A DNA stretch of 64,000 bases from an uncultured Alphaproteobacteria bacterium (GCA_903831255.1 CAIKWZ010000009.1:62001-126000), one strand, 5' to 3'. Shown: positions 1 to 64,000, counted from the stretch's first letter. Numbers and translations: made by a program. Notes: a model not told the origin generated them from the sequence alone.

Positions 1-1070
1 CTCAGAAGCAGCTCGGCATGGAGGTTCTGGCTCGTCTTGGTCGTCAGGCTCAGGTCCCCGATCAGCGGCGGGGGAATGAGGCGCGCGATCTCAATCCCGA
101 CAGATTGCGGCGCTCGCATGGGTGTCTGGCCTCGTCGCGCCGGATCGTCCTCGAGTTGCGGCGGCCGGTGGCGGACCATGACCTTTCCCCGGACCTTCAC
201 GCCCATGTCTTCCAGAATGCGCTTTAAGCGCTCCGCGGCGGCCGACGCCGGATCCTCAAGACTGACCACAAGCGTTCTCGGGGCGGATCCAATGGGCATT
301 CGTCCGTAGAGCCTGATCGCTTCACCGCCCGGTCGCCTTTCCAGGGTCAGATCCATGGGACCCTCGAGGCCTGTCGTCGCCTCATTGAGGATCGGAAGAA
401 GGTCGTCGCCTGTTCTCCATGCTGCCGTGACCCCGCCTCCCGGCGCTAAGGCAGGCGACACGGTGAGCCAGAGCTCATTGTTGTTGACGCTCAGGGCCGA
501 TACCGCAGCGCCCGAGCGGGTCTCAAGATTGTTCCAGCTCCAGCCCGCTCCCCAGCGTTCATCGGGAAAAAGGGTGTCGTCTCCGATCAGATCATCGATC
601 TCTGTGATTGAAGCTTGCCGGACCGACGCGGCGAGCTCCCTCAGACAGAAGACTTCGCAATCCGGTCCGTCTCCGAGCCGACCGTCCCCGCCGCCGACGA
701 TCACAAGATCCGGCGCGCCCCCGGTTTCGTTCTCCTCAAGGCGAAGAGATGGGCCGAAGGAGGGATCAGGCGTCGAGACCTCTTTCAGACTGTGAAAGAG
801 CGCAGCTGTTGTCAGAAGTTTGGTGTTTGAGGCGGGTGTGAAACGTTCCTCGGGCCTGATGGCGATCAGTTCCTCTCCATCGAGCGTCGCCACCACGAGG
901 CCCCACCGGACGCCTTCAAGTCCGGGCGCGCTGAGCGGCGCCATGACGTCTCGCTTCAGTCCGGATCCTGACATGCATCCGCTCAGGGCCAGAGCGAGAC
1001 AGATAAGGCCCAGTTTATGGAACGCGCCGATATGTGAGAGCGCTCTGAGCGTGGTCTCCCGGTGGGTCAT
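1..1070 (-). CDS. dacB: PBP4-type D-Ala-D-Ala carboxypeptidase/endopeptidase, lipoprotein, 3' end cut by window edge
   Basis: About 356 residues are visible and the frame stays open to base 1, so the C-terminus is outside the window. The N-terminus has a hydrophobic stretch ending in LSGC (Cys32), a lipobox, so the protein is probably anchored to a membrane facing the periplasm. Penicillin-binding active-site elements of peptidase family S13 are present: SNTK at residues 81-84 (nucleophile Ser81) and SVN at 194-196. The third KTG-type motif would lie beyond the edge. The family trims or opens peptidoglycan peptide cross-links. The start ATG overlaps the stop of the DUF2891 gene (TGATG), so it is translationally coupled to the 5-oxoproline operon, an unusual partner. 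The family call is firm from the two motifs; dacB as symbol is by class only. Confidence 0.82.
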   Translation of the reverse strand, partial: MTHRETTLRALSHIGAFHKLGLICLALALSGCMSGSGLKRDVMAPLSAPGLEGVRWGLVVATLDGEELIAIRPEERFTPASNTKLLTTAALFHSLKEVSTPDPSFGPSLRLEENETGGAPDLVIVGGGDGRLGDGPDCEVFCLRELAASVRQASITEIDDLIGDDTLFPDERWGAGWSWNNLETRSGAAVSALSVNNNELWLTVSPALAPGGGVTAAWRTGDDLLPILNEATTGLEGPMDLTLERRPGGEAIRLYGRMPIGSAPRTLVVSLEDPASAAAERLKRILEDMGVKVRGKVMVRHRPPQLEDDPARRGQTPMRAPQSVGIEIARLIPPPLIGDLSLTTKTSQNLHAELLL

Positions 1071-2077
1071 CAGCCTGTCTCCAGGGCGAGGGTCGCAAAT
1101 GTCGCGAGCCAGTGTTCGCCCGCATAATCGCCGGCGATGTGAGGCAGGCTCGCCTCGAGATGTCGGTCGGCTGCGGCGAGCGCCTGGTCGGTTCCCGGAC
1201 CTGGGCCGAGGGCCTGGGCGATCGATCGCCAGCACCAGGCGCGCGAGAGGTTCAATCCGTCCAGATGCGCGATCTTTCCATCCGACCGGTCGCTGACGAG
1301 CGCGGGCTCGAAAAGGTTCGCGGGTCTCCCCTCTTCGACCTGGGGAAGAAAGTCAGCAAACCAGCCGGGAAACGCGTCCGACGGGAGGAACCGACGCATG
1401 CACTCGGCTTCCATGAGCGCTGGCGAGAGAAAATCGTCCTGTGACGGCTCCCACGCCTGGCATCCCTGATCCTTCAGATACCAGGAGAGGCAGCGCTCCT
1501 GCATGAGATTGAAGAGGCCTTGATCGCATCGTTCAGCGTAGTCCGCGCTCAGACGCAGGGCGAAGGCTGTAGATGAGTGCACGCCTGTTCTCACCGGATA
1601 GGAGCACAGCGGGAGGAAGGTGCGGAAGCGCTCGGCGAACAGTTCCGTCAGCGGTCGCAGGCGGTCGGCTGCGGCGAGAAGACGGGGCTCGGGGCTCTGG
1701 TCCATCTCCGCCTGAAGCGCAAGCAGCCAGGCCCAGCCGTAAGGACGCTCGAAGCCTCGGGTCTCGGGGCGGGCAAGGTAATCGCACTCGGCCGCTATGT
1801 TATCCGTGCTGAAGCGTGACGCTATCAGGTCGATCGTCTGTCCCGTCTGAGAAAGGCCTGGCCAGCGGCGTACGATGCGGGAGAGAAGCCAGTACCCGTG
1901 AACGCAGGAGTGCCAGTCGAAGCTGCCGAAAAAGACGGGATGCAGATCTCGAGGACGCTTTGCGTCCGTCGGCCCTCCCAGGACATGATCCAGCTTGTGG
2001 GGAAATTCGCGGCTGACATGGCCGAGGGCGATGTCTGCGAAGCGGGCCGCCAGATCGGACGTGAGGATACGGGTCAT
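1070..2077 (-). CDS. DUF2891 family protein
   Basis: 335 residues, probably cytoplasmic since no signal peptide or membrane segment is visible. I recognise DUF2891 from blocks typical of that family: FDWHSCVHGYW near residues 53-63, RTGVHSSTAFAL near 163, and EPSQDDFLSPALMEAE near 215. The conserved His/Trp-rich first block could form a ligand or metal site, but that is inference. Function is not established to my knowledge. It sits in an operon with oxoprolinase and the DUF969/DUF979 transporter pair. Its ATG overlaps the DUF979 stop by 4 nt (ATGA) and its stop overlaps the carboxypeptidase start, so all are co-translated. A role in 5-oxoproline or pyroglutamyl-peptide metabolism is therefore the leading guess. 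Confidence 0.85.
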   Translation of the reverse strand: MTRILTSDLAARFADIALGHVSREFPHKLDHVLGGPTDAKRPRDLHPVFFGSFDWHSCVHGYWLLSRIVRRWPGLSQTGQTIDLIASRFSTDNIAAECDYLARPETRGFERPYGWAWLLALQAEMDQSPEPRLLAAADRLRPLTELFAERFRTFLPLCSYPVRTGVHSSTAFALRLSADYAERCDQGLFNLMQERCLSWYLKDQGCQAWEPSQDDFLSPALMEAECMRRFLPSDAFPGWFADFLPQVEEGRPANLFEPALVSDRSDGKIAHLDGLNLSRAWCWRSIAQALGPGPGTDQALAAADRHLEASLPHIAGDYAGEHWLATFATLALETG

Positions 2078-3036
2078 GAGGAAAACGCCAGACCGTTCAT
2101 GAGGATGATATTGACCACAAGAAGACCCAGCGCGGTCGGCGCCTGAGCGCGTATCACGCCGTTGAAGGCGCGCTGGCGATCGGGCAGGTCAAGAAGATTG
2201 GCTGGCACCACGTTGAAGTTCGCCGCCATGGGGGTCAGCAGCGTTCCGCAGAAGCCCGCGAGCATGCCGATGGCGCACACCGCCGCCGGATCTCCTCCGA
2301 ACCCCCTGATGAGGATCGGCAGGCCAATGGCTGCGGTCATGACCGGAAAGGCGGCGAAGGCGTTGCCCATCATGATGGTGAACAGCGCCATGCCGAGGCA
2401 ATAGGCGATCACCGCGGTCGTACGCGTCTCAAGGGGCAGCCAGAGAGAGGCGAGACGACCGACCTCCTCGCCAACGCCGGCGGCGAGAAAGACCGCGCCA
2501 AGCGCCGCCAGCATCTGTGGCAGGATGGCTGCCCATCCGACGGTCTCGAGAAGACGGCGCGCCTCCTCAAGCGGCGCGAGAGCCGGGGGACGCAGCCAGA
2601 TCATGAGAACGCCGACCGCGATGAGGGCGCCGATGGCGAGGCAGATCAATGTCGCCTGACCAGGATCGATCCAATCCGCCGCCCAGGCGCTCTGGCGCAC
2701 CAGCAGCGTTCCGGCGAGGGCGGTCGTTGGAATGATGAGCGCCGGAAGGAAGAGCAGGTTTCCATGTCGTCGCGCCTGGGCGAGCCGCGTCTCGCCTGTC
2801 GGAAGAGAGGCTGCGCCCTTGCCCAGACCCAGAGCTCCGAGCATGACAAGGCCCGTCGCGATCAGACCGTTCCCGAGGTCCCCGATCTGGTTGCCGAACA
2901 GGAAACTCACCGCCATGAGACCCCAGAACAGGGCGTTGATCAGGCGCCTCGGGTTCGTTGTGTCCCGGGCGGAGAGCATGGAAATTGCGGCGAAGAAGAG
3001 GCCGGCGAGGCCGTAGACGTGGGTGAGCGTGATCAT
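2074..3036 (-). CDS. DUF979 membrane protein, putative 5-oxoproline transporter subunit
   Basis: 320 residues from the ATG that overlaps the DUF969 stop by 4 nt; the frame is open further upstream, but that stretch is DUF969 coding in another frame. The protein is almost entirely hydrophobic, with roughly eight to nine membrane segments, starting MITLTHVYGLAGLFF. It is encoded directly after DUF969, its constant partner. NCBI family names, as I recall them, describe DUF969 and DUF979 as the two subunits of a 5-oxoproline transporter. The adjacent oxoprolinase fits: uptake of 5-oxoproline followed by ATP-driven opening to glutamate. The transporter assignment rests on that recollection plus context; the membrane topology is seen directly. 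Confidence 0.83.
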   Translation of the reverse strand: MITLTHVYGLAGLFFAAISMLSARDTTNPRRLINALFWGLMAVSFLFGNQIGDLGNGLIATGLVMLGALGLGKGAASLPTGETRLAQARRHGNLLFLPALIIPTTALAGTLLVRQSAWAADWIDPGQATLICLAIGALIAVGVLMIWLRPPALAPLEEARRLLETVGWAAILPQMLAALGAVFLAAGVGEEVGRLASLWLPLETRTTAVIAYCLGMALFTIMMGNAFAAFPVMTAAIGLPILIRGFGGDPAAVCAIGMLAGFCGTLLTPMAANFNVVPANLLDLPDRQRAFNGVIRAQAPTALGLLVVNIILMNGLAFSS

Positions 3037-3755
3037 CGGGCGCTGCTCGCTGTCGTATCGCTCAGGCGTCGTCTCAGCGTGTTGTCGAGGAGGAGCAGGC
3101 GCGTCCCATGGATGAGAAGGGCCGCGATCGCCGTCGGGATCGCGTAAATCGAGAGGTCCAGAGGCTCCACGATGATCCCGCTCTGCTGAAGGAACCCCAC
3201 CATCAGCAGGATCGATCCGATCGCGATAAAGATGTCTTCGCCGAAGAAGAGGCCGATGTTGTCCGCTCCTGCGGCGTGTGCCCGGATCAGCATCCGTTCG
3301 CGCTCCTGAAGGGGACCTATTGTCGTCTCCGCCGCGCCTTCGGCCATCGGAGCGATGAGAGGGCGCACCATCTGCGCATGACCGCCCAGAGACGTCAGGC
3401 CAAGGGCTGCTGCTCCCTGTCTTACGACGAAGTAGATGCCCAGGAGACGCCCCGGGCTGGCTGCCCTGACCGCGCTGACAAGGCGCCGGGCCTGTTCCTG
3501 AAGGCCCGAACGTTCGAGAAGGCCGATGGCCGCCAGAACGATCCAGACCGCGCTGATAAAACGGCTGTCGTTGAAGGCTCGTCCAAAGGTCCTGAGGGTG
3601 TCTGTCGCCGCGAGGCCAAGGGCCCCTATGTCGACGCCTGGCGTCCACGCTGCGCCAAGACCGGTCGTCGCCGCTGCTGCGAGGACGACCAGGAGGGGGT
3701 GAGCGCGAAGCAGAAATCCCAGCGCCACCACGGCGATGCCCAGGAGTGCGAACAT
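3033..3755 (-). CDS. DUF969 membrane protein, putative 5-oxoproline transporter subunit
   Basis: 240 residues from the ATG giving MFALLGIAVVALGFLL. An in-frame ATG 21 nt further upstream lies inside the oxoprolinase gene and has a poorer ribosome site; GGAG stands 8 nt before the chosen start. Five or more hydrophobic segments are visible. A conserved-looking central block, QGAAALGLTSLGGHAQMVRP, is typical of DUF969. The oxoprolinase stop lies only 2 nt upstream, so the genes are coupled. With DUF979 it would form an inner-membrane carrier for 5-oxoproline (family knowledge and context). Confidence 0.83.
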   Translation of the reverse strand: MFALLGIAVVALGFLLRAHPLLVVLAAAATTGLGAAWTPGVDIGALGLAATDTLRTFGRAFNDSRFISAVWIVLAAIGLLERSGLQEQARRLVSAVRAASPGRLLGIYFVVRQGAAALGLTSLGGHAQMVRPLIAPMAEGAAETTIGPLQERERMLIRAHAAGADNIGLFFGEDIFIAIGSILLMVGFLQQSGIIVEPLDLSIYAIPTAIAALLIHGTRLLLLDNTLRRRLSDTTASSAR

Positions 3756-3757
3756 GT

Positions 3758-6700
3758 CTAGGTCTCCGTCACGCATGGAGGTCCGTAGCCTCCGCCTCCA
3801 GGGGTCGAGATGATCAGGACATCGCCGGCGTCAACCGAGACCGGATCGGTTCCAAGGCTCTCTTCGACGCCGCCTGCCGCCCGCGCCCACCTTGAGCCTG
3901 CGGGTAATCCGGCCTCTCCGCCTGCGAGCCCGAAGGGCGAGGTTCGTCGTCGGGTCGCAAGAATGGCTGCGGTCATGGGCGATCGGAAGCGGATTGCGCG
4001 CACCACGCCGTCTCCTCCCCTCTGGCGACCGCGACCGCCTGATCCGCGGCGGATCTCGAAGGTCTCGAGCAGAACCGGAAATCGTGTTTCGAGGATTTCA
4101 GGATCGGTCAGACGGGAGTTGGTCATGTGGGTCTGAACTGCGTCCGCGCCGTCGAAATCCGGCCCGGCGCCTGCGCCGCCGCAGATCGTTTCATAGTACT
4201 GGCGCTCGTGATCGCCGAAGGTGAAATTGTTCATCGTGCCCTGCGACGCGGCAAGAACGCCAAGAGCGCCATACAGAACGTCGACTGTCACCTGGCTGGT
4301 TTCCACATTGCCCGCGACCACCGCGGCGCCGGGCTCGGGATTGAGAAGACATCCGGGCGGGACCACAAGATCGATCGGGGTCATGCAGCCCTCGTTCAAC
4401 GGGATCGCCTCCCTGACCAGCGTCCGGAACACGTAGAGGACCGCCGCCCGGGCGATGGCGAGGGGAGCGTTGTAGTTGTCTCCGGTCTGCAGGCTCGTGC
4501 CCGTGAAATCGATTTTCACGCGTCGCGCTTCGCGATCAGGATCAATTCGCACGGCGATCACGGCGCCATTGTCGAGCCTCGCCTCGAAGGCTCCGGGTTC
4601 GAGGGTGTCGATCACGCGCCTTATGTGTTCGGCGGCGTTCTTCTGGACATGACCCATATAGGCCCGCACGCCGGCGAGGCCGTATTCGGCGACAAGGGAT
4701 TTCAGTTCCTCGCCGCCCCGACGGCAGGCGGCGATCTGCGCTTTCAGATCTGCGATGTTTCGGTCGATATTGCGGGCGGGATAGGGGCCCGAGGCGAACA
4801 CGGAGCGGGCCTCAGCTTCGAGGATGGTCCCGTTCTCAGCCAGCAGGAGATTGTCGAGGATCACCCCCTCCTCCTCGATCCGAACGCTGTTCGGGGGCAT
4901 GGATCCGGGCGTGACGCCGCCGATGTCGGCATGATGGCCGCGGGCGGCGGCAAAGAAGGAGGGTTCAGGATCTCCCTCAAGGAACACAGGAGCCATGAGG
5001 GTGATATCGGGAAGGTGGGTTCCTCCGGCATGCGGGGCATTCAGCATGTAGATATCGCCGTCCCGCATGCCCCGTCCGTCGCGCTCGCGCGTGCGACGCG
5101 CCTTCACGACGCGTATGCTTTCGCCCATTGAACCCAGATGAACGGGGATGTGAGGCGCATTGGCGACGAGGCCCCCGTCGCGGTCGAAGATCGCACAGGA
5201 GAAGTCCAGTCGTTCACGGATATTGACCGAGGCTGCGGTCATCTGAAGCGCAAGGCCCATCTCCTCGGCGATGCTCATGAAGCGATTGTTGAAGATCTCG
5301 AGAAGGATGGGATCGGGACGCAGGGCTTCCAGGCGACGGGCAGGCCTCTCTCCGCAGCGTTCCAGAATGAGATCGCCTTCTGCTGTCACCCGCGCCTTCC
5401 ATCCGCTCGCGACCCACGTGTTGGCGCTCGCCTCCGTGATCAGGGCAGGTCCGTCGATTGTCGACGCCTCGGTCAGGTCTTCGCGTCTCCAGACGCGCTC
5501 TGTGTCCTTAAGGGTTACATCCTGCACGTCAGTCCGGGGCGTGTCAGCGCAATGGCGCACGCCCGGCGGACGCTCCGCCTCGATCACGGCTTCAGCTGAG
5601 AGAGCGGCGAGGATGAGGCTGCGGCCGCTGTCGATGAATCCGAAACGCCTGCGGTGTTCGGCTTCAAAGGCGGCCCGGAGATCGCCCTCATAGGGCCATG
5701 GGAAGCCCAGCTCGACCTCGCCCCCGTCGTACCGCAAGGACGCGGTCAGACGTGTGGTCACGATCTCGCCTGGCGAGGCCTGAGACATGAGCGCCTCCCG
5801 GGCGGCCGTCATCAGATCCTGCGCGCGGGCGGTCGGTTCGACCGTCTCCAGGGGTTCGGCGATTGTGGTTTCGCGAACGGTCCGAAGGTCCGCCCGTCCC
5901 ATTCCCCAGGCGGACAGGACCCCGGCGTGACGGTGAAGAAGGATCGTCTGAACTCCGACAAGGTCCGCAACCGCGCATGCATGCTGTCCGCCCGCCCCTC
6001 CGAAGGCGCAAAGAACATATCCGGCGGGATCATATCCGCGCTGGATCGAGATCTGACGGATCGCCTCGGCCATGTGGCGATCTGCAATGTCGATGAAGCC
6101 CTGGGCGAGGGTCTCTTCCGACAGCCTTGAGCCGGAGGCCTTCTCGATCTGGGAAGAGATGTGCTGCAGCCTCGCGCGACTGGCCTCCGGATCGGGCGGC
6201 TGATCGCCTCCGGGACCGAAGATCGCCGGAAAGCAGTCCGTCCGAATTCGACCGAGGACCAAATTGCAGTCCGTGATCGTCAGGGGGCCGCCTCTGCGGT
6301 AACAGGCCGGTCCCGGATCAGCTCCGGCTGACTCTGGTCCGACCCTGAGGCGCGCGCCGTCGAACCGGCAGATCGATCCGCCTCCGGCCGCCACCGTGTG
6401 AATGCGGAGCATAGGCGCACTGATCCTGACGCCGTCGATGACGGTGTCGTGGGTGTGTTCAAAGGCGCCTGCGAAGTGCGAGACGTCGGTTGAGGTTCCG
6501 CCCATGTCGAAACCGATCGACTGGCTGAAGCCTGCGGCTCTCGCCGCCGCCGCCATGCCCGCCACGCCGCCGGCCGGTCCTGACAGGATGGCTGACCGAC
6601 CATCGAAGGCGTCCGCCCGCGTGAGGCCCCCATTCGACTGCATGAAGTAAACGCGTTTCCCTGCACCAAAGGCGGCGGCGATCCTTCGGGTATAGGACTG

Positions 6701-7345
6701 AAGGCCTGGCGACAGGTAGGCGTTGGCGACGGTTGTGTCCGTTCTCGGTATGAAGCGGATGAGCCCAGACATTTCGGAGCTCAGGGACACGTGGGAGAAC
6801 CCCGCCTCGCGTGCAAGGTCTCCGGCCCGCTGTTCATGACCCGGATAGGCCCAGGCGTGCAGGCATGCGATCGCGCAGGCGTCGAAGCCATCCGCCCGGG
6901 CCTGGGCCAGATCTTCCCGGAGACGGTCTTCGTCGAGGGGGATCAGGATCTCGCCTTCCGCCGTCACCCGCTCGCGCAGCGCGAAGGTCCGTGCATGAAG
7001 ACGAGACGGTTTGACGATTTTCAGCGCGAAGATGTCGGGACGAGCCTGATGACCGATATCGAGAGCGTCTGTGAAGCCCTCGGTGATCAACAGAGCGACC
7101 TTCTCGCCGCGCCGCTCGAGAAGAGCATTGGTGGCGACGGTCGTTCCCATCTTGACGACATCGATGTCGCTCACCTGCGCATCATGTTCAGTCAGAATGG
7201 CGCGGACGCCTTCGATCGCTGCGTCCTCATAGCGCTCCGGATTGTGGGAGAGAAGCTTTCGGACCAGCTCACGCCCGTCGGGAGCGACGGCCACGATGTC
7301 GGTGAACGTTCCGCCGCGATCGATGTGGAATCTCCATCCTCGCAT
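3758..7345 (-). CDS. 5-oxoprolinase (ATP-hydrolysing), single-chain HyuA-HyuB fusion
   Basis: 1195 residues, close to the length of eukaryotic-type single-chain 5-oxoprolinases. It cleaves 5-oxo-L-proline to L-glutamate using ATP. The N-terminal HyuA-like half begins with FHIDRGGTFTDIV (residues 6-18, nucleotide-binding loop) and carries a second actin-like phosphate motif, GFDMGGTSTDVS, near residue 280. The HyuB-like half begins around residue 665 (ILLEIFNNRFMSIAEEMG) and ends with a Gly-rich GGGGYGPP tail. Start: ATG 7345 preceded by AAGGA. It is the first gene of the coupled run oxoprolinase-DUF969-DUF979-DUF2891-carboxypeptidase. Hydantoinase or acetone carboxylase homologues share the fold, but the fused order and the DUF969/979 neighbours favour oxoprolinase. 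Confidence 0.9.
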   Translation of the reverse strand: MRGWRFHIDRGGTFTDIVAVAPDGRELVRKLLSHNPERYEDAAIEGVRAILTEHDAQVSDIDVVKMGTTVATNALLERRGEKVALLITEGFTDALDIGHQARPDIFALKIVKPSRLHARTFALRERVTAEGEILIPLDEDRLREDLAQARADGFDACAIACLHAWAYPGHEQRAGDLAREAGFSHVSLSSEMSGLIRFIPRTDTTVANAYLSPGLQSYTRRIAAAFGAGKRVYFMQSNGGLTRADAFDGRSAILSGPAGGVAGMAAAARAAGFSQSIGFDMGGTSTDVSHFAGAFEHTHDTVIDGVRISAPMLRIHTVAAGGGSICRFDGARLRVGPESAGADPGPACYRRGGPLTITDCNLVLGRIRTDCFPAIFGPGGDQPPDPEASRARLQHISSQIEKASGSRLSEETLAQGFIDIADRHMAEAIRQISIQRGYDPAGYVLCAFGGAGGQHACAVADLVGVQTILLHRHAGVLSAWGMGRADLRTVRETTIAEPLETVEPTARAQDLMTAAREALMSQASPGEIVTTRLTASLRYDGGEVELGFPWPYEGDLRAAFEAEHRRRFGFIDSGRSLILAALSAEAVIEAERPPGVRHCADTPRTDVQDVTLKDTERVWRREDLTEASTIDGPALITEASANTWVASGWKARVTAEGDLILERCGERPARRLEALRPDPILLEIFNNRFMSIAEEMGLALQMTAASVNIRERLDFSCAIFDRDGGLVANAPHIPVHLGSMGESIRVVKARRTRERDGRGMRDGDIYMLNAPHAGGTHLPDITLMAPVFLEGDPEPSFFAAARGHHADIGGVTPGSMPPNSVRIEEEGVILDNLLLAENGTILEAEARSVFASGPYPARNIDRNIADLKAQIAACRRGGEELKSLVAEYGLAGVRAYMGHVQKNAAEHIRRVIDTLEPGAFEARLDNGAVIAVRIDPDREARRVKIDFTGTSLQTGDNYNAPLAIARAAVLYVFRTLVREAIPLNEGCMTPIDLVVPPGCLLNPEPGAAVVAGNVETSQVTVDVLYGALGVLAASQGTMNNFTFGDHERQYYETICGGAGAGPDFDGADAVQTHMTNSRLTDPEILETRFPVLLETFEIRRGSGGRGRQRGGDGVVRAIRFRSPMTAAILATRRRTSPFGLAGGEAGLPAGSRWARAAGGVEESLGTDPVSVDAGDVLIISTPGGGGYGPPCVTET

Positions 7346-7404
7346 GACGGATCCTTCACGACTTCATCGCGTCCCTGATCTTCCTGCCGCCGCTCTTTGT
7401 CCCG

Positions 7405-8526
7405 TCAGGCTGATTTCTGGACGAAGACGGTTCCGGCCGAGTATCCGGCCCCGAACGAACAGATCAGACCTCTATCCCCGGGCATGAAGTCTCCCGAGTG
7501 GAGATGGAAGGCGATGATCGAGCCGGCCGAGGATGTGTTGGCGTACTGATCGAGGACAGTGGGGCTCTCGGTCTCACTGGCTTCCCGGCCGAGCACCTTT
7601 TCTGCGATGAGGCGGTTCATGTTCGCATTGGCCTGGTGGAGCCACATGCGCTTCAGGTCCGAGGCGGACATGCCCAGTCGATCGAGTTCCGACTGGATCA
7701 TCGAGGCCACCATCGGAACCACTTCCCGGAAAACCTTGCGACCTTCCTGAATGAAGAGTTTGTCGGGCGCCCCCACAGTTTCCGGAGCGGTCCGGTTCAG
7801 GAAGCCGAAATTGTTGCGGATGTTGTTTGAAAACTGCGTCTTGAGATTGGTGCCGAGGATTGTCCAGGAGCCGGACGGCGCCATGTCTTCGGCTTCGATC
7901 AGCACGGCCGTCGCCACATCTCCGAAGATGAAGTGGCTGTCACGATCCGTGAAGTTGAGGTGCCCTGAGCAGATTTCGGGGTTTACCATCAGTACCGACC
8001 GCGCGCTGCCGGACCGGATGAAGTCCGCTGCCGTCTGGATGCCGAAGGTTGCTGAAGAGCAGGCGACGTTCATGTCGAAGGCGAAACCCTTCGCGCCGAT
8101 GGCGTCCTGAACTTCCACGGCCATGGCCGGATAGGCGCGCTGCATGTTGGAGGCGGCGCAGAGGACCGCGTCGACGTCGGACCCCGAGCGGCCGGCTCTC
8201 GAGAGGGCCTCATTGGCCGCCTTGACGGCGATTTCCGCAAGGATCGAGATCTCCTCATTGGGACGTTCCGGAAGGCGCGGGGCCATGATTCCCGGATCGA
8301 TGACGCCGCTCTTGTTCATCACGTAGCGCGACTTGATTCCTGAAGCCTTTTCGATGAATTCGACTGAGGAGTGGGTCTTGGGCGTTGCGGTCCCCGCCTC
8401 AATCTCTGCGCGGTGGTCCGCGTTCCACAGGTCCGCCCAGGCATTGTAGCTGGCGACGAGCTCTGCGTTTGAGACAGACTCGGCAGGCGTGAAGAGACCG
8501 GTGGAGGAGATGACCGGGCGCGTCAT
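7405..8526 (-). CDS. beta-ketoacyl-ACP synthase III, FabH2-like long form
   Basis: 373 residues from ATG 8526 (MTRPVISSTG), preceded by GAAAGG. The Cys-His-Asn triad of the KAS III family is visible: Cys156 in DMNVACSSATF, His297 in LHQANANMN and Asn330 in YANTSSAGS. The sequence style, with an insertion around residues 25-60, resembles the longer FabH2 group, such as Pseudomonas aeruginosa PA3286, which as I recall uses medium-chain acyl-CoA to feed fatty-acid synthesis. It is not in the usual plsX-fabH context, so it is probably an accessory enzyme. It ends 59 nt before the oxoprolinase start on the same strand and may share its transcript. Confidence 0.85.
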   Translation of the reverse strand: MTRPVISSTGLFTPAESVSNAELVASYNAWADLWNADHRAEIEAGTATPKTHSSVEFIEKASGIKSRYVMNKSGVIDPGIMAPRLPERPNEEISILAEIAVKAANEALSRAGRSGSDVDAVLCAASNMQRAYPAMAVEVQDAIGAKGFAFDMNVACSSATFGIQTAADFIRSGSARSVLMVNPEICSGHLNFTDRDSHFIFGDVATAVLIEAEDMAPSGSWTILGTNLKTQFSNNIRNNFGFLNRTAPETVGAPDKLFIQEGRKVFREVVPMVASMIQSELDRLGMSASDLKRMWLHQANANMNRLIAEKVLGREASETESPTVLDQYANTSSAGSIIAFHLHSGDFMPGDRGLICSFGAGYSAGTVFVQKSA

Positions 8527-8937
8527 GGGAACCTTTCGCGGCGATGTCGCCGTCCAGATGCGATAATGCTCTACCACGCGGTTTAGACCGAGGGCGGCAT
8601 GTCCGTCGAGAGGGGGGGCGCCCCGCGTCCGGGACGGGCGCTCATGCCGGCGCTCTTTCACAGACGCAATGCCGGGCGACCGAATCATCGGCGAGGTGTC
8701 GTTGGGTGAAGCGGTTCAGGTCTGCAGGCGGTCAACGTCCGATCGACGACCGTAGTTCACGCGGCTGTGATCGCGCCGGTGTTGAAAAACCAAAGCTTTC
8801 GCAAGACGCCGTCCCCCGGACGAAGGACGACAGGGGTTGTCAATCTTCGAAACGTGAGTCTAGCCTCTCATAGTCCGGTTTTATGCCGGATCAACAAAGA
8901 CGCCGTCGACAGAGGCAGGCGCACAGGGGAGAGAGAC
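8527..8937. other. 411-bp divergent intergenic region
   Basis: Separates the minus-strand KAS III gene from the plus-strand TonB receptor, so it must hold at least two promoters. A possible plus-strand sigma70-like pair is TTGTCA at 8837-8842 with TAGCCT at 8861-8866 (18-nt spacer); the -10 is weak. A short inverted repeat, TCCGG-N7-CCGGA, lies at 8874-8890 in the presumed leader. The receptor's ribosome site GGGGAGAGAG is at its end. No convincing gene is visible. Confidence 0.4.
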
Positions 8938-11900
8938 ATGTCAAATAATGCGCTTTCGGGCGTATCAGCGATCGCGTTCATGATCGGTGTGGCCGGGTTA
9001 TCGGTCGCGAACGCTCAGCAGGCGCCGGCTCCCGATCAAATTCCAGCCGCGGCGAAGCCTGCAGACGACAAAGCGGTCGAACGCGTCGTCGTCACCGGTT
9101 CGAACATCGCCGGGGCGACTGAATCCGCCGCCCTTCCGGTTGAGGTCTACACGGCTGAAGAGTCCCTGAAGCAGGGCAATCAGACCGCGCTTGAGTTCAT
9201 CAAGACCCTGAGCGTTGTCGGTTCGACTGTGGGTGAGACCAACCAGTTCCAGGCCGGATATGGCGGGATCGGGTCGTCCTCGCTCAACCTCCGGGGCCTC
9301 GGAGGCGGCCGCACGCTCACCATCTTCAACGGGCGTCGCTTCTCTGAAAACACCAATATGATCCCGCAGATGGCGCTCTCGCGCACCGAAATCCTCAAGG
9401 ATGGCGGCGCGGTGATCTACGGCGCCGACGCGACTGGAGGCGTGGTCAACTTCATCACCCGCGACAGTTTCGACGGTCTGATCGTGGATGGTGAGTTCAA
9501 GTCTGTCGACGGATCGGACGGCGACTACAATGGCGGTCTGCTCTGGGGAAAGCAGTTCGACCAGTCCAATCTGATGTTCTCCGCCGAGTTTTCGCACAGA
9601 AGCGAACTTCCGATCACCGCTCGCGACTGGGCGCTGCACACCTACGCCGAGAACCCTACGCCCTGGGCGCCCTATCACAATTATTCCGCTTACGTGCTCC
9701 GTTCGGCGACGGGATCGGCCGTTGGGGTTGTCAACGACTTCACCCAGTCGGAATGCGAGGGCTCCAGCGGCCCTGTTCCCGGTTTCTATCAGCCGAATTT
9801 CGGCGGCGCCGGCATTAACGCCTGCTGGTGGAACTATGCGGCTCACACCTACAATCTGGTTGAGGAAAACGATCAGGTCCGCCTCTACGGCCAGTTCGTC
9901 AGCGACCTTGACGAGAGCACCCGGTTTACGGCGACGCTCTCCTACGGCAAGTCGGACGCCAATTCGATCGGAACCGTGGCGTCCTACCAGGCGAACGTGG
10001 GCCCCGCTCCGGCGTCCGGAACCGCGTTCCAGTATCGGGTGCCGAGGGCGAACCCCTACTTCGCTTCGTTCCTGACCCAGAACGCCTCTCAGGTGAACCC
10101 GGCGGCCCTGCCGGCGATCGCCTACGCTGAACAGTTCCTTTCGATCTTCTTCGGTCCGAGCGGCGCGCCCAACTGGGCGCGGGGGGAAGGCACCACGCCG
10201 ACCACCCAGCTTGAGAACTGGAATGCCGCGGCCATTCTCGAGGGCGAGTTCGGCGACGGCTTTGGCGGCTGGCTCGATACCTGGAAGACCTCGCTGACCT
10301 ACAACGTCTCGACCACCGATTCGACGCTGCCGGACATCGTCGCTTACAAGGTCCAGGAAGCCCTGAACGGCTTTGGGGGCCCCAACTGCAACGCGCCGGA
10401 CCTCGTGGCTGACCGGTTCGACACGGCGGGTCTCGACGCCAACGGCAACGGGGTCGTCTCCAACGACGAGTTCTACGCCGTAGTGGGCACTCAGAACGCA
10501 GCCGCTGCGGGCAAGAACGGTTGTCTTTACCTCAACCCGTTCTCCTCGAGCTATGCGCGCAATGGAACCTTCGGACAGGCGAACCCCCGTTACATCGCCG
10601 GCAATGAGGTTCCGGCCGAACTCGCCAGCTGGCTCTATGACGAGCGTCAGTCAGAGGATCAGACGAACAACCTGACCTTTGACGCTCTTGTCACTGGCGA
10701 GGCTCCTGTCACTCTGCCGGGCGGTCAGATCGCCTGGGCCGCCGGCGCCCAGTGGCGTCAGTCGGAGTTCCGCGAGACCAGCTCCAGCCGTTATCTCGAT
10801 CCGAGCGATTTCCCGTGCCAGTGGCCGGGACAGAGGCCGGGTCAGGTGGGCTGCGCGCCGACAGGCGATTCGCCGTACTTCTTCTTCGGTTCGGACGATC
10901 AGTCGAAGTCGGATAACCAGCAGTACTCCTACTTCGGAGAGATGCAGATCCCGGTTCTCGACAACCTGGGCTTCCAGCTCGCCGTCCGCCGCGAGGAGTT
11001 CCCCCGCGCGGGGCTCGGCGCGACCGTTTACAAGATCGCCGGCAAGTACGATCCCTTCGACTGGCTCGCGATCCGCGGTTCGTTCGGCACCAACTACTCC
11101 ACCCCGCCCGCGAACATCGTTCCGGGGAACATCTCCACGGGTCTTTCGCTTATCGCCCGGGCGGGCAACTCCTATCTCCGCGTCGAGACCGAAACCCTCG
11201 CCGGCATCAAGCCGGAGACGGCGGAAGTCTACAACCTCGGCGCTATCTTCACGTTTGATGAGGGGATGCCGCTCGACGGTCGTTTCCGTCTCAGCCTTGA
11301 TTATTTCAACTTCAAGATCATCGATGAGATCAAGACCGTCAGCCACAACGCCATCGTGAACTCCGTGGTTGCGTCTTCGTCCGCCTTTGTGAACTGTGCT
11401 GCGGCTCTCATTCCGCGCATCAGCTTCAAGACGGGCGTCGGGGCCGCCGGCTGTACGCAGGGTGTGACCAAGGGAACAGACATCAGCGGCGTACGCAGCG
11501 TGTTCGGAAACGGACCCGGCGCGCAGACGTCCGGTGTCGATATCGACGCCACTTACAGCTTCGATGCTCTGGGAGGTGAGATCTCGACAAGCCTGACAGC
11601 GACGAACGTCCTGACCTATGACATCGCTGCCTTCAGCCTGAACGGAACCCAGATCTCGCCGGATGTCGACGGTCTTGGCTTCGCCAACTACTCGCGTGAC
11701 GGAGACCTCGTGTCGGAGTGGCGCGGCAACGCCAGCGTCAACTACAGCAACGGACCCCACAATCTGCGGTATGTCCTGCGTTACATCCAGGGCGTCGAGG
11801 ACGATCGTCAGGCTCTCACCAGCCCCTATCGTCAGATCGACGATTTCATCACCTCGAACCTCTATTACCAGTACACGCTGCCGTGGGATGAAGACTTCAC

Positions 11901-12030
11901 CGTCAGCTTCTCCATCGACAATCTGACGGATGAAGCGCCGCCCTTCACCCAGCAGCAGTACAGCTACGATCCGTTCATCGGAAGCGCCCTCGGGAGGACC
12001 TACGAGATCGGTTTCCGCAAGTCGTTCTGA
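8938..12030 (+). CDS. TonB-dependent outer-membrane receptor
   Basis: 1030 residues from ATG 8938, preceded by GGGGAGAGAG. The frame is open upstream, but this start gives a clean signal peptide (about residues 1-27, cleavage after ANA). The mature N-terminus has ERVVVTGSNI, the conserved entry to the plug domain. The plug runs to about residue 175 and includes LRGLGGGRTLTIFNGRR. The rest is a beta-barrel with many aromatic/Gly strands ending in RKSF, with the terminal Phe needed for barrel insertion. It resembles the large TonB receptors common in Caulobacterales and sphingomonads, whose substrates are often peptides, glycans or aromatics rather than iron. A serine hydrolase follows after a strong terminator. 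The substrate cannot be told from the sequence. Confidence 0.92.
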   Translation: MSNNALSGVSAIAFMIGVAGLSVANAQQAPAPDQIPAAAKPADDKAVERVVVTGSNIAGATESAALPVEVYTAEESLKQGNQTALEFIKTLSVVGSTVGETNQFQAGYGGIGSSSLNLRGLGGGRTLTIFNGRRFSENTNMIPQMALSRTEILKDGGAVIYGADATGGVVNFITRDSFDGLIVDGEFKSVDGSDGDYNGGLLWGKQFDQSNLMFSAEFSHRSELPITARDWALHTYAENPTPWAPYHNYSAYVLRSATGSAVGVVNDFTQSECEGSSGPVPGFYQPNFGGAGINACWWNYAAHTYNLVEENDQVRLYGQFVSDLDESTRFTATLSYGKSDANSIGTVASYQANVGPAPASGTAFQYRVPRANPYFASFLTQNASQVNPAALPAIAYAEQFLSIFFGPSGAPNWARGEGTTPTTQLENWNAAAILEGEFGDGFGGWLDTWKTSLTYNVSTTDSTLPDIVAYKVQEALNGFGGPNCNAPDLVADRFDTAGLDANGNGVVSNDEFYAVVGTQNAAAAGKNGCLYLNPFSSSYARNGTFGQANPRYIAGNEVPAELASWLYDERQSEDQTNNLTFDALVTGEAPVTLPGGQIAWAAGAQWRQSEFRETSSSRYLDPSDFPCQWPGQRPGQVGCAPTGDSPYFFFGSDDQSKSDNQQYSYFGEMQIPVLDNLGFQLAVRREEFPRAGLGATVYKIAGKYDPFDWLAIRGSFGTNYSTPPANIVPGNISTGLSLIARAGNSYLRVETETLAGIKPETAEVYNLGAIFTFDEGMPLDGRFRLSLDYFNFKIIDEIKTVSHNAIVNSVVASSSAFVNCAAALIPRISFKTGVGAAGCTQGVTKGTDISGVRSVFGNGPGAQTSGVDIDATYSFDALGGEISTSLTATNVLTYDIAAFSLNGTQISPDVDGLGFANYSRDGDLVSEWRGNASVNYSNGPHNLRYVLRYIQGVEDDRQALTSPYRQIDDFITSNLYYQYTLPWDEDFTVSFSIDNLTDEAPPFTQQQYSYDPFIGSALGRTYEIGFRKSF

Positions 12031-12051
12031 GGCCTGCGAACCGACTGATCG

Positions 12052-12086
12052 AACCCCGGGCTCTTCCGAGCCCGGGGTTTTTTTTT
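12052..12086 (+). terminator. Rho-independent terminator after TonB receptor
   Basis: A perfect 12-bp stem (12052-12063 with 12068-12079), TTCC loop, followed by a run of nine T ending at 12086. It lies 21 nt after the receptor stop, so the downstream hydrolase needs its own promoter or readthrough. Confidence 0.92.
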
Positions 12087-12159
12087 GGTTGCAGACCGCA
12101 CCTCTCCGCTGCCCTATGGGGTATCGGCCGGATCGGTTGCGGCGGCCAGACGGAGAGAG

Positions 12160-13398
12160 ATGATGAGCGGTATCGAGGTAGTGGATCCTGGCGAGGTCGG
12201 TCTCTGCGCGGAGAGGCTGGCGAGAATACCGGCGTTTTTTGAGCCCTATCTCTCCAAGGGACGCCTGCCCTGTGTGGCGGCGCTTGTGGCGAGGGGCGGA
12301 GCGGTGGCGCATCTGTCCTTCCAGGGCGCAACGGAGATGGGGGGCGATCGGGCGATCGACGAACAGACGATCTATCGCATCTATTCGATGACCAAGCCGG
12401 TCACGTCGACGGCGGCGATGATGCTGTTCGAGGAGGGGCTTCTTCGTCTTGATCATGAGGTCCACCGATACATCCCGGAGTTCAGGGACGTCATGGTCTG
12501 GGATGGCGGAAGTCCTGATGCTCCGAGGCTCCGCCGACCGGATCGGGCGATGACCGTTCGTGACCTGTTTCTGCATACCTCGGGGCTGACCTACGCTTTC
12601 CTGCAGCAGCACCCGGTCGATGCGCTCTATCGTCAACGCGGTCTCGAATACGGTGGCTGGAAGGGCGATCTCAAGTCCTTCTGCGAAGGGCTGGCGAGCG
12701 CGCCTCTCGTCTTTTCGCCAGGCGAGGCGTGGAACTATTCCAATGCGACAGACGTCCTCGGAAGGGTTGTCGAGGTCGCTTCCGGGATGACGCTTGAGGC
12801 GTTCTTCCGGGATCGGATCTTCAAGCCACTCGGTATGACGGATACCGGTTTTCACATTTCGGATGAGCGGATCGATCGACTGATGGCGTGTTATTGGCGC
12901 AATCCGGAGACGGGGAAGATCATCCAGAGCGATCCTGGAGGCCGGGCCAGCGCTTACTCCCGGCCGCCCAACGTGCTCTCCGGAGGGGGAGGTCTCGTCT
13001 CGACCATCGGGGACTACTTCAAGTTCTGTCTGATGCTGATCCAGGGCGGCGAGCTGAACGGGGTCCGCCTGCTCTCGCCGAAGACGGTTGAGTTCATGAC
13101 CCGCAACCATCTTCCGGGGAACCAGACCATCGCCCAGATGGGCGATAAGACGTTTTCCGAGACCCGCATGGACGGGTCGGGTTTTGGTCTGGGATGGGCA
13201 GTGACGACGGACGTGACGGCCACCACACAGCCGGGGTCGGAAGGCACTTATTCGTGGGGAGGAATGGCTTCGACCTTCTTCTGGATCGATCCCGCCGAGG
13301 ATCTGATCGCCATTCAGATGACCCAGCTCATGCCTTCGGCGTCCTATCCGATCCGGCCTCAGCTGCAGCAACTGGTGTATGCGGCCATTATCGACTGA
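12160..13398 (+). CDS. beta-lactamase-fold serine hydrolase (class C / esterase EstB-like)
   Basis: 412 residues from ATG 12160; the second ATG at 12163 is equally possible and sits 7 nt after GGAG. The penicillin-recognising fold motifs are visible: SMTK at residues 76-79 and YSN at 193-195. There is also an HTSGLTY block near 139 and a C-terminal SWGG element near 380 replacing KTG. Members hydrolyse esters, amides or D-amino-acid peptides, and many are not beta-lactamases. No signal peptide is seen, so it is probably cytoplasmic. It lies between a TonB receptor and an MFS importer-like protein, which suggests breakdown of a compound brought in by them (inference). Confidence 0.88.
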   Translation: MMSGIEVVDPGEVGLCAERLARIPAFFEPYLSKGRLPCVAALVARGGAVAHLSFQGATEMGGDRAIDEQTIYRIYSMTKPVTSTAAMMLFEEGLLRLDHEVHRYIPEFRDVMVWDGGSPDAPRLRRPDRAMTVRDLFLHTSGLTYAFLQQHPVDALYRQRGLEYGGWKGDLKSFCEGLASAPLVFSPGEAWNYSNATDVLGRVVEVASGMTLEAFFRDRIFKPLGMTDTGFHISDERIDRLMACYWRNPETGKIIQSDPGGRASAYSRPPNVLSGGGGLVSTIGDYFKFCLMLIQGGELNGVRLLSPKTVEFMTRNHLPGNQTIAQMGDKTFSETRMDGSGFGLGWAVTTDVTATTQPGSEGTYSWGGMASTFFWIDPAEDLIAIQMTQLMPSASYPIRPQLQQLVYAAIID

Positions 13399-13465
13399 GA
13401 GGCCTATGGGGCCGCGTCGACCTCGCATCACGCCCTGAAGCCTATCGGTTCGACGTTCAGCAAAA

Positions 13466-13493
13466 AGGCCGCCCGGGAGGTCCCGGGCGGCCT
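13466..13493 (-). terminator. Terminator between converging serine hydrolase and MFS genes
   Basis: A perfect 12-bp G+C-rich stem (13466-13477 with 13482-13493) with a 4-nt loop. Read on the minus strand it is followed by TTTTTG, so it best serves the MFS gene. On the plus strand the following CGTTGTTT gives weaker termination for the hydrolase. Confidence 0.8.
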
Positions 13494-13518
13494 CGTTGTT
13501 TCAGGATCCTGGTGAGGA

Positions 13519-15057
13519 TCAGGCTGCTTCGGCTTCAGGCTTTGTCGGCTTGGGCAGAGCCTGGGCGCCCAGGTGCCAGAGGATCGACAGAGGATAGGTG
13601 ATCACCACACAGGCGATCATCGCCCAGCGAAGCGCATCCCGGCCAACGCCGATGTCGGCGATACCCGGGAAGGCTTCCCGGAAGGAGAAGGCGAGCCGGC
13701 CGTGGAGGCCTGCTTGCTGCGCCATGTCGCCGGTCTGGAACCCGCTGGCGTAAGCGGCAGTCAGGTCCACAGAATTAAGCGTCTTGGCTGTCACCATTCC
13801 GGCTTCCTTGAGCGCGGCGTACAGGTTCTCCGTGCGTGCGCACGACCGCGCCGCCTGGACCGCCTGATCGGCCATATTGCAGGCTGCGGCGTCGTTGAAG
13901 AAGTCGCTCGCCATGCCGACCAGCAACGGCCCCAGTCCAAGACCGATCATGTTGAGGATGAGGAAGAGGACGGCTGAGGACATGGCTCTCATGCCCGGCG
14001 GGACAAGAGAGTGGGTGACCGCAAGCGAGGGCCCGAGATAGGCGGCGGCGAGCGTCAGACCGATCCCGTAGCAGGTCAGGGCGATGTAGGGATCGTGAGA
14101 CATCAGTCCGAGGATAAAGATCGGACCGCCGATGAACTTGCCCCACATCGGAATCCAGAGCTGCCAGCGTTTATCTCGCTTGCCCAGCCAGTCAGCGAAG
14201 ATGCCGCCGCCGATGGTCCCGATCGCACCGGCGATGCCGGCGACCATGCCATAGGTGAAGCCGATCTCGGTCCGGCTCATGCCGTGAGAGCGCTCCATGA
14301 AGGGCACCATCCAGTCGCCGACCCCATAGGTCACGAAGGTTCCGACGCCGGTGGCGATCGAATAGAACCTGAACGACTTCAGGCTCCAGAGATGCCGGAA
14401 GGACTGCATGAAGGTGATCTTCTCGGTCGACGGCTTGAGCCCGGAAAGACCCCTCACCGGCTCCTTGACGGTCATCTGCATGAGAATTGCGAGGGCTACT
14501 CCTGGAATACCGACGACCATGAAGGCGGTGCGCCAGTCGAAGGCCTCCGAGAGCCAGCCGCCGCCGACATTGCCCAGGAGGGTCCCCAGATAGAGGCCGG
14601 ATGAATAGATGGCGAGCGCCCGGGCGCGTTTCTCCGGCTCATAGAGATCCGACACGATAGCGTGGGCAGGCGGGCTGCCGCCTGCTTCCCCAACCCCGAC
14701 CCCCATGCGGGCGAGCGCCAGCTGGAAATAGCTGGTGACGAGGCCCGAGATGGCGGTGAAGGCGCTCCAGATGGTGAGGGAGACGACGATCACTCCTTTG
14801 CGGCTGGTGCTGTCGGCGATCCGCGCAACCGGGATCCCGAAGCCCGTGTAGACCAGCGCGAACAGAAAGCCCGTCAGCAGTCCAAGCTGCCCGTCATTGA
14901 GGTTGAACTCCTCCTTGATCGGGGTCTGAAGAATGGTGAGGATGCGCCGGTCGATGAAGTTGAACGCGTAGACCAGCATCAGGATGACGAGAGCATAGGT
15001 TCGGTGCTTTCGCGCCTCCTCCATCGTGGTGATCTTGCCAGGTGTAAACACCCCCAT
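13519..15057 (-). CDS. MFS transporter, spinster-type
   Basis: 512 residues, inner membrane, twelve predicted segments. The start region reads ALVILMLVYAFNFIDRRILT, typical of the spinster-like MFS subgroup, with the signature GVGVGEAGGSPPAHA near residue 120. The start is ATG 15057 with GGAGG 9 nt upstream. Between the last two membrane segments is a long hydrophilic loop of roughly 90 residues (about 375-465) with two Cys about 16 residues apart. Relatives often move organic acids, lipids or amino-acid-like nutrients. It converges on the serine hydrolase and may form a functional set with the TonB receptor. Confidence 0.87.
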   Translation of the reverse strand: MGVFTPGKITTMEEARKHRTYALVILMLVYAFNFIDRRILTILQTPIKEEFNLNDGQLGLLTGFLFALVYTGFGIPVARIADSTSRKGVIVVSLTIWSAFTAISGLVTSYFQLALARMGVGVGEAGGSPPAHAIVSDLYEPEKRARALAIYSSGLYLGTLLGNVGGGWLSEAFDWRTAFMVVGIPGVALAILMQMTVKEPVRGLSGLKPSTEKITFMQSFRHLWSLKSFRFYSIATGVGTFVTYGVGDWMVPFMERSHGMSRTEIGFTYGMVAGIAGAIGTIGGGIFADWLGKRDKRWQLWIPMWGKFIGGPIFILGLMSHDPYIALTCYGIGLTLAAAYLGPSLAVTHSLVPPGMRAMSSAVLFLILNMIGLGLGPLLVGMASDFFNDAAACNMADQAVQAARSCARTENLYAALKEAGMVTAKTLNSVDLTAAYASGFQTGDMAQQAGLHGRLAFSFREAFPGIADIGVGRDALRWAMIACVVITYPLSILWHLGAQALPKPTKPEAEAA

Positions 15058-15074
15058 GAGCCGCGTCCTCCACT

Positions 15075-15112
15075 CGTTATCGTTATCGTTTCTTGGTCGT
15101 TTCTGGTCGTTC
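15075..15112. repeat. Short tandem repeats upstream of MFS gene
   Basis: Two direct repeats stand just upstream of the MFS start: CGTTAT repeated at 15075-15086 followed by CGTTTC, then TGGTCGTT twice, 10 nt apart, at about 15095-15112. They could be regulator half-sites or leader sequence; no known operator is recognised. Confidence 0.4.
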
Positions 15113-15248
15113 CCCTCAAGCTTTCCTAAAAGTTAGGCGTTCTGTCCACGGGAAAGCGTGTCCCTAGGGAAATAGCGGGCATCACAAGGTCGCCAGATCG
15201 CTCGCCGGCGGCCTTGCGGGCCGGCTTCCTCTTGCCTCGGGGCGCGCT

Positions 15249-16199
15249 TCAGTTCACCGGCGCGATGGTCCTGCAGGGCGAACCGGCCTCAGGAAGGCTC
15301 GTTTGCGATGTGATGAGGGTGACGGCGAACTTTGCAGCGACGCCGTTGTCGTGACCGAGCCCCGGGGCCAGCGCACACCGCCAGGCCAGAGGGGCCGACG
15401 TATCAGACGCCAGGGTGCGCGCCGATGCGTAAAAGGCCTGGCCGCGCGCGAAGCGATGAGGGCCCTGTTCATTGGCTTCGGGGGTTCGTCTGAGGCTGCT
15501 GTGATCGGGATCCGTGTCGGCGTCTCCGAGGAGGACTGTCAGGGGGGCTTTCAGGGCCGACAGCGGATCGGCGCCTGCCGGAGCGTTTCTGAGGCCGTAG
15601 GGCCAATCAACCCTGCGGTCAGGGAAGGCATACCAACCGGCATTGGCTGCGATGGCCTGCTGCATGCGGGGTCCTTCGCCAAGAAGAACGAAGCGGTGGA
15701 CAAACTGAGCGCCCGCGGAATGACCGTAAAGGACGTAGCCGTCTGCTGTGAGACCTTCGGCCGACCGGATCGCCTCAAAGGCCGCCTCGATAACCGCATA
15801 GCTCCAGGCCGAGCGCGGTTTTTCCTGTCCGGCGTTCGTATGCGTGTCGCCCAGATTATATGCGTCCGCACCCGGGAAGGCGGCCTTTGTGAACTCCGGG
15901 ACGATGACAACGAAGCCATATCTGCGGGCAAGATCCGACCACTCTCTGAGATATCGATCGGCGTCGCGCTGGACCCCATGCATGACAAACACGACCCGGG
16001 CGTCTGCAGGGGTCCCCTGAGGCCGGACATACCAGATGGGAACATTGGTGTGGACCGGCGTCGAGATCATCGTCCGACGCGCTTCGGGAATGTCCGCCAG
16101 CGGGGAGCGGTCTGGGGCAGGCGCTGCAGTCGCGCAGGCTGAGGCGAGCATCAGAGCCGCCAGGATCAGAGTTCTCAAGGGGAAAAGGTCTCCGGACAT
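15249..16199 (-). CDS. Lipoprotein alpha/beta hydrolase
   Basis: 316 residues from ATG 16199, chosen because it begins a signal peptide ending in LASAC (Cys22), a lipoprotein-like cleavage site. A GTG 45 nt further upstream is in frame but overlaps the lyase gene. The catalytic set is readable: Ser161 in GHSAG, an Asp near 226-230 in LLGDADTD, and His283 in GLGHDNG. An oxyanion-type HG (FVMHG) lies near 74. The fold resembles poly(3-hydroxybutyrate) depolymerase/feruloyl-esterase-like hydrolases. It is expected to sit in the envelope. It is the third gene of a run TonB receptor-exported lyase-hydrolase, which suggests joint processing of an imported compound. Confidence 0.8.
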   Translation of the reverse strand: MSGDLFPLRTLILAALMLASACATAAPAPDRSPLADIPEARRTMISTPVHTNVPIWYVRPQGTPADARVVFVMHGVQRDADRYLREWSDLARRYGFVVIVPEFTKAAFPGADAYNLGDTHTNAGQEKPRSAWSYAVIEAAFEAIRSAEGLTADGYVLYGHSAGAQFVHRFVLLGEGPRMQQAIAANAGWYAFPDRRVDWPYGLRNAPAGADPLSALKAPLTVLLGDADTDPDHSSLRRTPEANEQGPHRFARGQAFYASARTLASDTSAPLAWRCALAPGLGHDNGVAAKFAVTLITSQTSLPEAGSPCRTIAPVN

Positions 16200-16225
16200 G
16201 GGGCGATGACGAGAGGACGAGGCAG

Positions 16226-17656
16226 TCAGTTCGGTGTCGGGCACGTCTGACCCGCCCGCGCCCGGGAGGCGGCGACGACCCGGTCGACCTGCCGGGCCGC
16301 GGTCTCGAGCCCCCGGGTGGGATCGAGCAGGCGGTGGATCTCAGCAGGCGACAGGATGCGCGCGATCTCAGGTTCCGCCAGCAGGGCTTTCTCGAAGGAT
16401 GTCTCCGTCTGCACTCTGGCGACAGCGCGACGCACAGCCTCCTCGGCCTGTTCCTGCGACAGGCGAGCGAGAAGCGCCTGAGTGACGGCCTGCGCGGAAA
16501 TCAATCCGCCGGTTCGATCCAGGTTCCGGCGCATGGCCGCCGCATCGACCGCCAGCGCTGCCGTGAGAGCGGCGGCGTCCAGGATCATGGCCTCCGCCCC
16601 GATCATGAGATCGCCCATGGCTGCATTCGGTCGTGAGACATTGTCCCGTTCGAAGACGTTGACGACGTCGTCGAGAATAACCTCCGCCTGTCTCGGGAGA
16701 ACGCGGGAGGCATGAATGAGGCTTTCCGACAGTTCCGGATTGACCTTGTGAGGCATGGAGCTCGACCCGACCGATCCCTGAGGGCGGGTCTCGGCGGCCT
16801 CGGCGATGTCGTCCATCTGCATGAGGAAGATGTCCTGACCATAGCGGCCCAGGGTCCGGGACAGGAGGGAGACTGAGAGGGCGGTTTCCGCGTAAACGTC
16901 CCTCGAGGCATGCCAGTCGTCTTCAAACGGCGCAGGCAGTCCCAGCTCGGCGCCAAACCGGTCCTCGACTTCGACCGCCCGCTGGCCAAGGCCCGCATAG
17001 CTGCCGACGGCTCCCTTCATGATGGATGATCGCGACAGTCGTGCGCGCGTTTCGCAAAGACGCTCCCGATGACGACCAAGCTCTCCGACCCAGACAGAGA
17101 CCCGCTTGCCATAGGTCAGGGGCAGCGCATGGCGTCCCAGAGTGCGTCCCACCACGGGGGTGGCGCGATGGCGGACAGCCAGCTCGACGAGCGAGGCTTC
17201 AAGCGCTTCCAGATCCTCAAGAATTGAGTCAACGGCCTCGATGAGCTGAAGGGTGAGGACTGTGTCGTAGATATCGACCGTCGTGGCTCCGAAGTGCAGG
17301 TGGCTTGCGGCGTTCTCAGACAGCCGGCTACGCCATACCTGCAGGAGGGCCACCATCCGGTGCCCCGTGGTGCGACGCGCCGCCTCGACATCGGCAAGGG
17401 GCGCGAAAGACGGATCAGATCTGGCGGTGATCTCCCGGGCGGCCTCGGCCGGGATCACGCCTTCAGAGGCCTGGGCTCTTGCGAGGGCGGCCTCGACCTT
17501 CATCACGAGAGCGATCTCGTTCTGAGGAGAAAAAATCTCCCGGGAGCTCTGGGCGAACGCCTGGGGTCCGGTCAGAGCGGACAGGCTGGCGGCGAGGGCG
17601 ATCAGCCCTCGCCGCAGACCTGCGCCGCGACTAGAAGTCAGTGCGGACCTGGACAT
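16226..17656 (-). CDS. Exported fumarase/CMLE-superfamily lyase
   Basis: 476 residues from ATG 17656, 4 nt after AGGGAG. Superfamily signatures are clear: SHLHFGATTVDIYDT (119-132), GRTLGRHALPLTYG (170-183) and GSSSMPHKVNPE (297-308). The second block resembles 3-carboxymuconate cycloisomerase more than adenylosuccinate lyase, because the usual Thr-His is Thr-Leu. The striking feature is the N-terminus: twin Arg at 15-16 followed by a hydrophobic stretch and AFA/Q cleavage near 35, a Tat-like signal peptide. Enzymes of this superfamily are normally cytoplasmic C-N or C-O lyases. The start lies inside the 3' end of the TonB receptor gene (26-nt overlap), and a lipoprotein hydrolase follows. 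A periplasmic lyase acting on an imported aminopolycarboxylate or succinyl compound is a reasonable hypothesis. Confidence 0.83.
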   Translation of the reverse strand: MSRSALTSSRGAGLRRGLIALAASLSALTGPQAFAQSSREIFSPQNEIALVMKVEAALARAQASEGVIPAEAAREITARSDPSFAPLADVEAARRTTGHRMVALLQVWRSRLSENAASHLHFGATTVDIYDTVLTLQLIEAVDSILEDLEALEASLVELAVRHRATPVVGRTLGRHALPLTYGKRVSVWVGELGRHRERLCETRARLSRSSIMKGAVGSYAGLGQRAVEVEDRFGAELGLPAPFEDDWHASRDVYAETALSVSLLSRTLGRYGQDIFLMQMDDIAEAAETRPQGSVGSSSMPHKVNPELSESLIHASRVLPRQAEVILDDVVNVFERDNVSRPNAAMGDLMIGAEAMILDAAALTAALAVDAAAMRRNLDRTGGLISAQAVTQALLARLSQEQAEEAVRRAVARVQTETSFEKALLAEPEIARILSPAEIHRLLDPTRGLETAARQVDRVVAASRARAGQTCPTPN

Positions 17657-20600
17657 AGAACTCCCTGCCCTTGAGCCAATGGTAGTCCGGCGAATACCCG
17701 AGCGAATCGTCGACAAGCGGGGGCGCTTCATCGAGCAGGTTATTCGCTCCGACCCGAACGCGCACCGGTCCGTCACGTCCGCCAGGGCGGAAGTCGAGAT
17801 AGCCGTTGAGACGGAAGGCCTCTTCTACGGGGAAGAGATCCTGGACGCCGTCGGCGTTCACATCGACGCTCGCAGAGGTGTCGAGGAAGTCAGAGATGTA
17901 ACGGAGCGACAATCCCGCTCCGAACGATCCCTTCCGCCATGTCACGCTTGCGAGACCCCGCCACTCCGGATTGCCGTTCACCCGGATGCGATCCGGAGCA
18001 ATGGTCTCGAAAGCGCCCGAGAAATTGGGATCGGCCGCAAGCGAGGTGAGCAGGTCGTTGCGGACCAGGTCCAGCGTCTGCAGATAAGTGGCTTCGAAAT
18101 CGAAATCGAAGCGTCCCAGGCCATCGAAGTCGAGACCCAGGGCGACCCCGAGGTCAAAGCCGTCGGCTTCCTGTCTGTCCAGGTTGATGTAGGGGTCGAC
18201 GATGTACAGGATCTGTCCGGCGGCGGCTCTCTGGTCCGTCGGACGGGTGGCGTTCCATGCCGCGAAGTCAGCAAGGTCCTGAGCGTTGACAGCCGCCCGG
18301 ACCACGTTCGGGTTGGAGCCGCCGGTCTTCCGGAGAAGGAAGTCAAGCGCGAGAGCTTCCTGATCGCCGAAGGCGCCGATGACGCCTGTCTGCTCGAAGC
18401 TCCAATAGTCGAGGCTGATCCGGAAGTCGCGCAGCCATTCGCTGTCGATCACCCGGTCAAAGTCGGCGATGGCCCCGAGCACGATGGTCTGGGTGTCCTC
18501 GTTGCGCAGGTTCGGATTGGCCTGGCGGATGCTGGGAAGATAGGTGTCGCCATCCGAGAGCGCATCTCCTGTGACCGGTGAGCGCCAGTAATCGTCGACA
18601 CCAAGGTTCAGGCGGCTGATGTCGCCCCGATTGAGCTGAACCAGATTGGGGACGCGGAACCCTTCAGAGTAAGCGGCCCGGAGATTGAAGAAATTCACCG
18701 GGAACCAGGACAACGCAACCTTTGGGGTGACGGCCCCGTCTTCCAGATCATTGAAGTATTCGCCCCTGACCGCGAGCTGCAGGGTCAGGTCATTGACGAA
18801 TGTGCCCGTCCCGCGGTTGAGCGGGATCAGGGTCTCGCCGAAGACCGAGTAGACATCCCGGTCGGCGGACGAGTCGTCGGTCGGGCTCACTCCGACCACA
18901 TCCGAGCGTCCGGAGACGTTGGCGGTCGAGAAAATCGTTGTTCCGTCGAGACGAGGATCGCGATTCTCGAGGTAGGTTTCGCGGCGCCATTCGGCTCCGA
19001 AGGCCGCTCCCGCAGCCCCGGCCCATGTCGAGAACAGCTCATCGGTCGTCGCCCGGAAATCCCATGTTGCGAGTTCAGTACGACCCGAATTGGTGCTGGC
19101 GATCCGAACGCGATCCCACTGAGCCTTGGTGTTGGCGTTCGGGCCTCCGAACGGATTGATGGCGTCGGGGGTGGAGCGTGACAGTTCTGCCTGAAGCAGC
19201 GTTTTGGATATGCGGTTGTTCTCGATATCCGTGGTTTCGTTGCTGCTGACCGCGAGGGCACTCTCCCAGTCCCAGTTTCCAAACTCGCCTCGCAGGCCCG
19301 TCAGAAGGCGATAGGTCTGCGTATCGGTAAAGATCCCGCGAGCGCCCAGTTCGACCGGTCGCCACTGTTCGACGAGGACATCGAGCCCCGCGGTCGGCAC
19401 CGTTGTTGTCGACAGACCGGGTATGCGGTTGACGCTGCCCACGGGCCCGAAGGGGTTCCAGTAATTGGATTTCGGCACGATCAGGAAGGCGAGGCCGGAA
19501 TCCATCGGCTGGGTCGCCCGGTTGGAGGCTGTCTCGGCCTGATAGAAGAGCGCCTCTCCGAAAAGCTCCAGGTTGTCGCTGATATCGTGTTCGAACTGGA
19601 CATAGGCGTTCGTTCTGTTGGCCTTGGAGATCAGCTGCCGGCCGAGGGCCTGAACGCCATCCTGCTGAACATTGATGCCCTGATTGAGAGAGTTATTGGG
19701 CTGGTTTGCGCCAAAGTCGTAGCGCAGCCCGACATCGAGGGTGCCGTCGTCGATACCGACGCAGCCGTCAGGCCCGCGTGATCCCAACTGAACCAGGGTG
19801 CCGGAGAAGCTGCAGGGCTGGATGTGGAACTGGCCAATGGTGTTTGCCAGAGATGTGGTGCCGACCCTGGGTCGAACGCCCACGAACTGCGTCCCGTTCA
19901 CCAGATTGCCGACCACGAACTGGCCATAGGGCGAGGCGACAGAGGTGTTGCGGAAGTCCGCGTCGGATGCGTAGGGGCTCGAGCCCAGGAAGGCCCGCTT
20001 GTCGACGAAGTTGAACTGGGGACCGAGCTCGCTCGAATAGAGTCCGTTGCGTGAATAATAGGACCCGATCATCAGGACCCGCGTACGGTCTTCATTGAAG
20101 GAGAAGCCGTGGGCGAGGTCGATGCTGGATTCCATGTGCTCGGTGCCTTCGACCCCGGCGGTGCGGAAGGTCAGGCGGGTTTCGTCGAAATCATTCGACA
20201 GGATGGTGTTCACCACGCCGGCGGTTGCGTCCGCTCCATAGAGCGCGGAGGCCCCGTCTCTGAGGACTTCAAACCGATCGACGCCAGCGGAGGGAAAGGC
20301 GTTGACGTTGGTCACCTGACGGGGCGTCGAGCCGATGTCCTGGTTGACGGCGTGTGCGGCGATCCTGCGGCCGTTCAGAAGAACAAGCGTGTTGCCTGTT
20401 CCGAGGCCCCGAAGGTTCACGGTCGCGATGTCGCCCCGCGCGTCATTGGGGCCGTCGGCCGCGCCGTTGATTTCAAAGGTCCCGGCCTGTGCGAGGTTTT
20501 CCAGCAACTCGCCCGTGGAGGACTGAGACAGGGTTTCGAGCTGTTCCTGGCCGATGATCGATACAGCGATGGCCCCGCTGTCGGATGCGCCCTTGATGTT

Positions 20601-20756
20601 CGATCCCGTCACAACGACGGTTTCCGGCGCCTGCTGCTCCGGTCCCGCCGGCGCGGCGACCTGAGCGACCGCGCTGTATGACTGCAGCGCGCACGCCAGG
20701 GCCAGAGCGCTCGTTACGCATCCGGCAAAGGGTTTCCTCGCATTGTAATTGGACAT
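17631..20756 (-). CDS. TonB-dependent outer-membrane receptor
   Basis: 1041 residues. The signal peptide covers about residues 1-31 (cleavage after VAQ or AVA). It is followed by a proline-rich linker and ETVVVTGSNIKGASDSGA, the typical plug entry. The plug contains GRRIAAHAVNQDIG and DGASALYGADATAGVVN (to about residue 170). The remainder is a beta-barrel ending in VQVRTDF with terminal Phe. It belongs to the same broad group as the receptor at 8938-12030 but is clearly divergent, so it is not a recent duplicate. Its last codons overlap the start of the exported lyase, implying coupled translation and a shared substrate. Confidence 0.92.
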   Translation of the reverse strand: MSNYNARKPFAGCVTSALALACALQSYSAVAQVAAPAGPEQQAPETVVVTGSNIKGASDSGAIAVSIIGQEQLETLSQSSTGELLENLAQAGTFEINGAADGPNDARGDIATVNLRGLGTGNTLVLLNGRRIAAHAVNQDIGSTPRQVTNVNAFPSAGVDRFEVLRDGASALYGADATAGVVNTILSNDFDETRLTFRTAGVEGTEHMESSIDLAHGFSFNEDRTRVLMIGSYYSRNGLYSSELGPQFNFVDKRAFLGSSPYASDADFRNTSVASPYGQFVVGNLVNGTQFVGVRPRVGTTSLANTIGQFHIQPCSFSGTLVQLGSRGPDGCVGIDDGTLDVGLRYDFGANQPNNSLNQGINVQQDGVQALGRQLISKANRTNAYVQFEHDISDNLELFGEALFYQAETASNRATQPMDSGLAFLIVPKSNYWNPFGPVGSVNRIPGLSTTTVPTAGLDVLVEQWRPVELGARGIFTDTQTYRLLTGLRGEFGNWDWESALAVSSNETTDIENNRISKTLLQAELSRSTPDAINPFGGPNANTKAQWDRVRIASTNSGRTELATWDFRATTDELFSTWAGAAGAAFGAEWRRETYLENRDPRLDGTTIFSTANVSGRSDVVGVSPTDDSSADRDVYSVFGETLIPLNRGTGTFVNDLTLQLAVRGEYFNDLEDGAVTPKVALSWFPVNFFNLRAAYSEGFRVPNLVQLNRGDISRLNLGVDDYWRSPVTGDALSDGDTYLPSIRQANPNLRNEDTQTIVLGAIADFDRVIDSEWLRDFRISLDYWSFEQTGVIGAFGDQEALALDFLLRKTGGSNPNVVRAAVNAQDLADFAAWNATRPTDQRAAAGQILYIVDPYINLDRQEADGFDLGVALGLDFDGLGRFDFDFEATYLQTLDLVRNDLLTSLAADPNFSGAFETIAPDRIRVNGNPEWRGLASVTWRKGSFGAGLSLRYISDFLDTSASVDVNADGVQDLFPVEEAFRLNGYLDFRPGGRDGPVRVRVGANNLLDEAPPLVDDSLGYSPDYHWLKGREFYVQVRTDF

Positions 20757-21121
20757 CAGCTGGTGCGCTCCTGAGCTCAGATTGGTGACACGGTTACAGA
20801 CCTGACGAGGTCGTTACTGGACTCCTGAGCAACAGAAAAGAATTCTTTCGACGTTTTTACAGGGTACCCTTTCTTCAATTGAGGGAATTGGCCCGGGAAA
20901 AGCGTCCAAACAGAACCCAAGGCGAATGATTATCACCCGTCGGGCCTTCCCTGTGGAGGGTGGACAGCCGAAAGGCTCAAGGCCGCGGACTGAGGTCACC
21001 CGCCCGCAACATGAAAGGCATCCGCTGCGCTGTCAAAGCGACCCCGCTTCAGCGGCATATGTGCTGATCAAGCCTTTACGTTCCCACGCATGAAGGCGGA
21101 CCGGCTCAGGCCTGACTGGTC
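20757..21121. other. 365-bp region upstream of second TonB receptor
   Basis: Leader and promoter region for the minus-strand receptor. A perfect 10-bp palindrome, AGGGTACCCT, at 20861-20870 is flanked by A/T-rich sequence and could be an operator. The rest holds no convincing gene; short open frames here lack ribosome sites. The recombinase remnant begins at its right end. Confidence 0.4.
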
Positions 21122-21490
21122 GTGGAGCCTGCCGATACGCGGAGCTTGGACCCTGGTCCGACGGTCGATCGCGTGATCGACGCCACGACGCAGGTCGTGG
21201 CCCATGCACTCGAAGAACGCATCGAAAAGCTCACGAAAGAGAAGCTGGCTTTGGCCGAAAAGATTGCCCGTAGCGCTCAGCCGCTGAGGAGTTTCGAGCT
21301 CTCGCTTAGAACCCCTCTCACCTTCCTCGCACCGCCCTGGAAACTTTGAAATTCTGATCGCATCAAGCACATACGCACGGTCCTGAAACTGGCGTTCGCG
21401 GGAAACCTGCAAAATGCGCGAGATGATGGGCTCAGAGCCGCTGATTTAGCCTTGCTTTTCAGGGCGTTGGCTAACTTTTCGGCGCGTCGG
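21122..21490 (+). pseudogene. Serine recombinase C-terminal remnant
   Basis: Read in one frame, about 75 codons match the coiled-coil and tail of large alphaproteobacterial serine recombinases: ERIEKLTKEKLALAEKIA, then LTFLAPPWKL. A TGA stands where the family has Trp (usual WKLW). Translation past the stop continues the homology: RTVLKLAFAGNL, then GLRAADLALLFRALANFS, matching the family's LRLAFAE and LPFKAL tail. The catalytic resolvase domain is absent and an in-frame stop lies just upstream. The fragment runs toward the 3' end of tRNA-Val and ends within 10 nt of it, so it is the scar of an element that probably sat at this tRNA. Family recognition is from memory. Confidence 0.72.
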
Positions 21491-21497
21491 AAAGGAA

Positions 21498-21572
21498 TGG
21501 TGGGCGATGCAGGGATTGAACCTGCGACCCCCTCGGTGTGAACGAGGTGCTCTCCCGCTGAGCTAATCGCCC
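21498..21572 (-). tRNA. tRNA-Val (anticodon CAC)
   Basis: Cloverleaf on the minus strand: acceptor GGGCGAT pairs with ATCGCCC. The D arm has GCTCAGCGGGAGAGC, the anticodon loop TTCACAC gives CAC, and the T arm has GGTTCAATCC. A genomic CCA (21498-21500) is encoded. It decodes GUG. A degraded recombinase abuts the 3' end. Confidence 0.96.
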
Positions 21573-21618
21573 GGGATGACTGGTTTCCAGCGACGCTGGC
21601 TCCGTCAAGACGCGCGTG

Positions 21619-21647
21619 ACTTAGGGGAGCCAATACAGGTCCGTCAA
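21619..21647 (-). promoter_or_regulatory. Possible promoter for tRNA-Val
   Basis: Minus-strand TTGACG (21642-21647) and CTAAGT (21619-21624) with a 17-nt spacer, about 47 nt upstream of the tRNA. The -10 is poor; a second TTGACG at 21603-21608 is an alternative. Confidence 0.33.
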
Positions 21648-21846
21648 GGCTGAGCGCCTGCTCGAACGCCGAGGATCACCATAATTGATCCCTAAAATGC
21701 CTCATTTGCTTCATGTCTCGCCCCAACTGACCCATCACATTGCAGGTGTGTCGGAAGGGGAGATAAGCCCGCCGATACGTGTGAGGGACGTGTGTAGAGG
21801 CGGTCAGTTCCTGCAAGGTGGACCGTCATAGTCTTGGAGCGAGGGT

Positions 21847-22089
21847 ATGAGCGGCGATTTCTGCGATACGGACGGCGCCCGCAGACTGAAGGCCAGGATC
21901 GAAGAATACTGGTCTGAGCGCGGTTTCGACGTGAACATCAATCTGGTTGAGGCGGGATTCGTGCCGGCCATGAGATCGGCTCGCACGGATGTCAGAAGCA
22001 ACATGATCAACGGTCTTCCTCCCCGTCGGAAGGTCGAACGGCCTGCGCAGATCGGACGAGCCTCGAGTTATCTGCGCGGGGTTGGCTGA
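21847..22089 (+). CDS. Small conserved-looking protein of unknown function
   Basis: 80 residues, soluble, no signal peptide. A GGAG/GAGGG ribosome site stands just before ATG 21847. The internal block ARRLKARIEEYWSERGFDV, then LVEAGFVPAMRSARTDVRSN, has the look of a short alphaproteobacterial family I have seen as hypothetical. Charged helix then an Asn/Gly turn; no catalytic motif seen. It is transcribed alone, converging on gph across a strong inverted repeat. A real gene is likely from codon use and the ribosome site; function unknown. Confidence 0.65.
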   Translation: MSGDFCDTDGARRLKARIEEYWSERGFDVNINLVEAGFVPAMRSARTDVRSNMINGLPPRRKVERPAQIGRASSYLRGVG

Positions 22090-22161
22090 GGACTAAAACT
22101 GAGGCCGCAGCTTTCCGGTGGGTCGGATATCATGGTCCCATCCGGCTCACAGGGAGCTGAT

Positions 22162-22198
22162 GCGCTCCGGACCGGGCTTGTCCCGGTCCGGTCAGCGC
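22162..22198. terminator. Inverted repeat between converging small gene and gph
   Basis: A perfect 10-bp stem CCGGACCGGG/CCCGGTCCGG (22167-22176 with 22182-22191) with a CTTGT loop. It extends by GCGCT/AGCGC pairing across a 2-nt bulge that overlaps the gph stop codon. No T-run on either side, so it may be a weak or factor-assisted terminator, or a 3'-end stabiliser. Confidence 0.5.
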
Positions 22199-22872
22199 CT
22201 GATCCAGGTCCTGACAAGAGCGGGTAGCTGACTGTAGTGCGAAATCACTGCGTCGGCTCCGAGCTGTTCGGCCGGGGTGTCTGTATAGCCGAAGGTCACC
22301 AGAATCACGGGCGCCCCTGCGTTGCGGGCGGCGCCGACGTCGGAGATCGAATCGCCCACCATGAGGCTGCGGGCGGGGTCACCCCCGATCGCCTGAATCG
22401 CCGCCAGAAGATGACCCGCGTCGGGTTTGGCCTTCGGGACGCTGTCGGCCCCTATGACGGCTGCGAAATGTCCTGACAGGCCGACGGCCTCCAGCAGCTG
22501 GTTCGAGAGACCTGTGCGTTTGTTGGTGCAGACGCAGAGCCGCGCTCCTGAGGCGGCCAGTGAGCGAAGCGTCTCTTCCACTCCGTCGAATACCTGACTG
22601 AACCGTGCGATGTCGGAGGCGTAGACCTCGACGAATGCTTCGGTGAGCGCATCGAGGCGGGTATCCTCGTAGGGTCTTCCATGAGCTGAGGCGGCGCGGC
22701 GAATCAGGGCGCGCGCCCCATGGCCGACGAACGCCCTTACATCGACAAGGGACGTTTCGGGCAGTCCCTCCGCGACGAGCACGTGATTGAGAGCGCGATG
22801 AAGGTCCGGAGCGGTGTCGACCAGAGTTCCGTCAAGATCGAATGCGATGGCGGCGCCGGCGAGGTCGGTCAT
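22192..22872 (-). CDS. gph: Phosphoglycolate phosphatase, HAD superfamily
   Basis: 226 residues, the usual length. HAD motif I FDLDGTLVDTAPD at residues 11-23 (Asp nucleophile and acid/base Asp), motif II in CVCTNKRTGLSNQLL near 112, conserved Lys in SVPKAKPD near 149 and motif III GDSISDVGAARNAG near 173. It dephosphorylates 2-phosphoglycolate formed by oxygenase side reactions or DNA repair. Its start is 77 nt from glmU on the opposite strand. Other HAD phosphatases share these motifs, so the specific substrate is a family-based call. Confidence 0.85.
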   Translation of the reverse strand: MTDLAGAAIAFDLDGTLVDTAPDLHRALNHVLVAEGLPETSLVDVRAFVGHGARALIRRAASAHGRPYEDTRLDALTEAFVEVYASDIARFSQVFDGVEETLRSLAASGARLCVCTNKRTGLSNQLLEAVGLSGHFAAVIGADSVPKAKPDAGHLLAAIQAIGGDPARSLMVGDSISDVGAARNAGAPVILVTFGYTDTPAEQLGADAVISHYSQLPALVRTWIRR

Positions 22873-22949
22873 GCGGGGGGATCACTCCGTATTGCGGGCA
22901 GGGGTTATCTGCCCTTAGTTTGCCGGCCTGTTCAGGACGGGATGAAGGC

Positions 22950-24320
22950 ATGGCCGATCGTTACGCAGTGATACTGGCCGCGGGCAAGGGCACCCGCATG
23001 AAATCGCCGCGCGCCAAGGTCCTTCATGAGGTTGGCGGGCGCAGCATGCTGGCCTGGTCGGTCGCCCTTTCCCAGGCGCTTGGATGCCGGCGCGCGGTTG
23101 TGGTCGCCGGTCCGGACGCATCCGACGTGCAGGCCGCCGCGGGCCGGCTCGTCGGCGCTGACAATGTATGCATTCAGCACGAGCAGAAAGGCACCGCCGA
23201 TGCGGTTCGCGCCGCCGAGCCGCTTCTGGGCGACATCGATGGTGATCTCATCGTTCTTTACGCGGATACGCCTCTCATTCCGGTTGAGGCCGGACGCAGC
23301 GCTTTTGCGGAGGTCGCTTCCGGCGCCAGTGTGTGCGTGCTGGGCTTCAAGGCCGAGGATCCAGGTCGATACGGGCGTCTGATTCTGGGGGAGGCCGGGG
23401 AGCTGGAGGCGATCGTGGAGGCCAATGACGCCTCTCCGGAAGCTCTGCAGATCGACTTCTGCAATTCGGGCGTCATGGCGGGTCCGGCGAGGCTGATGTT
23501 CGACCTTTTGCGCGATGTTCGGAACGACAACGCCAAAGGCGAATACTATCTGACCGACATTGTGGCTCTGGCCCGTTCACGAGGTCTTCGGGCGTCTGCG
23601 GCCCGATGCCGGGAAAGCGATGTGCTGGGGGTCAACTCTCAGGCTGAGCTTGCGAAGGCGGAGGCGGTTTTCCAGACAGGGATGCGCGAGCGAGCGATGA
23701 CTGACGGCGCGACGCTGCGGGCGCCGGAAACCGTCTGGTTCAGTTTTGATACGCGTCTCGCATCCGGGGTGACGGTCGAACCGAACGTGGTCTTCGGACC
23801 CGGTGTCAGCGTGGGAGAGGGGGCTCATATCCGGTCTTTTTCTCACATTGAGGGCGCTCATGTCGGCGCCGGGGCTCAGGTTGGTCCATTTGCGAGACTT
23901 CGTCCCGGCGCCGACATCGGAGCGGATGCTCATGTCGGAAACTTCGTCGAGGTGAAGAATGTCCGGCTGGGCGAGGGTGCGAAGGCCAATCATCTCGCCT
24001 ACCTCGGAGACGGCGACGTGGGCGCTGGCGCAAACATCGGCGCGGGCGTGATCTTCTGCAATTATGACGGCTATTTCAAATACCGGACGATCGTGGGCGC
24101 CGGAGCGTTCGTCGGGTCGAACGCCTCTCTGGTCGCGCCCGTGACGATCGCGCCCGGGGCCTATGTGGGCTCGGGGTCTGTCATCACGGATGACGTCTCA
24201 GAAAACGCACTGGCTCTGGGGCGCGGACGGCAGGCGGAAAAAGCCGGCTGGGCGGCCACATTCCGGTCCGGTCAGGCGGCCCTTCGGGCGTCAGGCCGGA
24301 AGCCGGAGGGAGCTCTTTGA
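22950..24320 (+). CDS. glmU: Bifunctional UDP-GlcNAc pyrophosphorylase/GlcN-1-P acetyltransferase
   Basis: 456 residues from ATG 22950, the standard length. The N-terminal uridyltransferase has LAAGKGTRMKS (about 9-19), the QxGTxxA-type block EQKGTADAVRAAEP near 78 and YADTPL near 104. The C-terminal half is a left-handed beta-helix of hexapeptide repeats with the acetyltransferase region FVEVKNVRLGEGAKANHLAY near 350 and the NYDGYFKYRT block near 385. It makes UDP-N-acetylglucosamine for peptidoglycan and lipopolysaccharide. glmS, often next to it, is not here. Confidence 0.95.
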   Translation: MADRYAVILAAGKGTRMKSPRAKVLHEVGGRSMLAWSVALSQALGCRRAVVVAGPDASDVQAAAGRLVGADNVCIQHEQKGTADAVRAAEPLLGDIDGDLIVLYADTPLIPVEAGRSAFAEVASGASVCVLGFKAEDPGRYGRLILGEAGELEAIVEANDASPEALQIDFCNSGVMAGPARLMFDLLRDVRNDNAKGEYYLTDIVALARSRGLRASAARCRESDVLGVNSQAELAKAEAVFQTGMRERAMTDGATLRAPETVWFSFDTRLASGVTVEPNVVFGPGVSVGEGAHIRSFSHIEGAHVGAGAQVGPFARLRPGADIGADAHVGNFVEVKNVRLGEGAKANHLAYLGDGDVGAGANIGAGVIFCNYDGYFKYRTIVGAGAFVGSNASLVAPVTIAPGAYVGSGSVITDDVSENALALGRGRQAEKAGWAATFRSGQAALRASGRKPEGAL

Positions 24321-24351
24321 CGTTCTGGCGGTCTGAAACCTCCTCAGGCGG

Positions 24352-25401
24352 TCAGCGCGTTCGCGCCGCTTCGGCAGCCCGTTTTTCCTGAAGGCGCGCG
24401 CCGGCGAGGATACCGGGCATGGCGTAGTTGCCTTCATGGCACGCGTACTCATAGACCTGCTTGGGAGAGGCGTAGAAGCTGAGCTCCGCGGTCCAGGGCT
24501 GGCGGTAGAGCGCCGGGTCCTCGACTGTGAAGGCATAGAAGATCTCCTTCTCCGAGACGCGCGTGAAGCGTTCGGTGATCCGGCCGCCTTCGGTGATGGC
24601 GATCGAACTCGCGTCGGCCTGTTCCGGACGGATGTTCATCGTCTCGACAACCAGCGTGGCGCCTTCGTACCAGCCTACGGAATCGCCCAGCCATGGGCGA
24701 ATGGCGGACGGGCGATGATTCTCGCGGGCTTCTTTTGCCGTGTCGAAGGTGGGGATGATGCGGGCGTCATGCACCATTTCCACCAGGATCATGACGTGGT
24801 CGCCGGTCTGAACGATCTGATGGGTGTTGTTGTAGAGCGTGCTCAGCATCCCGGGCCCGCCTGTGTTTCCAAACCCGATAAGGCATCGCTCGGCGAGGTT
24901 CGTCGCTTCGGGACCTTCATTGCCTCCAATGCCGGTTGCGTAACGAACAGAGCCCCTCCGGCGTTTTGCTTCAATGGCCGCCGCATCCACGAACGGGATC
25001 TGTCCGTTGGGGGGATCGACGATGTAGGAGGAGCGATACTCTCCTTTGACGACCGCCAGCCTGTCTCCGGGCGCCACCCAGAAATTGTCATAGGCCTTGA
25101 TGCCGAAGTCCTGCCCCCCGGCTGTCGGCGCCCCTTCCTCGGGAGCGGTGAACGCGGGCGTCTCGGCCCCTTCCGGCGCGAAACCGGCGACGGTTGTCCT
25201 GGCGACGATGGCGTCGGCTTCGCTGGGTGACAGGACCAGGCGATCGACGCCCGGAGGTCGGGTGAGGGTGGTGAGCGAGGCATTGGTCCAGACCCCATCA
25301 AGGTCGGGTCGGTTTCCGCTCTGTGCGATGGCCGGAGAGGTCAGGACTGATACGCCGGCCGCACAGGAGATGAGCATAGCCGTCAGATGTGAAGTTCGCA
25401 T
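24352..25401 (-). CDS. Secreted protein of unknown function with WLGDSVGWYEG motif
   Basis: 349 residues from ATG 25401, behind GGGAGGACGAC. A signal peptide runs to about residue 27 (PAIAQ/S). The mature protein begins with a PDLDGVWTN block and carries RPWLGDSVGWYEGATLVVET near residue 235. This pattern recurs in a large family of exported proteins of proteobacteria and acidobacteria with no assigned activity. The C-terminal part has YEYACHEGNYAMPGIL. No catalytic triad or metal motif is obvious. It converges on glmU (31-nt gap) and stands alone. I recognise the family by motif only. Confidence 0.75.
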   Translation of the reverse strand: MRTSHLTAMLISCAAGVSVLTSPAIAQSGNRPDLDGVWTNASLTTLTRPPGVDRLVLSPSEADAIVARTTVAGFAPEGAETPAFTAPEEGAPTAGGQDFGIKAYDNFWVAPGDRLAVVKGEYRSSYIVDPPNGQIPFVDAAAIEAKRRRGSVRYATGIGGNEGPEATNLAERCLIGFGNTGGPGMLSTLYNNTHQIVQTGDHVMILVEMVHDARIIPTFDTAKEARENHRPSAIRPWLGDSVGWYEGATLVVETMNIRPEQADASSIAITEGGRITERFTRVSEKEIFYAFTVEDPALYRQPWTAELSFYASPKQVYEYACHEGNYAMPGILAGARLQEKRAAEAARTR

Positions 25402-25626
25402 GTCGTCCTCCCTGTCCCCTTTTTGTGGTCGGATCGATCTCCGGCCCGCGGGGCTTTTAACCACTCTAGGGGGAATTCCCGCCAAATCCATACCGATCCG
25501 TCGTCTTGGCGTCCTTCGTATCAAGGCGGTCGCGGCCGGAGGTGATCCAGGGTTGACGCCTGCGCTTGACCGGATGGACCGGCTCAGGTCTGATGACAGG
25601 CGGTTGTCCCTGGGAGCGGATGGGTC

Positions 25627-25890
25627 ATGAAACTGAATATCACGGTGGATTGCACGCCCGAGGAGGCCCGTCAGTTTCTGGGCCTGCCTGATATGGGCCC
25701 GATCAACGAGACCCTCACCGCGGCCATTCGTGAGCGGATTGAGCAGAATGTGGAGCTGGTCAGTCCGGACTTCTATCTTCGCCAGTGGCATTCCATGGGC
25801 GGCCAGGTGAGCGATCAGTTCATGCAGATGATGACGGCGGGCGCTCGCGCCGCTGCTGGCGGACCGTCCTCGACCACCTCGAAAAAGTAG
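25627..25890 (+). CDS. DUF6489 family protein
   Basis: 87 residues with the diagnostic opening KLNITVDCTPEEARQFLGLP (2-21) and a helical, Met/Gln-rich remainder ending in Ser/Thr/Lys. This short family is widespread in alphaproteobacteria and of unknown function; the CTPEEARxFLGLPD block may form a small beta-alpha unit. The start ATG has GGGAGCGGAT upstream. It precedes the haem-c lipoprotein gene by 89 nt and may share its transcript. Confidence 0.85.
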   Translation: MKLNITVDCTPEEARQFLGLPDMGPINETLTAAIRERIEQNVELVSPDFYLRQWHSMGGQVSDQFMQMMTAGARAAAGGPSSTTSKK

Positions 25891-25979
25891 GTCGTCCGTC
25901 TCTTGATCCTGATCAGGATCTGCTGAGATCGTCTGACGATAGACTTGTCCCTCGGCGTCTCGCGACTTGGGAGGGCGTA

Positions 25980-26537
25980 ATGCGTCAGGGAACCATTTCT
26001 ATCGCGCTTGCGTGTGCGGTTCTGGCGGCGGCCTGCGAACCTGCGCCGCTCGACAAGCCCATCGCCCGAAGCGAGGCTCTTCAGGCCCCGTCCAGAGGAC
26101 TTGGATCTCCTGACGATCTGCCGCTTCCGCTCGCCGTCAGTCTCAATGAGACTATGGTGGCGCTGGTGGATTTTGCGGCGGATGGGGTCTGGAGGCCCGC
26201 AGCCTCCGAGACGCCGCTTACAGACACGCAATGGGCGCTTATCGACCAGAACGCGGTCAATCTCATCGCCGCTGCGAGCCTGATCACAATGAAGGGGCAG
26301 GGCGTCAATGACGAGGTCTGGATCGTCAATCCCGACTGGCGGCGCTGGTCTCTTGAGATGCAGGCGACGGCCGCACAGGTTCGCTCAGCCGTCACGGCCA
26401 GGGATCAGGAGCGTCTGCGCCTTGCGGGCGATCGCCTCGTGGAGATCTGCCAGACCTGCCATCAGGCCTTCAAGCCGGGACTGCCGTCCATGGGCGTCAC
26501 GCGTTTCCCGGTCTATCCCAAGCCGTCAACCAACTGA
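25980..26537 (+). CDS. Lipoprotein with a single haem-c site (cytochrome c'-like)
   Basis: 185 residues from ATG 25980, behind GGGAGGGCG. The lipobox is AAAC at residues 17-20 (Cys20). The body is predicted mostly helical, and a CQTCH haem-c motif lies near residues 162-166, close to the C-terminus, as in class II cytochromes c (four-helix bundle). No Met ligand motif follows, consistent with a His or open sixth position. A membrane-tethered periplasmic redox or gas-binding protein is likely; the partner is unknown. Confidence 0.72.
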   Translation: MRQGTISIALACAVLAAACEPAPLDKPIARSEALQAPSRGLGSPDDLPLPLAVSLNETMVALVDFAADGVWRPAASETPLTDTQWALIDQNAVNLIAAASLITMKGQGVNDEVWIVNPDWRRWSLEMQATAAQVRSAVTARDQERLRLAGDRLVEICQTCHQAFKPGLPSMGVTRFPVYPKPSTN

Positions 26538-26625
26538 GACGCTCGGGGCTTTTCGTCCCTGCGGCTTTATGGTCTGAGGAGGCGAGCGCGCGAATCCTCC
26601 GCGTTCGCATCCTGCGGATCGTCCC

Positions 26626-27324
26626 ATGTCCGACATCGCCAAGCGTAACGCCGCCGTCGCCGCCCTGGAGCATGTGAGGCCGGGAATGATCCTGGGTCTT
26701 GGCACGGGCTCGACGGCCGCCATCTTCGTGCGGCTGCTGGCGGAGCGTGTGGCGGCGGGACTGGATGTCAGGGGCGTGCCGACCTCTGAGGCGACTCACT
26801 CTCTGGCGCAGGAGCTCGGGGTCGTCTGCCTCAGTCCGGACGAGGCGTTCCGGATCGACCTCACCGTGGACGGCGCTGACGAGTTCGATCCCGAGCTGCG
26901 TCTGGTCAAGGGAGGCGGGGCGGCCCTGCTTCGCGAGAAGATCATCGCCGAAGCCTCAGATCGGATGATCGTCATTACAGACGCCGGAAAGGAAGTGGCT
27001 CGTCTCGGACGCTTTGCGCTTCCCATCGAGATCAATCCTTTCGGCGCCGAGCTGACCCGTCGACGCATTCACGCCCTCATCGGGTCGGTGGGCCTTGCCG
27101 AGGCCCAGAGCGCCTGGCGGCTGACAGGTCAGGGCGAGCGGCTGACCACCGACGGGGGGCATTATATTCTCGATCTGTCGTGCGGGGTCATTCCCGACCC
27201 GGACGGGCTGGCGGTTGTGCTGGATCGGGTTCCGGGCGTCGTTGAGCACGGGCTGTTTATCGGCCTCGCCGATCTTGTCATCGTCGGAGAGATCGCCGGC
27301 GCCCGGACGCTGGCCCGGGTCTGA
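26626..27324 (+). CDS. rpiA: Ribose-5-phosphate isomerase A
   Basis: 232 residues. The family's sugar-phosphate loop GLGTGSTAAIF is near residues 24-34, the catalytic DGADEFDPELRLVKGGGAAL block near 85-104, and GRFALPIEINPFG near 128. It interconverts ribose-5-phosphate and ribulose-5-phosphate in the non-oxidative pentose phosphate pathway. The next gene downstream is unrelated, so it is probably monocistronic. Confidence 0.95.
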   Translation: MSDIAKRNAAVAALEHVRPGMILGLGTGSTAAIFVRLLAERVAAGLDVRGVPTSEATHSLAQELGVVCLSPDEAFRIDLTVDGADEFDPELRLVKGGGAALLREKIIAEASDRMIVITDAGKEVARLGRFALPIEINPFGAELTRRRIHALIGSVGLAEAQSAWRLTGQGERLTTDGGHYILDLSCGVIPDPDGLAVVLDRVPGVVEHGLFIGLADLVIVGEIAGARTLARV

Positions 27325-27453
27325 GCCCGTTCACGCTCCCGGCATCGTCCCTCTGACGGCGCCCTTCGGGCTTGCCCGGCCGCGCCGGGATGATAGCTTC
27401 CCGTGGTCAGAAGCCTGATCGCCAGGTTTCGGTCTTCAAGGGGTTATTCAGAC

Positions 27454-27825
27454 ATGCGCATGTGGATGGGTCTAACGGCTTCGGGCGCCTTGCTGGCTGC
27501 GCTTGCCGGGGCGGCGCTTGCCGCGCCTCCGGGCGTGACCACGAAGGACGGCGCCTTCATCGCTCCGGATGGAAAGCCGCTCTATACGTTCGCTCGCGAC
27601 GTCGAGCCTGGCAAATCGGTCTGCAATGGCGGATGCGCCACCGCCTGGCCGCCGCTGGCCGCCGCCGCCGACGCCAAGGCTGACGGCGACTGGACCGTGG
27701 TGACGCGCGATGATGGGGCCAAGATGTGGGCCTATAAGGGCAAGCCTCTCTACACGTTCGCCCGCGACACGGCCGGGCAGCCGGCGACCGGGGTCAGCGC
27801 CGCCTGGCCGCTGGCGACGCAGTAA
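27454..27825 (+). CDS. Secreted repeat protein (PF03640/COG4315-like)
   Basis: 123 residues from ATG 27454 (ATG 27460 also possible). Signal peptide with cleavage near residue 24 (ALA/A). Two copies of the family repeat are visible: DGKPLYTFARDVEPGKSVC near 41, and GKPLYTFARDTAGQP near 100. The first carries the CNGGCATAWPPL segment with a Cys pair. The family is periplasmic or surface-bound with unknown biochemical role. A hairpin terminator follows. The open frame extends upstream, but the signal peptide decides the start. Confidence 0.82.
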   Translation: MRMWMGLTASGALLAALAGAALAAPPGVTTKDGAFIAPDGKPLYTFARDVEPGKSVCNGGCATAWPPLAAAADAKADGDWTVVTRDDGAKMWAYKGKPLYTFARDTAGQPATGVSAAWPLATQ

Positions 27826-27872
27826 CCGTCTGCGACCGACTGACGTCGGTCGATACAGTCGATAAGACAGAT

Positions 27873-27900
27873 CGGGCGGGCGCCTTGCGGCGTCCGCCCG
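27873..27900 (+). terminator. Hairpin terminator after secreted repeat protein
   Basis: A 12-bp stem with one G-T pair (27873-27884 with 27889-27900) and TTGC loop, followed by TCATCTTG. The T-run is weak. Confidence 0.55.
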
Positions 27901-27954
27901 TCATCTTGATCCGGTCCTCTCAAGCTCGCGGGGGTCGGACGTTCGGGAGGCGGC

Positions 27955-29337
27955 ATGACCTTCGATTTCGATCTTTTCACAATCGGCGCCGGATCAGGAG
28001 GCGTCAGAGCCTCGCGGCTCGCGGCATCGACGGGCGCCCGGGTCGCGGTCGCTGAGGAGAGCCGGGCGGGCGGGACCTGCGTGGTGCGCGGGTGCATCCC
28101 CAAGAAGTACATGGTCTACGCCAGCGAGTTCGGACGCTCGATCGACCATCTCGGCGCCTATGGCTGGAGGGTCGGACCTGCGCATTATGATCACCGGTCG
28201 TTTCTGACAGCGATGCATCAGGAGATCGACCGCCTGTCGGGCATTTACGCGCGCAATCTTCGTCAGTCAGGCGCCGAGCTGTTTGAGGAGCGCGCGGTTC
28301 TTGAGGGGCCTAACCAGGTCAGGCTTGTGCAGTCGGGACGAACCTTTTCGGCTCGTCGTATCCTGATCGCTGCCGGAGGACGCCCGTCCTGGCCGGACGG
28401 GGTGGGCGGGCGCGAACATGTCCTGACCTCCGATGAGATGTTTCATCTTCATCCCCTGCCCGAAAGACTGGTCATTTTCGGGGGCGGCTACATCGGCGTT
28501 GAGTTCGCTGGCATCATGAGCGGGTTCGGGGTTGAGACCACTCTGGTGTGCCGCAGCGAGCGCGTGCTCAGGGGATTTGACGAGGATGTGCGGGCTCACG
28601 TTCACGATGAGCTCGCACGAAAGGGCGTTCGTGTGCTCACGGGGGTTTTTGCTGACCGCATCGAACGTCGCGACGATGAGCGGCTGGCCCATCTCACCGA
28701 CGGTCGCGTTCTGGTCTGCGACCAGGTGCTGATGGCGGCCGGACGAGAGCCCTACACCCACGGTCTCGGTCTCGAGACCGCTGGCGTCGCTCTGGACCGG
28801 CACGGGGCGGTTGTCGTGGATGCCTACTCCCGCACCAATGTGGAGAGCGTGTTCGCCGTCGGGGACGTCACCAACCGGGTCAATCTGACCCCGGTCGCCA
28901 TCCGCGAAGGACAGGCCTTTGCGTGGAGCGAGTTCATGAACCGTCCGACCGTCTTTGACCACGAGCTTATACCTCACGCCGTGTTCGCTCAGCCGCCCGT
29001 GGGCGTGGTGGGTTTGTCGGAGGAGGAGGCTCGCAGGCTTCACGGCGAGATTGATATCTACAAGACCCGCTTTCGTCCCATGAAGGACATGCTGACGGGG
29101 GATGAGGAACGCGTCCTGATGAAGATCGTCGTTCGTCAGCATGACGACCGAGTGCTCGGGGTTCACATCGTTGGTCCGGATGCGCCCGAAATCATCCAGG
29201 CCGTGGCGATCGCGGTCAAAATGGGGGCGAGCAAGGCGGATTTCGACCGGACCTGCGCCCTGCACCCCTCGATTGCCGAGGAGCTGGTGACGATGAAGGA
29301 TAAATGGTCTCCCCCAAAAGCCGCTTCAGCTGTATGA
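27955..29337 (+). CDS. gor: Glutathione-disulfide reductase
   Basis: 460 residues, a class I pyridine-nucleotide disulfide oxidoreductase. FAD motif GAGSGGVRAS at 11-20, redox-active CVVRGC at 42-47 with following IPKK (the alphaproteobacterial GR pattern), NAD(P) motif GGGYIGVEFAG near 176 and C-terminal HPSIAEE with the active-site His. Arg residues in the second nucleotide domain (CRSERVLRGFD) favour NADPH. It keeps glutathione reduced in the cytosol. A small membrane protein follows 7 nt later. Confidence 0.93.
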   Translation: MTFDFDLFTIGAGSGGVRASRLAASTGARVAVAEESRAGGTCVVRGCIPKKYMVYASEFGRSIDHLGAYGWRVGPAHYDHRSFLTAMHQEIDRLSGIYARNLRQSGAELFEERAVLEGPNQVRLVQSGRTFSARRILIAAGGRPSWPDGVGGREHVLTSDEMFHLHPLPERLVIFGGGYIGVEFAGIMSGFGVETTLVCRSERVLRGFDEDVRAHVHDELARKGVRVLTGVFADRIERRDDERLAHLTDGRVLVCDQVLMAAGREPYTHGLGLETAGVALDRHGAVVVDAYSRTNVESVFAVGDVTNRVNLTPVAIREGQAFAWSEFMNRPTVFDHELIPHAVFAQPPVGVVGLSEEEARRLHGEIDIYKTRFRPMKDMLTGDEERVLMKIVVRQHDDRVLGVHIVGPDAPEIIQAVAIAVKMGASKADFDRTCALHPSIAEELVTMKDKWSPPKAASAV

Positions 29338-29344
29338 TGATCCG

Positions 29345-29605
29345 ATGCATCACACGTGGAAGTACTTCGATTTTCTGATCGTGATCGCCGGTCTCGCCGT
29401 GGCTGGGCTGGTCTGGTTCATTCCGAACTTCACCGAGTCCAAGGAATACAAGGACCTTGTGGGAACGATGAATGAGCGTCGCGAGCGGCGTCTGGCTATC
29501 GAGGCGGAGGCTGAGAGGGTTCGCCTTGAGCGGGAGGAGCTCGGCATCGTCTATTTCGGCCCCCCCGCCGAGCCGGGCGGTCCTCCGACCATCCTTCCCC
29601 CGTGA
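29345..29605 (+). CDS. Small single-pass membrane protein downstream of gor
   Basis: 86 residues with one hydrophobic segment at about 9-27 (FLIVIAGLAVAGLVWFI), then a strongly charged helix (about 32-68, likely coiled coil) and a Pro-rich tail ending PPTILPP. The ATG lies 7 nt after the gor stop, so it is probably in the same operon. No family recognised. The membrane anchor plus coiled coil suggests a small inner-membrane protein with a cytoplasmic or periplasmic helical tail. Confidence 0.58.
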   Translation: MHHTWKYFDFLIVIAGLAVAGLVWFIPNFTESKEYKDLVGTMNERRERRLAIEAEAERVRLEREELGIVYFGPPAEPGGPPTILPP

Positions 29606-29647
29606 GCGGGACGTCCGGCACCGTATACGGCGCCGGAGATCTCCTGG

Positions 29648-31408
29648 TCAGGCCTCGAAAACCTGTTTCAGGTCCCGCTTCATGATCTTGCCGTTGGCGT
29701 TGCGGGGCAGGGTCTCGGGCAGGAAGGCGATGCGGACCGGCACCTTGAATGCTGCGAGCCTCTGAGCGACCCACTGACGAAGCTCCGCCTCGTCGGCGAC
29801 GCGGCCCGGTTTGAGGTGAACGACCGCTGCAGGCTCCTCTCCGAGGGTCTTGTGCGGCAGACCAATCACAGCCGCGTCCATGATGGCCGGATGCTCATAA
29901 AGGGCGTTTTCGACCTCGACGCAGTAGATGTTCTCGCCCCCCCGGATCAGCATGTCTTTGGCGCGGTCGACGATATAGACGAAACCGTCCTCGTCCGTTT
30001 TGGCCAGATCTCCGGTCTTCACCCAGCCTTCGGTGAAGGTCTCTGCGGTCGGGCCGGGCTTGTTCCAGTATCCGCGGACAACGATCGGTCCCCGGTACCA
30101 GAGCTCTCCGACCTCTCCGGGCTCCAGCGCCCGTCCTGAGGGATCCGCGATCCTGACCTCGCCGGTCGCCGCGGGAACCCCGCAGCTGGAGGGGCGAAGG
30201 ACATAGTCCTCAGCGAAATTGGAGATCGCGGTCGCGCTGGTCTCGGTCATGCCCCACCCCTGGCCAGGAGAGGCCTTCGGGAAGCATTCACGGATACGTC
30301 GCACCAGCTCCGGGGCCGACGGCGCCCCGCCATAGGAGACGGTCTCAACGCTCGAGAGATCGAATTCATGAAAGCGCGGATGTTCGATCACCTGCCAGGC
30401 GATGGTCGGCACGCCGCCGAAATGAGTGACCTTCTCGCGTTCCATCAGGCTGAGAGCCTGGTCTGGATCCCAGCGACGCTGGAAGACCAGCTTGAAGCCC
30501 TGGATCATCCCCGGGACGAGGATGGCGAAGCATCCTGTCGCGTGGAAAAGCGGAACCGAGACCAGAAACACTTTCTGCGGCGCGTTCGGATCGGGGGCCG
30601 GCGGGGTTTCTCCACGACGAAGGAAGGCCCGGACCTGGGCCGAGGAGGAGTTTATGAAGTTGGAGATGATGTTGCGGTGACTGATGATTGCGCCTTTGGG
30701 GCGCCCGGTGGTGCCGGATGTGTAGAAGATGGTGACATCGTCATCCGGGGCCAGAGGCGTTGTCGGGGCGGCGGGAGGCGAAATTCCTCCCCACTCCGAG
30801 CTCGGCCCGATGACATCTTCCAGTCTGGCGGTGCGGGGGTCAGCGATATCCTCCGTTGAGCGGCATACAAATACGCGCGTCACTTCCGGGCAGGCGTCCA
30901 GATGTTCCCGGATCCGCTCCCAGCGCTCCGCGTCGGCGATCACGATGCGAGCGCCGGAATCCTGGAGGCCGTATTCGAGCTCAGGGCCGGTCCACCAGGC
31001 GTTCAGCGGGGTCACGATCGCTCCGATCAGCACCGCCGCCCAGAACGAGACCGACCATTCCGGAACGTTTCGCATGATGACGGCGACGCGGTCGCCCTTC
31101 TTTACGCCTTCCGCCGTCAGGCGCGCCGCCAGCTGTAGGGTCGCCCGTTTGTGGGCGTCAAAGGTCACGCGTTCGCCTTCATAGACCATGTAGGTCTTCT
31201 GTGGGTGCGCATCGCCGACCGCGAAGATTTCCCGCAGCGAGGGCGGCGCGTTTTTCCAGATCCGCATCGGCACGCCGTTCACCACGCCCTCGCCAATCTC
31301 GAAGAGAGGATTGGCTGATCCCATGAGCCGGTGGGCTTCTGCGATCGACATCACCGGAAACCCCGGGGGGATGGCGGCCTGTTCGGCCGAACCTGATTCG
31401 CTAGCCAT
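29648..31408 (-). CDS. Acyl-CoA synthetase, AMP-forming (fatty-acid-CoA ligase-like)
   Basis: 586 residues from ATG 31408, behind CGAGGGAG. ANL-superfamily motifs: YTSGTTGRPKG (229-239, ATP loop), GWGMTETSA near 378, the TGDLAKTDEDGFVYIVDR hinge near 474 and the catalytic Lys574 in NANGKIMKRD. It activates a carboxylic acid to acyl-AMP then acyl-CoA. An N-terminal extension of about 50 residues is typical of class I adenylate-forming ligases used in lipid or aromatic-acid catabolism. The acid cannot be told from sequence. It is divergent from the parA-like gene. Confidence 0.87.
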   Translation of the reverse strand: MASESGSAEQAAIPPGFPVMSIAEAHRLMGSANPLFEIGEGVVNGVPMRIWKNAPPSLREIFAVGDAHPQKTYMVYEGERVTFDAHKRATLQLAARLTAEGVKKGDRVAVIMRNVPEWSVSFWAAVLIGAIVTPLNAWWTGPELEYGLQDSGARIVIADAERWERIREHLDACPEVTRVFVCRSTEDIADPRTARLEDVIGPSSEWGGISPPAAPTTPLAPDDDVTIFYTSGTTGRPKGAIISHRNIISNFINSSSAQVRAFLRRGETPPAPDPNAPQKVFLVSVPLFHATGCFAILVPGMIQGFKLVFQRRWDPDQALSLMEREKVTHFGGVPTIAWQVIEHPRFHEFDLSSVETVSYGGAPSAPELVRRIRECFPKASPGQGWGMTETSATAISNFAEDYVLRPSSCGVPAATGEVRIADPSGRALEPGEVGELWYRGPIVVRGYWNKPGPTAETFTEGWVKTGDLAKTDEDGFVYIVDRAKDMLIRGGENIYCVEVENALYEHPAIMDAAVIGLPHKTLGEEPAAVVHLKPGRVADEAELRQWVAQRLAAFKVPVRIAFLPETLPRNANGKIMKRDLKQVFEA

Positions 31409-31468
31409 GTCTGTCTCCCTCGATCCGCCTCTGACGGGCGTGCGTCCGGGCTTTGCGGACGCGAGGTC

Positions 31469-31499
31469 ACTATACACCGACAGGCGCCGTCTTAGGCAA
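31469..31499 (-). promoter_or_regulatory. Possible promoter for acyl-CoA synthetase
   Basis: Minus strand TTGCCT (31494-31499) and TATAGT (31469-31474) with a long 19-nt spacer and a TG directly before the -10. The good -10 is the main support. Confidence 0.4.
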
Positions 31500-31666
31500 G
31501 CAAACCCGCGGGCATTTCGGCTGCACGGACCGGTTTTCGGCGTTTAAACCCCGGGGGAGCGAGCGCAGTCCGCAGAGGTTGCTCCTTGACCTCCGGGACG
31601 AACCGGGGAACGTGTCGATCGCGGATCCGCCGGTTGGCGGGTCGGGAGGGTGAACGGAGCGCGTCA

Positions 31667-32524
31667 GTGTCGCCACGCACGGTTTCCGTCGTGAATATGA
31701 AGGGTGGAGTGGGCAAGTCGACCACTGTCGCCTGCCTGGCCGAGACGCTGGCCGCCGAAGGCGGTCTGCGCGTGCTGGTGATCGATCTTGATCCGCAGTC
31801 GAACGTTTCAATGATGCTCGCCGGCCAGGACCGGTGGATCGAGCTCAGAAACGGGCGACGGACGATCGATGACTATTTCGATCAGTATGTTTACGGCGGA
31901 GAACCCCGCTTCTTCAGGGAGTTTATCGCCCCCGGGGTGAGCGATATCGCCGGCGAGCTGACGCTGGATCTTCTCATCTCGACGCCGGAGTTCCGTAATA
32001 TCGAGCGCCACGCCATGGAGAAGTGGATCCGGCAGGGCTTTGACATGCAGCAGCTCGCCCAGCGTTTTTCGCGCCTGACCCATTCAGCGATCGAGAGCGT
32101 GGCGGACAGTTACGATCTGGTCCTCTTCGACTGTCCCCCCGGCATGTCCATGTTCGCGGAGGCGGCGATCGGACTGTCCGAGTTTATCGTTATTCCGACG
32201 ATCCCCGATTATGTGTCTCGTCTCGGCATCTTCGCGTTTCGCAAGCGGGCCATCCGCGCGATGGAGCAGCGACGATTTACCGAGGACCGTATCTGGACGC
32301 TCATCACCAAGTTTGAGGCGGCCAGCTCCCTCCATGTCAGCGAGGCGGCGCTCCTCAAGGATCAGTTCAACGTTTTTGAAACCGTCATCCCCCAAACCGA
32401 GCATATCGCGCGCGCCGCCGAGTGGTCGGATGTCAAGCGTTCGATCGACCGCAAATACGCCGGCGCGGCTCCCGTGATCCGACGGCTCGCGGCGGAGTTC
32501 CGGGAGAGAGTGGGGCTCATATGA
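31667..32524 (+). CDS. ParA/MinD-family P-loop ATPase
   Basis: 285 residues from GTG 31667, with GGAG 7 nt upstream; frames extending further lack a start with a ribosome site. Deviant Walker A KGGVGKST at 12-19 with signature Lys, ATP-binding DLDPQSNVS near 45, and Walker B LVLFDCPPG near 155. The central insertion is larger than in plasmid ParA proteins. No ParB-type gene or parS-like repeats are visible, so chromosome partition is unlikely. The gene overlaps a 122-residue partner by ATGA. ParA-like ATPases of this kind often position cargo such as chemoreceptors, granules or carboxysomes; which cargo is unknown. Confidence 0.85.
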   Translation: MSPRTVSVVNMKGGVGKSTTVACLAETLAAEGGLRVLVIDLDPQSNVSMMLAGQDRWIELRNGRRTIDDYFDQYVYGGEPRFFREFIAPGVSDIAGELTLDLLISTPEFRNIERHAMEKWIRQGFDMQQLAQRFSRLTHSAIESVADSYDLVLFDCPPGMSMFAEAAIGLSEFIVIPTIPDYVSRLGIFAFRKRAIRAMEQRRFTEDRIWTLITKFEAASSLHVSEAALLKDQFNVFETVIPQTEHIARAAEWSDVKRSIDRKYAGAAPVIRRLAAEFRERVGLI

Positions 32525-32889
32525 TGGACCGGACGCTGTCCTCGCTGTTCAAAGTGATCGAAGACGAAGCCGGGACGAACGCCGCGTTCGCAGCCCGGCT
32601 TGAGGCGTCTTTATCCCGGTTCGCGGAAGACCATGTTCAGAAGCGGCGCGCGGAGGATCGTGTCGGAAGCTTCCATCCGCTGATCGATTATCGAAAATCA
32701 GCGCCCGCGGACTTTGCCGCCCGCCTTGACGGGTTCAGCCCGGTTGAACTCCGTCTGATTATCGAGCGTCATCATCTGGATCCTTCTGCGACCCTTAAGT
32801 CCCGGTCCTCCAAAAAGGCGCTTGCAGAATTCATTCTGACCGCGGCCAGGGCCCGGGCGGAGCGCGATGCAAGGCTGTTTGAGTATTGA
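32521..32889 (+). CDS. Unknown protein translationally coupled to ParA-like ATPase
   Basis: 122 residues, soluble, highly charged and helical. The start ATG overlaps the ParA-like stop by 4 nt. The N-terminal 45 residues look like an amphipathic helix pair. The C-terminal part, DGFSPVELRLIIERHHLDP near 68 then SSKKALAEFILTAARARAE near 96, resembles small helix-extended-helix folds that bind nucleic acid or protein (inference). Coupling implies a stoichiometric partner, such as an adaptor or ATPase-activating factor. I do not recognise the family. Confidence 0.75.
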   Translation: MMDRTLSSLFKVIEDEAGTNAAFAARLEASLSRFAEDHVQKRRAEDRVGSFHPLIDYRKSAPADFAARLDGFSPVELRLIIERHHLDPSATLKSRSSKKALAEFILTAARARAERDARLFEY

Positions 32890-32981
32890 CGGGTCGCGCT
32901 CCTGTTGCTGAGGCCGCATCCACAGGTCTTCGCCGTTGCGCTTCGAGGATGCTGCCGAGCTTGGAAAAGGACGTTCAGATC

Positions 32982-33824
32982 ATGATGCTCTTCAGACTGT
33001 CATTGATGTCCTTCTTACTTCTGGCGGCCGCCTGTGAGATTTCGCCTGCACCCGCACGCGATCCGGCCGCCGCTCCCGTCGAAGGCGCCGCCGTTTCGCT
33101 CAGAGGGTTCCTCACTCCCGCCACCACCCCGGACGCCAGCGCCATCATTCCTCCCGCACCGACCAGGGGCGGGGCGCGGGACGCGGCGGACAGGGACACG
33201 TTCGAGGCCACCCGCTCTCTGGTTGACACGCCGCGTTGGGCGATGGCGGCCTCCGACGACAGCTATCGTCCGGCGGATGTGCTGGGTAATTACGCCTGTT
33301 CGCTGGGCGTGTCGCTCACGCCGCAGTCGGCGCCTGTACTCTCGGCGGTTCTCACCCGGGCGGCGATCGATTCCGGAGCGGCGGCGGTGACTGCGAAGGA
33401 GGTCTATAAGCGTCCGCGTCCCTATCTGGAGACCGAGGCGCGGATCTGCATATCGCGGAGCGCGGGACTTGATCGCAGTTATGATTATCCCTCCGGGCAC
33501 GCCTCTCTGGGCTGGATTCAGGGGCTGATCCTTGCTCAGCTCGCGCCTGAGCGCTCTACCGGCGTGATGGCTCGTGCGCGGGCCTATGGCGAGAGCCGTC
33601 TGGTTTGCGGGGTCCACAACGCCAGCGCTGTTGAAGCCGGGTGGACCAATGCTTCGGCGGTTTTCGCCGCCCTTCAGACTTCGGGCGAGTTCCGCGACAT
33701 GATGGCGAAAGCGAAAGCCGAGCTGGACGCAGCCGAGCTCTCCGGTCCGAGGCCTGACCCTCTGGCGTGCGCAAAAGAGGCCGAACTCGTGCGGGCGCGT
33801 TCCTTCACACGTGATGGCGGTTGA
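32982..33824 (+). CDS. PAP2/class A acid phosphatase-like lipoprotein lacking the usual Asp
   Basis: 280 residues from ATG 32982. Lipobox LLAAAC (Cys18). The class A nonspecific acid phosphatase signature is present in order: Lys139-x6-Arg146-Pro147, PSGH at 170-173, and SR at 205-206 with His212 five residues on. The motif normally ends in Asp four residues after that His; here it is Ala216 (HNASA where PhoN-type enzymes have HWQSD). The Asp orients the nucleophilic His, so activity may be reduced, altered, or helped by another acid. The body is otherwise complete. It is 92 nt after the ParA-linked gene; co-transcription is possible. Confidence 0.82.
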   Translation: MMLFRLSLMSFLLLAAACEISPAPARDPAAAPVEGAAVSLRGFLTPATTPDASAIIPPAPTRGGARDAADRDTFEATRSLVDTPRWAMAASDDSYRPADVLGNYACSLGVSLTPQSAPVLSAVLTRAAIDSGAAAVTAKEVYKRPRPYLETEARICISRSAGLDRSYDYPSGHASLGWIQGLILAQLAPERSTGVMARARAYGESRLVCGVHNASAVEAGWTNASAVFAALQTSGEFRDMMAKAKAELDAAELSGPRPDPLACAKEAELVRARSFTRDGG

Positions 33825-34138
33825 GCGCTGAGGGGCCCCATGACGATCCTCGTGCGAGGGTGAAAAGATGCGGCGGTCGAGGTGCGAAGGCAGGATCTTC
33901 TCCGGAAATCCCAAAAATCACTGTCGGGGCGCAATAGTTGACCTTTCCCCCGCGTCCGGGTAGATCCGCTGTCATGTTCAGGACCTTTTCCAAGTTTACG
34001 TGGAAAACCATTACGCCCGGGGGGCGGATGGCCTGGACGCCTGCGAGAGCCGGCTAGAGAGCCACCCAAAGCCCCGCCGGCAACGGACGGGGCTGGCGAC
34101 AGCAAGCTCCGTCTCCGCCGACCAGAGGAGACGAAAAC
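33825..34138. other. 314-bp region and leader upstream of asd
   Basis: No gene seen. It holds the promoter-like pair described separately, a leader of about 160 nt, an inverted repeat AGCCCCG/CGGGGCT at 34070-34076 and 34088-34094 without a T-run, and the AGGAG ribosome site of asd. Confidence 0.45.
33939..33967 (+). promoter_or_regulatory. Likely sigma70 promoter of asd
   Basis: TTGACC and TAGATC separated by 17 nt, about 170 nt upstream of the asd GTG start. The spacing is ideal and both hexamers match four to five consensus positions. Confidence 0.55.
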
Positions 34139-35194
34139 GTGACCGACGCCCGACCGATTGACGCCAGTTTGTCCGCCGCTCTCTCCGGGGGCAGGCCTCG
34201 AACCGTGGCCATTGTCGGGGCCACCGGCGCTGTTGGCGCGGAAATGCTCAAATGTCTTGAAACCAGCTCGTTTCTGACCGGCCGGCTGAGGGCCTTCGCA
34301 TCGGAGCGTTCGGTAGGTCGTCGTCTGCCGTTCCGGGACGGCGAGATCGAGCTGGAGGCGCTGAGCGAGCGCGCCTTTGAAGGGGTCGATGTCGCCCTTT
34401 TCGCATCCGAGGCGGACATTTCAAAAACCTATGGCGAGATCGCCCTGCGCTCAGGGGCGGTGGTCATCGACAACTCTTCGGCGTTCCGGATGGATCCATC
34501 CGTTCCGCTGGTGGTGCCTGAGGTGAACGGCGATCTGATCACTGCGGGTCAGAGGCTCTACGCCAATCCCAACTGCGTGGCGGCGATCATGGCGGTTGCG
34601 CTCTGGCCCCTTCACGAGGCTGCGGGCGTTCGCCGGATCATCGCCTCAACCTATCAGGCGGCGTCCGGCGCCGGGGCGGCGGCCATGGAAGAGCTCGAAG
34701 TCTCGACGCGCGCTTATCTGGCCGGTGAGACCTATGAGCCAAAGGTTCTGCCGCACCCTTACGCCTTCAATCTCTTCAGTCACAACACCGCCATTGGTCC
34801 GGAGGGGTATAATGGCGAGGAGATGAAGGTGATTGCGGAGATGAGGAAGATCATGCGTCTTCCCGAGCTGCGCGTCGGGGTGACCTGCATCCGCGTTCCG
34901 GTGCTCCGCGCGCATGCGATGTCGGTGACCGTCGAGTTCGAGCGTCCGCTCGCTGTCGAGGCTGCCCGTGAGCTCCTTTCGGGGGCGCCCGGTCTCAGGC
35001 TGGTCGATGATCGGGCCCGGAACCACTTCCCGATGCCTGTGGAGTGCTCAGGGCGGAACGAGGTTCTTGTCGGGCGCATCCGGGAGGATCTCTCCGATCC
35101 CACCGGCCGCTCGCTCGCCCTGTTCATTTCGGGCGACCAGCTTCTGAAGGGCGCGGCGCTCAACGCCGTACAGATCGCCGAGAGGCTCATATGA
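34139..35194 (+). CDS. asd: Aspartate-semialdehyde dehydrogenase
   Basis: 351 residues from GTG 34139 with AGGAG 8 nt upstream. NADP loop VGATGAVGAEML at 26-37, catalytic Cys146 in NPNCVAAI, QAASGAGAAAMEEL near 168, and active-site RVPVLRAHA near 258 with its His. It reduces aspartyl phosphate to aspartate semialdehyde, feeding lysine, diaminopimelate, threonine and methionine. hom and an aminotransferase of the same pathway lie 23 kb away. DAHP synthase follows by 60 nt, so both may be one transcript. Confidence 0.95.
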   Translation: MTDARPIDASLSAALSGGRPRTVAIVGATGAVGAEMLKCLETSSFLTGRLRAFASERSVGRRLPFRDGEIELEALSERAFEGVDVALFASEADISKTYGEIALRSGAVVIDNSSAFRMDPSVPLVVPEVNGDLITAGQRLYANPNCVAAIMAVALWPLHEAAGVRRIIASTYQAASGAGAAAMEELEVSTRAYLAGETYEPKVLPHPYAFNLFSHNTAIGPEGYNGEEMKVIAEMRKIMRLPELRVGVTCIRVPVLRAHAMSVTVEFERPLAVEAARELLSGAPGLRLVDDRARNHFPMPVECSGRNEVLVGRIREDLSDPTGRSLALFISGDQLLKGAALNAVQIAERLI

Positions 35195-35254
35195 GCCGCG
35201 GCGCAGACGTTTCGGGATCAGACGCGCTGGAACAGGCGTGCAGGAGAGGACGAC

Positions 35255-36643
35255 ATGGCCGGGTTTGACAGCGCTTCTCCGTGGTCGCCGTCCTCGTGGA
35301 GATCGAGGCCGGCCCTTCATATTCCGGCCGATTATCCCGATCCGGCGCATCTCGCGTCGGTCGAAGCGCAGCTGGCCGGGTATCCGCCTCTCGTCTTCGC
35401 AGGCGAGGCGCGTCGCCTGAGACTGCGCCTGGCGGAGGTCGCCGCCGGGCGAGCCTTTCTTCTTCAGGGCGGAGACTGTGCGGAGAGTTTCAAGGAGTTT
35501 CATCCAAACAACATCCGCGACACGTTCAGACTGATCCTGCAGATGGCGGTCGCTCTCACCTTCGCCGGCGGCAAGCCGGTGGTGAAGGTCGGGCGGATCG
35601 CCGGACAGTTCGCCAAACCCCGCTCCTCGCCGGTCGAGGCGATCGACGGGGTCGAACTTCCGTCCTATCGGGGCGATAACATCAACGGGATGGAGTTCAC
35701 GCCCGAAGCCAGGACGCCGGATCCTGAGCGGCTGATGAAGGCGTATGCGCAGTCGGCCTCGACGCTCAATCTTCTGCGCGCCTTTGCTCAGGGCGGTTAT
35801 GCAAGTCTTGAGAACGTCAATCGCTGGATGCAGGGGTTTGTCGATCGCTCGCCGTCGGGAGAGCGTTACCGGGCGCTCGCTGCGCGTATTACCGAATCCA
35901 TGCAGTTCATGGCGTCCTGCGGCATCACGCCGGAGACAACGCCGGCTCTTGAACAGACAGAGTTCTACACCTCCCACGAGGCGCTCCTGCTCGGCTATGA
36001 GCAGGCTTTGACGCGTGAGGATTCCACCCGTCCGGGCGAGTATTACGACACGTCTGCGCATATGATCTGGATCGGCGACCGCACCCGGCAGCGTGATCAC
36101 GCTCATGTGGAATTCTGTCGCGGGGTGGGAAATCCGATCGGTCTTAAATGCGGCCCTTCGATGGATCCTGACGATCTGATCCGTCTTATCGACATTCTCA
36201 ATCCGCAGGATGCGCCGGGGCGCCTGACCCTGATCGCCCGTTTCGGGTCGGAGAAAGTCGCAGACGGTCTCCCGCGGCTCGTGCGGCGGGTGCAGGCTGA
36301 GGGACGGACGGTCGTCTGGTCGTCCGATCCGATGCACGGCAATGTCGAGAAGGCGACGAACGGCTACAAGACGCGTCCCTTCGAGAGGATCCTCCATGAG
36401 GTCGCAACCTTTATCGATGTGCTCGAGGCTGAAGGCGCGCATCCTGGCGGCGTTCATCTCGAGATGACGGGCCAGAACGTCACGGAGTGCACGGGCGGCG
36501 CTGAACAGATCCGGGCGGAGGATCTGTCAGACCGTTACCACACGCACTGCGATCCCCGGCTCAATAACGAGCAGGCCCTTGAACTGGCGTTCCTGATCGC
36601 CGAGAAGCTGGCGGCGCGACGAGGCGGTCGGATGACCCGCTGA
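35255..36643 (+). CDS. Class II 3-deoxy-7-phosphoheptulonate synthase
   Basis: 462 residues, the plant/Mycobacterium-type DAHP synthase. Key blocks: [13 protein letters not shown] near 70 (metal-binding Cys), [14 protein letters not shown] near 112, GLKCGPS near 287, WSSDPMHGN near 347 (metal His) and [14 protein letters not shown] near 393. It condenses phosphoenolpyruvate with erythrose-4-phosphate to start the shikimate pathway. GGAGAGGACGAC precedes ATG 35255. Family identity is firm; gene symbols for this class vary. Confidence 0.94.
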
Positions 36644-36685
36644 CGGCGGGTCTCGCCGTTTTCGGGGCGACCGAGGGGAGGCGAG

Positions 36686-38056
36686 ATGACAGCGTTCAGC
36701 ATGCCTGTATGGGCTCGTCCCAGGGAGATCCTTGATCTCGTGCGCCTGGCCGGGCCGGTGGCGTTGTCCCGGGCGAGCTTTATGCTGATGTCGCTCACGG
36801 ACGCGGTCCTGCTGGCGCGCTACGCTCCTGGCGAGCTGCCCTTCGTCCTCAACGGCTGGCTGCCGATCGGGGTCATCACGGGTTTCGGCATCGGGCTGAT
36901 GATCGGGGTTCAGGTCCTCACCGCCAATCTCAGCGGGGCGGGGCAGGCGGAGGAGACCGGCCGGATTTTCCGAAGAGGCATGGTTGTCGCCGTTCTTTAT
37001 GGCATCCTCGGGACTTTAGCCTGCCTGGCTGTCGCGCGTCCCCTTCTCGGGCTTCTGGGCTTTGATCCCGAGCTTGCCGCCGGGACGGAGGCGTGTACGA
37101 GGATTCTCGCCTACGGGTTTGTCGCCCACATGGTCGGCATGTGCGCCTCGTCTTATCTCGAGGCGCTGAGACGGCCCAATCTGGTCACCGTCATTTCGAT
37201 GCTCGCGGTGGTCATCAATCTGGTCTTCGGTCTCATTCTGGTGCCCGATCACGGCGCTGACGGCGTGGCGTGGGCGACGACCGGCTCCCGGATCGTGATG
37301 GCTCTTCTCCTGCTGGTCGCTGTCTTGCGCTTTACCCCGGCCCTCCGGCGCTCGCCTCCCGCTCCGGCGGGAGAGTTCCGCCGTCAGAACACGGTGGGCA
37401 TCGGGACTGGTCTTTCCAACGTCGCGGAGTGGGGAAGCTTCAATCTGACCTTCGCTATCGCCACTCTGGTGAGCCGCGATGCGGGCACGGTTTACGGTCT
37501 GACCATTCAGATGGTCGGGGTGATCTTCATGTTTTATCTCGGACTTGGAACCGCCACGAGCGTCCGCGTGGCGGAGAGCGCCGGGCGGGGCGATCGAGCC
37601 GGTGTTCAGAATGCGTCCCGCCTCGGGGTCGCCGCCTCGATTCTGGTCGGAGCGGTTCTTGCTCTGGTCCTGTTCCTGTTGCGCGATCTGATCGCCGTCA
37701 TCTGGCTCAACGCCGATCAGCCGGGGGCGCCGGGCGCTCATCTGGTTACGCTGCTGGCGGCCATGCTGGCGGCAGGATCCCTGATCACGGTGTTTGACGG
37801 ACTGCAGGCGGTGGCGGCTATGGCGCTCAGGGCGCAGGGGGCAGTATGGATCCCGACGTCGATCCATGTCGGCGCCTACATCTTCCTCATGCTTCCCCTG
37901 GCCTGGTGGCTGACATTCCCGCAGGAGATGGGGGTCTGGGGCGTTTTTCTGGGCGTTTCCGTGGCGTCTGTGATCGCGGGGCTCGCTCAGACCGTCGCGG
38001 TGGAGATTTATGCGGCGCGCGGCGTGCTGAGGGCTTCTCCTGAGGCGGCGCACTGA
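36686..38056 (+). CDS. MATE-family efflux transporter
   Basis: 456 residues, twelve hydrophobic segments, inner membrane. MATE features: an initial AGPVALSRASFMLMSLTDAVLLAR helix pair region (split here as AGPVALSRAS and LTDAVLLAR), the halves' internal similarity, and EALRRPNLVTVISMLAV near 155, the family's loop before segment 5. It exports drugs or metabolites using Na+ or H+. It lies 42 nt after DAHP synthase on the same strand with GAGGGGAGG before its ATG, so it could be co-transcribed. Confidence 0.88.
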   Translation: MTAFSMPVWARPREILDLVRLAGPVALSRASFMLMSLTDAVLLARYAPGELPFVLNGWLPIGVITGFGIGLMIGVQVLTANLSGAGQAEETGRIFRRGMVVAVLYGILGTLACLAVARPLLGLLGFDPELAAGTEACTRILAYGFVAHMVGMCASSYLEALRRPNLVTVISMLAVVINLVFGLILVPDHGADGVAWATTGSRIVMALLLLVAVLRFTPALRRSPPAPAGEFRRQNTVGIGTGLSNVAEWGSFNLTFAIATLVSRDAGTVYGLTIQMVGVIFMFYLGLGTATSVRVAESAGRGDRAGVQNASRLGVAASILVGAVLALVLFLLRDLIAVIWLNADQPGAPGAHLVTLLAAMLAAGSLITVFDGLQAVAAMALRAQGAVWIPTSIHVGAYIFLMLPLAWWLTFPQEMGVWGVFLGVSVASVIAGLAQTVAVEIYAARGVLRASPEAAH

Positions 38057-38078
38057 ACGACCGGGTCCTTAAACGCAA

Positions 38079-38105
38079 ACGGGGCGCCCCAAAGGGGCGC
38101 CCCGT
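38079..38105 (-). terminator. Terminator between converging MATE and HU genes
   Basis: A perfect 12-bp stem (38079-38090 with 38094-38105) with AAA loop. On the minus strand TTTGCGTTTAA follows, fitting HU termination; the plus strand lacks a T-run. Confidence 0.75.
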
Positions 38106-38142
38106 CGGCTGTTCATCGTTCGGACTGTTCAGCCCGAACGTC

Positions 38143-38409
38143 TCAGAGATCCTTCAGCGCTGAGGCGGGCTTGAACGCCGCAGAGGTGCGCGCCGGAATG
38201 GCGATGGTCAGCCCGGTCGACGGGTTGCGGCCTTCGCGGGCTGCACGGGTCTTGGCGACAAACGATCCAAAGCCGGCGATGGTGACCTGTTCGCCCTTGC
38301 GCAGGCTGCCTGCGACGGTCTCGAACACAGCGTCGACCACACCGGTGGCCTGTGTCTGGGTGAGACCTGTTTTTTCGGCGACGGCCTTCGTGAGCTCAGT
38401 TTTGTTCAT
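38143..38409 (-). CDS. hup: DNA-binding protein HU
   Basis: 88 residues from ATG 38409, preceded by GAAGGAGG. Classic HU: MNKTELTKAVAEKTGL opening, GFGSFVAKTRAAREGRNPST near 46-65 (beta-arm with GRNP), ending AFKPASALKDL. It bends and compacts DNA as a dimer in the nucleoid. Upstream in-frame codons are excluded by the strong ribosome site. Confidence 0.95.
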   Translation of the reverse strand: MNKTELTKAVAEKTGLTQTQATGVVDAVFETVAGSLRKGEQVTIAGFGSFVAKTRAAREGRNPSTGLTIAIPARTSAAFKPASALKDL

Positions 38410-38551
38410 GACTTCCTCCTTCAGGATCCGCCGCAGACGTTCGCGGCGCACACGGCACGTTCAGCGCTCGGTCGAGCGCGAGACACCCCATCACGCAGCG
38501 TCTCGGCGATTCGTAAACCCCGAAAACGCCGAAAAGCCCCGTCATTGCGGG

Positions 38552-39457
38552 CTATATCCCCAGAATCCAGCCTTCCTCCTGCTCGACATTCGCCTTTTGG
38601 GCGAGCGTGAGCGACGCGTCGGCTGCAAACAGGCCGGCAAGCTTTCCGCTCGCATCCCGTTCGGCCAGCCATTCGCTGAGAGACCGGACCTCCGTCTCGT
38701 TCCGGGTTTCGGAGGCGGCCTTCGGCGTCGTGTGCGACAGAGGGCTGATCTCGGCGACCACCACGCGCACATCCTCGAGAGCGGCGGCGTCCAGTTTTCC
38801 AAGCGGGATCTCGAACGGCCAGATCTTCAGTGCGGGGATCTTGTCGCGCAGCCGCTCCACGGCCGGAATCCCTGTCATCATCTGACCGCCGACCGCGCCG
38901 GCGTAGGCGATTTTCCACACGGGCTGAGGACGCGGCTTGCCTGAGGCGCCGATGGCCTGTTCAACGAGCCTGTATTCCGGGATGTCGGTCTCGCTGTGGT
39001 CGCGTGACTTCTTCACCGAAAGGGTGGTCAGCTCGTCCTTTTTCGAACATCCCCAGAAAGGAAACGGGCCCTCTGACATGAGACGGTTCATGCGGGCCGC
39101 GAGCGCGAACCGGTTGTTCGAGTTGTCCGGCTTTTCCTTCATCTCGCGTTTCAGGAAGTCGCGAAGCGCGCGCCAGGGATCGCCTTTGAGCTTGAGGGCT
39201 TCGGCGCTTCCGGAGGGGAGGCCGAGCGGGAACTCGACGCCCAGAAGCACCCGGTCTCCGCGTTTCAGGCAGCGCGCCAGCAGGTCGTCGAGCTCCTCAA
39301 CCGCTTTTGCACGGGTTGGCGGATTGTAAGACCGGAACGTCAGTTTCATCCGGGCGTCGGGCGTCTGCGCGCCGATCCAGATGCTGTCTTCGCCGGTGGC
39401 GGGCTTGGAGGCGGCGCTCCAGGTCAGAACGATGTAGCTGTCGAACAGGCGCGCCAT
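38552..39457 (-). CDS. Conserved protein of unknown function (FDSYIVLTWSAASKP family)
   Basis: 301 residues from ATG 39457, since GGGGAGG stands 9 nt upstream of it and downstream of an alternative ATG. Opening FDSYIVLTWSAASKPATGED, then GVEFPLGLP near 73, GPFPFWGCSKKDE near 128. The Asp-rich beta-hairpin opening resembles RNase H-fold proteins (DUF429-like), though the usual VDWSA here is LTWSA, losing the Asp. Homologues in alphaproteobacteria carry conflicting names (cobalamin or molybdopterin-related); I trust none. No signal peptide. Function unknown. Confidence 0.7.
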   Translation of the reverse strand: MARLFDSYIVLTWSAASKPATGEDSIWIGAQTPDARMKLTFRSYNPPTRAKAVEELDDLLARCLKRGDRVLLGVEFPLGLPSGSAEALKLKGDPWRALRDFLKREMKEKPDNSNNRFALAARMNRLMSEGPFPFWGCSKKDELTTLSVKKSRDHSETDIPEYRLVEQAIGASGKPRPQPVWKIAYAGAVGGQMMTGIPAVERLRDKIPALKIWPFEIPLGKLDAAALEDVRVVVAEISPLSHTTPKAASETRNETEVRSLSEWLAERDASGKLAGLFAADASLTLAQKANVEQEEGWILGI

Positions 39458-39577
39458 CTGGCGGGGCCTCCCCATCTGAAAGGTAAGGCCGGAGACTGGC
39501 TCCGGCCCGGATAAGTGGCCGGAAACGTCTCCGTCCCGGGGATTCAGGCCGTTTCCGCCCTGCGGCGGCCGACGGAT

Positions 39578-40600
39578 CTAGGCCAGTTTGACCAGCATCT
39601 TTCCGATGTTGCCGCCGGAGAAGAGGGCGAGGAAAGCCTCGGGCGCCTTTTCGACGCCTTCGAAGACCGTCTCTTCATAGCGCACTCGCCCCAGTCCGAT
39701 CCAGTCCGTCATGTCGCTGATGAAATCGGTCTGCATATCCGCATGGTCGGACACCAGAAGCCCCTGAATTTTGAGGCGCTTACCGATAATCATCGCCATG
39801 TTGTGGGGACCCGGCGCCGGGCGCGTGTTATTGTAGATCGAGATCATGCCGCAGATCGGCATCCGGGCGTGCAGGTTAGCCACATCGATCGCCGCCGTCA
39901 GATGATCGCCGCCGACATTGTCGAAATACACGTCGATCCCGTTGGGCGCTGCGCGACGGAGCGCTTCCGTGAGGCCCTGTCCGCCGCCGACCGCCTTGTA
40001 ATCAATTACCTCATCCACGCCGAGGGATTTCAGCCAGGTGCACTTGTCCGATCCGCCAGCTGAGGCGACCACCGTGCAGCCCTTGAGCTTGGCGATCTGC
40101 GCCACGAGCGATCCGACTGCGCCGGCTGCGCCGGAAACAAACACCGTTTCGCCTCTCTTTGGATTGCCGATCCGAAGAAGACCCGCATAGGCGGTCAGTC
40201 CGGGCATGCCCAGAACGCCCAGAAAGGCCTGGGGAGGCATGGAGGAGGCCGGAAGAAGGGTGACGCCGAGGCTTTCCGGGCGGGCTGTGAAGCCTTCGCG
40301 CCATCCGGCCATCGAGGATACGAGATCGCCGGCCCGGAACCTGGGATGGGCTGAGGCGGTGACTTCGCCGATTGCTCCGCCGGTCAGCGGCTGACCGATC
40401 TGGAAGGGGGGGGTGTAGCTTTTGACGTCGTTCATGCGTCCGCGCATGTACGGATCGACCGTCATCCAGAGGTTGCGCACCTGGATCTCACCTTCAGCAG
40501 GCTCCGGTACGGCGACTTCAGCGATTTCGAAATCTGAGAGCTTGGGTTCCCCTGCGGGACGCGCCGCCAGGCGCCATTCACGGGATGTTGCAGTCGCCAT
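39578..40600 (-). CDS. NADP-dependent oxidoreductase, zinc-independent MDR (PTGR/CurA-like)
   Basis: 340 residues from ATG 40600, with AGGAG about 10 nt upstream; an ATG 9 nt earlier abuts the ribosome site. MDR-fold hallmarks: VDPYMRGRMND near 48-58, NADPH loop SGAAGAVGSLVAQIAK near 150 and YFDNVGGDHL near 227. No zinc-binding Cys are present, as in leukotriene B4 dehydrogenase / prostaglandin reductase / curcumin reductase relatives, which reduce alpha,beta-unsaturated carbonyls. Probably a detoxification enzyme, transcribed alone. Confidence 0.87.
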   Translation of the reverse strand: MATATSREWRLAARPAGEPKLSDFEIAEVAVPEPAEGEIQVRNLWMTVDPYMRGRMNDVKSYTPPFQIGQPLTGGAIGEVTASAHPRFRAGDLVSSMAGWREGFTARPESLGVTLLPASSMPPQAFLGVLGMPGLTAYAGLLRIGNPKRGETVFVSGAAGAVGSLVAQIAKLKGCTVVASAGGSDKCTWLKSLGVDEVIDYKAVGGGQGLTEALRRAAPNGIDVYFDNVGGDHLTAAIDVANLHARMPICGMISIYNNTRPAPGPHNMAMIIGKRLKIQGLLVSDHADMQTDFISDMTDWIGLGRVRYEETVFEGVEKAPEAFLALFSGGNIGKMLVKLA

Positions 40601-40788
40601 GGTCCGCATCTCCTCTTCATCTCCGGCGCCTGCTATCGCGCCTTGCCGGGGTTTTGACCAGCGTCTGGTTTAAAGGAGATTGAAAAAAACCGTAACTTTC
40701 TTTGATGGCCGGGTTCATTGCCTGCCCCCCCTGTTTGGGTAAGAGATCTCTTAACGCCGAATGCGTGTCTGCGGGGTGAGTCCAGTCC

Positions 40789-41769
40789 ATGCGTATCGTT
40801 GAAAACACCGCCCGAACCGCCCAGGCGAAGCTTTCCTCTCCCATTGTCAGGCCGGTCAGGGTCGGGATCGTCGGCGCTGGGGTCTTCGGCGGTTACCACG
40901 CTCAGAAGTTCGCACAATCTCCTCACGCCGAACTGATCGGGGTCATGGATCAGAGGCAGGAAGCGGCCGCCTCTGTGGTGGCCCGCACCGGGCAGGGACA
41001 GGCGTTCAGCTCACTCGATGCGCTGGCTGAGGCCTGCGACGCCCTGGTGATCGCTACCCCCGCCAGCACCCACGCGGCTCTGGCCCGGACGGCCCTTGAG
41101 GCCGGTCGGCACGCTCTTGTCGAGAAGCCTCTCGCATTGACCGGTCACGAGGCCCGCGCCCTGGCGGGTCTCGCCCTCGAACGCGACCTGATCCTGCAGG
41201 TCGGGCATCAGGAGCGGCTGGTGTTCGCCGCCATGGGGCTCATGTCCATTCCTGAGCGGCCGAGGCGGATCGAAGCCATCCGGGCGGCGCCCCGGTCTCC
41301 CGAAGGACGCTGCGAGGATGTCAGCGTCGTGTTCGACCTGATGATCCACGATCTGGACCTCGCTGCCGAGCTGTTCGGGGGAGATGCGATCGCGGCGTCG
41401 GGGTATGGACGCAGCGCTCATACGCGCCTGATCGACGAGGCTTCGACGGAGCTGGTCTTCCCGGAGGGGGTCGCCCGTCTGACCACGTCGCGCTGCGCTC
41501 CCGCGCGTCGGCGCTGGATGCGGATCGATTATCCGTCGGGACGGGTCGAAATCGATTTCCTGACCCGTGAAGTGCTCAACGACACGCCCTTCGACATTCG
41601 CCTCGATGTGTCCTCGTCTCTGCCCGATCCGCTCGGGGCGGCGGACGAGGCTTTCCTCGCGGCCATTCAGGGACGCGCGACGTCGCCGGTCACCGGCGGG
41701 GTTGGGGCGAGGGCGGCGGGTCTTGCCGAACTGGTCGAGACCAGCGCTATGATGTCGATCGCCGCCTGA
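40789..41769 (+). CDS. Gfo/Idh/MocA-family oxidoreductase
   Basis: 326 residues. Rossmann loop GIVGAGVFGGYHAQKF near 26-41, the family's EKPLAL near 111-116 (catalytic Lys), and DLMIHDLDLAAELFG near 184 with its His/Asp. The family acts on sugars, inositols or related polyols with NAD(P). It directly precedes gltX (119 nt) without an obvious functional link. Substrate cannot be inferred. Confidence 0.84.
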   Translation: MRIVENTARTAQAKLSSPIVRPVRVGIVGAGVFGGYHAQKFAQSPHAELIGVMDQRQEAAASVVARTGQGQAFSSLDALAEACDALVIATPASTHAALARTALEAGRHALVEKPLALTGHEARALAGLALERDLILQVGHQERLVFAAMGLMSIPERPRRIEAIRAAPRSPEGRCEDVSVVFDLMIHDLDLAAELFGGDAIAASGYGRSAHTRLIDEASTELVFPEGVARLTTSRCAPARRRWMRIDYPSGRVEIDFLTREVLNDTPFDIRLDVSSSLPDPLGAADEAFLAAIQGRATSPVTGGVGARAAGLAELVETSAMMSIAA

Positions 41770-41888
41770 CGCCCTGCGTCCGGCCGCTCTCGCCGGCAGG
41801 ATGACGGGTCAGCTTGCCATCGCCCCCCGGATCGCGGCAGGGTGCCGGTCCAGTTCGGGTCGCACCCTTCATCGAGAGTTCCTCCTTC

Positions 41889-43253
41889 ATGACGCCCAAG
41901 GTCCGTTTCGCCCCATCGCCCACGGGCAAGCTGCATGTCGGCAATATCCGGACGGCGCTGATCAACTGGCTGTTCGCACGGGCCGAAGGCGGCGTGTTCG
42001 TTCTCAGGATCGACGATACAGACACTGAGAGATCCACGGCTGAAAACGAACAGGGAATACGCGACGATCTGACCTGGCTCGGCCTCAACTGGGACGAGAC
42101 CTTTCGTCAGTCGGATCGGTTCGCGCGTTACGAGGCCGCCGCCGCTCAGCTTCGTGAGGCGGGCCGGCTTTATCCCTGTTATGAAACCGCTGACGAGCTC
42201 GACCGACGCCGTAAGATCGCCCTGTCCCGCGGACGGCCGCCTGTCTATGACCGGGCGGCTCTGGCCCTGTCGGCGTCGGACCGGAAGGCGCTCGAAGCCG
42301 AGGGGCGTCGGCCGCACTGGCGTTTCCGCCTGTCCGGCGGGGCGGTGACCTGGACCGATCTTGTTCGTGGTCCCCAGTCGATCGACACCTCCTCGGTGTC
42401 CGATCCCATCCTGATCCGCGAAGACGGAAGCTTCCTCTACACCATGCCGTCCGTGGTGGATGATGTGGATGCGGACATCACGCATGTGGTTCGCGGGGAG
42501 GACCACGTCACCAATTCCGGCGCCCAGATTGAAATCTTCGAGGCGCTCGGCGGCCGGGCGCCGCAGATGGCGCATATGCCTTTGCTGATCGGCGCCGATG
42601 GGCAGGGCCTGTCCAAACGCCTCGGTTCGCTGTCGGTGCAGCAGCTGCGGGCCGAAGGGGTCGAGCCGCTCGCGATAGCGTGCCTTCTGGGTAAGCTTGG
42701 AACCTCCGACCCGATCGAGGCGCGAAGCGGCCTGATGGAGCTGGCGCGAGAGTTCTCGTTTTTGAAAATCGGCCGTGCGCCGGCGCGTTTCGATGAGGCT
42801 GAGCTTGCCAACCTCAACGCGTCGATCGTTCATTCCATGTCGTTTGAGGTTGCGGCGCCGAGACTTGCCCGGCTGGCTTATGGCGATCAGGCGCGCGCCG
42901 ATTTCTGGGAGGCTATCCGGGGCAATCTCAGCGTCTTTTCGGATGTCGCGCCCTGGCTGGCGGTAGTCTACGGCGCGGGGCTTGTCGGCCCTGAACTCAG
43001 CGATGAGGACCGGGTCTTCGCAGCGCAGGCCGCGGATCTTTTCCCCGCCGGAGAGGTCGGCCTGTCGACATGGCGGGAGTGGACCGAAGCGGTGAAGACG
43101 GCCACCGGCCGGAAGGGCAAAGGATTGTTCATGCCGCTTCGCCGTATACTGACCGATGCGGAGAGCGGACCGGAGATGGACAGGATGCTGGTTCTCATCG
43201 GAGCCGAGAAGGCCCGTTTTCGTCTGGAGCAGGCGGCCCTCAGGCAGGGCTGA
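41889..43253 (+). CDS. gltX: Glutamyl-tRNA synthetase
   Basis: 454 residues from ATG 41889. The class I signature appears as FAPSPTGKLHVGN (7-19, HIGH variant HVGN) and the KMSKS loop as GLSKRLGS near 240. LRIDDTDTERS near 38 and YTMPSVVDDVDADITHVVRGED near 180 are typical of bacterial GluRS (second given in part: DDVDADITHVVRGED). Alphaproteobacteria often have two GluRS; the LSKR version is common among them. It charges tRNA-Glu, such as the one encoded at 63144. The 3' end overlaps the converging flavoprotein gene by 14 nt. Confidence 0.93.
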   Translation: MTPKVRFAPSPTGKLHVGNIRTALINWLFARAEGGVFVLRIDDTDTERSTAENEQGIRDDLTWLGLNWDETFRQSDRFARYEAAAAQLREAGRLYPCYETADELDRRRKIALSRGRPPVYDRAALALSASDRKALEAEGRRPHWRFRLSGGAVTWTDLVRGPQSIDTSSVSDPILIREDGSFLYTMPSVVDDVDADITHVVRGEDHVTNSGAQIEIFEALGGRAPQMAHMPLLIGADGQGLSKRLGSLSVQQLRAEGVEPLAIACLLGKLGTSDPIEARSGLMELAREFSFLKIGRAPARFDEAELANLNASIVHSMSFEVAAPRLARLAYGDQARADFWEAIRGNLSVFSDVAPWLAVVYGAGLVGPELSDEDRVFAAQAADLFPAGEVGLSTWREWTEAVKTATGRKGKGLFMPLRRILTDAESGPEMDRMLVLIGAEKARFRLEQAALRQG

Positions 43254-44874
43254 GCGCCTCGGCGTAGCTCAGCCCCACGGCTTCGGCCACGCGGATGCCG
43301 TCCACTGCGGCTGAGAGGATCCCTCCGGCATAGCCTGCGCCTTCTCCGGCGGGGTAGAGGCCGCGGAGGTTCAGGCTCTCGAAATTTCGTCCGCGCGTCA
43401 TGCGCACGGGCGAGGACGTCCGCGTCTCGACGCCTGTCATGACCGCGTCGTTCATGGCGAAGCCCGGGATCTGACGAGCGAAGGCGGGCAGAGCCTCCCG
43501 GATGGCTTCGGCCGCAAAATCCGGCAGGCAGTCCCTGAGGTCCGCTGGCGAGACGCCTGGTTTGTAGGATGGAACCACATCGCCCAGGTGCGTGCTCGCG
43601 CGTCCCGCCAGAAAGTCCTCAACCCGCTGACCTGGCGCCTGCCAGTTCGATCCGCCTGCGATGAAAGCCCGCTCTTCCCAGTGACGCTGGAAGGCGATGC
43701 CGGCGAGAGGGCTCTCGCGAACGTCTTCCGGGAAGTCTGAAGGATCGACGCCGACGACGATCCCGGCGTTCGCATTGCGCTCCTTGCGGGAGTACTGGCT
43801 CATCCCGTTGGTGACGAGCCGTCCCGGTTCGGATGCGGCGGCGACGACGGTGCCGCCCGGGCACATGCAGAAAGAGTAGACCGATCGATTGTTGGAGGCG
43901 TGATAGGCAAGCTTGTAGTCTGCGGCGCCAAGGAGACGATGGCCTGCGTGAGGGCCGAACCGGGCCGCGTCGATCACAGACTGAGGGTGCTCGATGCGCA
44001 CGCCGATGGATAAGGGCTTGGGCTCGAAGAAGACCCCGCGGGCATGGAGCATCTCGAACGTGTCGCGAGCGCTGTGACCGAGAGCCATCACCACACGGTC
44101 GGTCGACAGGGTCGTTCCATCGGCGAGACCGACGCCGGCAATGCGTCGCGACGGGCCTTCGCCCGCGGTCAGTATGTCGGTCACCTGCTGACGGAAACGG
44201 ATCTCTCCGCCGAGCGCGGTGATCTTCTCCCTCATCGATTCCACCATCGAGACGAGCCGAAAAGTGCCGATGTGGGGCTTGGAGACGTAGAGGATTTCCT
44301 CAGGCGCGCCGGCTTCGACGAATTCGGTCAGCACCTTGCGACCCAGATGATTGGGATCGCGGATCTGGCTGTAGAGCTTGCCGTCTGAAAAGGTTCCCGC
44401 GCCGCCTTCGCCGAACTGAGCGTTGGAAGCGGGATCGAGCACACCCTGGCGCCAGAAGCGGAAGGTGTCGACGGTGCGCTCGCGGACGATCTTGCCCCGT
44501 TCAAGGATGATCGGGGCGAAACCCATTTCTGCGAGGATCAGCCCGGCGAAGAGGCCGCAGGGCCCCATGCCCACCACCACCGGTCTCAAGGCGCCGGGCG
44601 GGGCGCTGGCGACCTGTTTGTAAGACGTGTCCGGGGTCGGCGTGATACGGTTGTCGCGGCTCAGGGCTTTGAGGACGGCCGCCTCGTTCGGGACATCGGC
44701 GTCGATCGTGTAAACGAGCTGTATGGCGGAGCTCTTTCGCGCGTCGACGCCGCGCTTGAAGACGCTGAAGCCGGATAATCGGTCAGGTGCGATCCTCAGG
44801 CGGCCGAGCACGGCCTCCCGCAACGCCGCCTCGGGGTGGTTGAGCGGCAATCTGAGTTCGTGGATCCGGATCAC
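43240..44874 (-). CDS. FAD-dependent dehydrogenase, COG2509 family
   Basis: 544 residues from GTG 44874 (MIRIHELRLPLNHPE); a longer frame lacks a plausible start. An N-terminal domain of about 90 residues precedes the FAD loop VVVGMGPCGLFAGLILAEMG near 99-118. ASNAQFGEGGAGTFSDGKLY near 152 and RGLYPAGEGAGYAGGI near 510 are hallmarks of this family. Members are uncharacterised; the fold suggests an oxidoreductase. The gene converges with and overlaps gltX by 14 nt. Confidence 0.86.
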   Translation of the reverse strand: MIRIHELRLPLNHPEAALREAVLGRLRIAPDRLSGFSVFKRGVDARKSSAIQLVYTIDADVPNEAAVLKALSRDNRITPTPDTSYKQVASAPPGALRPVVVGMGPCGLFAGLILAEMGFAPIILERGKIVRERTVDTFRFWRQGVLDPASNAQFGEGGAGTFSDGKLYSQIRDPNHLGRKVLTEFVEAGAPEEILYVSKPHIGTFRLVSMVESMREKITALGGEIRFRQQVTDILTAGEGPSRRIAGVGLADGTTLSTDRVVMALGHSARDTFEMLHARGVFFEPKPLSIGVRIEHPQSVIDAARFGPHAGHRLLGAADYKLAYHASNNRSVYSFCMCPGGTVVAAASEPGRLVTNGMSQYSRKERNANAGIVVGVDPSDFPEDVRESPLAGIAFQRHWEERAFIAGGSNWQAPGQRVEDFLAGRASTHLGDVVPSYKPGVSPADLRDCLPDFAAEAIREALPAFARQIPGFAMNDAVMTGVETRTSSPVRMTRGRNFESLNLRGLYPAGEGAGYAGGILSAAVDGIRVAEAVGLSYAEALSPA

Positions 44875-44946
44875 GTCGCGTTCATCCCGCCGCCGTCTGA
44901 ACCTGCAGACGCCCGGCGTTATAGAGCTGTCCGACACGAAGGGGAA

Positions 44947-44972
44947 ACCCCCCGTCCGCAGACGGGGGGGGG
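44947..44972 (-). terminator. Hairpin after PQQ dehydrogenase gene
   Basis: ACCCCCCGTC (44947-44956) can pair with GACGGGGGGGGT (44961-44972) across a CGCA loop. On the minus strand TTTCCCC follows. It lies 4 nt after the dehydrogenase stop. Confidence 0.6.
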
Positions 44973-44976
44973 TCTT

Positions 44977-47154
44977 TCAGCGTCCGGCCGACGCCGCAGC
45001 GACGGCGGCTTCCTGACGGGCTTTCTCGGAGTTGGCCTCGCGAATGACATAGGCCTGAATGGCCTCTGATTCACCCGGTCGCAGGCTGGCCTTGAACCCC
45101 GGCATGCCGCGCTGGGCGCGGTTGCCTTCCAGGACGGCGCCGTTCCAGGCCGCAACATCCCTCAGAAGCGCGCTGTAGCGCAGGTCGGGGCCTATAGATC
45201 CGGCGGCTGCGACAGCCTGGCCGCCGTGGCAGGTCGCGCAGTTGTTTCGGAACCCCTGCTCGCCTTCTGCGACCGTTTCATTGTTGGCGGTCAGCAGGGG
45301 CGGATCGATTGTCACCTTCAGCGGTTCGGAACTCTTCTCGAGGGCCTCGGGAAGCTTTGCTGTCCCGCCCGCCTTGAACACAAGAATGCGCGAATTGTTG
45401 CCGCTCACCGGGTTCGTCCGGGCCTGGCCTTCGGGCAGTCCGCGAGCCCCGACGAGGATCGCGACATGCTGCTGACCATTGACGAGGAAGGTCGATGCCG
45501 CCGCCACGACCCGCGCCTGGGTCGGCGCCGACCAGAGTTTTTCGCCGTTGTCCGCCCGATAGGCGACGAATTCACCTTTGTGATTGCCCGAGAAGATCAG
45601 ATTGCCTGAGGTCGCCAGCAGTCCGCTGGCTCCATAGACATCGTTCTTGATGCGGAAGACTTCCTTACCCGCGATCGGGTCGTAGGCGAGGATGTAGCTT
45701 TCGACATTTCCGCGCGGAGGCGCGCCCGGCTGGGAGTAGAGACTGGAGCCGCCGGCGAAATCGGTTCCGGTGTTCCAACCCTGAAGATTGACCTTGAACT
45801 CCTTCGGGCCTGCGTAGGCGGCATTGGAGTGGGTAACCGGAAGGTAGACATAACCGGTCTCGGGGCTGAAGGCCATCGGATGCCAGTTGTGCATGCCGAG
45901 CGCTCCGGGCGCCACGATCACGGGAATGCCGGTCTTGTCGAAGCGCGCGGAGGGGATCTCCACCGGGCGTCCGGTCTTCATGTCCACGTGCGTCGCCCAG
46001 GTCAGCGGAGCGAATTTCTCCGCCGAGAGCAGTTCGCCGGTCTTGGCGTCGAGGACGTAGAAGAAGCCGTTCTTCGGCGCCTGCATGACCACGCGACGCT
46101 TGCCGGTCGGGTAGTTCAGGTCAGCGATCATGATCGGCTGCGTGGCGGTATAATCCCAGGTTTCGGCGGGCGTGGTCTGATAGTGCCATTTGTAGCCGCC
46201 TGTGTTCGGATCCAGCGCCACGATCGAGGACAGATAGAGATTATCCCCGCCGCCGGGGCTGCGGATCGCCTGGTTCCAGGGCGTTCCATTGCCGGTGCCG
46301 ACATAGAGGGTGTCGAGCTCGGGATCGTAGGCCATGCCGTCCCAGATCGTGCCTCCGCCGCCGAGCTTCCACCATTCACCGTTCCAGGTCTTGGCCGCCT
46401 CGGCCAGTTCCGGCTGCTCGAAGGGCTGGGCCGGATCTCCCGGCACGGAGTACCAGCGCCAGACCTGCTCGCCGGTTTCGGCGTCATAGGCGGTCACATA
46501 GCCGCGCACCCGATACTCAGCTCCGCCATTGCCGATGACGACCTTGCCTTTGACGATCCTCGGAACGCCGGTGATGGTGTAGGGCAGCGAGGTGTCTGTG
46601 GTCTGCTTTTCCCAGACCACGGAGCCGGTGCGGCCGTTGAGGGCGATCAGACGGCCGTCGATCGTGCCGACGTAGATCTTTCCGTTCCAGGCGGCCACGC
46701 CCCGATTGACCACGTCGCAGCATGCGTCCGCGCCCTTTGCGCGATCGATCTTGGGATCGTATTCCCAGATCTTCGCCCCTGAGGTGATGTCATAGGCTTT
46801 CACCATGCTCCAGGCGGTTGTGAGGTAGAGCACGCCGTCGACCACGACGGGGGTGGATTCCTGGCCGCGCTCGGTATCGATATCGGAGTACCAGGCGAGA
46901 CCGAGATTTTTCACGTTCGAATCGCTGATCTGATCAAGCGGGCTGAAGCGATCCTCGTGGTAGTTGCGCCCCGCGGTCAGCCAGACCCCGGGGTCGCTGT
47001 CGGCGATCAGGCGTTCGGCGGTCACCGCCGCTGCGCCGACAGGATTGGCGAGGCCTGGCGCCGCTGCTCCCTCTGGCTGGGTCGGGGCGTTGTTGCTGCA
47101 GGCGGCCAGGAGGGCCGGAACGGCCACGGCCAATGACATCAGATAAGCGCGCAT
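44977..47154 (-). CDS. PQQ-dependent quinohaemoprotein dehydrogenase, lipoprotein
   Basis: 725 residues from ATG 47154; an ATG 15 nt upstream is possible, but GAGG spacing favours this one. Signal with LLAAC lipobox near Cys18. An eight-bladed beta-propeller follows, with repeating WxxG motifs and the vicinal Cys pair of PQQ alcohol dehydrogenases (ADACCDVVNRG near 135). A C-terminal cytochrome c domain has CATCHGG near 639 and a Met in RGMPGF near 683. It oxidises an alcohol or aldehyde in the periplasm and passes electrons to the haem. The membrane anchor is less usual than a soluble form. No pqq biosynthesis genes are here. Confidence 0.9.
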   Translation of the reverse strand: MRAYLMSLAVAVPALLAACSNNAPTQPEGAAAPGLANPVGAAAVTAERLIADSDPGVWLTAGRNYHEDRFSPLDQISDSNVKNLGLAWYSDIDTERGQESTPVVVDGVLYLTTAWSMVKAYDITSGAKIWEYDPKIDRAKGADACCDVVNRGVAAWNGKIYVGTIDGRLIALNGRTGSVVWEKQTTDTSLPYTITGVPRIVKGKVVIGNGGAEYRVRGYVTAYDAETGEQVWRWYSVPGDPAQPFEQPELAEAAKTWNGEWWKLGGGGTIWDGMAYDPELDTLYVGTGNGTPWNQAIRSPGGGDNLYLSSIVALDPNTGGYKWHYQTTPAETWDYTATQPIMIADLNYPTGKRRVVMQAPKNGFFYVLDAKTGELLSAEKFAPLTWATHVDMKTGRPVEIPSARFDKTGIPVIVAPGALGMHNWHPMAFSPETGYVYLPVTHSNAAYAGPKEFKVNLQGWNTGTDFAGGSSLYSQPGAPPRGNVESYILAYDPIAGKEVFRIKNDVYGASGLLATSGNLIFSGNHKGEFVAYRADNGEKLWSAPTQARVVAAASTFLVNGQQHVAILVGARGLPEGQARTNPVSGNNSRILVFKAGGTAKLPEALEKSSEPLKVTIDPPLLTANNETVAEGEQGFRNNCATCHGGQAVAAAGSIGPDLRYSALLRDVAAWNGAVLEGNRAQRGMPGFKASLRPGESEAIQAYVIREANSEKARQEAAVAAASAGR

Positions 47155-47331
47155 AGACAGTGTCCTCATCCCTCTTCGGCGGCTTTCGGGTTTCTTACCC
47201 CGCCCTCTGGCCGGACTGACCCGACGTCGAGGCGCTCTTGAATTCTACCCTAGGTCGCCGCGGACGCGGCGGCAATACGGGCGGAGGCTCTCCCCCTGAC
47301 GTTTTCGACAGCCATCCGATTGCGGCGGGGG

Positions 47332-47892
47332 TCAGTCGAGGCGCACTGCTCGTGTCTCAAGGGCGAGGAGGGCGTCTTCAGGGGTGTGGACATCGGCGAT
47401 GAGGTCCCGGAAGGAGGCCGGCGCGAACCCTCCCTCGATCACGTGGTCGATGAGGTGAAAGAACGGGGCCCAGTAGCCGTTCCCGGAAATGAAGGCCATC
47501 GGCTTTCGATGGAGGGCGAGCTTGGCCCAGGAGAGCGTCTCCACGGCTTCCTCCAGTGTGCCTATGCCGCCTGGCAGCACGATGAAGGCGTCTGCCTGCT
47601 CGAACAGGATCTGCTTGCGTTCATGCATGGTGTCCACGATGCGGTGTTCGACCGTTGTGAGGACCCCTTCGACGGACTGGAGAAAGCGCGGCATCACGCC
47701 GAGAACACGGCCGCCTGCCTCATGGGCCGCGCTCGCCGTCGCCCCCATCAGGCCGACATGCCCGCCTCCATACACCAGTCTCCAGCCCCGTCGTGCGATC
47801 GCCTCGCCCGTCGCCCGGGCGAGGGCGATATAGGATGGGTCGATATCGTTGGAAGATCCGCAATAAACGGTGACGGACGTGATCCCGGTCAT
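47332..47892 (-). CDS. LOG-family protein (cytokinin riboside 5'-monophosphate phosphoribohydrolase-like)
   Basis: 186 residues from ATG 47892. Rossmann-like opening SVTVYCGSSNDIDPSYIALA, GGGHVGLMGATASAA near 42, and the LOG motif LPGGIGTLEEAVETLSWAKL near 103-122. The family cleaves nucleoside 5'-monophosphates to base and ribose-5-phosphate; bacterial members are often AMP or cytokinin-nucleotide hydrolases. The frame is open upstream, but homologues start at VTVYC-like sequence. It is divergent from the ABC exporter, 105 nt apart. Confidence 0.9.
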   Translation of the reverse strand: MTGITSVTVYCGSSNDIDPSYIALARATGEAIARRGWRLVYGGGHVGLMGATASAAHEAGGRVLGVMPRFLQSVEGVLTTVEHRIVDTMHERKQILFEQADAFIVLPGGIGTLEEAVETLSWAKLALHRKPMAFISGNGYWAPFFHLIDHVIEGGFAPASFRDLIADVHTPEDALLALETRAVRLD

Positions 47893-47997
47893 TTCGTAAC
47901 TCGCACAGCTTTGTCTTCCTTCAACATGGTCCCGTTCTTTGACTTCGGAAAGGGGCGCTCTGGCGATCGGATCGGGACTGGCGTAGAGACCCCATCC

Positions 47998-49848
47998 ATG
48001 TCGCCACATTCAGATGCTGTCCGGACCGACGTTGACGCCCTTGAGGTTCGCAAGGCGGGCCTTGGCCTGTCTCTGGCGCGTATCGGACTGATTCTCGCCC
48101 GCCCGGAACTTAAGGCCTGGCGGCCGATGATGGTCGCGTCTCTTCTCCTGACGCTTGCCGGCAAGCTGCTGGCGGTCGCCGCGCCGGTGTATTTCGGGCA
48201 GGCGGTCAACCAGCTCGGGGCCGGCGAGGCCGCCCTGACAAGCGTGGCGATCGCGATAGGCCTGTGGTCGGCGGCCCGTTTTCTGTCCGCCTGTCTGCCC
48301 TATGCGCGCGATGCGATCTTTGCCCCGATCAGTCAGGCGGCCCAGCGCGTCGTCGCGGTCGACGCCTTCGGAAAGGCGCAGTCCCTCTCCCTCCAGTTTC
48401 ATCAAACCCGACGAACCGGCGCTCTCAACCGGGTGATCGAGCGGGGGGCCGGAGCCCTCGACACCCTTATCCGGTTTCTCGCATTCAGCATCGGTCCCAC
48501 GCTGATCGAGCTGGCCCTCGCGTCCGCCGTTCTGGCGACGATCTATGGCGGATGGTCAGCTCTGGCCGCTGTGGCCACGGTCGCGCTCTACGGGGCTTTC
48601 ACCTTCTTTGTCACCAATAAGAGAGTGATCCAGCAGCGCCGCCTCAATGAGGCGGATACGGAGCTTCGGGCTCGTGCTGTCGACAGTCTCAATAACTTCG
48701 AGACGGTGAAAGCTTTCGCCGCGGAGGCGCGGGAGACCGCCCGCTATGATCAGGCCCTCGCCGCTTACAATGTGCGCATGGTGGAGACATCCAGGTCGCT
48801 GGCCTTTCTCAACGCGGGTCAGGAACTGATCATGAATCTCGGCCTGACGGCGGTCGCCGCATTGACCGCGTGGGCCGCTCTGGGCGCTCAGGGCGAGGCG
48901 CGACCCGGCGATCTTGCCGCCGTCACGCTGATCATGATGAACCTCTATCGTCCTTTGAACATCCTCGGCTGGGCGTTCCGGGAGATCAAGCAGGGCGCGG
49001 TCGATCTGGAGAAGCTGTTCGGTCTGATGGGCATGGTCCCCGAGGTTGCGGACAAGCCCGGGGCTCCGGCTTTTGTTCCGCAAGGCGGACGGATCGAGTT
49101 TGATGCGGTCACGTTCGCCCACGAGGCGCGCGCCGGTGGTCTGGACCAGGTCTCGTTCACCGCCCGCCCTGGAACCCGTATTGCGATCGTGGGGCCTTCG
49201 GGCGCTGGCAAGTCGACCCTGCTCAAACTTCTTTTCCGTTTCTATGACGTTCAGGGCGGGGCGATCCGAATTGATGGACAGGATGTTCGCGAGGTCACGC
49301 AGGCCTCTCTCCGCGAGGCGGTGGGCCTGGTTCCGCAGGATGTGACGCTGTTCAACACCACGCTTCTGGAAAACCTTATATACGGACGACCCGAGGCGAC
49401 CGAAGCCGAGGTCCTCGAGGCGGTCCGCAAGGCCAGGTTGAGCGAGTTCGTCGCGGCTCTTCCGCAGGGGTGGGATACCCGGGTGGGCGAGCGGGGGGTC
49501 AAGCTGTCGGGCGGCGAGCGGCAAAGGGTCGGCATCGCGCGGGCGATCCTGAGAAATCCGGCGATCCTGGTGCTCGATGAGGCCACTTCCGCGCTGGACT
49601 CGGCGACCGAGGCGGAGGTTCAGCTGGCGCTCGATGAGGCGTCCAGAGGGCGCACGACGCTTCTGGTCGCCCACCGCCTTTCGACGGTGGCGGGCGCCGA
49701 CATGATCGTCGTGCTCGATGAGGGGCGGGTGATCGAAGCCGGTGCGCACGAGGAATTGCTGGCCAGAGGCGGTCTTTATGCAGATCTGTGGCGACGCCAG
49801 GCCCGTATGCAGGTGTTGGAGCCTGAGGCTGTGGTCCTGTCGGCCTGA
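47998..49848 (+). CDS. ABC exporter, Atm1/HMT1-like
   Basis: 616 residues from ATG 47998; the open frame extends far upstream only through antisense of the LOG gene. A six-helix transmembrane domain (about 45-330) contains HQTRRTGALNRVIERG near 140, typical of the mitochondrial Atm1/bacterial NaAtm1 group that exports glutathione conjugates. The ATPase domain has Walker A GPSGAGKST near 400, signature LSGGERQ near 503 and Walker B ILVLDEATSALDSAT near 523. It works as a homodimer in the inner membrane. The presence of gpx just downstream (41 nt) and gor nearby supports a glutathione theme. Confidence 0.92.
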   Translation: MSPHSDAVRTDVDALEVRKAGLGLSLARIGLILARPELKAWRPMMVASLLLTLAGKLLAVAAPVYFGQAVNQLGAGEAALTSVAIAIGLWSAARFLSACLPYARDAIFAPISQAAQRVVAVDAFGKAQSLSLQFHQTRRTGALNRVIERGAGALDTLIRFLAFSIGPTLIELALASAVLATIYGGWSALAAVATVALYGAFTFFVTNKRVIQQRRLNEADTELRARAVDSLNNFETVKAFAAEARETARYDQALAAYNVRMVETSRSLAFLNAGQELIMNLGLTAVAALTAWAALGAQGEARPGDLAAVTLIMMNLYRPLNILGWAFREIKQGAVDLEKLFGLMGMVPEVADKPGAPAFVPQGGRIEFDAVTFAHEARAGGLDQVSFTARPGTRIAIVGPSGAGKSTLLKLLFRFYDVQGGAIRIDGQDVREVTQASLREAVGLVPQDVTLFNTTLLENLIYGRPEATEAEVLEAVRKARLSEFVAALPQGWDTRVGERGVKLSGGERQRVGIARAILRNPAILVLDEATSALDSATEAEVQLALDEASRGRTTLLVAHRLSTVAGADMIVVLDEGRVIEAGAHEELLARGGLYADLWRRQARMQVLEPEAVVLSA

Positions 49849-49889
49849 CCGGACGAACGTCCTCGGCGTCTTGTGACGAGGGGGGGACA

Positions 49890-50366
49890 ATGTCCGGAGC
49901 GTTCGATTTCTCGTTTACGGCGATCGACGGGTCGCCTTTGCCGCTGGCGTCTCTTCGCGGGCGGGTTCTGCTGGTGGTGAACGTCGCGTCCCGCTGCGGC
50001 TTCACGCCCCAGTATGCGGGCCTGCAGAAGCTTCATGAGACCTACGCGCCCCGAGGCCTGACCGTGATCGGCGCGCCCTCCAATGAATTCATGGGGCAGG
50101 AGCCGGGAAGCGAAGCGGAGATCGCCCGGTTTTGCTCACTCACCTATGGGGTGACGTTCCCGCTGACCTCGAAGATCGAGGTGAAGGGAGGCGAGGCTCA
50201 TCCGTTTTACGCCTGGGCTGCGGGCGCTCTGGGGGAGAGCGGGCGTCCGGGCTGGAATTTTCATAAAATTCTCATCGGGCGCGACGGTCAGGCGGTCGCC
50301 GGATATTCCTCGCGGGTGACCCCTCATGATCCTGTTCTGATCGGAGCTCTCGAGGAGCTGCTCTGA
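49890..50366 (+). CDS. Glutathione peroxidase family protein
   Basis: 158 residues. Peroxidatic Cys36 in NVASRCGFTPQY, Gln70 in NEFMGQEPG and Trp in GWNFHK near 129 form the catalytic set. The usual PCNQF is PSNEF here (Ser64). A further Cys in ARFCSLTYGVTFP near 83 may act as resolving Cys, implying thioredoxin rather than glutathione as reductant (family knowledge). No signal peptide, so cytoplasmic. It is 41 nt behind the Atm1-like exporter, probably same transcript. Confidence 0.92.
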   Translation: MSGAFDFSFTAIDGSPLPLASLRGRVLLVVNVASRCGFTPQYAGLQKLHETYAPRGLTVIGAPSNEFMGQEPGSEAEIARFCSLTYGVTFPLTSKIEVKGGEAHPFYAWAAGALGESGRPGWNFHKILIGRDGQAVAGYSSRVTPHDPVLIGALEELL

Positions 50367-50397
50367 CTAAAAAAGGGGTGCGGTCTGCATCCCGCCG

Positions 50398-50610
50398 TCA
50401 GACATCCGGCCGGTCCGCCGGCGCATCGGCTGCGTGCATCCATCGCAGGAGCGGGCGGACGGGCAGGATCCAGGCGAGGCCCGCCACGGGAAAGAAGATG
50501 AGCTGGATCAGCCAGTGCTCACTTGCCACGCGGTCGCCCACCACTCCGGCGACGCCGATGTAGGCGATCACCCAGGTGAGCAGAATGGCGGAGCCTATTA
50601 CTTTGCGCAC
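50398..50610 (-). CDS. DUF2842 family small membrane protein
   Basis: 70 residues from GTG 50610, with AAGGGGC 11 nt upstream; this matches the family's usual length, whereas the longer frame needs a TTG overlapping the haem A synthase start. Two membrane segments (about 5-25 and 40-56), with FFPVAGLAWILPVRPLLRWM typical of DUF2842. The family occurs across alphaproteobacteria next to cytochrome oxidase assembly genes, as here. Function unknown. Confidence 0.8.
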   Translation of the reverse strand: MRKVIGSAILLTWVIAYIGVAGVVGDRVASEHWLIQLIFFPVAGLAWILPVRPLLRWMHAADAPADRPDV

Positions 50611-50684
50611 GGCGAACGATTGCCCCTTCAGATGCGGCTTTTGGACGACTATCTCACGGCTCAGGCAGATGGAATAGTGTGACA

Positions 50685-51785
50685 ATGATCCCAGGTTCGG
50701 CCGGTCGTCCTTACGTGTCTTCCCTCGCCCCGCCGCGCGGGACGGGAGCTGTGCGGATCTGGCTGCTGATCGTCGCCGCCATGGTTTACGCCATGATCCT
50801 TGTCGGGGGCGCGACGCGCCTGACGGACAGCGGTCTGTCGATTACGGAATGGAAGCCGCTTCTGGGCGCCGTGCCGCCTCTCTCGGACGCCGACTGGGCG
50901 CGGGCATTCGACCAGTATCGGACTATGACCGCCCAGTTCGAACGGGTGAACCCGGACATGGACATGGAGGGGTTCCGAACAATCTACTGGTGGGAGTGGG
51001 GACATCGACAGCTCGGCAGGACCATCGGACTGGTGTTTTTCCTGCCATTTGCGTTCTTTCTCGCGACGGGCCGCACCAGTGCGCGTCTGCGTCCTCATCT
51101 GTTCGTCCTGTTCGCGCTTGGCGGGCTTCAGGGGCTGATCGGGTGGTGGATGGTCGCCTCCGGGGTGGGGACAGACCTGGTCTCGGTCGCTCCCTATCGG
51201 CTGATGACCCATTTCTCCCTGGCTCTCCTGATTATTTCATATTGTTTCTGGCTCTGGCTGGAACTGGGGCGAGATCGTCGTCCTGCTCCACAGGGGGCCG
51301 CGCCGTGGGCGACGGCGCTCCTCTGGCTGACAGGCGTCCAGATGGCGCTTGGAGCGCTCGTGGCCGGCCTTGACGCTGGGAGAGGCTACACGGACTGGCC
51401 CCTGATGTCCGGGCGCTTTGTTCCGGAGGCCCTTCTTGCGCTCGACCCGGTCTGGCGCAACGTTTTCGAGAATGAAGCGACCGCCCAGTTCCTCCATCGG
51501 ATGACGGCCTATGCGCTTTGTCTGACGGCTCTTGCCGCGGCGTGGCGCTTTCGGGCGGGGTCTGCAGGATTTCGTCGATTCGCGCTGCTGACGCTGGGGC
51601 AGGGTGTGCTGGGCGTGGTCACCCTGGTCCATGCGGCTCCGGTCAATCTGTCCCTTTGCCATCAGGGTCTGGGAGTGATCCTGCTCCTGACGTCCGTTTA
51701 TATTGTCTGGCGGACCCGGGGGGCTGAAGATTCAGTGGTTCAACCCGTATTTACCGATGTTGACAAAGGTTCCGCCCCCCTGTAG
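50685..51785 (+). CDS. ctaA: Haem A synthase (COX15/CtaA)
   Basis: About 366 residues from ATG 50685; GTG 50679 is an alternative two codons upstream. Eight membrane segments with conserved His in WWEWGHRQLGR near 108 and FLHRMTAY near 274; LVGGATRLTDSGLSITEWKP near 44 is the family's opening block. It oxidises haem O to haem A for aa3-type cytochrome oxidase, so aerobic respiration is implied. The rplM promoter overlaps its last codons. Confidence 0.92.
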   Translation: MIPGSAGRPYVSSLAPPRGTGAVRIWLLIVAAMVYAMILVGGATRLTDSGLSITEWKPLLGAVPPLSDADWARAFDQYRTMTAQFERVNPDMDMEGFRTIYWWEWGHRQLGRTIGLVFFLPFAFFLATGRTSARLRPHLFVLFALGGLQGLIGWWMVASGVGTDLVSVAPYRLMTHFSLALLIISYCFWLWLELGRDRRPAPQGAAPWATALLWLTGVQMALGALVAGLDAGRGYTDWPLMSGRFVPEALLALDPVWRNVFENEATAQFLHRMTAYALCLTALAAAWRFRAGSAGFRRFALLTLGQGVLGVVTLVHAAPVNLSLCHQGLGVILLLTSVYIVWRTRGAEDSVVQPVFTDVDKGSAPL

Positions 51786-51788
51786 CGA
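51760..51788 (+). promoter_or_regulatory. Likely promoter of rplM-rpsI
   Basis: Consensus TTGACA (51760-51765), 17-nt spacer, TAGCGA (51783-51788). The -35 and spacer lie inside the 3' end of ctaA and the -10 covers its stop codon. The leader would be about 50 nt. Confidence 0.65.
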
Positions 51789-51842
51789 CACGCCTTCGTT
51801 TCTCAGACGATCATTTTACGAAGAAAGGCTCCGCGAGGGAGC

Positions 51843-52310
51843 ATGACAACTTATTCTGTAAAGCCGGCCGAAGCCGTAAATAAATGGGTGGTCATCGACG
51901 CCGAGGGCGTCGTTGTGGGCCGCCTCGCGTCCTATGTGGCGAAGCGTCTGCGCGGCAAACACCGGGCTGATTACACGCCGCACGTCGATCTTGGCGATCA
52001 CGTGGTGATCATCAATGCGGCGAAGGCCGTGCTCACGGGGCGCAAGCTCCGCGACAAGATCTACTACCGCCACACGGGTCATCCGGGCGGCATCAAGGAA
52101 GCCTCCGCCGGCTCCATCATGAACGGGCGTTTCCCCGAGCGCGTGCTCGAGGCTGCGGTTCTTCGCATGATGCCGCGCGAAAGCTCCCTGTCCCGCAAGC
52201 AGTATGGCAAGCTCCGGGTCTATCCCGGCGCTGATCATCCGCACACGGCTCAAAACCCTGAAGTGGTGGACTTCAAGTCCCGGAACACCAAGAACGTGAA
52301 GGCCGCCTGA
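51843..52310 (+). CDS. rplM: 50S ribosomal protein L13
   Basis: 155 residues. Typical blocks: [17 protein letters not shown] near 16-32, [16 protein letters not shown] near 55, [13 protein letters not shown] near 74, and [17 protein letters not shown] near 128. It binds 23S rRNA early in large-subunit assembly. It is separated from rpsI by 2 nt in the classic L13-S9 operon. Confidence 0.97.
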
Positions 52311-52312
52311 TC

Positions 52313-52795
52313 ATGCCTGATGCTGTTGAAAGCCTTGGCAACCTGAGCAAGCTGGGCGGCGCTGCGACGGCGTCGGCCGCCGCTCCTGCGACGCCTAAGA
52401 TTGACAAGCTCGGCCGGTCATACGGCACGGGTCGTCGTAAAGAGGCGACCGCACGGGTCTGGATCAAGCGCGGTTCGGGTAAGATCACGATCAACGGCAA
52501 GGACCAGACGGAGTATTTCGCTCGTCCGGTGCTTCGCATGATGATCCGTCAGCCTCTTGAGCTGGCCAAGCGTGAAACCGAGTTCGACGTTGTCTGCACG
52601 GTCGCCGGATCGGGTCTGTCCGGTCAGGCTGGCGCCATTCGCCATGGTATTGCGCGCGCCCTGGTGGCGTTCGAGCCGGGCGTTCGTCCGGTGCTGAAAC
52701 CCGGAAAATTCCTGACGCGAGACCCGCGTGCGGTCGAGCGGAAGAAGTACGGTAAGGCCAAAGCCCGCCGGTCCTTCCAGTTCTCCAAGCGCTGA
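52313..52795 (+). CDS. rpsI: 30S ribosomal protein S9
   Basis: 160 residues. The first ~34 residues (Ala/Gly-rich) are the alphaproteobacterial N-terminal extension; the conserved core starts at [32 protein letters not shown] near 104 and the Lys/Arg-rich tail ending FQFSKR contact 16S rRNA and the P-site tRNA. It ends the rplM operon, followed by a strong terminator. Confidence 0.97.
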
Positions 52796-52823
52796 GGTCT
52801 CAACCTCTCGCTATCGAGGCTTC

Positions 52824-52868
52824 AAAAGTCCTCAGGTCCGACCCGGATCTGGGGACTTTTCTTTTGGA
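52824..52868 (+). terminator. Rho-independent terminator after rpsI
   Basis: AAAAGTCC (52824-52831) pairs with GGACTTTT (52853-52860), and the intervening bases continue pairing (one G-T) to a GACCC loop, a stem of about 16 bp. TTTTCTTTT follows. The A-run at the 5' side could also serve the converging dehydrogenase gene. Confidence 0.88.
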
Positions 52869-52953
52869 GCCATCCCCAAGGCCCGCTTTCACGGTTTGCG
52901 GGCCGTCGCTTCCCCATCGGGGCTTCTGATGTTTCCCGAGCGGTCGTTCTTCG

Positions 52954-53910
52954 TCAGACCAGACGATGGGCGAGCGCCTCGCCGGCGTGAAAGCGGCGCA
53001 GATTATCAAGAACCATGTCTGCCTGCTCGAGGACCGCTTCGCGAACGCCGCCGCCGATATGGGGGGTAAGCGACACGTTGGGGACGTCTTTCCAGCGTTC
53101 GGCGGGCGTGGGCTCTGCGGCGAAGACATCCAGACCTGCGGCCGCGATCGCTCCTGATCTGAGCGATTCGATCAGCGCGTCCTCGTCGACGACCGAGCCT
53201 CTGGCGATGTTGATCAGCACCCCTTCGGATCCGAGGCGGGCAAGGATCTCCGCGTCTACGATCCCGCGGGTGGCCTCCCCGCCCGGGCAGGCGAGGACGA
53301 GGATGTCGCTCGCCTCAGCCAGCGAGGCGAGGTTCGGTAGATAAGGCCAGGTCGCGTCGCTCTTGGGGCGCGGGCCTGACCACAGGACGGGACAGTCGAA
53401 GGCCTCCGCCCTCCGGGCGATGGCGCGGCCGATCGACCCAAGTCCGTAAATTCCCACCGTTCGTCCGCCCAGACGCCCGGGCAGGGCGGGTGTCCTGCCT
53501 TCGCGTTCCCAGACCCCCGATCGCAGATGGTCCTGAGCGCCGCTCAGCTTGCGCACGCAGTCGAGGATGAGCCAGATGGCGAGGTCGGCGACATCCCGGT
53601 CATTGACCGCCGGACAGTGGGTGACCGCGACGCCTCTGGCCTTGCAGGCGGGGAGATCGATGTTGTCGTAACCGGCTCCAAAGCATGTGATGAGGCCCAG
53701 GTTTGGAAGCCGTTCGAGGACGGCGTCGTCCACGGTCCCCCATCCGCCGGCGGCGACGCCCGCCCGGGCTCTCAGCGCCCCGGAGGCGGCGAGGCTCGCC
53801 GGATCGGTGTTTTCCCAAAGCCGCACAACCTCAAAGTCCCTGCTGAAACGCCTCTCCAGCCCGGCGAGGCGAGGAGACAGGATGAGAATGGGAGCCAGGG
53901 ATGATGTCAT
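52954..53910 (-). CDS. D-isomer-specific 2-hydroxyacid dehydrogenase
   Basis: 318 residues. NAD loop [18 protein letters not shown] near 150, catalytic Arg in [13 protein letters not shown] near 235, Glu near 263 and His in LTPHIGGG near 284. The family reduces 2-keto acids such as glyoxylate, hydroxypyruvate or pyruvate. [13 protein letters not shown] near 75 resembles glyoxylate/hydroxypyruvate reductases. Transcribed alone, converging on rpsI. Confidence 0.88.
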
Positions 53911-54099
53911 GGGATCATTCTAGCGTTCTCAACGCCGCCCCGAAAGTGTCGGCGGCGAGGCTGTTTCGACGGCGATCTTCCCGCGGGGCGGCGTCGCTCC
54001 GGAGACGCGGCGCGCCTGGAGTTGGCTCAGGCGGGCGGGACTGCTATGGCGCGCTCGCAGACGGATGCGGTCCTGGAGACCGAAAAGGTTATCATCGCC

Positions 54100-55080
54100 A
54101 TGGCTCACAGGGTGTTCATCGACGGGGAAGCGGGGACGACTGGCCTTCAGATTCGTCAGCGTCTGGAAGGCCGACGCGATATTCAGCTGGTGTCAATTGA
54201 TCCGGCCCGCAGACGTGATCCGCTCGCGCGATCCGAACTTCTGAACTCTGTCGCGGCGGTGATCCTGTGTCTGCCGGATGACGCGGCGCGCGAGGCGGTC
54301 GGTCTCATTACGTCCGAGACGGTCAAGGTGATCGACGCCTCCAGCGCTCACAGGACGGCGCCCGGGTGGGCTTACGGTCTGCCCGAGCTGGTCGACGGAC
54401 AGCGTTCGCTCATCCGGGCTTCGCGCTTCATCTCAAATCCCGGCTGCTATCCCACAGGTTTCATCGCCCTTCTCGCCCCGCTGGTTCGTGACGGTCTGGT
54501 TCCTGTCGATCACCCGGTCAGCGTTCATGCGATCTCGGGATATTCAGGCGGCGGGAAGGGGCTCATCGAGGAGTTCTCGTTTCGCCCGCCCGAGACCTCC
54601 AGCGACGCCTTCCGCGCCTATGGCATGCGTCTGGGTCACAAGCATGTGCCGGAGATGACGCTTTATTCCGGGCTCGCCCATCCTCCGCTTTTCTCTCCAT
54701 CTGTGGGGCGTTTCGCTCAGGGCATGCTTGTGGAGATCCCTCTGCAGCTCTGGGCGCTGCCGGGCGATGTGCGAAGCGGTCGCCTGCGCGAAGCGCTTGG
54801 GGACGCCTATCGGGGCGAGGCGTTTGTCTCTGTCGCTGACGAGGCGGAGACGGCCGAGCTTCAGCGGGTTCGTTCAGGCGCCGCGGGTTATGTTCCGGCC
54901 CTGGATCCCGAAGCTCTCAACGGCACGAACCGGGTGAAGCTGTTCGTGTTCGGCAACGAGGATGCGCGCCAGGCGCGTCTTGTGGCCATTCTCGACAATC
55001 TCGGGAAAGGCGCCTCAGGGGCGGCGGTTCAGAATCTGAACCTCGCGCTTGGCCTCGAGGAGGGGTCGGGTCTCCGGTAA
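54100..55080 (+). CDS. argC: N-acetyl-gamma-glutamyl-phosphate reductase, short type 2
   Basis: 326 residues from ATG 54100; the frame is open upstream but the family begins at [16 protein letters not shown]. Catalytic Cys in [15 protein letters not shown] near 118, and GYSGGGKG near 155. The type 2 form (about 310-330 residues) is common in alphaproteobacteria. It makes N-acetylglutamate semialdehyde for arginine. It follows rpsI by 1.3 kb, with an inserted dehydrogenase on the other strand. Confidence 0.93.
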
Positions 55081-55092
55081 GGCCTGTCGCTT

Positions 55093-56934
55093 TCAGCCTC
55101 GCGATCGTCGGGCGGGATCAGGCAAGGGGATGAGAACATAGTCTCCCGGTGCGGCACGGGCGCCTTCGATTCGGGCGGGAGGGGCTGTTTGGGGGCCTGA
55201 ACGCTCCATCAGCCAGGCGCTCCATACGGGCCACCAGGATCCCGGTCGCTCCTGCGCCCCATCGAGCCAGAGTTCGGCGGTCGCCGGTTGTTCCGGATTG
55301 AGCCAATAACGGTATTTTCCTGAGGATGGCGGATTGACGACGCCGGCGATGTGGCCGCTGTCGGCGAGAAGAAAGGTCGCTTCTGTCTTCAGGAGATGAA
55401 GGGTGCGGTAAACGGACGGGAAGGGGGAGATGTGATCCTTTCGGGCGGCATGGAGGAAGACGGGCGCGTCGATCTCCTCCAGCCCGACGCGTGTTCCCTC
55501 CGCCGGAAAGGTCCCTTGCGCCAGAGCATTGGCGCCGTAGAGCTCCCGCAGGCTGGTCATGTGAAGGGGGCCGGGCAGGTCCGCCTGATCGCTGTTCCAG
55601 TGAAGAAGATCGAAAGGCTCAGGCGGCTGTCCCAGAAGATAGCGCTCCTCCACGAACCGCCAGATCAGATCTTCCGGTCGCAGGAGATTGAAGGCCTCGG
55701 CCATGGCTTCGCCTGGCATGATCCCGCCTGAGGCGGCGATCAGATCTTCTGAGGCGCGCAGCGCGGCCTCGTCCGCAAACAGGGACAGGTCCCCGGGATC
55801 GGAAAAGTCCGTCTGCGCCGCCAGAAGCGTCAGGCTGGCCGGACGATCTTCTGTTCGTCCTTCCTGCGCAAGGCGCGCCGCCATCACGCTCAGGAGCGCT
55901 CCGCCCATGCAGTAACCGACCGCGTGAGGCGGGGCGGCGTGAGCGGCGGCGACATGGCTGAGGGCGGTCCGTGCGCCGAGGCGCAGATAATCGTCCCAGT
56001 CGAACCTGCGGGTCGTCTCGTCTGCCGGCTTCCAGGAGATGATATAGACTGTGAAGCCCTGGTCGCGCAGCCAGGCGACGAGCGAGTTCTCGGGTGTGAG
56101 GTCAAGAATGTAGAACTTGTTGATCCAGGGCGGAAAAATCAGGATGGGCGTCGAGACCACTGTCTCGGTCGAGGCGTGATAGCGGATGAGTTCGATCAGA
56201 TCATTGCGCAGGACCACTTCGCCGGGCGTGGCGGCGATATTGACCCCGGGACGGAAGGCTTCAGGGTCGGACTGCTCTGGCCTGATCCGTCCTCCGCCGG
56301 CGTCGAAATCGCGCTGAAGTCGCTCGAAACCCTCGGAAATCGAGCGGCCTTCGCTGGAAAAAAGCGCCTGGAGGGCGCGGGGATTGGCCGCGAGAAGATT
56401 TGACGGCGAGAGGGCCGCGGACGCCTGCCGCATGAAGAAGGCGGCCTTGCGGCGATCCGTTTCGCTGAGGCCTGGCGCTGTCCAGGCGAGGTTTTCGCTC
56501 CAGGCGGCCTGGGCGAGGAAGGTTCGGCGCATGTAGTCGGCGAACGGGTTCTCCCGCCATGAGGGATCGGAAAAACGACGGTCCCTGTCGCCTTCCGGGG
56601 AGGGTTCGCCGGCGCTCATCGCCTGGAAGATCTCCGTGTGCCGCGTGAGCAGCTCCATATGAGCCTGTGAAAACGCTTCCGGGGCGGCGGCCCAGGCTTC
56701 GATCATTCGTCGAAAGGCGCCGGCGGCCGGCTCCAAGGCGGTCAGAGGAGCCTGGCTCCCCGCCGCAAGCGCGCTGATGTCGGCCAGCTCCCGGGTCAGA
56801 TCGGCGATTTTGAGGCCGAGCCGGCGAAAGGCGCCGGGCTGCGGGCGGTTCCGCCTGTCGCTCTCCTCCTGAGGGGCCGCGGTTCCGGGCTCGCCGCCGG
56901 AGGGATCAGGAGGGTCGGATGGGCGCCCGTTCAT
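55093..56934 (-). CDS. phaC: Class I poly(3-hydroxyalkanoate) synthase
   Basis: 613 residues from ATG 56934; the frame continues upstream without ribosome site. Lipase-like box GYCMGG with nucleophile Cys342, catalytic Asp in AARKDHISPF near 500 and His in LADSGHIAGVVNPP near 528. WRENPFADYMRRTFL near 127 is the class I N-terminal block. The first ~30 residues are Pro/Glu/Arg-rich and probably disordered. It polymerises 3-hydroxyacyl-CoA into storage granules. No phaA, phaB or phasin gene is adjacent, and argC converges 12 nt away. Confidence 0.93.
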   Translation of the reverse strand: MNGRPSDPPDPSGGEPGTAAPQEESDRRNRPQPGAFRRLGLKIADLTRELADISALAAGSQAPLTALEPAAGAFRRMIEAWAAAPEAFSQAHMELLTRHTEIFQAMSAGEPSPEGDRDRRFSDPSWRENPFADYMRRTFLAQAAWSENLAWTAPGLSETDRRKAAFFMRQASAALSPSNLLAANPRALQALFSSEGRSISEGFERLQRDFDAGGGRIRPEQSDPEAFRPGVNIAATPGEVVLRNDLIELIRYHASTETVVSTPILIFPPWINKFYILDLTPENSLVAWLRDQGFTVYIISWKPADETTRRFDWDDYLRLGARTALSHVAAAHAAPPHAVGYCMGGALLSVMAARLAQEGRTEDRPASLTLLAAQTDFSDPGDLSLFADEAALRASEDLIAASGGIMPGEAMAEAFNLLRPEDLIWRFVEERYLLGQPPEPFDLLHWNSDQADLPGPLHMTSLRELYGANALAQGTFPAEGTRVGLEEIDAPVFLHAARKDHISPFPSVYRTLHLLKTEATFLLADSGHIAGVVNPPSSGKYRYWLNPEQPATAELWLDGAQERPGSWWPVWSAWLMERSGPQTAPPARIEGARAAPGDYVLIPLPDPARRSRG

Positions 56935-57066
56935 GCCTGCGCGGATCCTTTGTGCCTGAGGCCGATGAACAAGACGCTCGCCAAAACCGGCGACACTCAC
57001 TAACAAGTGGTCTGACCCGGGATCGGATATCCGATCCCGTCTGTGCGGACCGACGGATTGTCTAGC

Positions 57067-57417
57067 ATGAATCGCGGCACGGGAATGACGGTTGTAGGGA
57101 TCGCTCTCGCTTTGAGCAGCGGGTGCGCGGATCTCATGAGCGCGTCGGCTGTCGCCCCGGAGTGGTTTCAGGCGAAGGCCATCGAGGTCAAGGGAGAAGG
57201 ATACCCCAGTCTGCGGGATATTCCCGCCACCCGGGCGGTTTCGGGAGATCGCGCCCAGTGGGAAAGCGAGGGCACGGCGCTGAAGGATCAGGCCGCCGTC
57301 GTCGAGCTCCAGGCGGAATTCGAGCCGGTTTCCGAAGAGGACATTCGAGCTAGGGCGGCGCAGCTGCGCGCAATGACGGAAAGAGGCGCCCCGCCCCCGA
57401 AGGGCGACAGGCCCTGA
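57067..57417 (+). CDS. Small putative lipoprotein of unknown function
   Basis: 116 residues from ATG 57067. Signal sequence MNRGTGMTVVGIALALSSGC with SSGC lipobox. The mature part has VKGEGYPSLRDIPATRA near 40, a YP-x-L-x-D-x-P block seen in short alphaproteobacterial envelope proteins, and a helical C-terminus. Divergent from phaC. No catalytic motif; function unknown. Confidence 0.68.
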   Translation: MNRGTGMTVVGIALALSSGCADLMSASAVAPEWFQAKAIEVKGEGYPSLRDIPATRAVSGDRAQWESEGTALKDQAAVVELQAEFEPVSEEDIRARAAQLRAMTERGAPPPKGDRP

Positions 57418-57536
57418 GGGCGGCGCCTTTCCTTCCGCAAGTCTGGAGCTCTTTCGTTCGGTTCCCCCAGTCAGGAGCCGCAGTTTCGACAGGTCGACGG
57501 GCCGGCCCCGTCCAACCTCAGCACAGGTGACGCGTC

Positions 57537-58796
57537 ATGCGTTTGGATTTTCACAAGATCAGGCGTCTTCCGCCCTACGTTTTCGAGCAGGTCAATCGCC
57601 AGAAGGCCCTCCTTCGCGCTGAAGGCGCGGATGTCATCGACCTTGGCATGGGCAATCCCGACCTGCCCACGCCGCCTCACATCGTTGAGAAGCTTTGCGA
57701 AACCGCACGCAGTCCCGATGTCCACGGATACAGCGCCTCGCGCGGGATTCCCGGCCTGAGGCGCGCCCTGGCCGCTTATTATCAGAGACGTTTCGGCGTC
57801 GGTCTCAACCCTGACACCGAAGTGTGCGTCACGCTGGGGTCGAAGGAAGGCTTCGCCAACCTTGCTCAGGCGATCGCCGCGCCGGGCGATACGATCCTGG
57901 TTCCCAATCCCTCTTATCCTCTTCATTCCTTCGGGTTCATTATGGCGGGGGCGGCGATCCGTTCCGTGCAGGCCCATTCTCCTGAAGAATACCTCTCCAA
58001 CCTCAGTCGCGCAGTGAAGCATTCGGTGCCGCCGCCCACGGCGATGGTGCTCTGCTACCCCGCCAATCCTACCGCTCAGGTCGTCGACCTTGATTTCTAC
58101 AAGGAGGCGGTTGCGTTCGCGCGCAAGCACGAGATCTGGATCCTGTCCGATCTCGCCTACACGGAAATCTATTTCGAAGAGCCGCCGCCCTCGATCCTTC
58201 AGGTCGACGGGGCCCGCGATATCGCTGTCGAGGTCACGACAATGTCGAAGACCTACGCCATGGCGGGTTGGCGGGTCGGATTTGCGGCCGGCAATGATAA
58301 GCTCATCGCCGCCCTTGCGCGGGTTAAATCCTATCTCGATTACGGGGCGTTCACGCCCGTTCAGGTTGCAGCGACCGCTGCTCTGAACGGACCGCAGGAC
58401 TGCGTGGATGAAATGCGGGAGATCTATCGCTCGCGCAGGGACGCGCTGGTGGATTCCTTCACCCGGGCCGGCTGGGCCGTTCCCTCTCCGAAGGCCTCGA
58501 TGTTCGCCTGGGCCCCGATTCCTGCGCCCTTCGCCGACCTTGGCTCTCTTGAGTTCTCACTGCGTCTCATGAGAGAGGCTCATGTCGCAGTCGCGCCCGG
58601 GGTCGGGTTCGGGGAGCATGGCGATCAGCATGTTCGTCTCGCTCTGGTGGAGAACGAGCAGCGGATCCGTCAGGCTGCGCGGAATATCCGCAAGTTTCTC
58701 GAAGCCAATGGCGCGGCTCCGGCAAAGGGTGAGGCGGCCAAGGCCCCCGAACCGGCCCGGCCGACCCGACGCGCGACGCGGAGCGCCGCTCAATGA
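57537..58796 (+). CDS. Class I/II aminotransferase (AlaC / LL-DAP aminotransferase-like)
   Basis: 419 residues. PLP fold: DLGMGNPDLPTPPHI near 39, PNPSYPLHSFGF near 123, YPANPTAQVVD near 166, and the Schiff-base Lys in SKTYAMAGWRVGFAAG near 239. The opening RLPPYVFEQVNRQKA matches enzymes annotated as LL-diaminopimelate or glutamate-pyruvate aminotransferases. The last ~32 residues are an Ala/Pro/Arg/Lys-rich tail that looks disordered. It overlaps hom by ATGA. A role in aspartate-family or alanine metabolism is likely; substrate unproven. Confidence 0.9.
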   Translation: MRLDFHKIRRLPPYVFEQVNRQKALLRAEGADVIDLGMGNPDLPTPPHIVEKLCETARSPDVHGYSASRGIPGLRRALAAYYQRRFGVGLNPDTEVCVTLGSKEGFANLAQAIAAPGDTILVPNPSYPLHSFGFIMAGAAIRSVQAHSPEEYLSNLSRAVKHSVPPPTAMVLCYPANPTAQVVDLDFYKEAVAFARKHEIWILSDLAYTEIYFEEPPPSILQVDGARDIAVEVTTMSKTYAMAGWRVGFAAGNDKLIAALARVKSYLDYGAFTPVQVAATAALNGPQDCVDEMREIYRSRRDALVDSFTRAGWAVPSPKASMFAWAPIPAPFADLGSLEFSLRLMREAHVAVAPGVGFGEHGDQHVRLALVENEQRIRQAARNIRKFLEANGAAPAKGEAAKAPEPARPTRRATRSAAQ

Positions 58797-60097
58797 CCGG
58801 CGCCAGGGCGGGGGAGGCGCTGAGACTTGGGGTCGCCGGTCTCGGCACTGTCGGGGCGGGGCTTCTGGCGCTCATCGAGCGCCAGCATGAGCTGCGCATA
58901 CCCGGTCGTCTTGAGGTGAGCGCTGTGTCTGCACGGAGCCGCTCTCGGGGACGCGGGGTCGATATCTCCGGATTTCGCTGGCACGACGATCCGGTCGAGC
59001 TGGCGGAGGCTGAGGACGTCGATGTCGTCGTCGAGCTGATCGGCGGCTCAGACGGACCGGCGCGACGCACGGTTGAGGCGGCGCTTCGCGCCGGCAAACC
59101 GGTGGTGACCGCCAACAAGGCCCTTCTGGCCGAGCATGGGGTCGAGATCGCTGCTCTGGCTGAAGCGCGCGGCGTGCATCTGCTGTTTGAGGCGGCCGTG
59201 GGCGGCGCCATTCCCATTGTCCGCTCGCTTCGGGATTCGCTGTCGGGCGTAATAGCGGCCCGCGTGAGCGGCATTCTCAATGGCACGTGCAACTACATTC
59301 TCAGCGAGATGCTGCGTACAGGGGCCGCGTACGCCGAGGTGTTGTCGGAGGCTCAGAGACTGGGCTATGCCGAACGTGATCCTTATCTCGACGTCTCGGG
59401 AATGGATGCGGCGCACAAGGTTCTCATCCTTGCCTCCATCGCGTTCGGCGCGCGTCCCGATCTCCCCCAGGTGTCGGTCGAGGGCGTCGATCGGATCGAG
59501 GCGATGGATATCTCGCTCGCCAGTCGGTTTGACTATCGCATCAAGCTTGTGGCTGAGGCCTTTCGCGACGCGTCCGGAGTGACCTGCCGGGTCGCGCCGG
59601 CGCTCGTGCGCATCGATCATCCCCTCGCTCAGATCGGCGGCCCCCTGAACGCCGTCATTGTTGAAGGCGAGCCCGTCGGGCGCCTGACCTTCACCGGGCC
59701 CGGCGCCGGTGCGGGACCGACCGCAGCAGCGGTGATGGGCGATCTCGCCCGTCTGTTCGACGGACCAGCGACGGCGCCGTTCGGCGCGCCGGCGCGCACG
59801 CTTGCGCCTCTTCTCTCCAGGGCGCGCGTCAGTCAGGAACGAAGCGCCTTCTTCATCGGCGCCCGGCTGTCGGATCGGCCAGGCGTTCTGGCTGCTCTCA
59901 GCGAGGCGCTCGCGGAAGCCGGGGTGTCGATCGACAAGCTTATCCAGGATTCTGCCGGCGATACCGGGGCGGCGCCTGTGGCGATCCTAACCCATCTCTG
60001 CCCGAGGGCGGCTGTCGAGCGGGCGCTGGTGAGGGTCAGCGAGCTGGCGATCACGGCGGACGTCCCGCGCCTGATCCGCATCGAGGCCCGGGCCTGA
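58793..60097 (+). CDS. hom: Homoserine dehydrogenase
   Basis: 434 residues. NAD(P) loop GVAGLGTVGAGLLALI near 13-28, VVTANKALLAEHG near 103, catalytic GILNGTCNYILSEM near 160, YAERDPYLDVSGMDAAHK near 190. A C-terminal ACT domain (about 345-434, DRPGVLAALSEALAEAGVSI) implies feedback control by threonine. It reduces aspartate semialdehyde to homoserine. Coupled by a 4-nt overlap to the aminotransferase. Confidence 0.95.
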   Translation: MTGARAGEALRLGVAGLGTVGAGLLALIERQHELRIPGRLEVSAVSARSRSRGRGVDISGFRWHDDPVELAEAEDVDVVVELIGGSDGPARRTVEAALRAGKPVVTANKALLAEHGVEIAALAEARGVHLLFEAAVGGAIPIVRSLRDSLSGVIAARVSGILNGTCNYILSEMLRTGAAYAEVLSEAQRLGYAERDPYLDVSGMDAAHKVLILASIAFGARPDLPQVSVEGVDRIEAMDISLASRFDYRIKLVAEAFRDASGVTCRVAPALVRIDHPLAQIGGPLNAVIVEGEPVGRLTFTGPGAGAGPTAAAVMGDLARLFDGPATAPFGAPARTLAPLLSRARVSQERSAFFIGARLSDRPGVLAALSEALAEAGVSIDKLIQDSAGDTGAAPVAILTHLCPRAAVERALVRVSELAITADVPRLIRIEARA

Positions 60098-60175
60098 ACA
60101 CACAGCGGTTGACTTTTCATATGCGTGAACCGGCCTTATGGCCTGAAATTCCTCGATTGAACCGGGACGTCTTTC

Positions 60176-61168
60176 ATGCCGAAAGCCTCTGCGCTGACCT
60201 CGATTCTCGCTTATGCGATGATCCGTGCGACCGAGGCGACGGCTGCGGCCGCTGAGAGGCTTGTCGGCGCAGGAGACGAGGCGGCGGCTGATGAAGCCGC
60301 AGCCTCGGCGATGCGGGCGGCGCTCGACGCAATAGACATGGACGGGGCTGTCGTGGTGGGCGACGGGGAGGCGGCCGGTGCGGATGTGCTCGGCGCCGGA
60401 CGGACGGTCGGTTCGGGCAAGGGCGCCAAGATCGACATCGCGCTCGACGCCCTCGAGGGGCCGACGCTCGCAGCCAAGGCGATGCCCAATGCGATCGCGG
60501 TTCTTGCCGCCGCTCCCCGTGGCGGGATACTCCGCGTCCCCAATATCTATATGGACAAGATCGCCATCGGCCCGGGGTTCGCGAAGGATGTCATCGATCT
60601 CGATGCGCCGCCCGGCGATAACGCCCTGAAACTGGCCGCCGCCAAGGGCGTGGATGTGCGTGATCTGACCGTGTGCGTTCTGGATCGTCCCCGACACGAT
60701 CGTATCATCGCCGATCTCCGACGCGTCGGCGCCCGAATCAACCTGATCTCGGATGGCGATGTGGCGGGCGTCATCCACACGGCCTATCCGGAAACCCGCA
60801 TCGACATGTATCTGGGGGTGGGCGGCGCGCCTGAGGGCGTGCTCGCCGCCGCGGCGCTGCGCTGCGTCGGAGGCCAGATCCAGGCGCGAATGGCGTGCCG
60901 GACCGAAGCTGACCGCCAGAAGGCGGCATCGGCTGGGATCAAGGATCTTACGCGCCGCTATGAGCTGGACGACCTGGTCTCCTCGGAGACCATCTTCGTG
61001 GCGACGGGGGTCACGGGCGGCGATCTCCTTGACGGCGTGAGGCGCGTCAACGGGTCTACGCATACCCATTCTCTGATGATGACGTCGTTCGACGGCATGA
61101 TCCGCACGATCCGCTCGGTCACCCCCCAGGCGCCCCCGGCCGGCGCATCGAAGCCGCCCGGGCGGTGA
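60176..61168 (+). CDS. glpX: Class II fructose-1,6-bisphosphatase
   Basis: 330 residues. Li-sensitive phosphatase fold: ATEAAAAAAERLVGAGDE-like opening helix, MRAALDAIDMDGAVVVGDGE near 43 (metal ligands), DALEGPTLAAKAMPNAIAVL near 84, and GGAPEGVLAAAALRCVGGQ near 218. It dephosphorylates fructose-1,6-bisphosphate in gluconeogenesis. Located between hom and recJ, an order common in alphaproteobacteria, 78 nt after hom. Confidence 0.95.
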   Translation: MPKASALTSILAYAMIRATEATAAAAERLVGAGDEAAADEAAASAMRAALDAIDMDGAVVVGDGEAAGADVLGAGRTVGSGKGAKIDIALDALEGPTLAAKAMPNAIAVLAAAPRGGILRVPNIYMDKIAIGPGFAKDVIDLDAPPGDNALKLAAAKGVDVRDLTVCVLDRPRHDRIIADLRRVGARINLISDGDVAGVIHTAYPETRIDMYLGVGGAPEGVLAAAALRCVGGQIQARMACRTEADRQKAASAGIKDLTRRYELDDLVSSETIFVATGVTGGDLLDGVRRVNGSTHTHSLMMTSFDGMIRTIRSVTPQAPPAGASKPPGR

Positions 61169-61263
61169 ATTGACCCTGATCCCTGACGGGTTTACCACCG
61201 GGTCCCGCGAGGACGGATGGCCGTCATCGGATTCCCTGCAGTTCAGTCAAGCACACCCCGCCA

Positions 61264-63081
61264 ATGTCTCCATCGGCAAGGTCTTCCGTGTCAGCCGGAG
61301 CTGCGCCCTTTCTGGGCGTCGCCGCTTCCCTTTCCGGTCGCATGTGGCGCTCGAGGCCGGTCGATGAAGCGCTCGCCGCTGAGCATTCGAGACGACAGGG
61401 CGGATCGGATCTTCTGGGACGTCTGCTCGCGGGACGCGGCGTGCCTCTTGATGAGGTCGACCTTTTTCTGAACCCGACGCTAAAGGATCTTTTTCCCGAT
61501 CCGTCCTCGTTCGCCGACATGGATGTCGCAGCGGGGGCTCTTCTCGACGCCATCATCTCCGATCGCCCGACGGCTGTCTTCGCCGACTATGATGTCGACG
61601 GGGGAACTTCATCCGCCATTCTGATGCGCTATTTCCGGGCCTGGGGACGTGAGCCGGTCCTTTATGTGCCGGATCGTCTGCGTGAGGGTTTCGGGCCGAC
61701 GCCCGAGGCGTTCCGGACGCTCAAATCCCGCGGCGTCGAGCTGGTGGTCACTGTCGACTGCGGCGCGGCGGCGACGGATGCGTTGCGGACGGCCGCCGAG
61801 ATCGGTCTCGAGGTGGTCGTCCTCGATCATCATCTCATGCATGGGGATTCGACCCCTCCGCTCAGGGCTCTGGTCAATCCCAACCGGCCTGACGACCGAT
61901 CCGGCTGCGGTCATCTCGCCGCTGCGGGGGTGGTGTTCGTCATGGCCGTCGCGCTCAATCGTCTCGCCCGTCAACGGGGCCTCGCCCCGCCGGGCGGACT
62001 TCCCGATCCCATGAAGTGGCTCGATCTGGCGGCGCTTGGCACGCTGTGCGACATGGCCCCTCTGCGAGGCGTCAACCGGGCGTTCGTGGCCCGCGGGCTG
62101 CAGGTGCTCGAACGGCAGGATAATGTCGGCCTCGCCGCCCTGGCGGAGGTCGCCGGCGTCGGGATTCCGCGCAGCGTCTATCACGCCACCTTCGTTCTCG
62201 GTCCGCGTCTCAATGCCGGAGGTCGCATCGGCGATCCCTGGATCGCGGCGCGCCTGCTGGCCTGTGACGACCGTAGCGAGGCGCTTCATCTTGCGACGCG
62301 GCTGCACGCGCTCAATCAGGAGCGTCGCGAGACCGAGGCTCAGATCCAGGCCGAGGCGATGCGCCAGACGGAAGACAGGTTGAAGAGGAATCCGGCCGCC
62401 GGCGTGATCGTCGTTGGAGGCGAGGGCTGGCATCCCGGGGTGATCGGGATTGTCGCTGGCCGCCTGAAGGAAGTTTTTCATCGTCCGGTGGTGGTGGTCG
62501 GCTGGGGCGAGGGCCTCGGACCTGTGGCCCGGGGCTCGGGCCGGTCGGTCGCCGGGGTCAATCTCGGAGATCTGGTGTCTGATGCGGCCCGTCAGGGTCT
62601 GATCCTGACCGGCGGCGGCCATGCGATGGCGGCCGGGCTCTCCTTACGTCCTGAACAGCTTGAGGCGTTCCGGGACCATATGGAGGCCGCTACGGCCGGC
62701 GCCGGGGTTCATCTCGAGGAAGCGAGGATGCTCGATATCGATGCGGCGCTCGCTCCGGGCGCCGCCAGCGCCGACCTCCTCGCCCGCGTTGAGCGCCTCG
62801 GCCCCTTCGGTTCGGCCGCCCCGGAGCCGTTGTTCGCTATTCCCAACGCGCGAGCGGAAGGGGGGAGGCGGGTCGGGGATACTCATGTGGCGTTCGAACT
62901 GGTGGGGGAGAACGGCTCGCGCCTGAGGGCGATCGCGTTTCGCGTCGCCGACCAGGCCGAGGGAGCGGCTGTGTTCCGGCGTGAGGCCCTCCATGTGGCG
63001 GGGCGCCTGAAGGCCGACACCTGGCGGGGAGCGAACGCTGTCCAGCTCGAGGTCGTCGATATGGCTCAGGCCGTATCTTAA
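61264..63081 (+). CDS. recJ: Single-strand DNA 5'-3' exonuclease RecJ
   Basis: 605 residues. DHH-superfamily metal motifs: FADYDVDGGTSS (107-118), TVDCGA near 163, LDHH (187-190), then DHHA1 and OB-fold domains with GGGHAMAAGL near 451. It degrades 5'-ended single strands in RecF-pathway recombination and mismatch repair. Start ATG 61264, though starts further in are possible since the first ~25 residues are not conserved. 95 nt after glpX. Confidence 0.93.
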   Translation: MSPSARSSVSAGAAPFLGVAASLSGRMWRSRPVDEALAAEHSRRQGGSDLLGRLLAGRGVPLDEVDLFLNPTLKDLFPDPSSFADMDVAAGALLDAIISDRPTAVFADYDVDGGTSSAILMRYFRAWGREPVLYVPDRLREGFGPTPEAFRTLKSRGVELVVTVDCGAAATDALRTAAEIGLEVVVLDHHLMHGDSTPPLRALVNPNRPDDRSGCGHLAAAGVVFVMAVALNRLARQRGLAPPGGLPDPMKWLDLAALGTLCDMAPLRGVNRAFVARGLQVLERQDNVGLAALAEVAGVGIPRSVYHATFVLGPRLNAGGRIGDPWIAARLLACDDRSEALHLATRLHALNQERRETEAQIQAEAMRQTEDRLKRNPAAGVIVVGGEGWHPGVIGIVAGRLKEVFHRPVVVVGWGEGLGPVARGSGRSVAGVNLGDLVSDAARQGLILTGGGHAMAAGLSLRPEQLEAFRDHMEAATAGAGVHLEEARMLDIDAALAPGAASADLLARVERLGPFGSAAPEPLFAIPNARAEGGRRVGDTHVAFELVGENGSRLRAIAFRVADQAEGAAVFRREALHVAGRLKADTWRGANAVQLEVVDMAQAVS

Positions 63082-63143
63082 TTTTCCGGATGGGCGCTTG
63101 CACCGGCAGGCGCATCCCGATATATCCGCGCACTCCGCCGGAT

Positions 63144-63218
63144 GGTCCCTTCGTCTATCGGTTAGGACGTCAGGTTTTCAACCTGAAAAGAGGGGTTCGA
63201 CTCCCCTAGGGACTGCCA
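63144..63218 (+). tRNA. tRNA-Glu (anticodon UUC)
   Basis: Acceptor GGTCCCT pairs with AGGGACT (G1-U72 wobble). D arm GTCTATCGGTTAGGAC, anticodon loop TTTTCAA giving TTC, T arm GAGGGGTTCGACTCCCC, discriminator G and encoded CCA. The G-U first pair is slightly unusual for tRNA-Glu. Confidence 0.95.
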
Positions 63219-63532
63219 GCGGCGATCCGGTTCGAAATCGCACTCTCCTTATGGAGAGCTGCGGTTCGGTCTCTCCCCGCCAACTGGGTTGCGTACGTCC
63301 TCCGGGACGAACGGATAGCTGCCTGATTCGTGTTTGGGGTCAGACCTCTGGTCCTCACCCGACCGGGCGGCGAAGATGAGCTTTTCCGGTGTTCTTGGCG
63401 CCGCCTTCACAAAGCCGACGCGGACGCGGTCCGTCCGCTCGTCTGATCCCGCCCTGGGGGCGTGATCCGGGATGGGGATTGACAGGAACCGCCGCCTTAT
63501 CGACAGATTTAACCTTCACAGTCTGGTCGCTC
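63219..63532. other. 314-bp region between tRNA-Glu and cold-shock gene
   Basis: No gene seen. A hairpin at 63240-63262 (CTCTCC-TTAT-GGAGAG plus GCA/TGC across a bulge) may end the tRNA transcript. The A/T-poor remainder is unassigned. A consensus TTGACA at 63479-63484, 48 nt before the cold-shock start, is a likely -35 with a weak -10 (GACAGA, 17-nt spacer). Confidence 0.45.
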
Positions 63533-64000
63533 ATGTCCTCTCAGGAAACACCTGCCGCCCAAGACGACGCCGTCATTCGTCTCGACGGGCGCGTCAAATG
63601 GTTTGATCCCGCCAAGGGGTACGGGTTCGTCATTCCCGACGAAGCCGGGCCGGGAGGCGATGTGCTCCTGCATATCTCTGTTCTTCGCAAGACCGGTGTC
63701 GAGACGCTCGCTGAGGGAACGCGGATTTCGTGTCTCACGGCCGTGCGGGATCGGGGTCATCAGGTCGTCGACATCCTGCATGTCGAGGCCCCGTCGGGAC
63801 GGCATGAGCCGGAAGCCGACGGGCCGATAGAGACCGTGATCGTCAAATGGTTCAACCGGACCAAGGGGTACGGCTTCGTCCAGAGACGCGAGCAACCTGA
63901 GGACATCTTCATTCATGTGGTTGTCCTTCGGAAGGCCGGGCTGGACGATCTTGCCCCTGGCCAGCTCCTTCAGGCGGCGATCGGACAGGGGTCCAAGGGG
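63533..64000 (+). CDS. Two-domain cold-shock protein, 3' end cut by window edge
   Basis: 156 residues visible. Two cold-shock domains: the first about 16-85 ([19 protein letters not shown]), the second from about 100 ([18 protein letters not shown]). Each carries the nucleic-acid-binding KGYGFV motif, and LLHIS or IFIHV stands for RNP2. The second is closer to canonical CspA. Tandem CSD proteins of 180-200 residues are typical of alphaproteobacteria and bind single-stranded RNA/DNA as chaperones. The linker (about 86-100) is acidic. Start ATG 63533 lacks a good ribosome site. Confidence 0.88.

Follow-up and report, generated by a model that had tools for sequence, protein, structure and literature searches.

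An exported lyase of the fumarase/adenylosuccinate lyase superfamily clustered with a TonB-dependent receptor and a PahZ1-like hydrolase: a candidate locus for aspartate polymer breakdown in the bacterial envelope

Introduction

Polyaspartate is a commercial biodegradable scale inhibitor and agricultural additive, and beta-polyaspartate is known mainly as a synthetic polymer. In the papers that we found, the description of its breakdown stops at the first hydrolases. PahZ1 of Pedobacter KP-2 was demonstrated to cleave the amide bond between beta-Asp residues; it cuts beta-amides and spares alpha-amides, requires a trimer and leaves dimers (PMC4456602). In the publications found, no lyase or receptor is named as partner of PahZ1. 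Enzymes related to fumarase and adenylosuccinate lyase (ADSL) are normally intracellular, and EDDS lyase of the same superfamily belongs with ArgH-type enzymes. A search limited to the open literature found no periplasmic aspartase and no polyaspartate locus.

In this study we analysed a stretch of 64,000 nucleotides (the window) from an uncultured Alphaproteobacteria bacterium (GCA_903831255.1, CAIKWZ010000009.1:62001-126000). The window encodes a lyase of this superfamily that carries an export signal and intact active-site motifs, and its relatives recurrently cluster with the same kinds of genes. In the open literature searched, neither the clade of exported lyases nor its locus appears to have been described.

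Results and Discussion

Layout of the locus

Three genes lie next to each other on the minus strand: a TonB-dependent receptor of 1041 aa (17631..20756; Pfam Plug 1.5e-16, barrel 9.1e-18), an exported lyase of the fumarase/ADSL/CMLE superfamily of 476 aa (16226..17656; Pfam Lyase_1 1.7e-40, ADSL_C 1e-11) and a PahZ1-like alpha/beta hydrolase, probably a lipoprotein (15249..16199). The best start of the lyase is the ATG at 17656, with agggag just upstream; it lies 26 nt within the receptor gene, which ends at 17631. The hydrolase has an open frame that extends back to 16244; starting from the ATG at 16199, it leaves a gap of 26 nt after the lyase. An earlier note on this DNA had described this adjacency, overlap and spacing, and all were verified, the spacing with the ATG at 16199. 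An MFS gene at 13519-15057 was considered as a further member of the system. It is not beside the PahZ gene in a locus of the same genus (L066), where an ABC efflux set occupies this place, and it was treated as unlinked.

When the window's own genome was searched with the receptor of the Maricaulis cluster, the window receptor was matched in pieces with 5.7e-102 and 2.6e-59, while the runner-up elsewhere had 7.3e-29. Judged by these matches, it is a clear counterpart of the Maricaulis receptor and by far its best match in the genome. The receptor could also take other cargo than aspartate oligomers.

Export of the lyase

The predicted export signal of the window lyase covers residues 1-35 (17552..17656, minus strand) and reads MSRSALTSSRGAGLRRGLIALAASLSALTGPQAFA/Q, with the predicted cut at AFA/Q. 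An N-terminal hydrophobic stretch (KD13 >= 1.6) was present in 17/17 aligned lyases of the clade, whereas it was absent from cytoplasmic relatives (KD13 <= 0.5 in those with a clear start). One more clade lyase, from a small gammaproteobacterial genome (L095), has an export signal too, so that the signal is found in all 18 members. It means that the homologues keep the signal peptide, in agreement with the earlier claim of export, and export of the clade is well supported by sequence. The same note had called the signal Tat-like from its twin Arg. This holds for the window lyase as far as its LRRGLI could be Tat-compatible. As a general route of the clade, Tat was rejected: twin Arg precedes the hydrophobic stretch in just 2/17 lyases, and clear lipoboxes are found in L035 and L046, with possible ones in L037 and L039. 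Tat as the export route of the lyase is thus doubtful.

Family and active site of the lyase

The window lyase has the three conserved regions of the Lyase_1 superfamily, including GSSxMPxKxNP and the catalytic Ser, and its signatures GSSSMPHKVNP and GATTVDIYDT are intact. There are four Lyase_1 genes in the genome. The other three are FumC-, ArgH- and PurB-like by their motifs, and only the window lyase has an export signal. We aligned 17 sequences, the window lyase and 16 homologues with 40-50% identity to it. In a tree with PurB, CMLE, ArgH, FumC and aspartase, these 17 signal-bearing lyases were monophyletic with SH-aLRT support of 100.

The fumarate-binding residues of the superfamily (T125, T126, T172, S298, S299, K304 and N306) are invariant in 17/17 sequences. 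His99, which we take to be the position of His68 in B. subtilis ADSL, is also invariant in the clade, and Leu173 occupies the site of the second His, the region-2 general acid of ADSL. With this Leu, something other than a simple amine may be the leaving group. The AMP-binding loop of ADSL and the muconate-binding loop of CMLE are replaced by FERDNTSRPN, which together with VRHRM and IMKGAVGSY is specific for the clade. The AF2 model (pLDDT 82.5) had its best matches with Tad1, CMLE, CreD and ADSL, which are also the types of the closest kin; identity with CMLE and ADSL is 31-35% and the overall fold is common. Motifs and model matches fit a lyase that releases fumarate and has a leaving-group pocket of its own.

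Several known identities were tried and rejected. For PurB, the score was 250.1 bits with TIGR00928 (cut-off 326.2), the phosphate motif ERDxSxSSVER reads FERDNTS--RPN in the clade, and the genome has its separate PurB. For PcaB, the scores were 224.0 with TIGR02426 (cut-off 355.75) and 270.8 with NF006554 (cut-off 595), and the clade falls outside the CMLE branch of the tree. The XcbD profile matched with E 1.3e-91, yet its cut-off was missed. In a plasmid collection, the relatives of the lyase were all non-clade PcaB/PurB-type proteins with at most about 39% identity.

The hydrolase and its kinship with PahZ1

With phmmer, the hydrolase had only three relatives in the PDB at E <= 0.01: the poly(aspartic acid) hydrolase-1 entries 6ve6 (4.9e-66) and 9o7u (2.4e-48), presumably PahZ1 of Sphingomonas KT-1 and of Pedobacter KP-2, and LpqC 3d0k (3.1e-43). 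The Ser, Asp and His triad is conserved, as expected of PahZ1 kin, and there is a lipobox-like LASAC. From this homology, the window hydrolase may cleave beta-Asp amide bonds. However, the homology does not fix the substrate, because 3d0k is named PHB depolymerase and PahZ1-like genes also occur in loci without the lyase (L073-L083). The hydrolase also matches PHB depolymerase profiles weakly.

Conservation of the gene neighbourhood

With the window included, we counted 18 lyase loci. In 13/18, the lyase has a PahZ1-like gene no more than 5 kb away. One locus (HTCC2207, L044) has a PahZ2 homologue, and neither was found near the lyase in 4/18 (L067, L041, L045 and L095). In an even sample of the class, any PahZ1-like gene was present in 14/385 genomes and the lyase clade in 2/385, the window genome and G204, both with PahZ1 adjoining. 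Two more genomes (G244 and G263) were over the search threshold, but their lyases are of CMLE type outside the clade. A class-wide search of Gammaproteobacteria gave one lyase, that of L095, with the signal and with no hydrolase neighbour.

A DASS symporter of NaCT/NaDC/VcINDY type is linked to the lyase at 12 loci other than the window, and an M14 peptidase of the cytosolic-carboxypeptidase subfamily at 9 loci. In the window genome, the DASS and M14 homologues are on other contigs, unlinked to the lyase. Both a linked DASS protein (L042, 285.8 bits) and the unlinked copy of the window genome (278.2 bits) exceed the TIGR00785 cut-off of 198.6. In the gammaproteobacterium HTCC2207, the locus has a receptor, the lyase, DASS and an M20 peptidase, which matched PahZ2 (7ljh) with 3.4e-88 (next match 1e-12). 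It means that a second, non-homologous polyaspartate hydrolase accompanies the same lyase. A search of the window's genome with this PahZ2 homologue gave no match at E <= 1e-10. Gamma-glutamyltranspeptidase (GGT) genes adjoin related receptors in L072 and L067. The G204 cluster (L069) has in addition a D-aminoacylase-like lipoprotein, a DadA-like D-amino-acid dehydrogenase and a DctA/GltP-like symporter. D-amino-acid enzymes occur at single loci only; those of L069 would be fitting for a mixed D/L aspartate substrate.

The earlier note had proposed to search for the same three-gene order. Many relatives have the three genes side by side and the gene set is conserved, but the order is shuffled. 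It is receptor-lyase-PahZ in the window, PahZ1-lyase-receptor in L066, and receptor-PahZ1-DASS-M14-lyase on one strand in L068. In Maricaulis, Oceanicaulis and related bacteria, DASS, the PahZ1-like gene and the receptor are divergent from a TetR-type regulator, the lyase and an M14 lipoprotein. Because the order varies, the linkage is not merely inherited synteny. In the lyase tree, moreover, the copy from the same genus as the window (G013) is placed with a different genus, apart from the window lyase. Clustering recurs across orders and classes, and in our view the shuffled order and the tree speak for a linkage maintained by function.

Proposed pathway and alternative explanations

The lyase is accompanied by two unrelated families of known polyaspartate hydrolases, a carboxypeptidase of acidic type and a symporter for C4-dicarboxylates, so an aspartate polymer or isoaspartyl peptide is favoured as substrate. 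We consider it somewhat probable that the three genes form the core of a catabolic locus that acts in the envelope on aspartate polymers with beta linkages or on acidic peptides rich in isoaspartyl residues. In the simplest pathway, oligomers would enter the periplasm through the receptor, and the PahZ1-like hydrolase, by homology, would cleave their beta-amides to dimers and monomers. An M14 or M20 peptidase would complete the breakdown, for which the window genome could use its unlinked M14. The exported lyase would then eliminate fumarate either from free aspartate, as aspartase does, or from a terminal aspartate that is N-substituted; this step is inferred from superfamily chemistry and the intact catalytic residues. 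DASS would take up the fumarate. With free aspartate, the lyase would be an aspartate ammonia-lyase (L-Asp to fumarate and NH4+).

The earlier note was largely right in outline when it proposed periplasmic import of a polycarboxylate and its stepwise cleavage by the hydrolase and the lyase. Export of the lyase is supported, and so is this outline for an amide-linked polycarboxylate attacked by both enzymes outside the cytoplasm. Its suggestions of a metallophore and of kinship with EDDS lyase were not supported, as discussed below.

This type of locus predicts the missing uptake (receptor and DASS) and the missing deamination step of polyaspartate use, and the fumarase/ADSL superfamily gains an exported subfamily. 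It suggests that bacteria with the locus may convert aspartate polymers to fumarate in the envelope before uptake, and there is a hint that aquatic bacteria compete for beta-aspartyl or racemised aspartate material of natural origin. A bolder variant is unlikely in our judgement: the lyase might be exo-acting on the polymer itself, releasing the C-terminal aspartate of a beta-peptide as fumarate and leaving a peptide amide, by analogy with ADSL, which cleaves the N-acyl-aspartate SAICAR. If true, it would be a non-hydrolytic depolymerisation of peptides or polyamides in the bacterial envelope.

The GGT genes by related receptors, the D-aminoacylase/N-acyl-D-Glu deacylase with DadA in L069, and the lyases without a PahZ neighbour could also mean a broader scavenging of acidic isopeptides (beta-aspartyl, gamma-glutamyl, D-residues), in which the lyase would act on some other N-succinyl compound, and a different amide or ester would be the substrate of the PahZ1-like enzyme. 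But the association with PahZ1 or PahZ2 is commoner and more specific than that with GGT, and the fumarate-binding residues indicate an aspartyl, malyl or succinyl moiety; we give this explanation a minor chance. Polymalate, a polymer that occurs in nature, is isosteric with beta-polyaspartate. If it or a malate ester were the substrate, the hydrolase would depolymerise polymalate and the lyase would cleave C-O bonds as fumarase does, and the weak PHB depolymerase matches and the transport of C4-dicarboxylates by DASS would agree with it. However, malate requires no lyase ahead of uptake by DASS, and the accompanying M14, M20, GGT and D-amino-acid enzymes point to amide and amino-acid chemistry. 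The described polymalate hydrolases are also without serine-esterase activity (PMC9210645), unlike the Ser hydrolase of the window, and we consider polymalate quite improbable.

Even less credit can be given to the idea that the locus takes up and degrades a carboxylate metallophore or an aminopolycarboxylate (EDDS or aspergillomarasmine type). There is a TonB receptor, and C-N lyases of the superfamily cleave N-succinyl chelators. But the lyase is distant from the ArgH/EDDS-lyase branch (argH profile 53.3 bits, E 2.2e-14, cut-off 279.5, against 1.3e-91 for XcbD), its PDB matches at E <= 1e-10 include no entry named EDDS lyase, its partners are a dicarboxylate symporter and hydrolases of polymers or peptides, and none of the annotated neighbours was identified as a gene for metal handling. 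The last explanation, an ordinary ADSL/CMLE paralogue that was extended at its N-terminus by chance and lies beside unrelated genes, takes its appeal from the ADSL/CMLE fold and the identity of 31-35%. The fully supported clade, the signals in 18/18 lyases, the missed PurB and PcaB cut-offs of NCBIfam and the separate PurB stand against it, and judged from sequence it is already refuted by the clade-wide signal and the clustering.

Comparison with known systems

The window hydrolase belongs to the alpha/beta hydrolase family like PahZ1, with 46% (6ve6) and 37% (9o7u) identity over the aligned parts. Both have the conserved triad and are exported, but the window enzyme is a probable lipoprotein. 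PahZ2 (7ljh), of the M20 family, has its homologue within the HTCC2207 lyase locus. With ADSL, CMLE, the nitrosuccinate lyase CreD and the trans-aconitate decarboxylase Tad1, the lyase has the fold, the SS-loop and the fumarate-binding motifs in common; it differs from them in its export, its own clade and the Leu for the region-2 His, and the clade lacks both the ADSL phosphate motif SSVER and the CMLE motif. EDDS lyase shares the superfamily and the proposed C-N lyase chemistry. In E. coli, aspA-dcuA likewise combines conversion of aspartate to fumarate, the reaction proposed for the window lyase, with a C4-dicarboxylate transporter. However, AspA is cytoplasmic and distantly related, whereas the window lyase is predicted to lie outside the inner membrane and the transporter of its system is DASS.

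Lyase apart from the cluster genes

In a gammaproteobacterial genome of about 1.3 Mb, a lyase of the same clade, likewise exported, has been retained (L095 9699-11090, minus strand), but it has no hydrolase neighbour. Its retention without this neighbour suggests that the enzyme has a role outside the polymer locus. The lyase was also present in a Gemmatimonadota MAG (L041 9890-11320), with 68% identity to the Maricaulis lyase, while the other cluster genes were absent from this locus. Recent horizontal transfer or mis-binning would explain the presence of the lyase in L041.

Related genes in the window and in other loci

The receptor of the receptor-lyase-hydrolase locus starts about 740 bp downstream of a tRNA-Val (cac) gene (window 21498-21572, minus strand), and about 1.4 kb of gene-poor sequence separates the locus from window 22192, where the next clear gene lies. 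Acquisition at a tRNA site is a possible origin of the locus.

The minus strand also encodes a secreted protein (window 24352-25791), which has two tandem paralogues (46-49% identical) at L088 15178-17331, near the unlinked M14 carboxypeptidase gene elsewhere in the window's genome. A paralogue of the window's beta-lactamase-fold serine esterase adjoins the same M14 gene (L088 11182-12546), and genes resembling this esterase were also present in L036 and L041. In the window, the esterase gene comes after a second TonB receptor gene, and the pair occupies 8767-13398 on the plus strand.

Gamma-glutamyltranspeptidase (GGT) genes adjoin receptors akin to the cluster receptor in L067 and L072. The latter, from the window's family, had no lyase in the 20 kb examined and carries PahZ1, receptor, M14 and GGT together. 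At window 1070-7345 (minus strand), a hydantoinase A/B (5-oxoprolinase-like) fusion is encoded with DUF979 and DUF2891 proteins, a set possibly involved in pyroglutamate-type uptake and opening.
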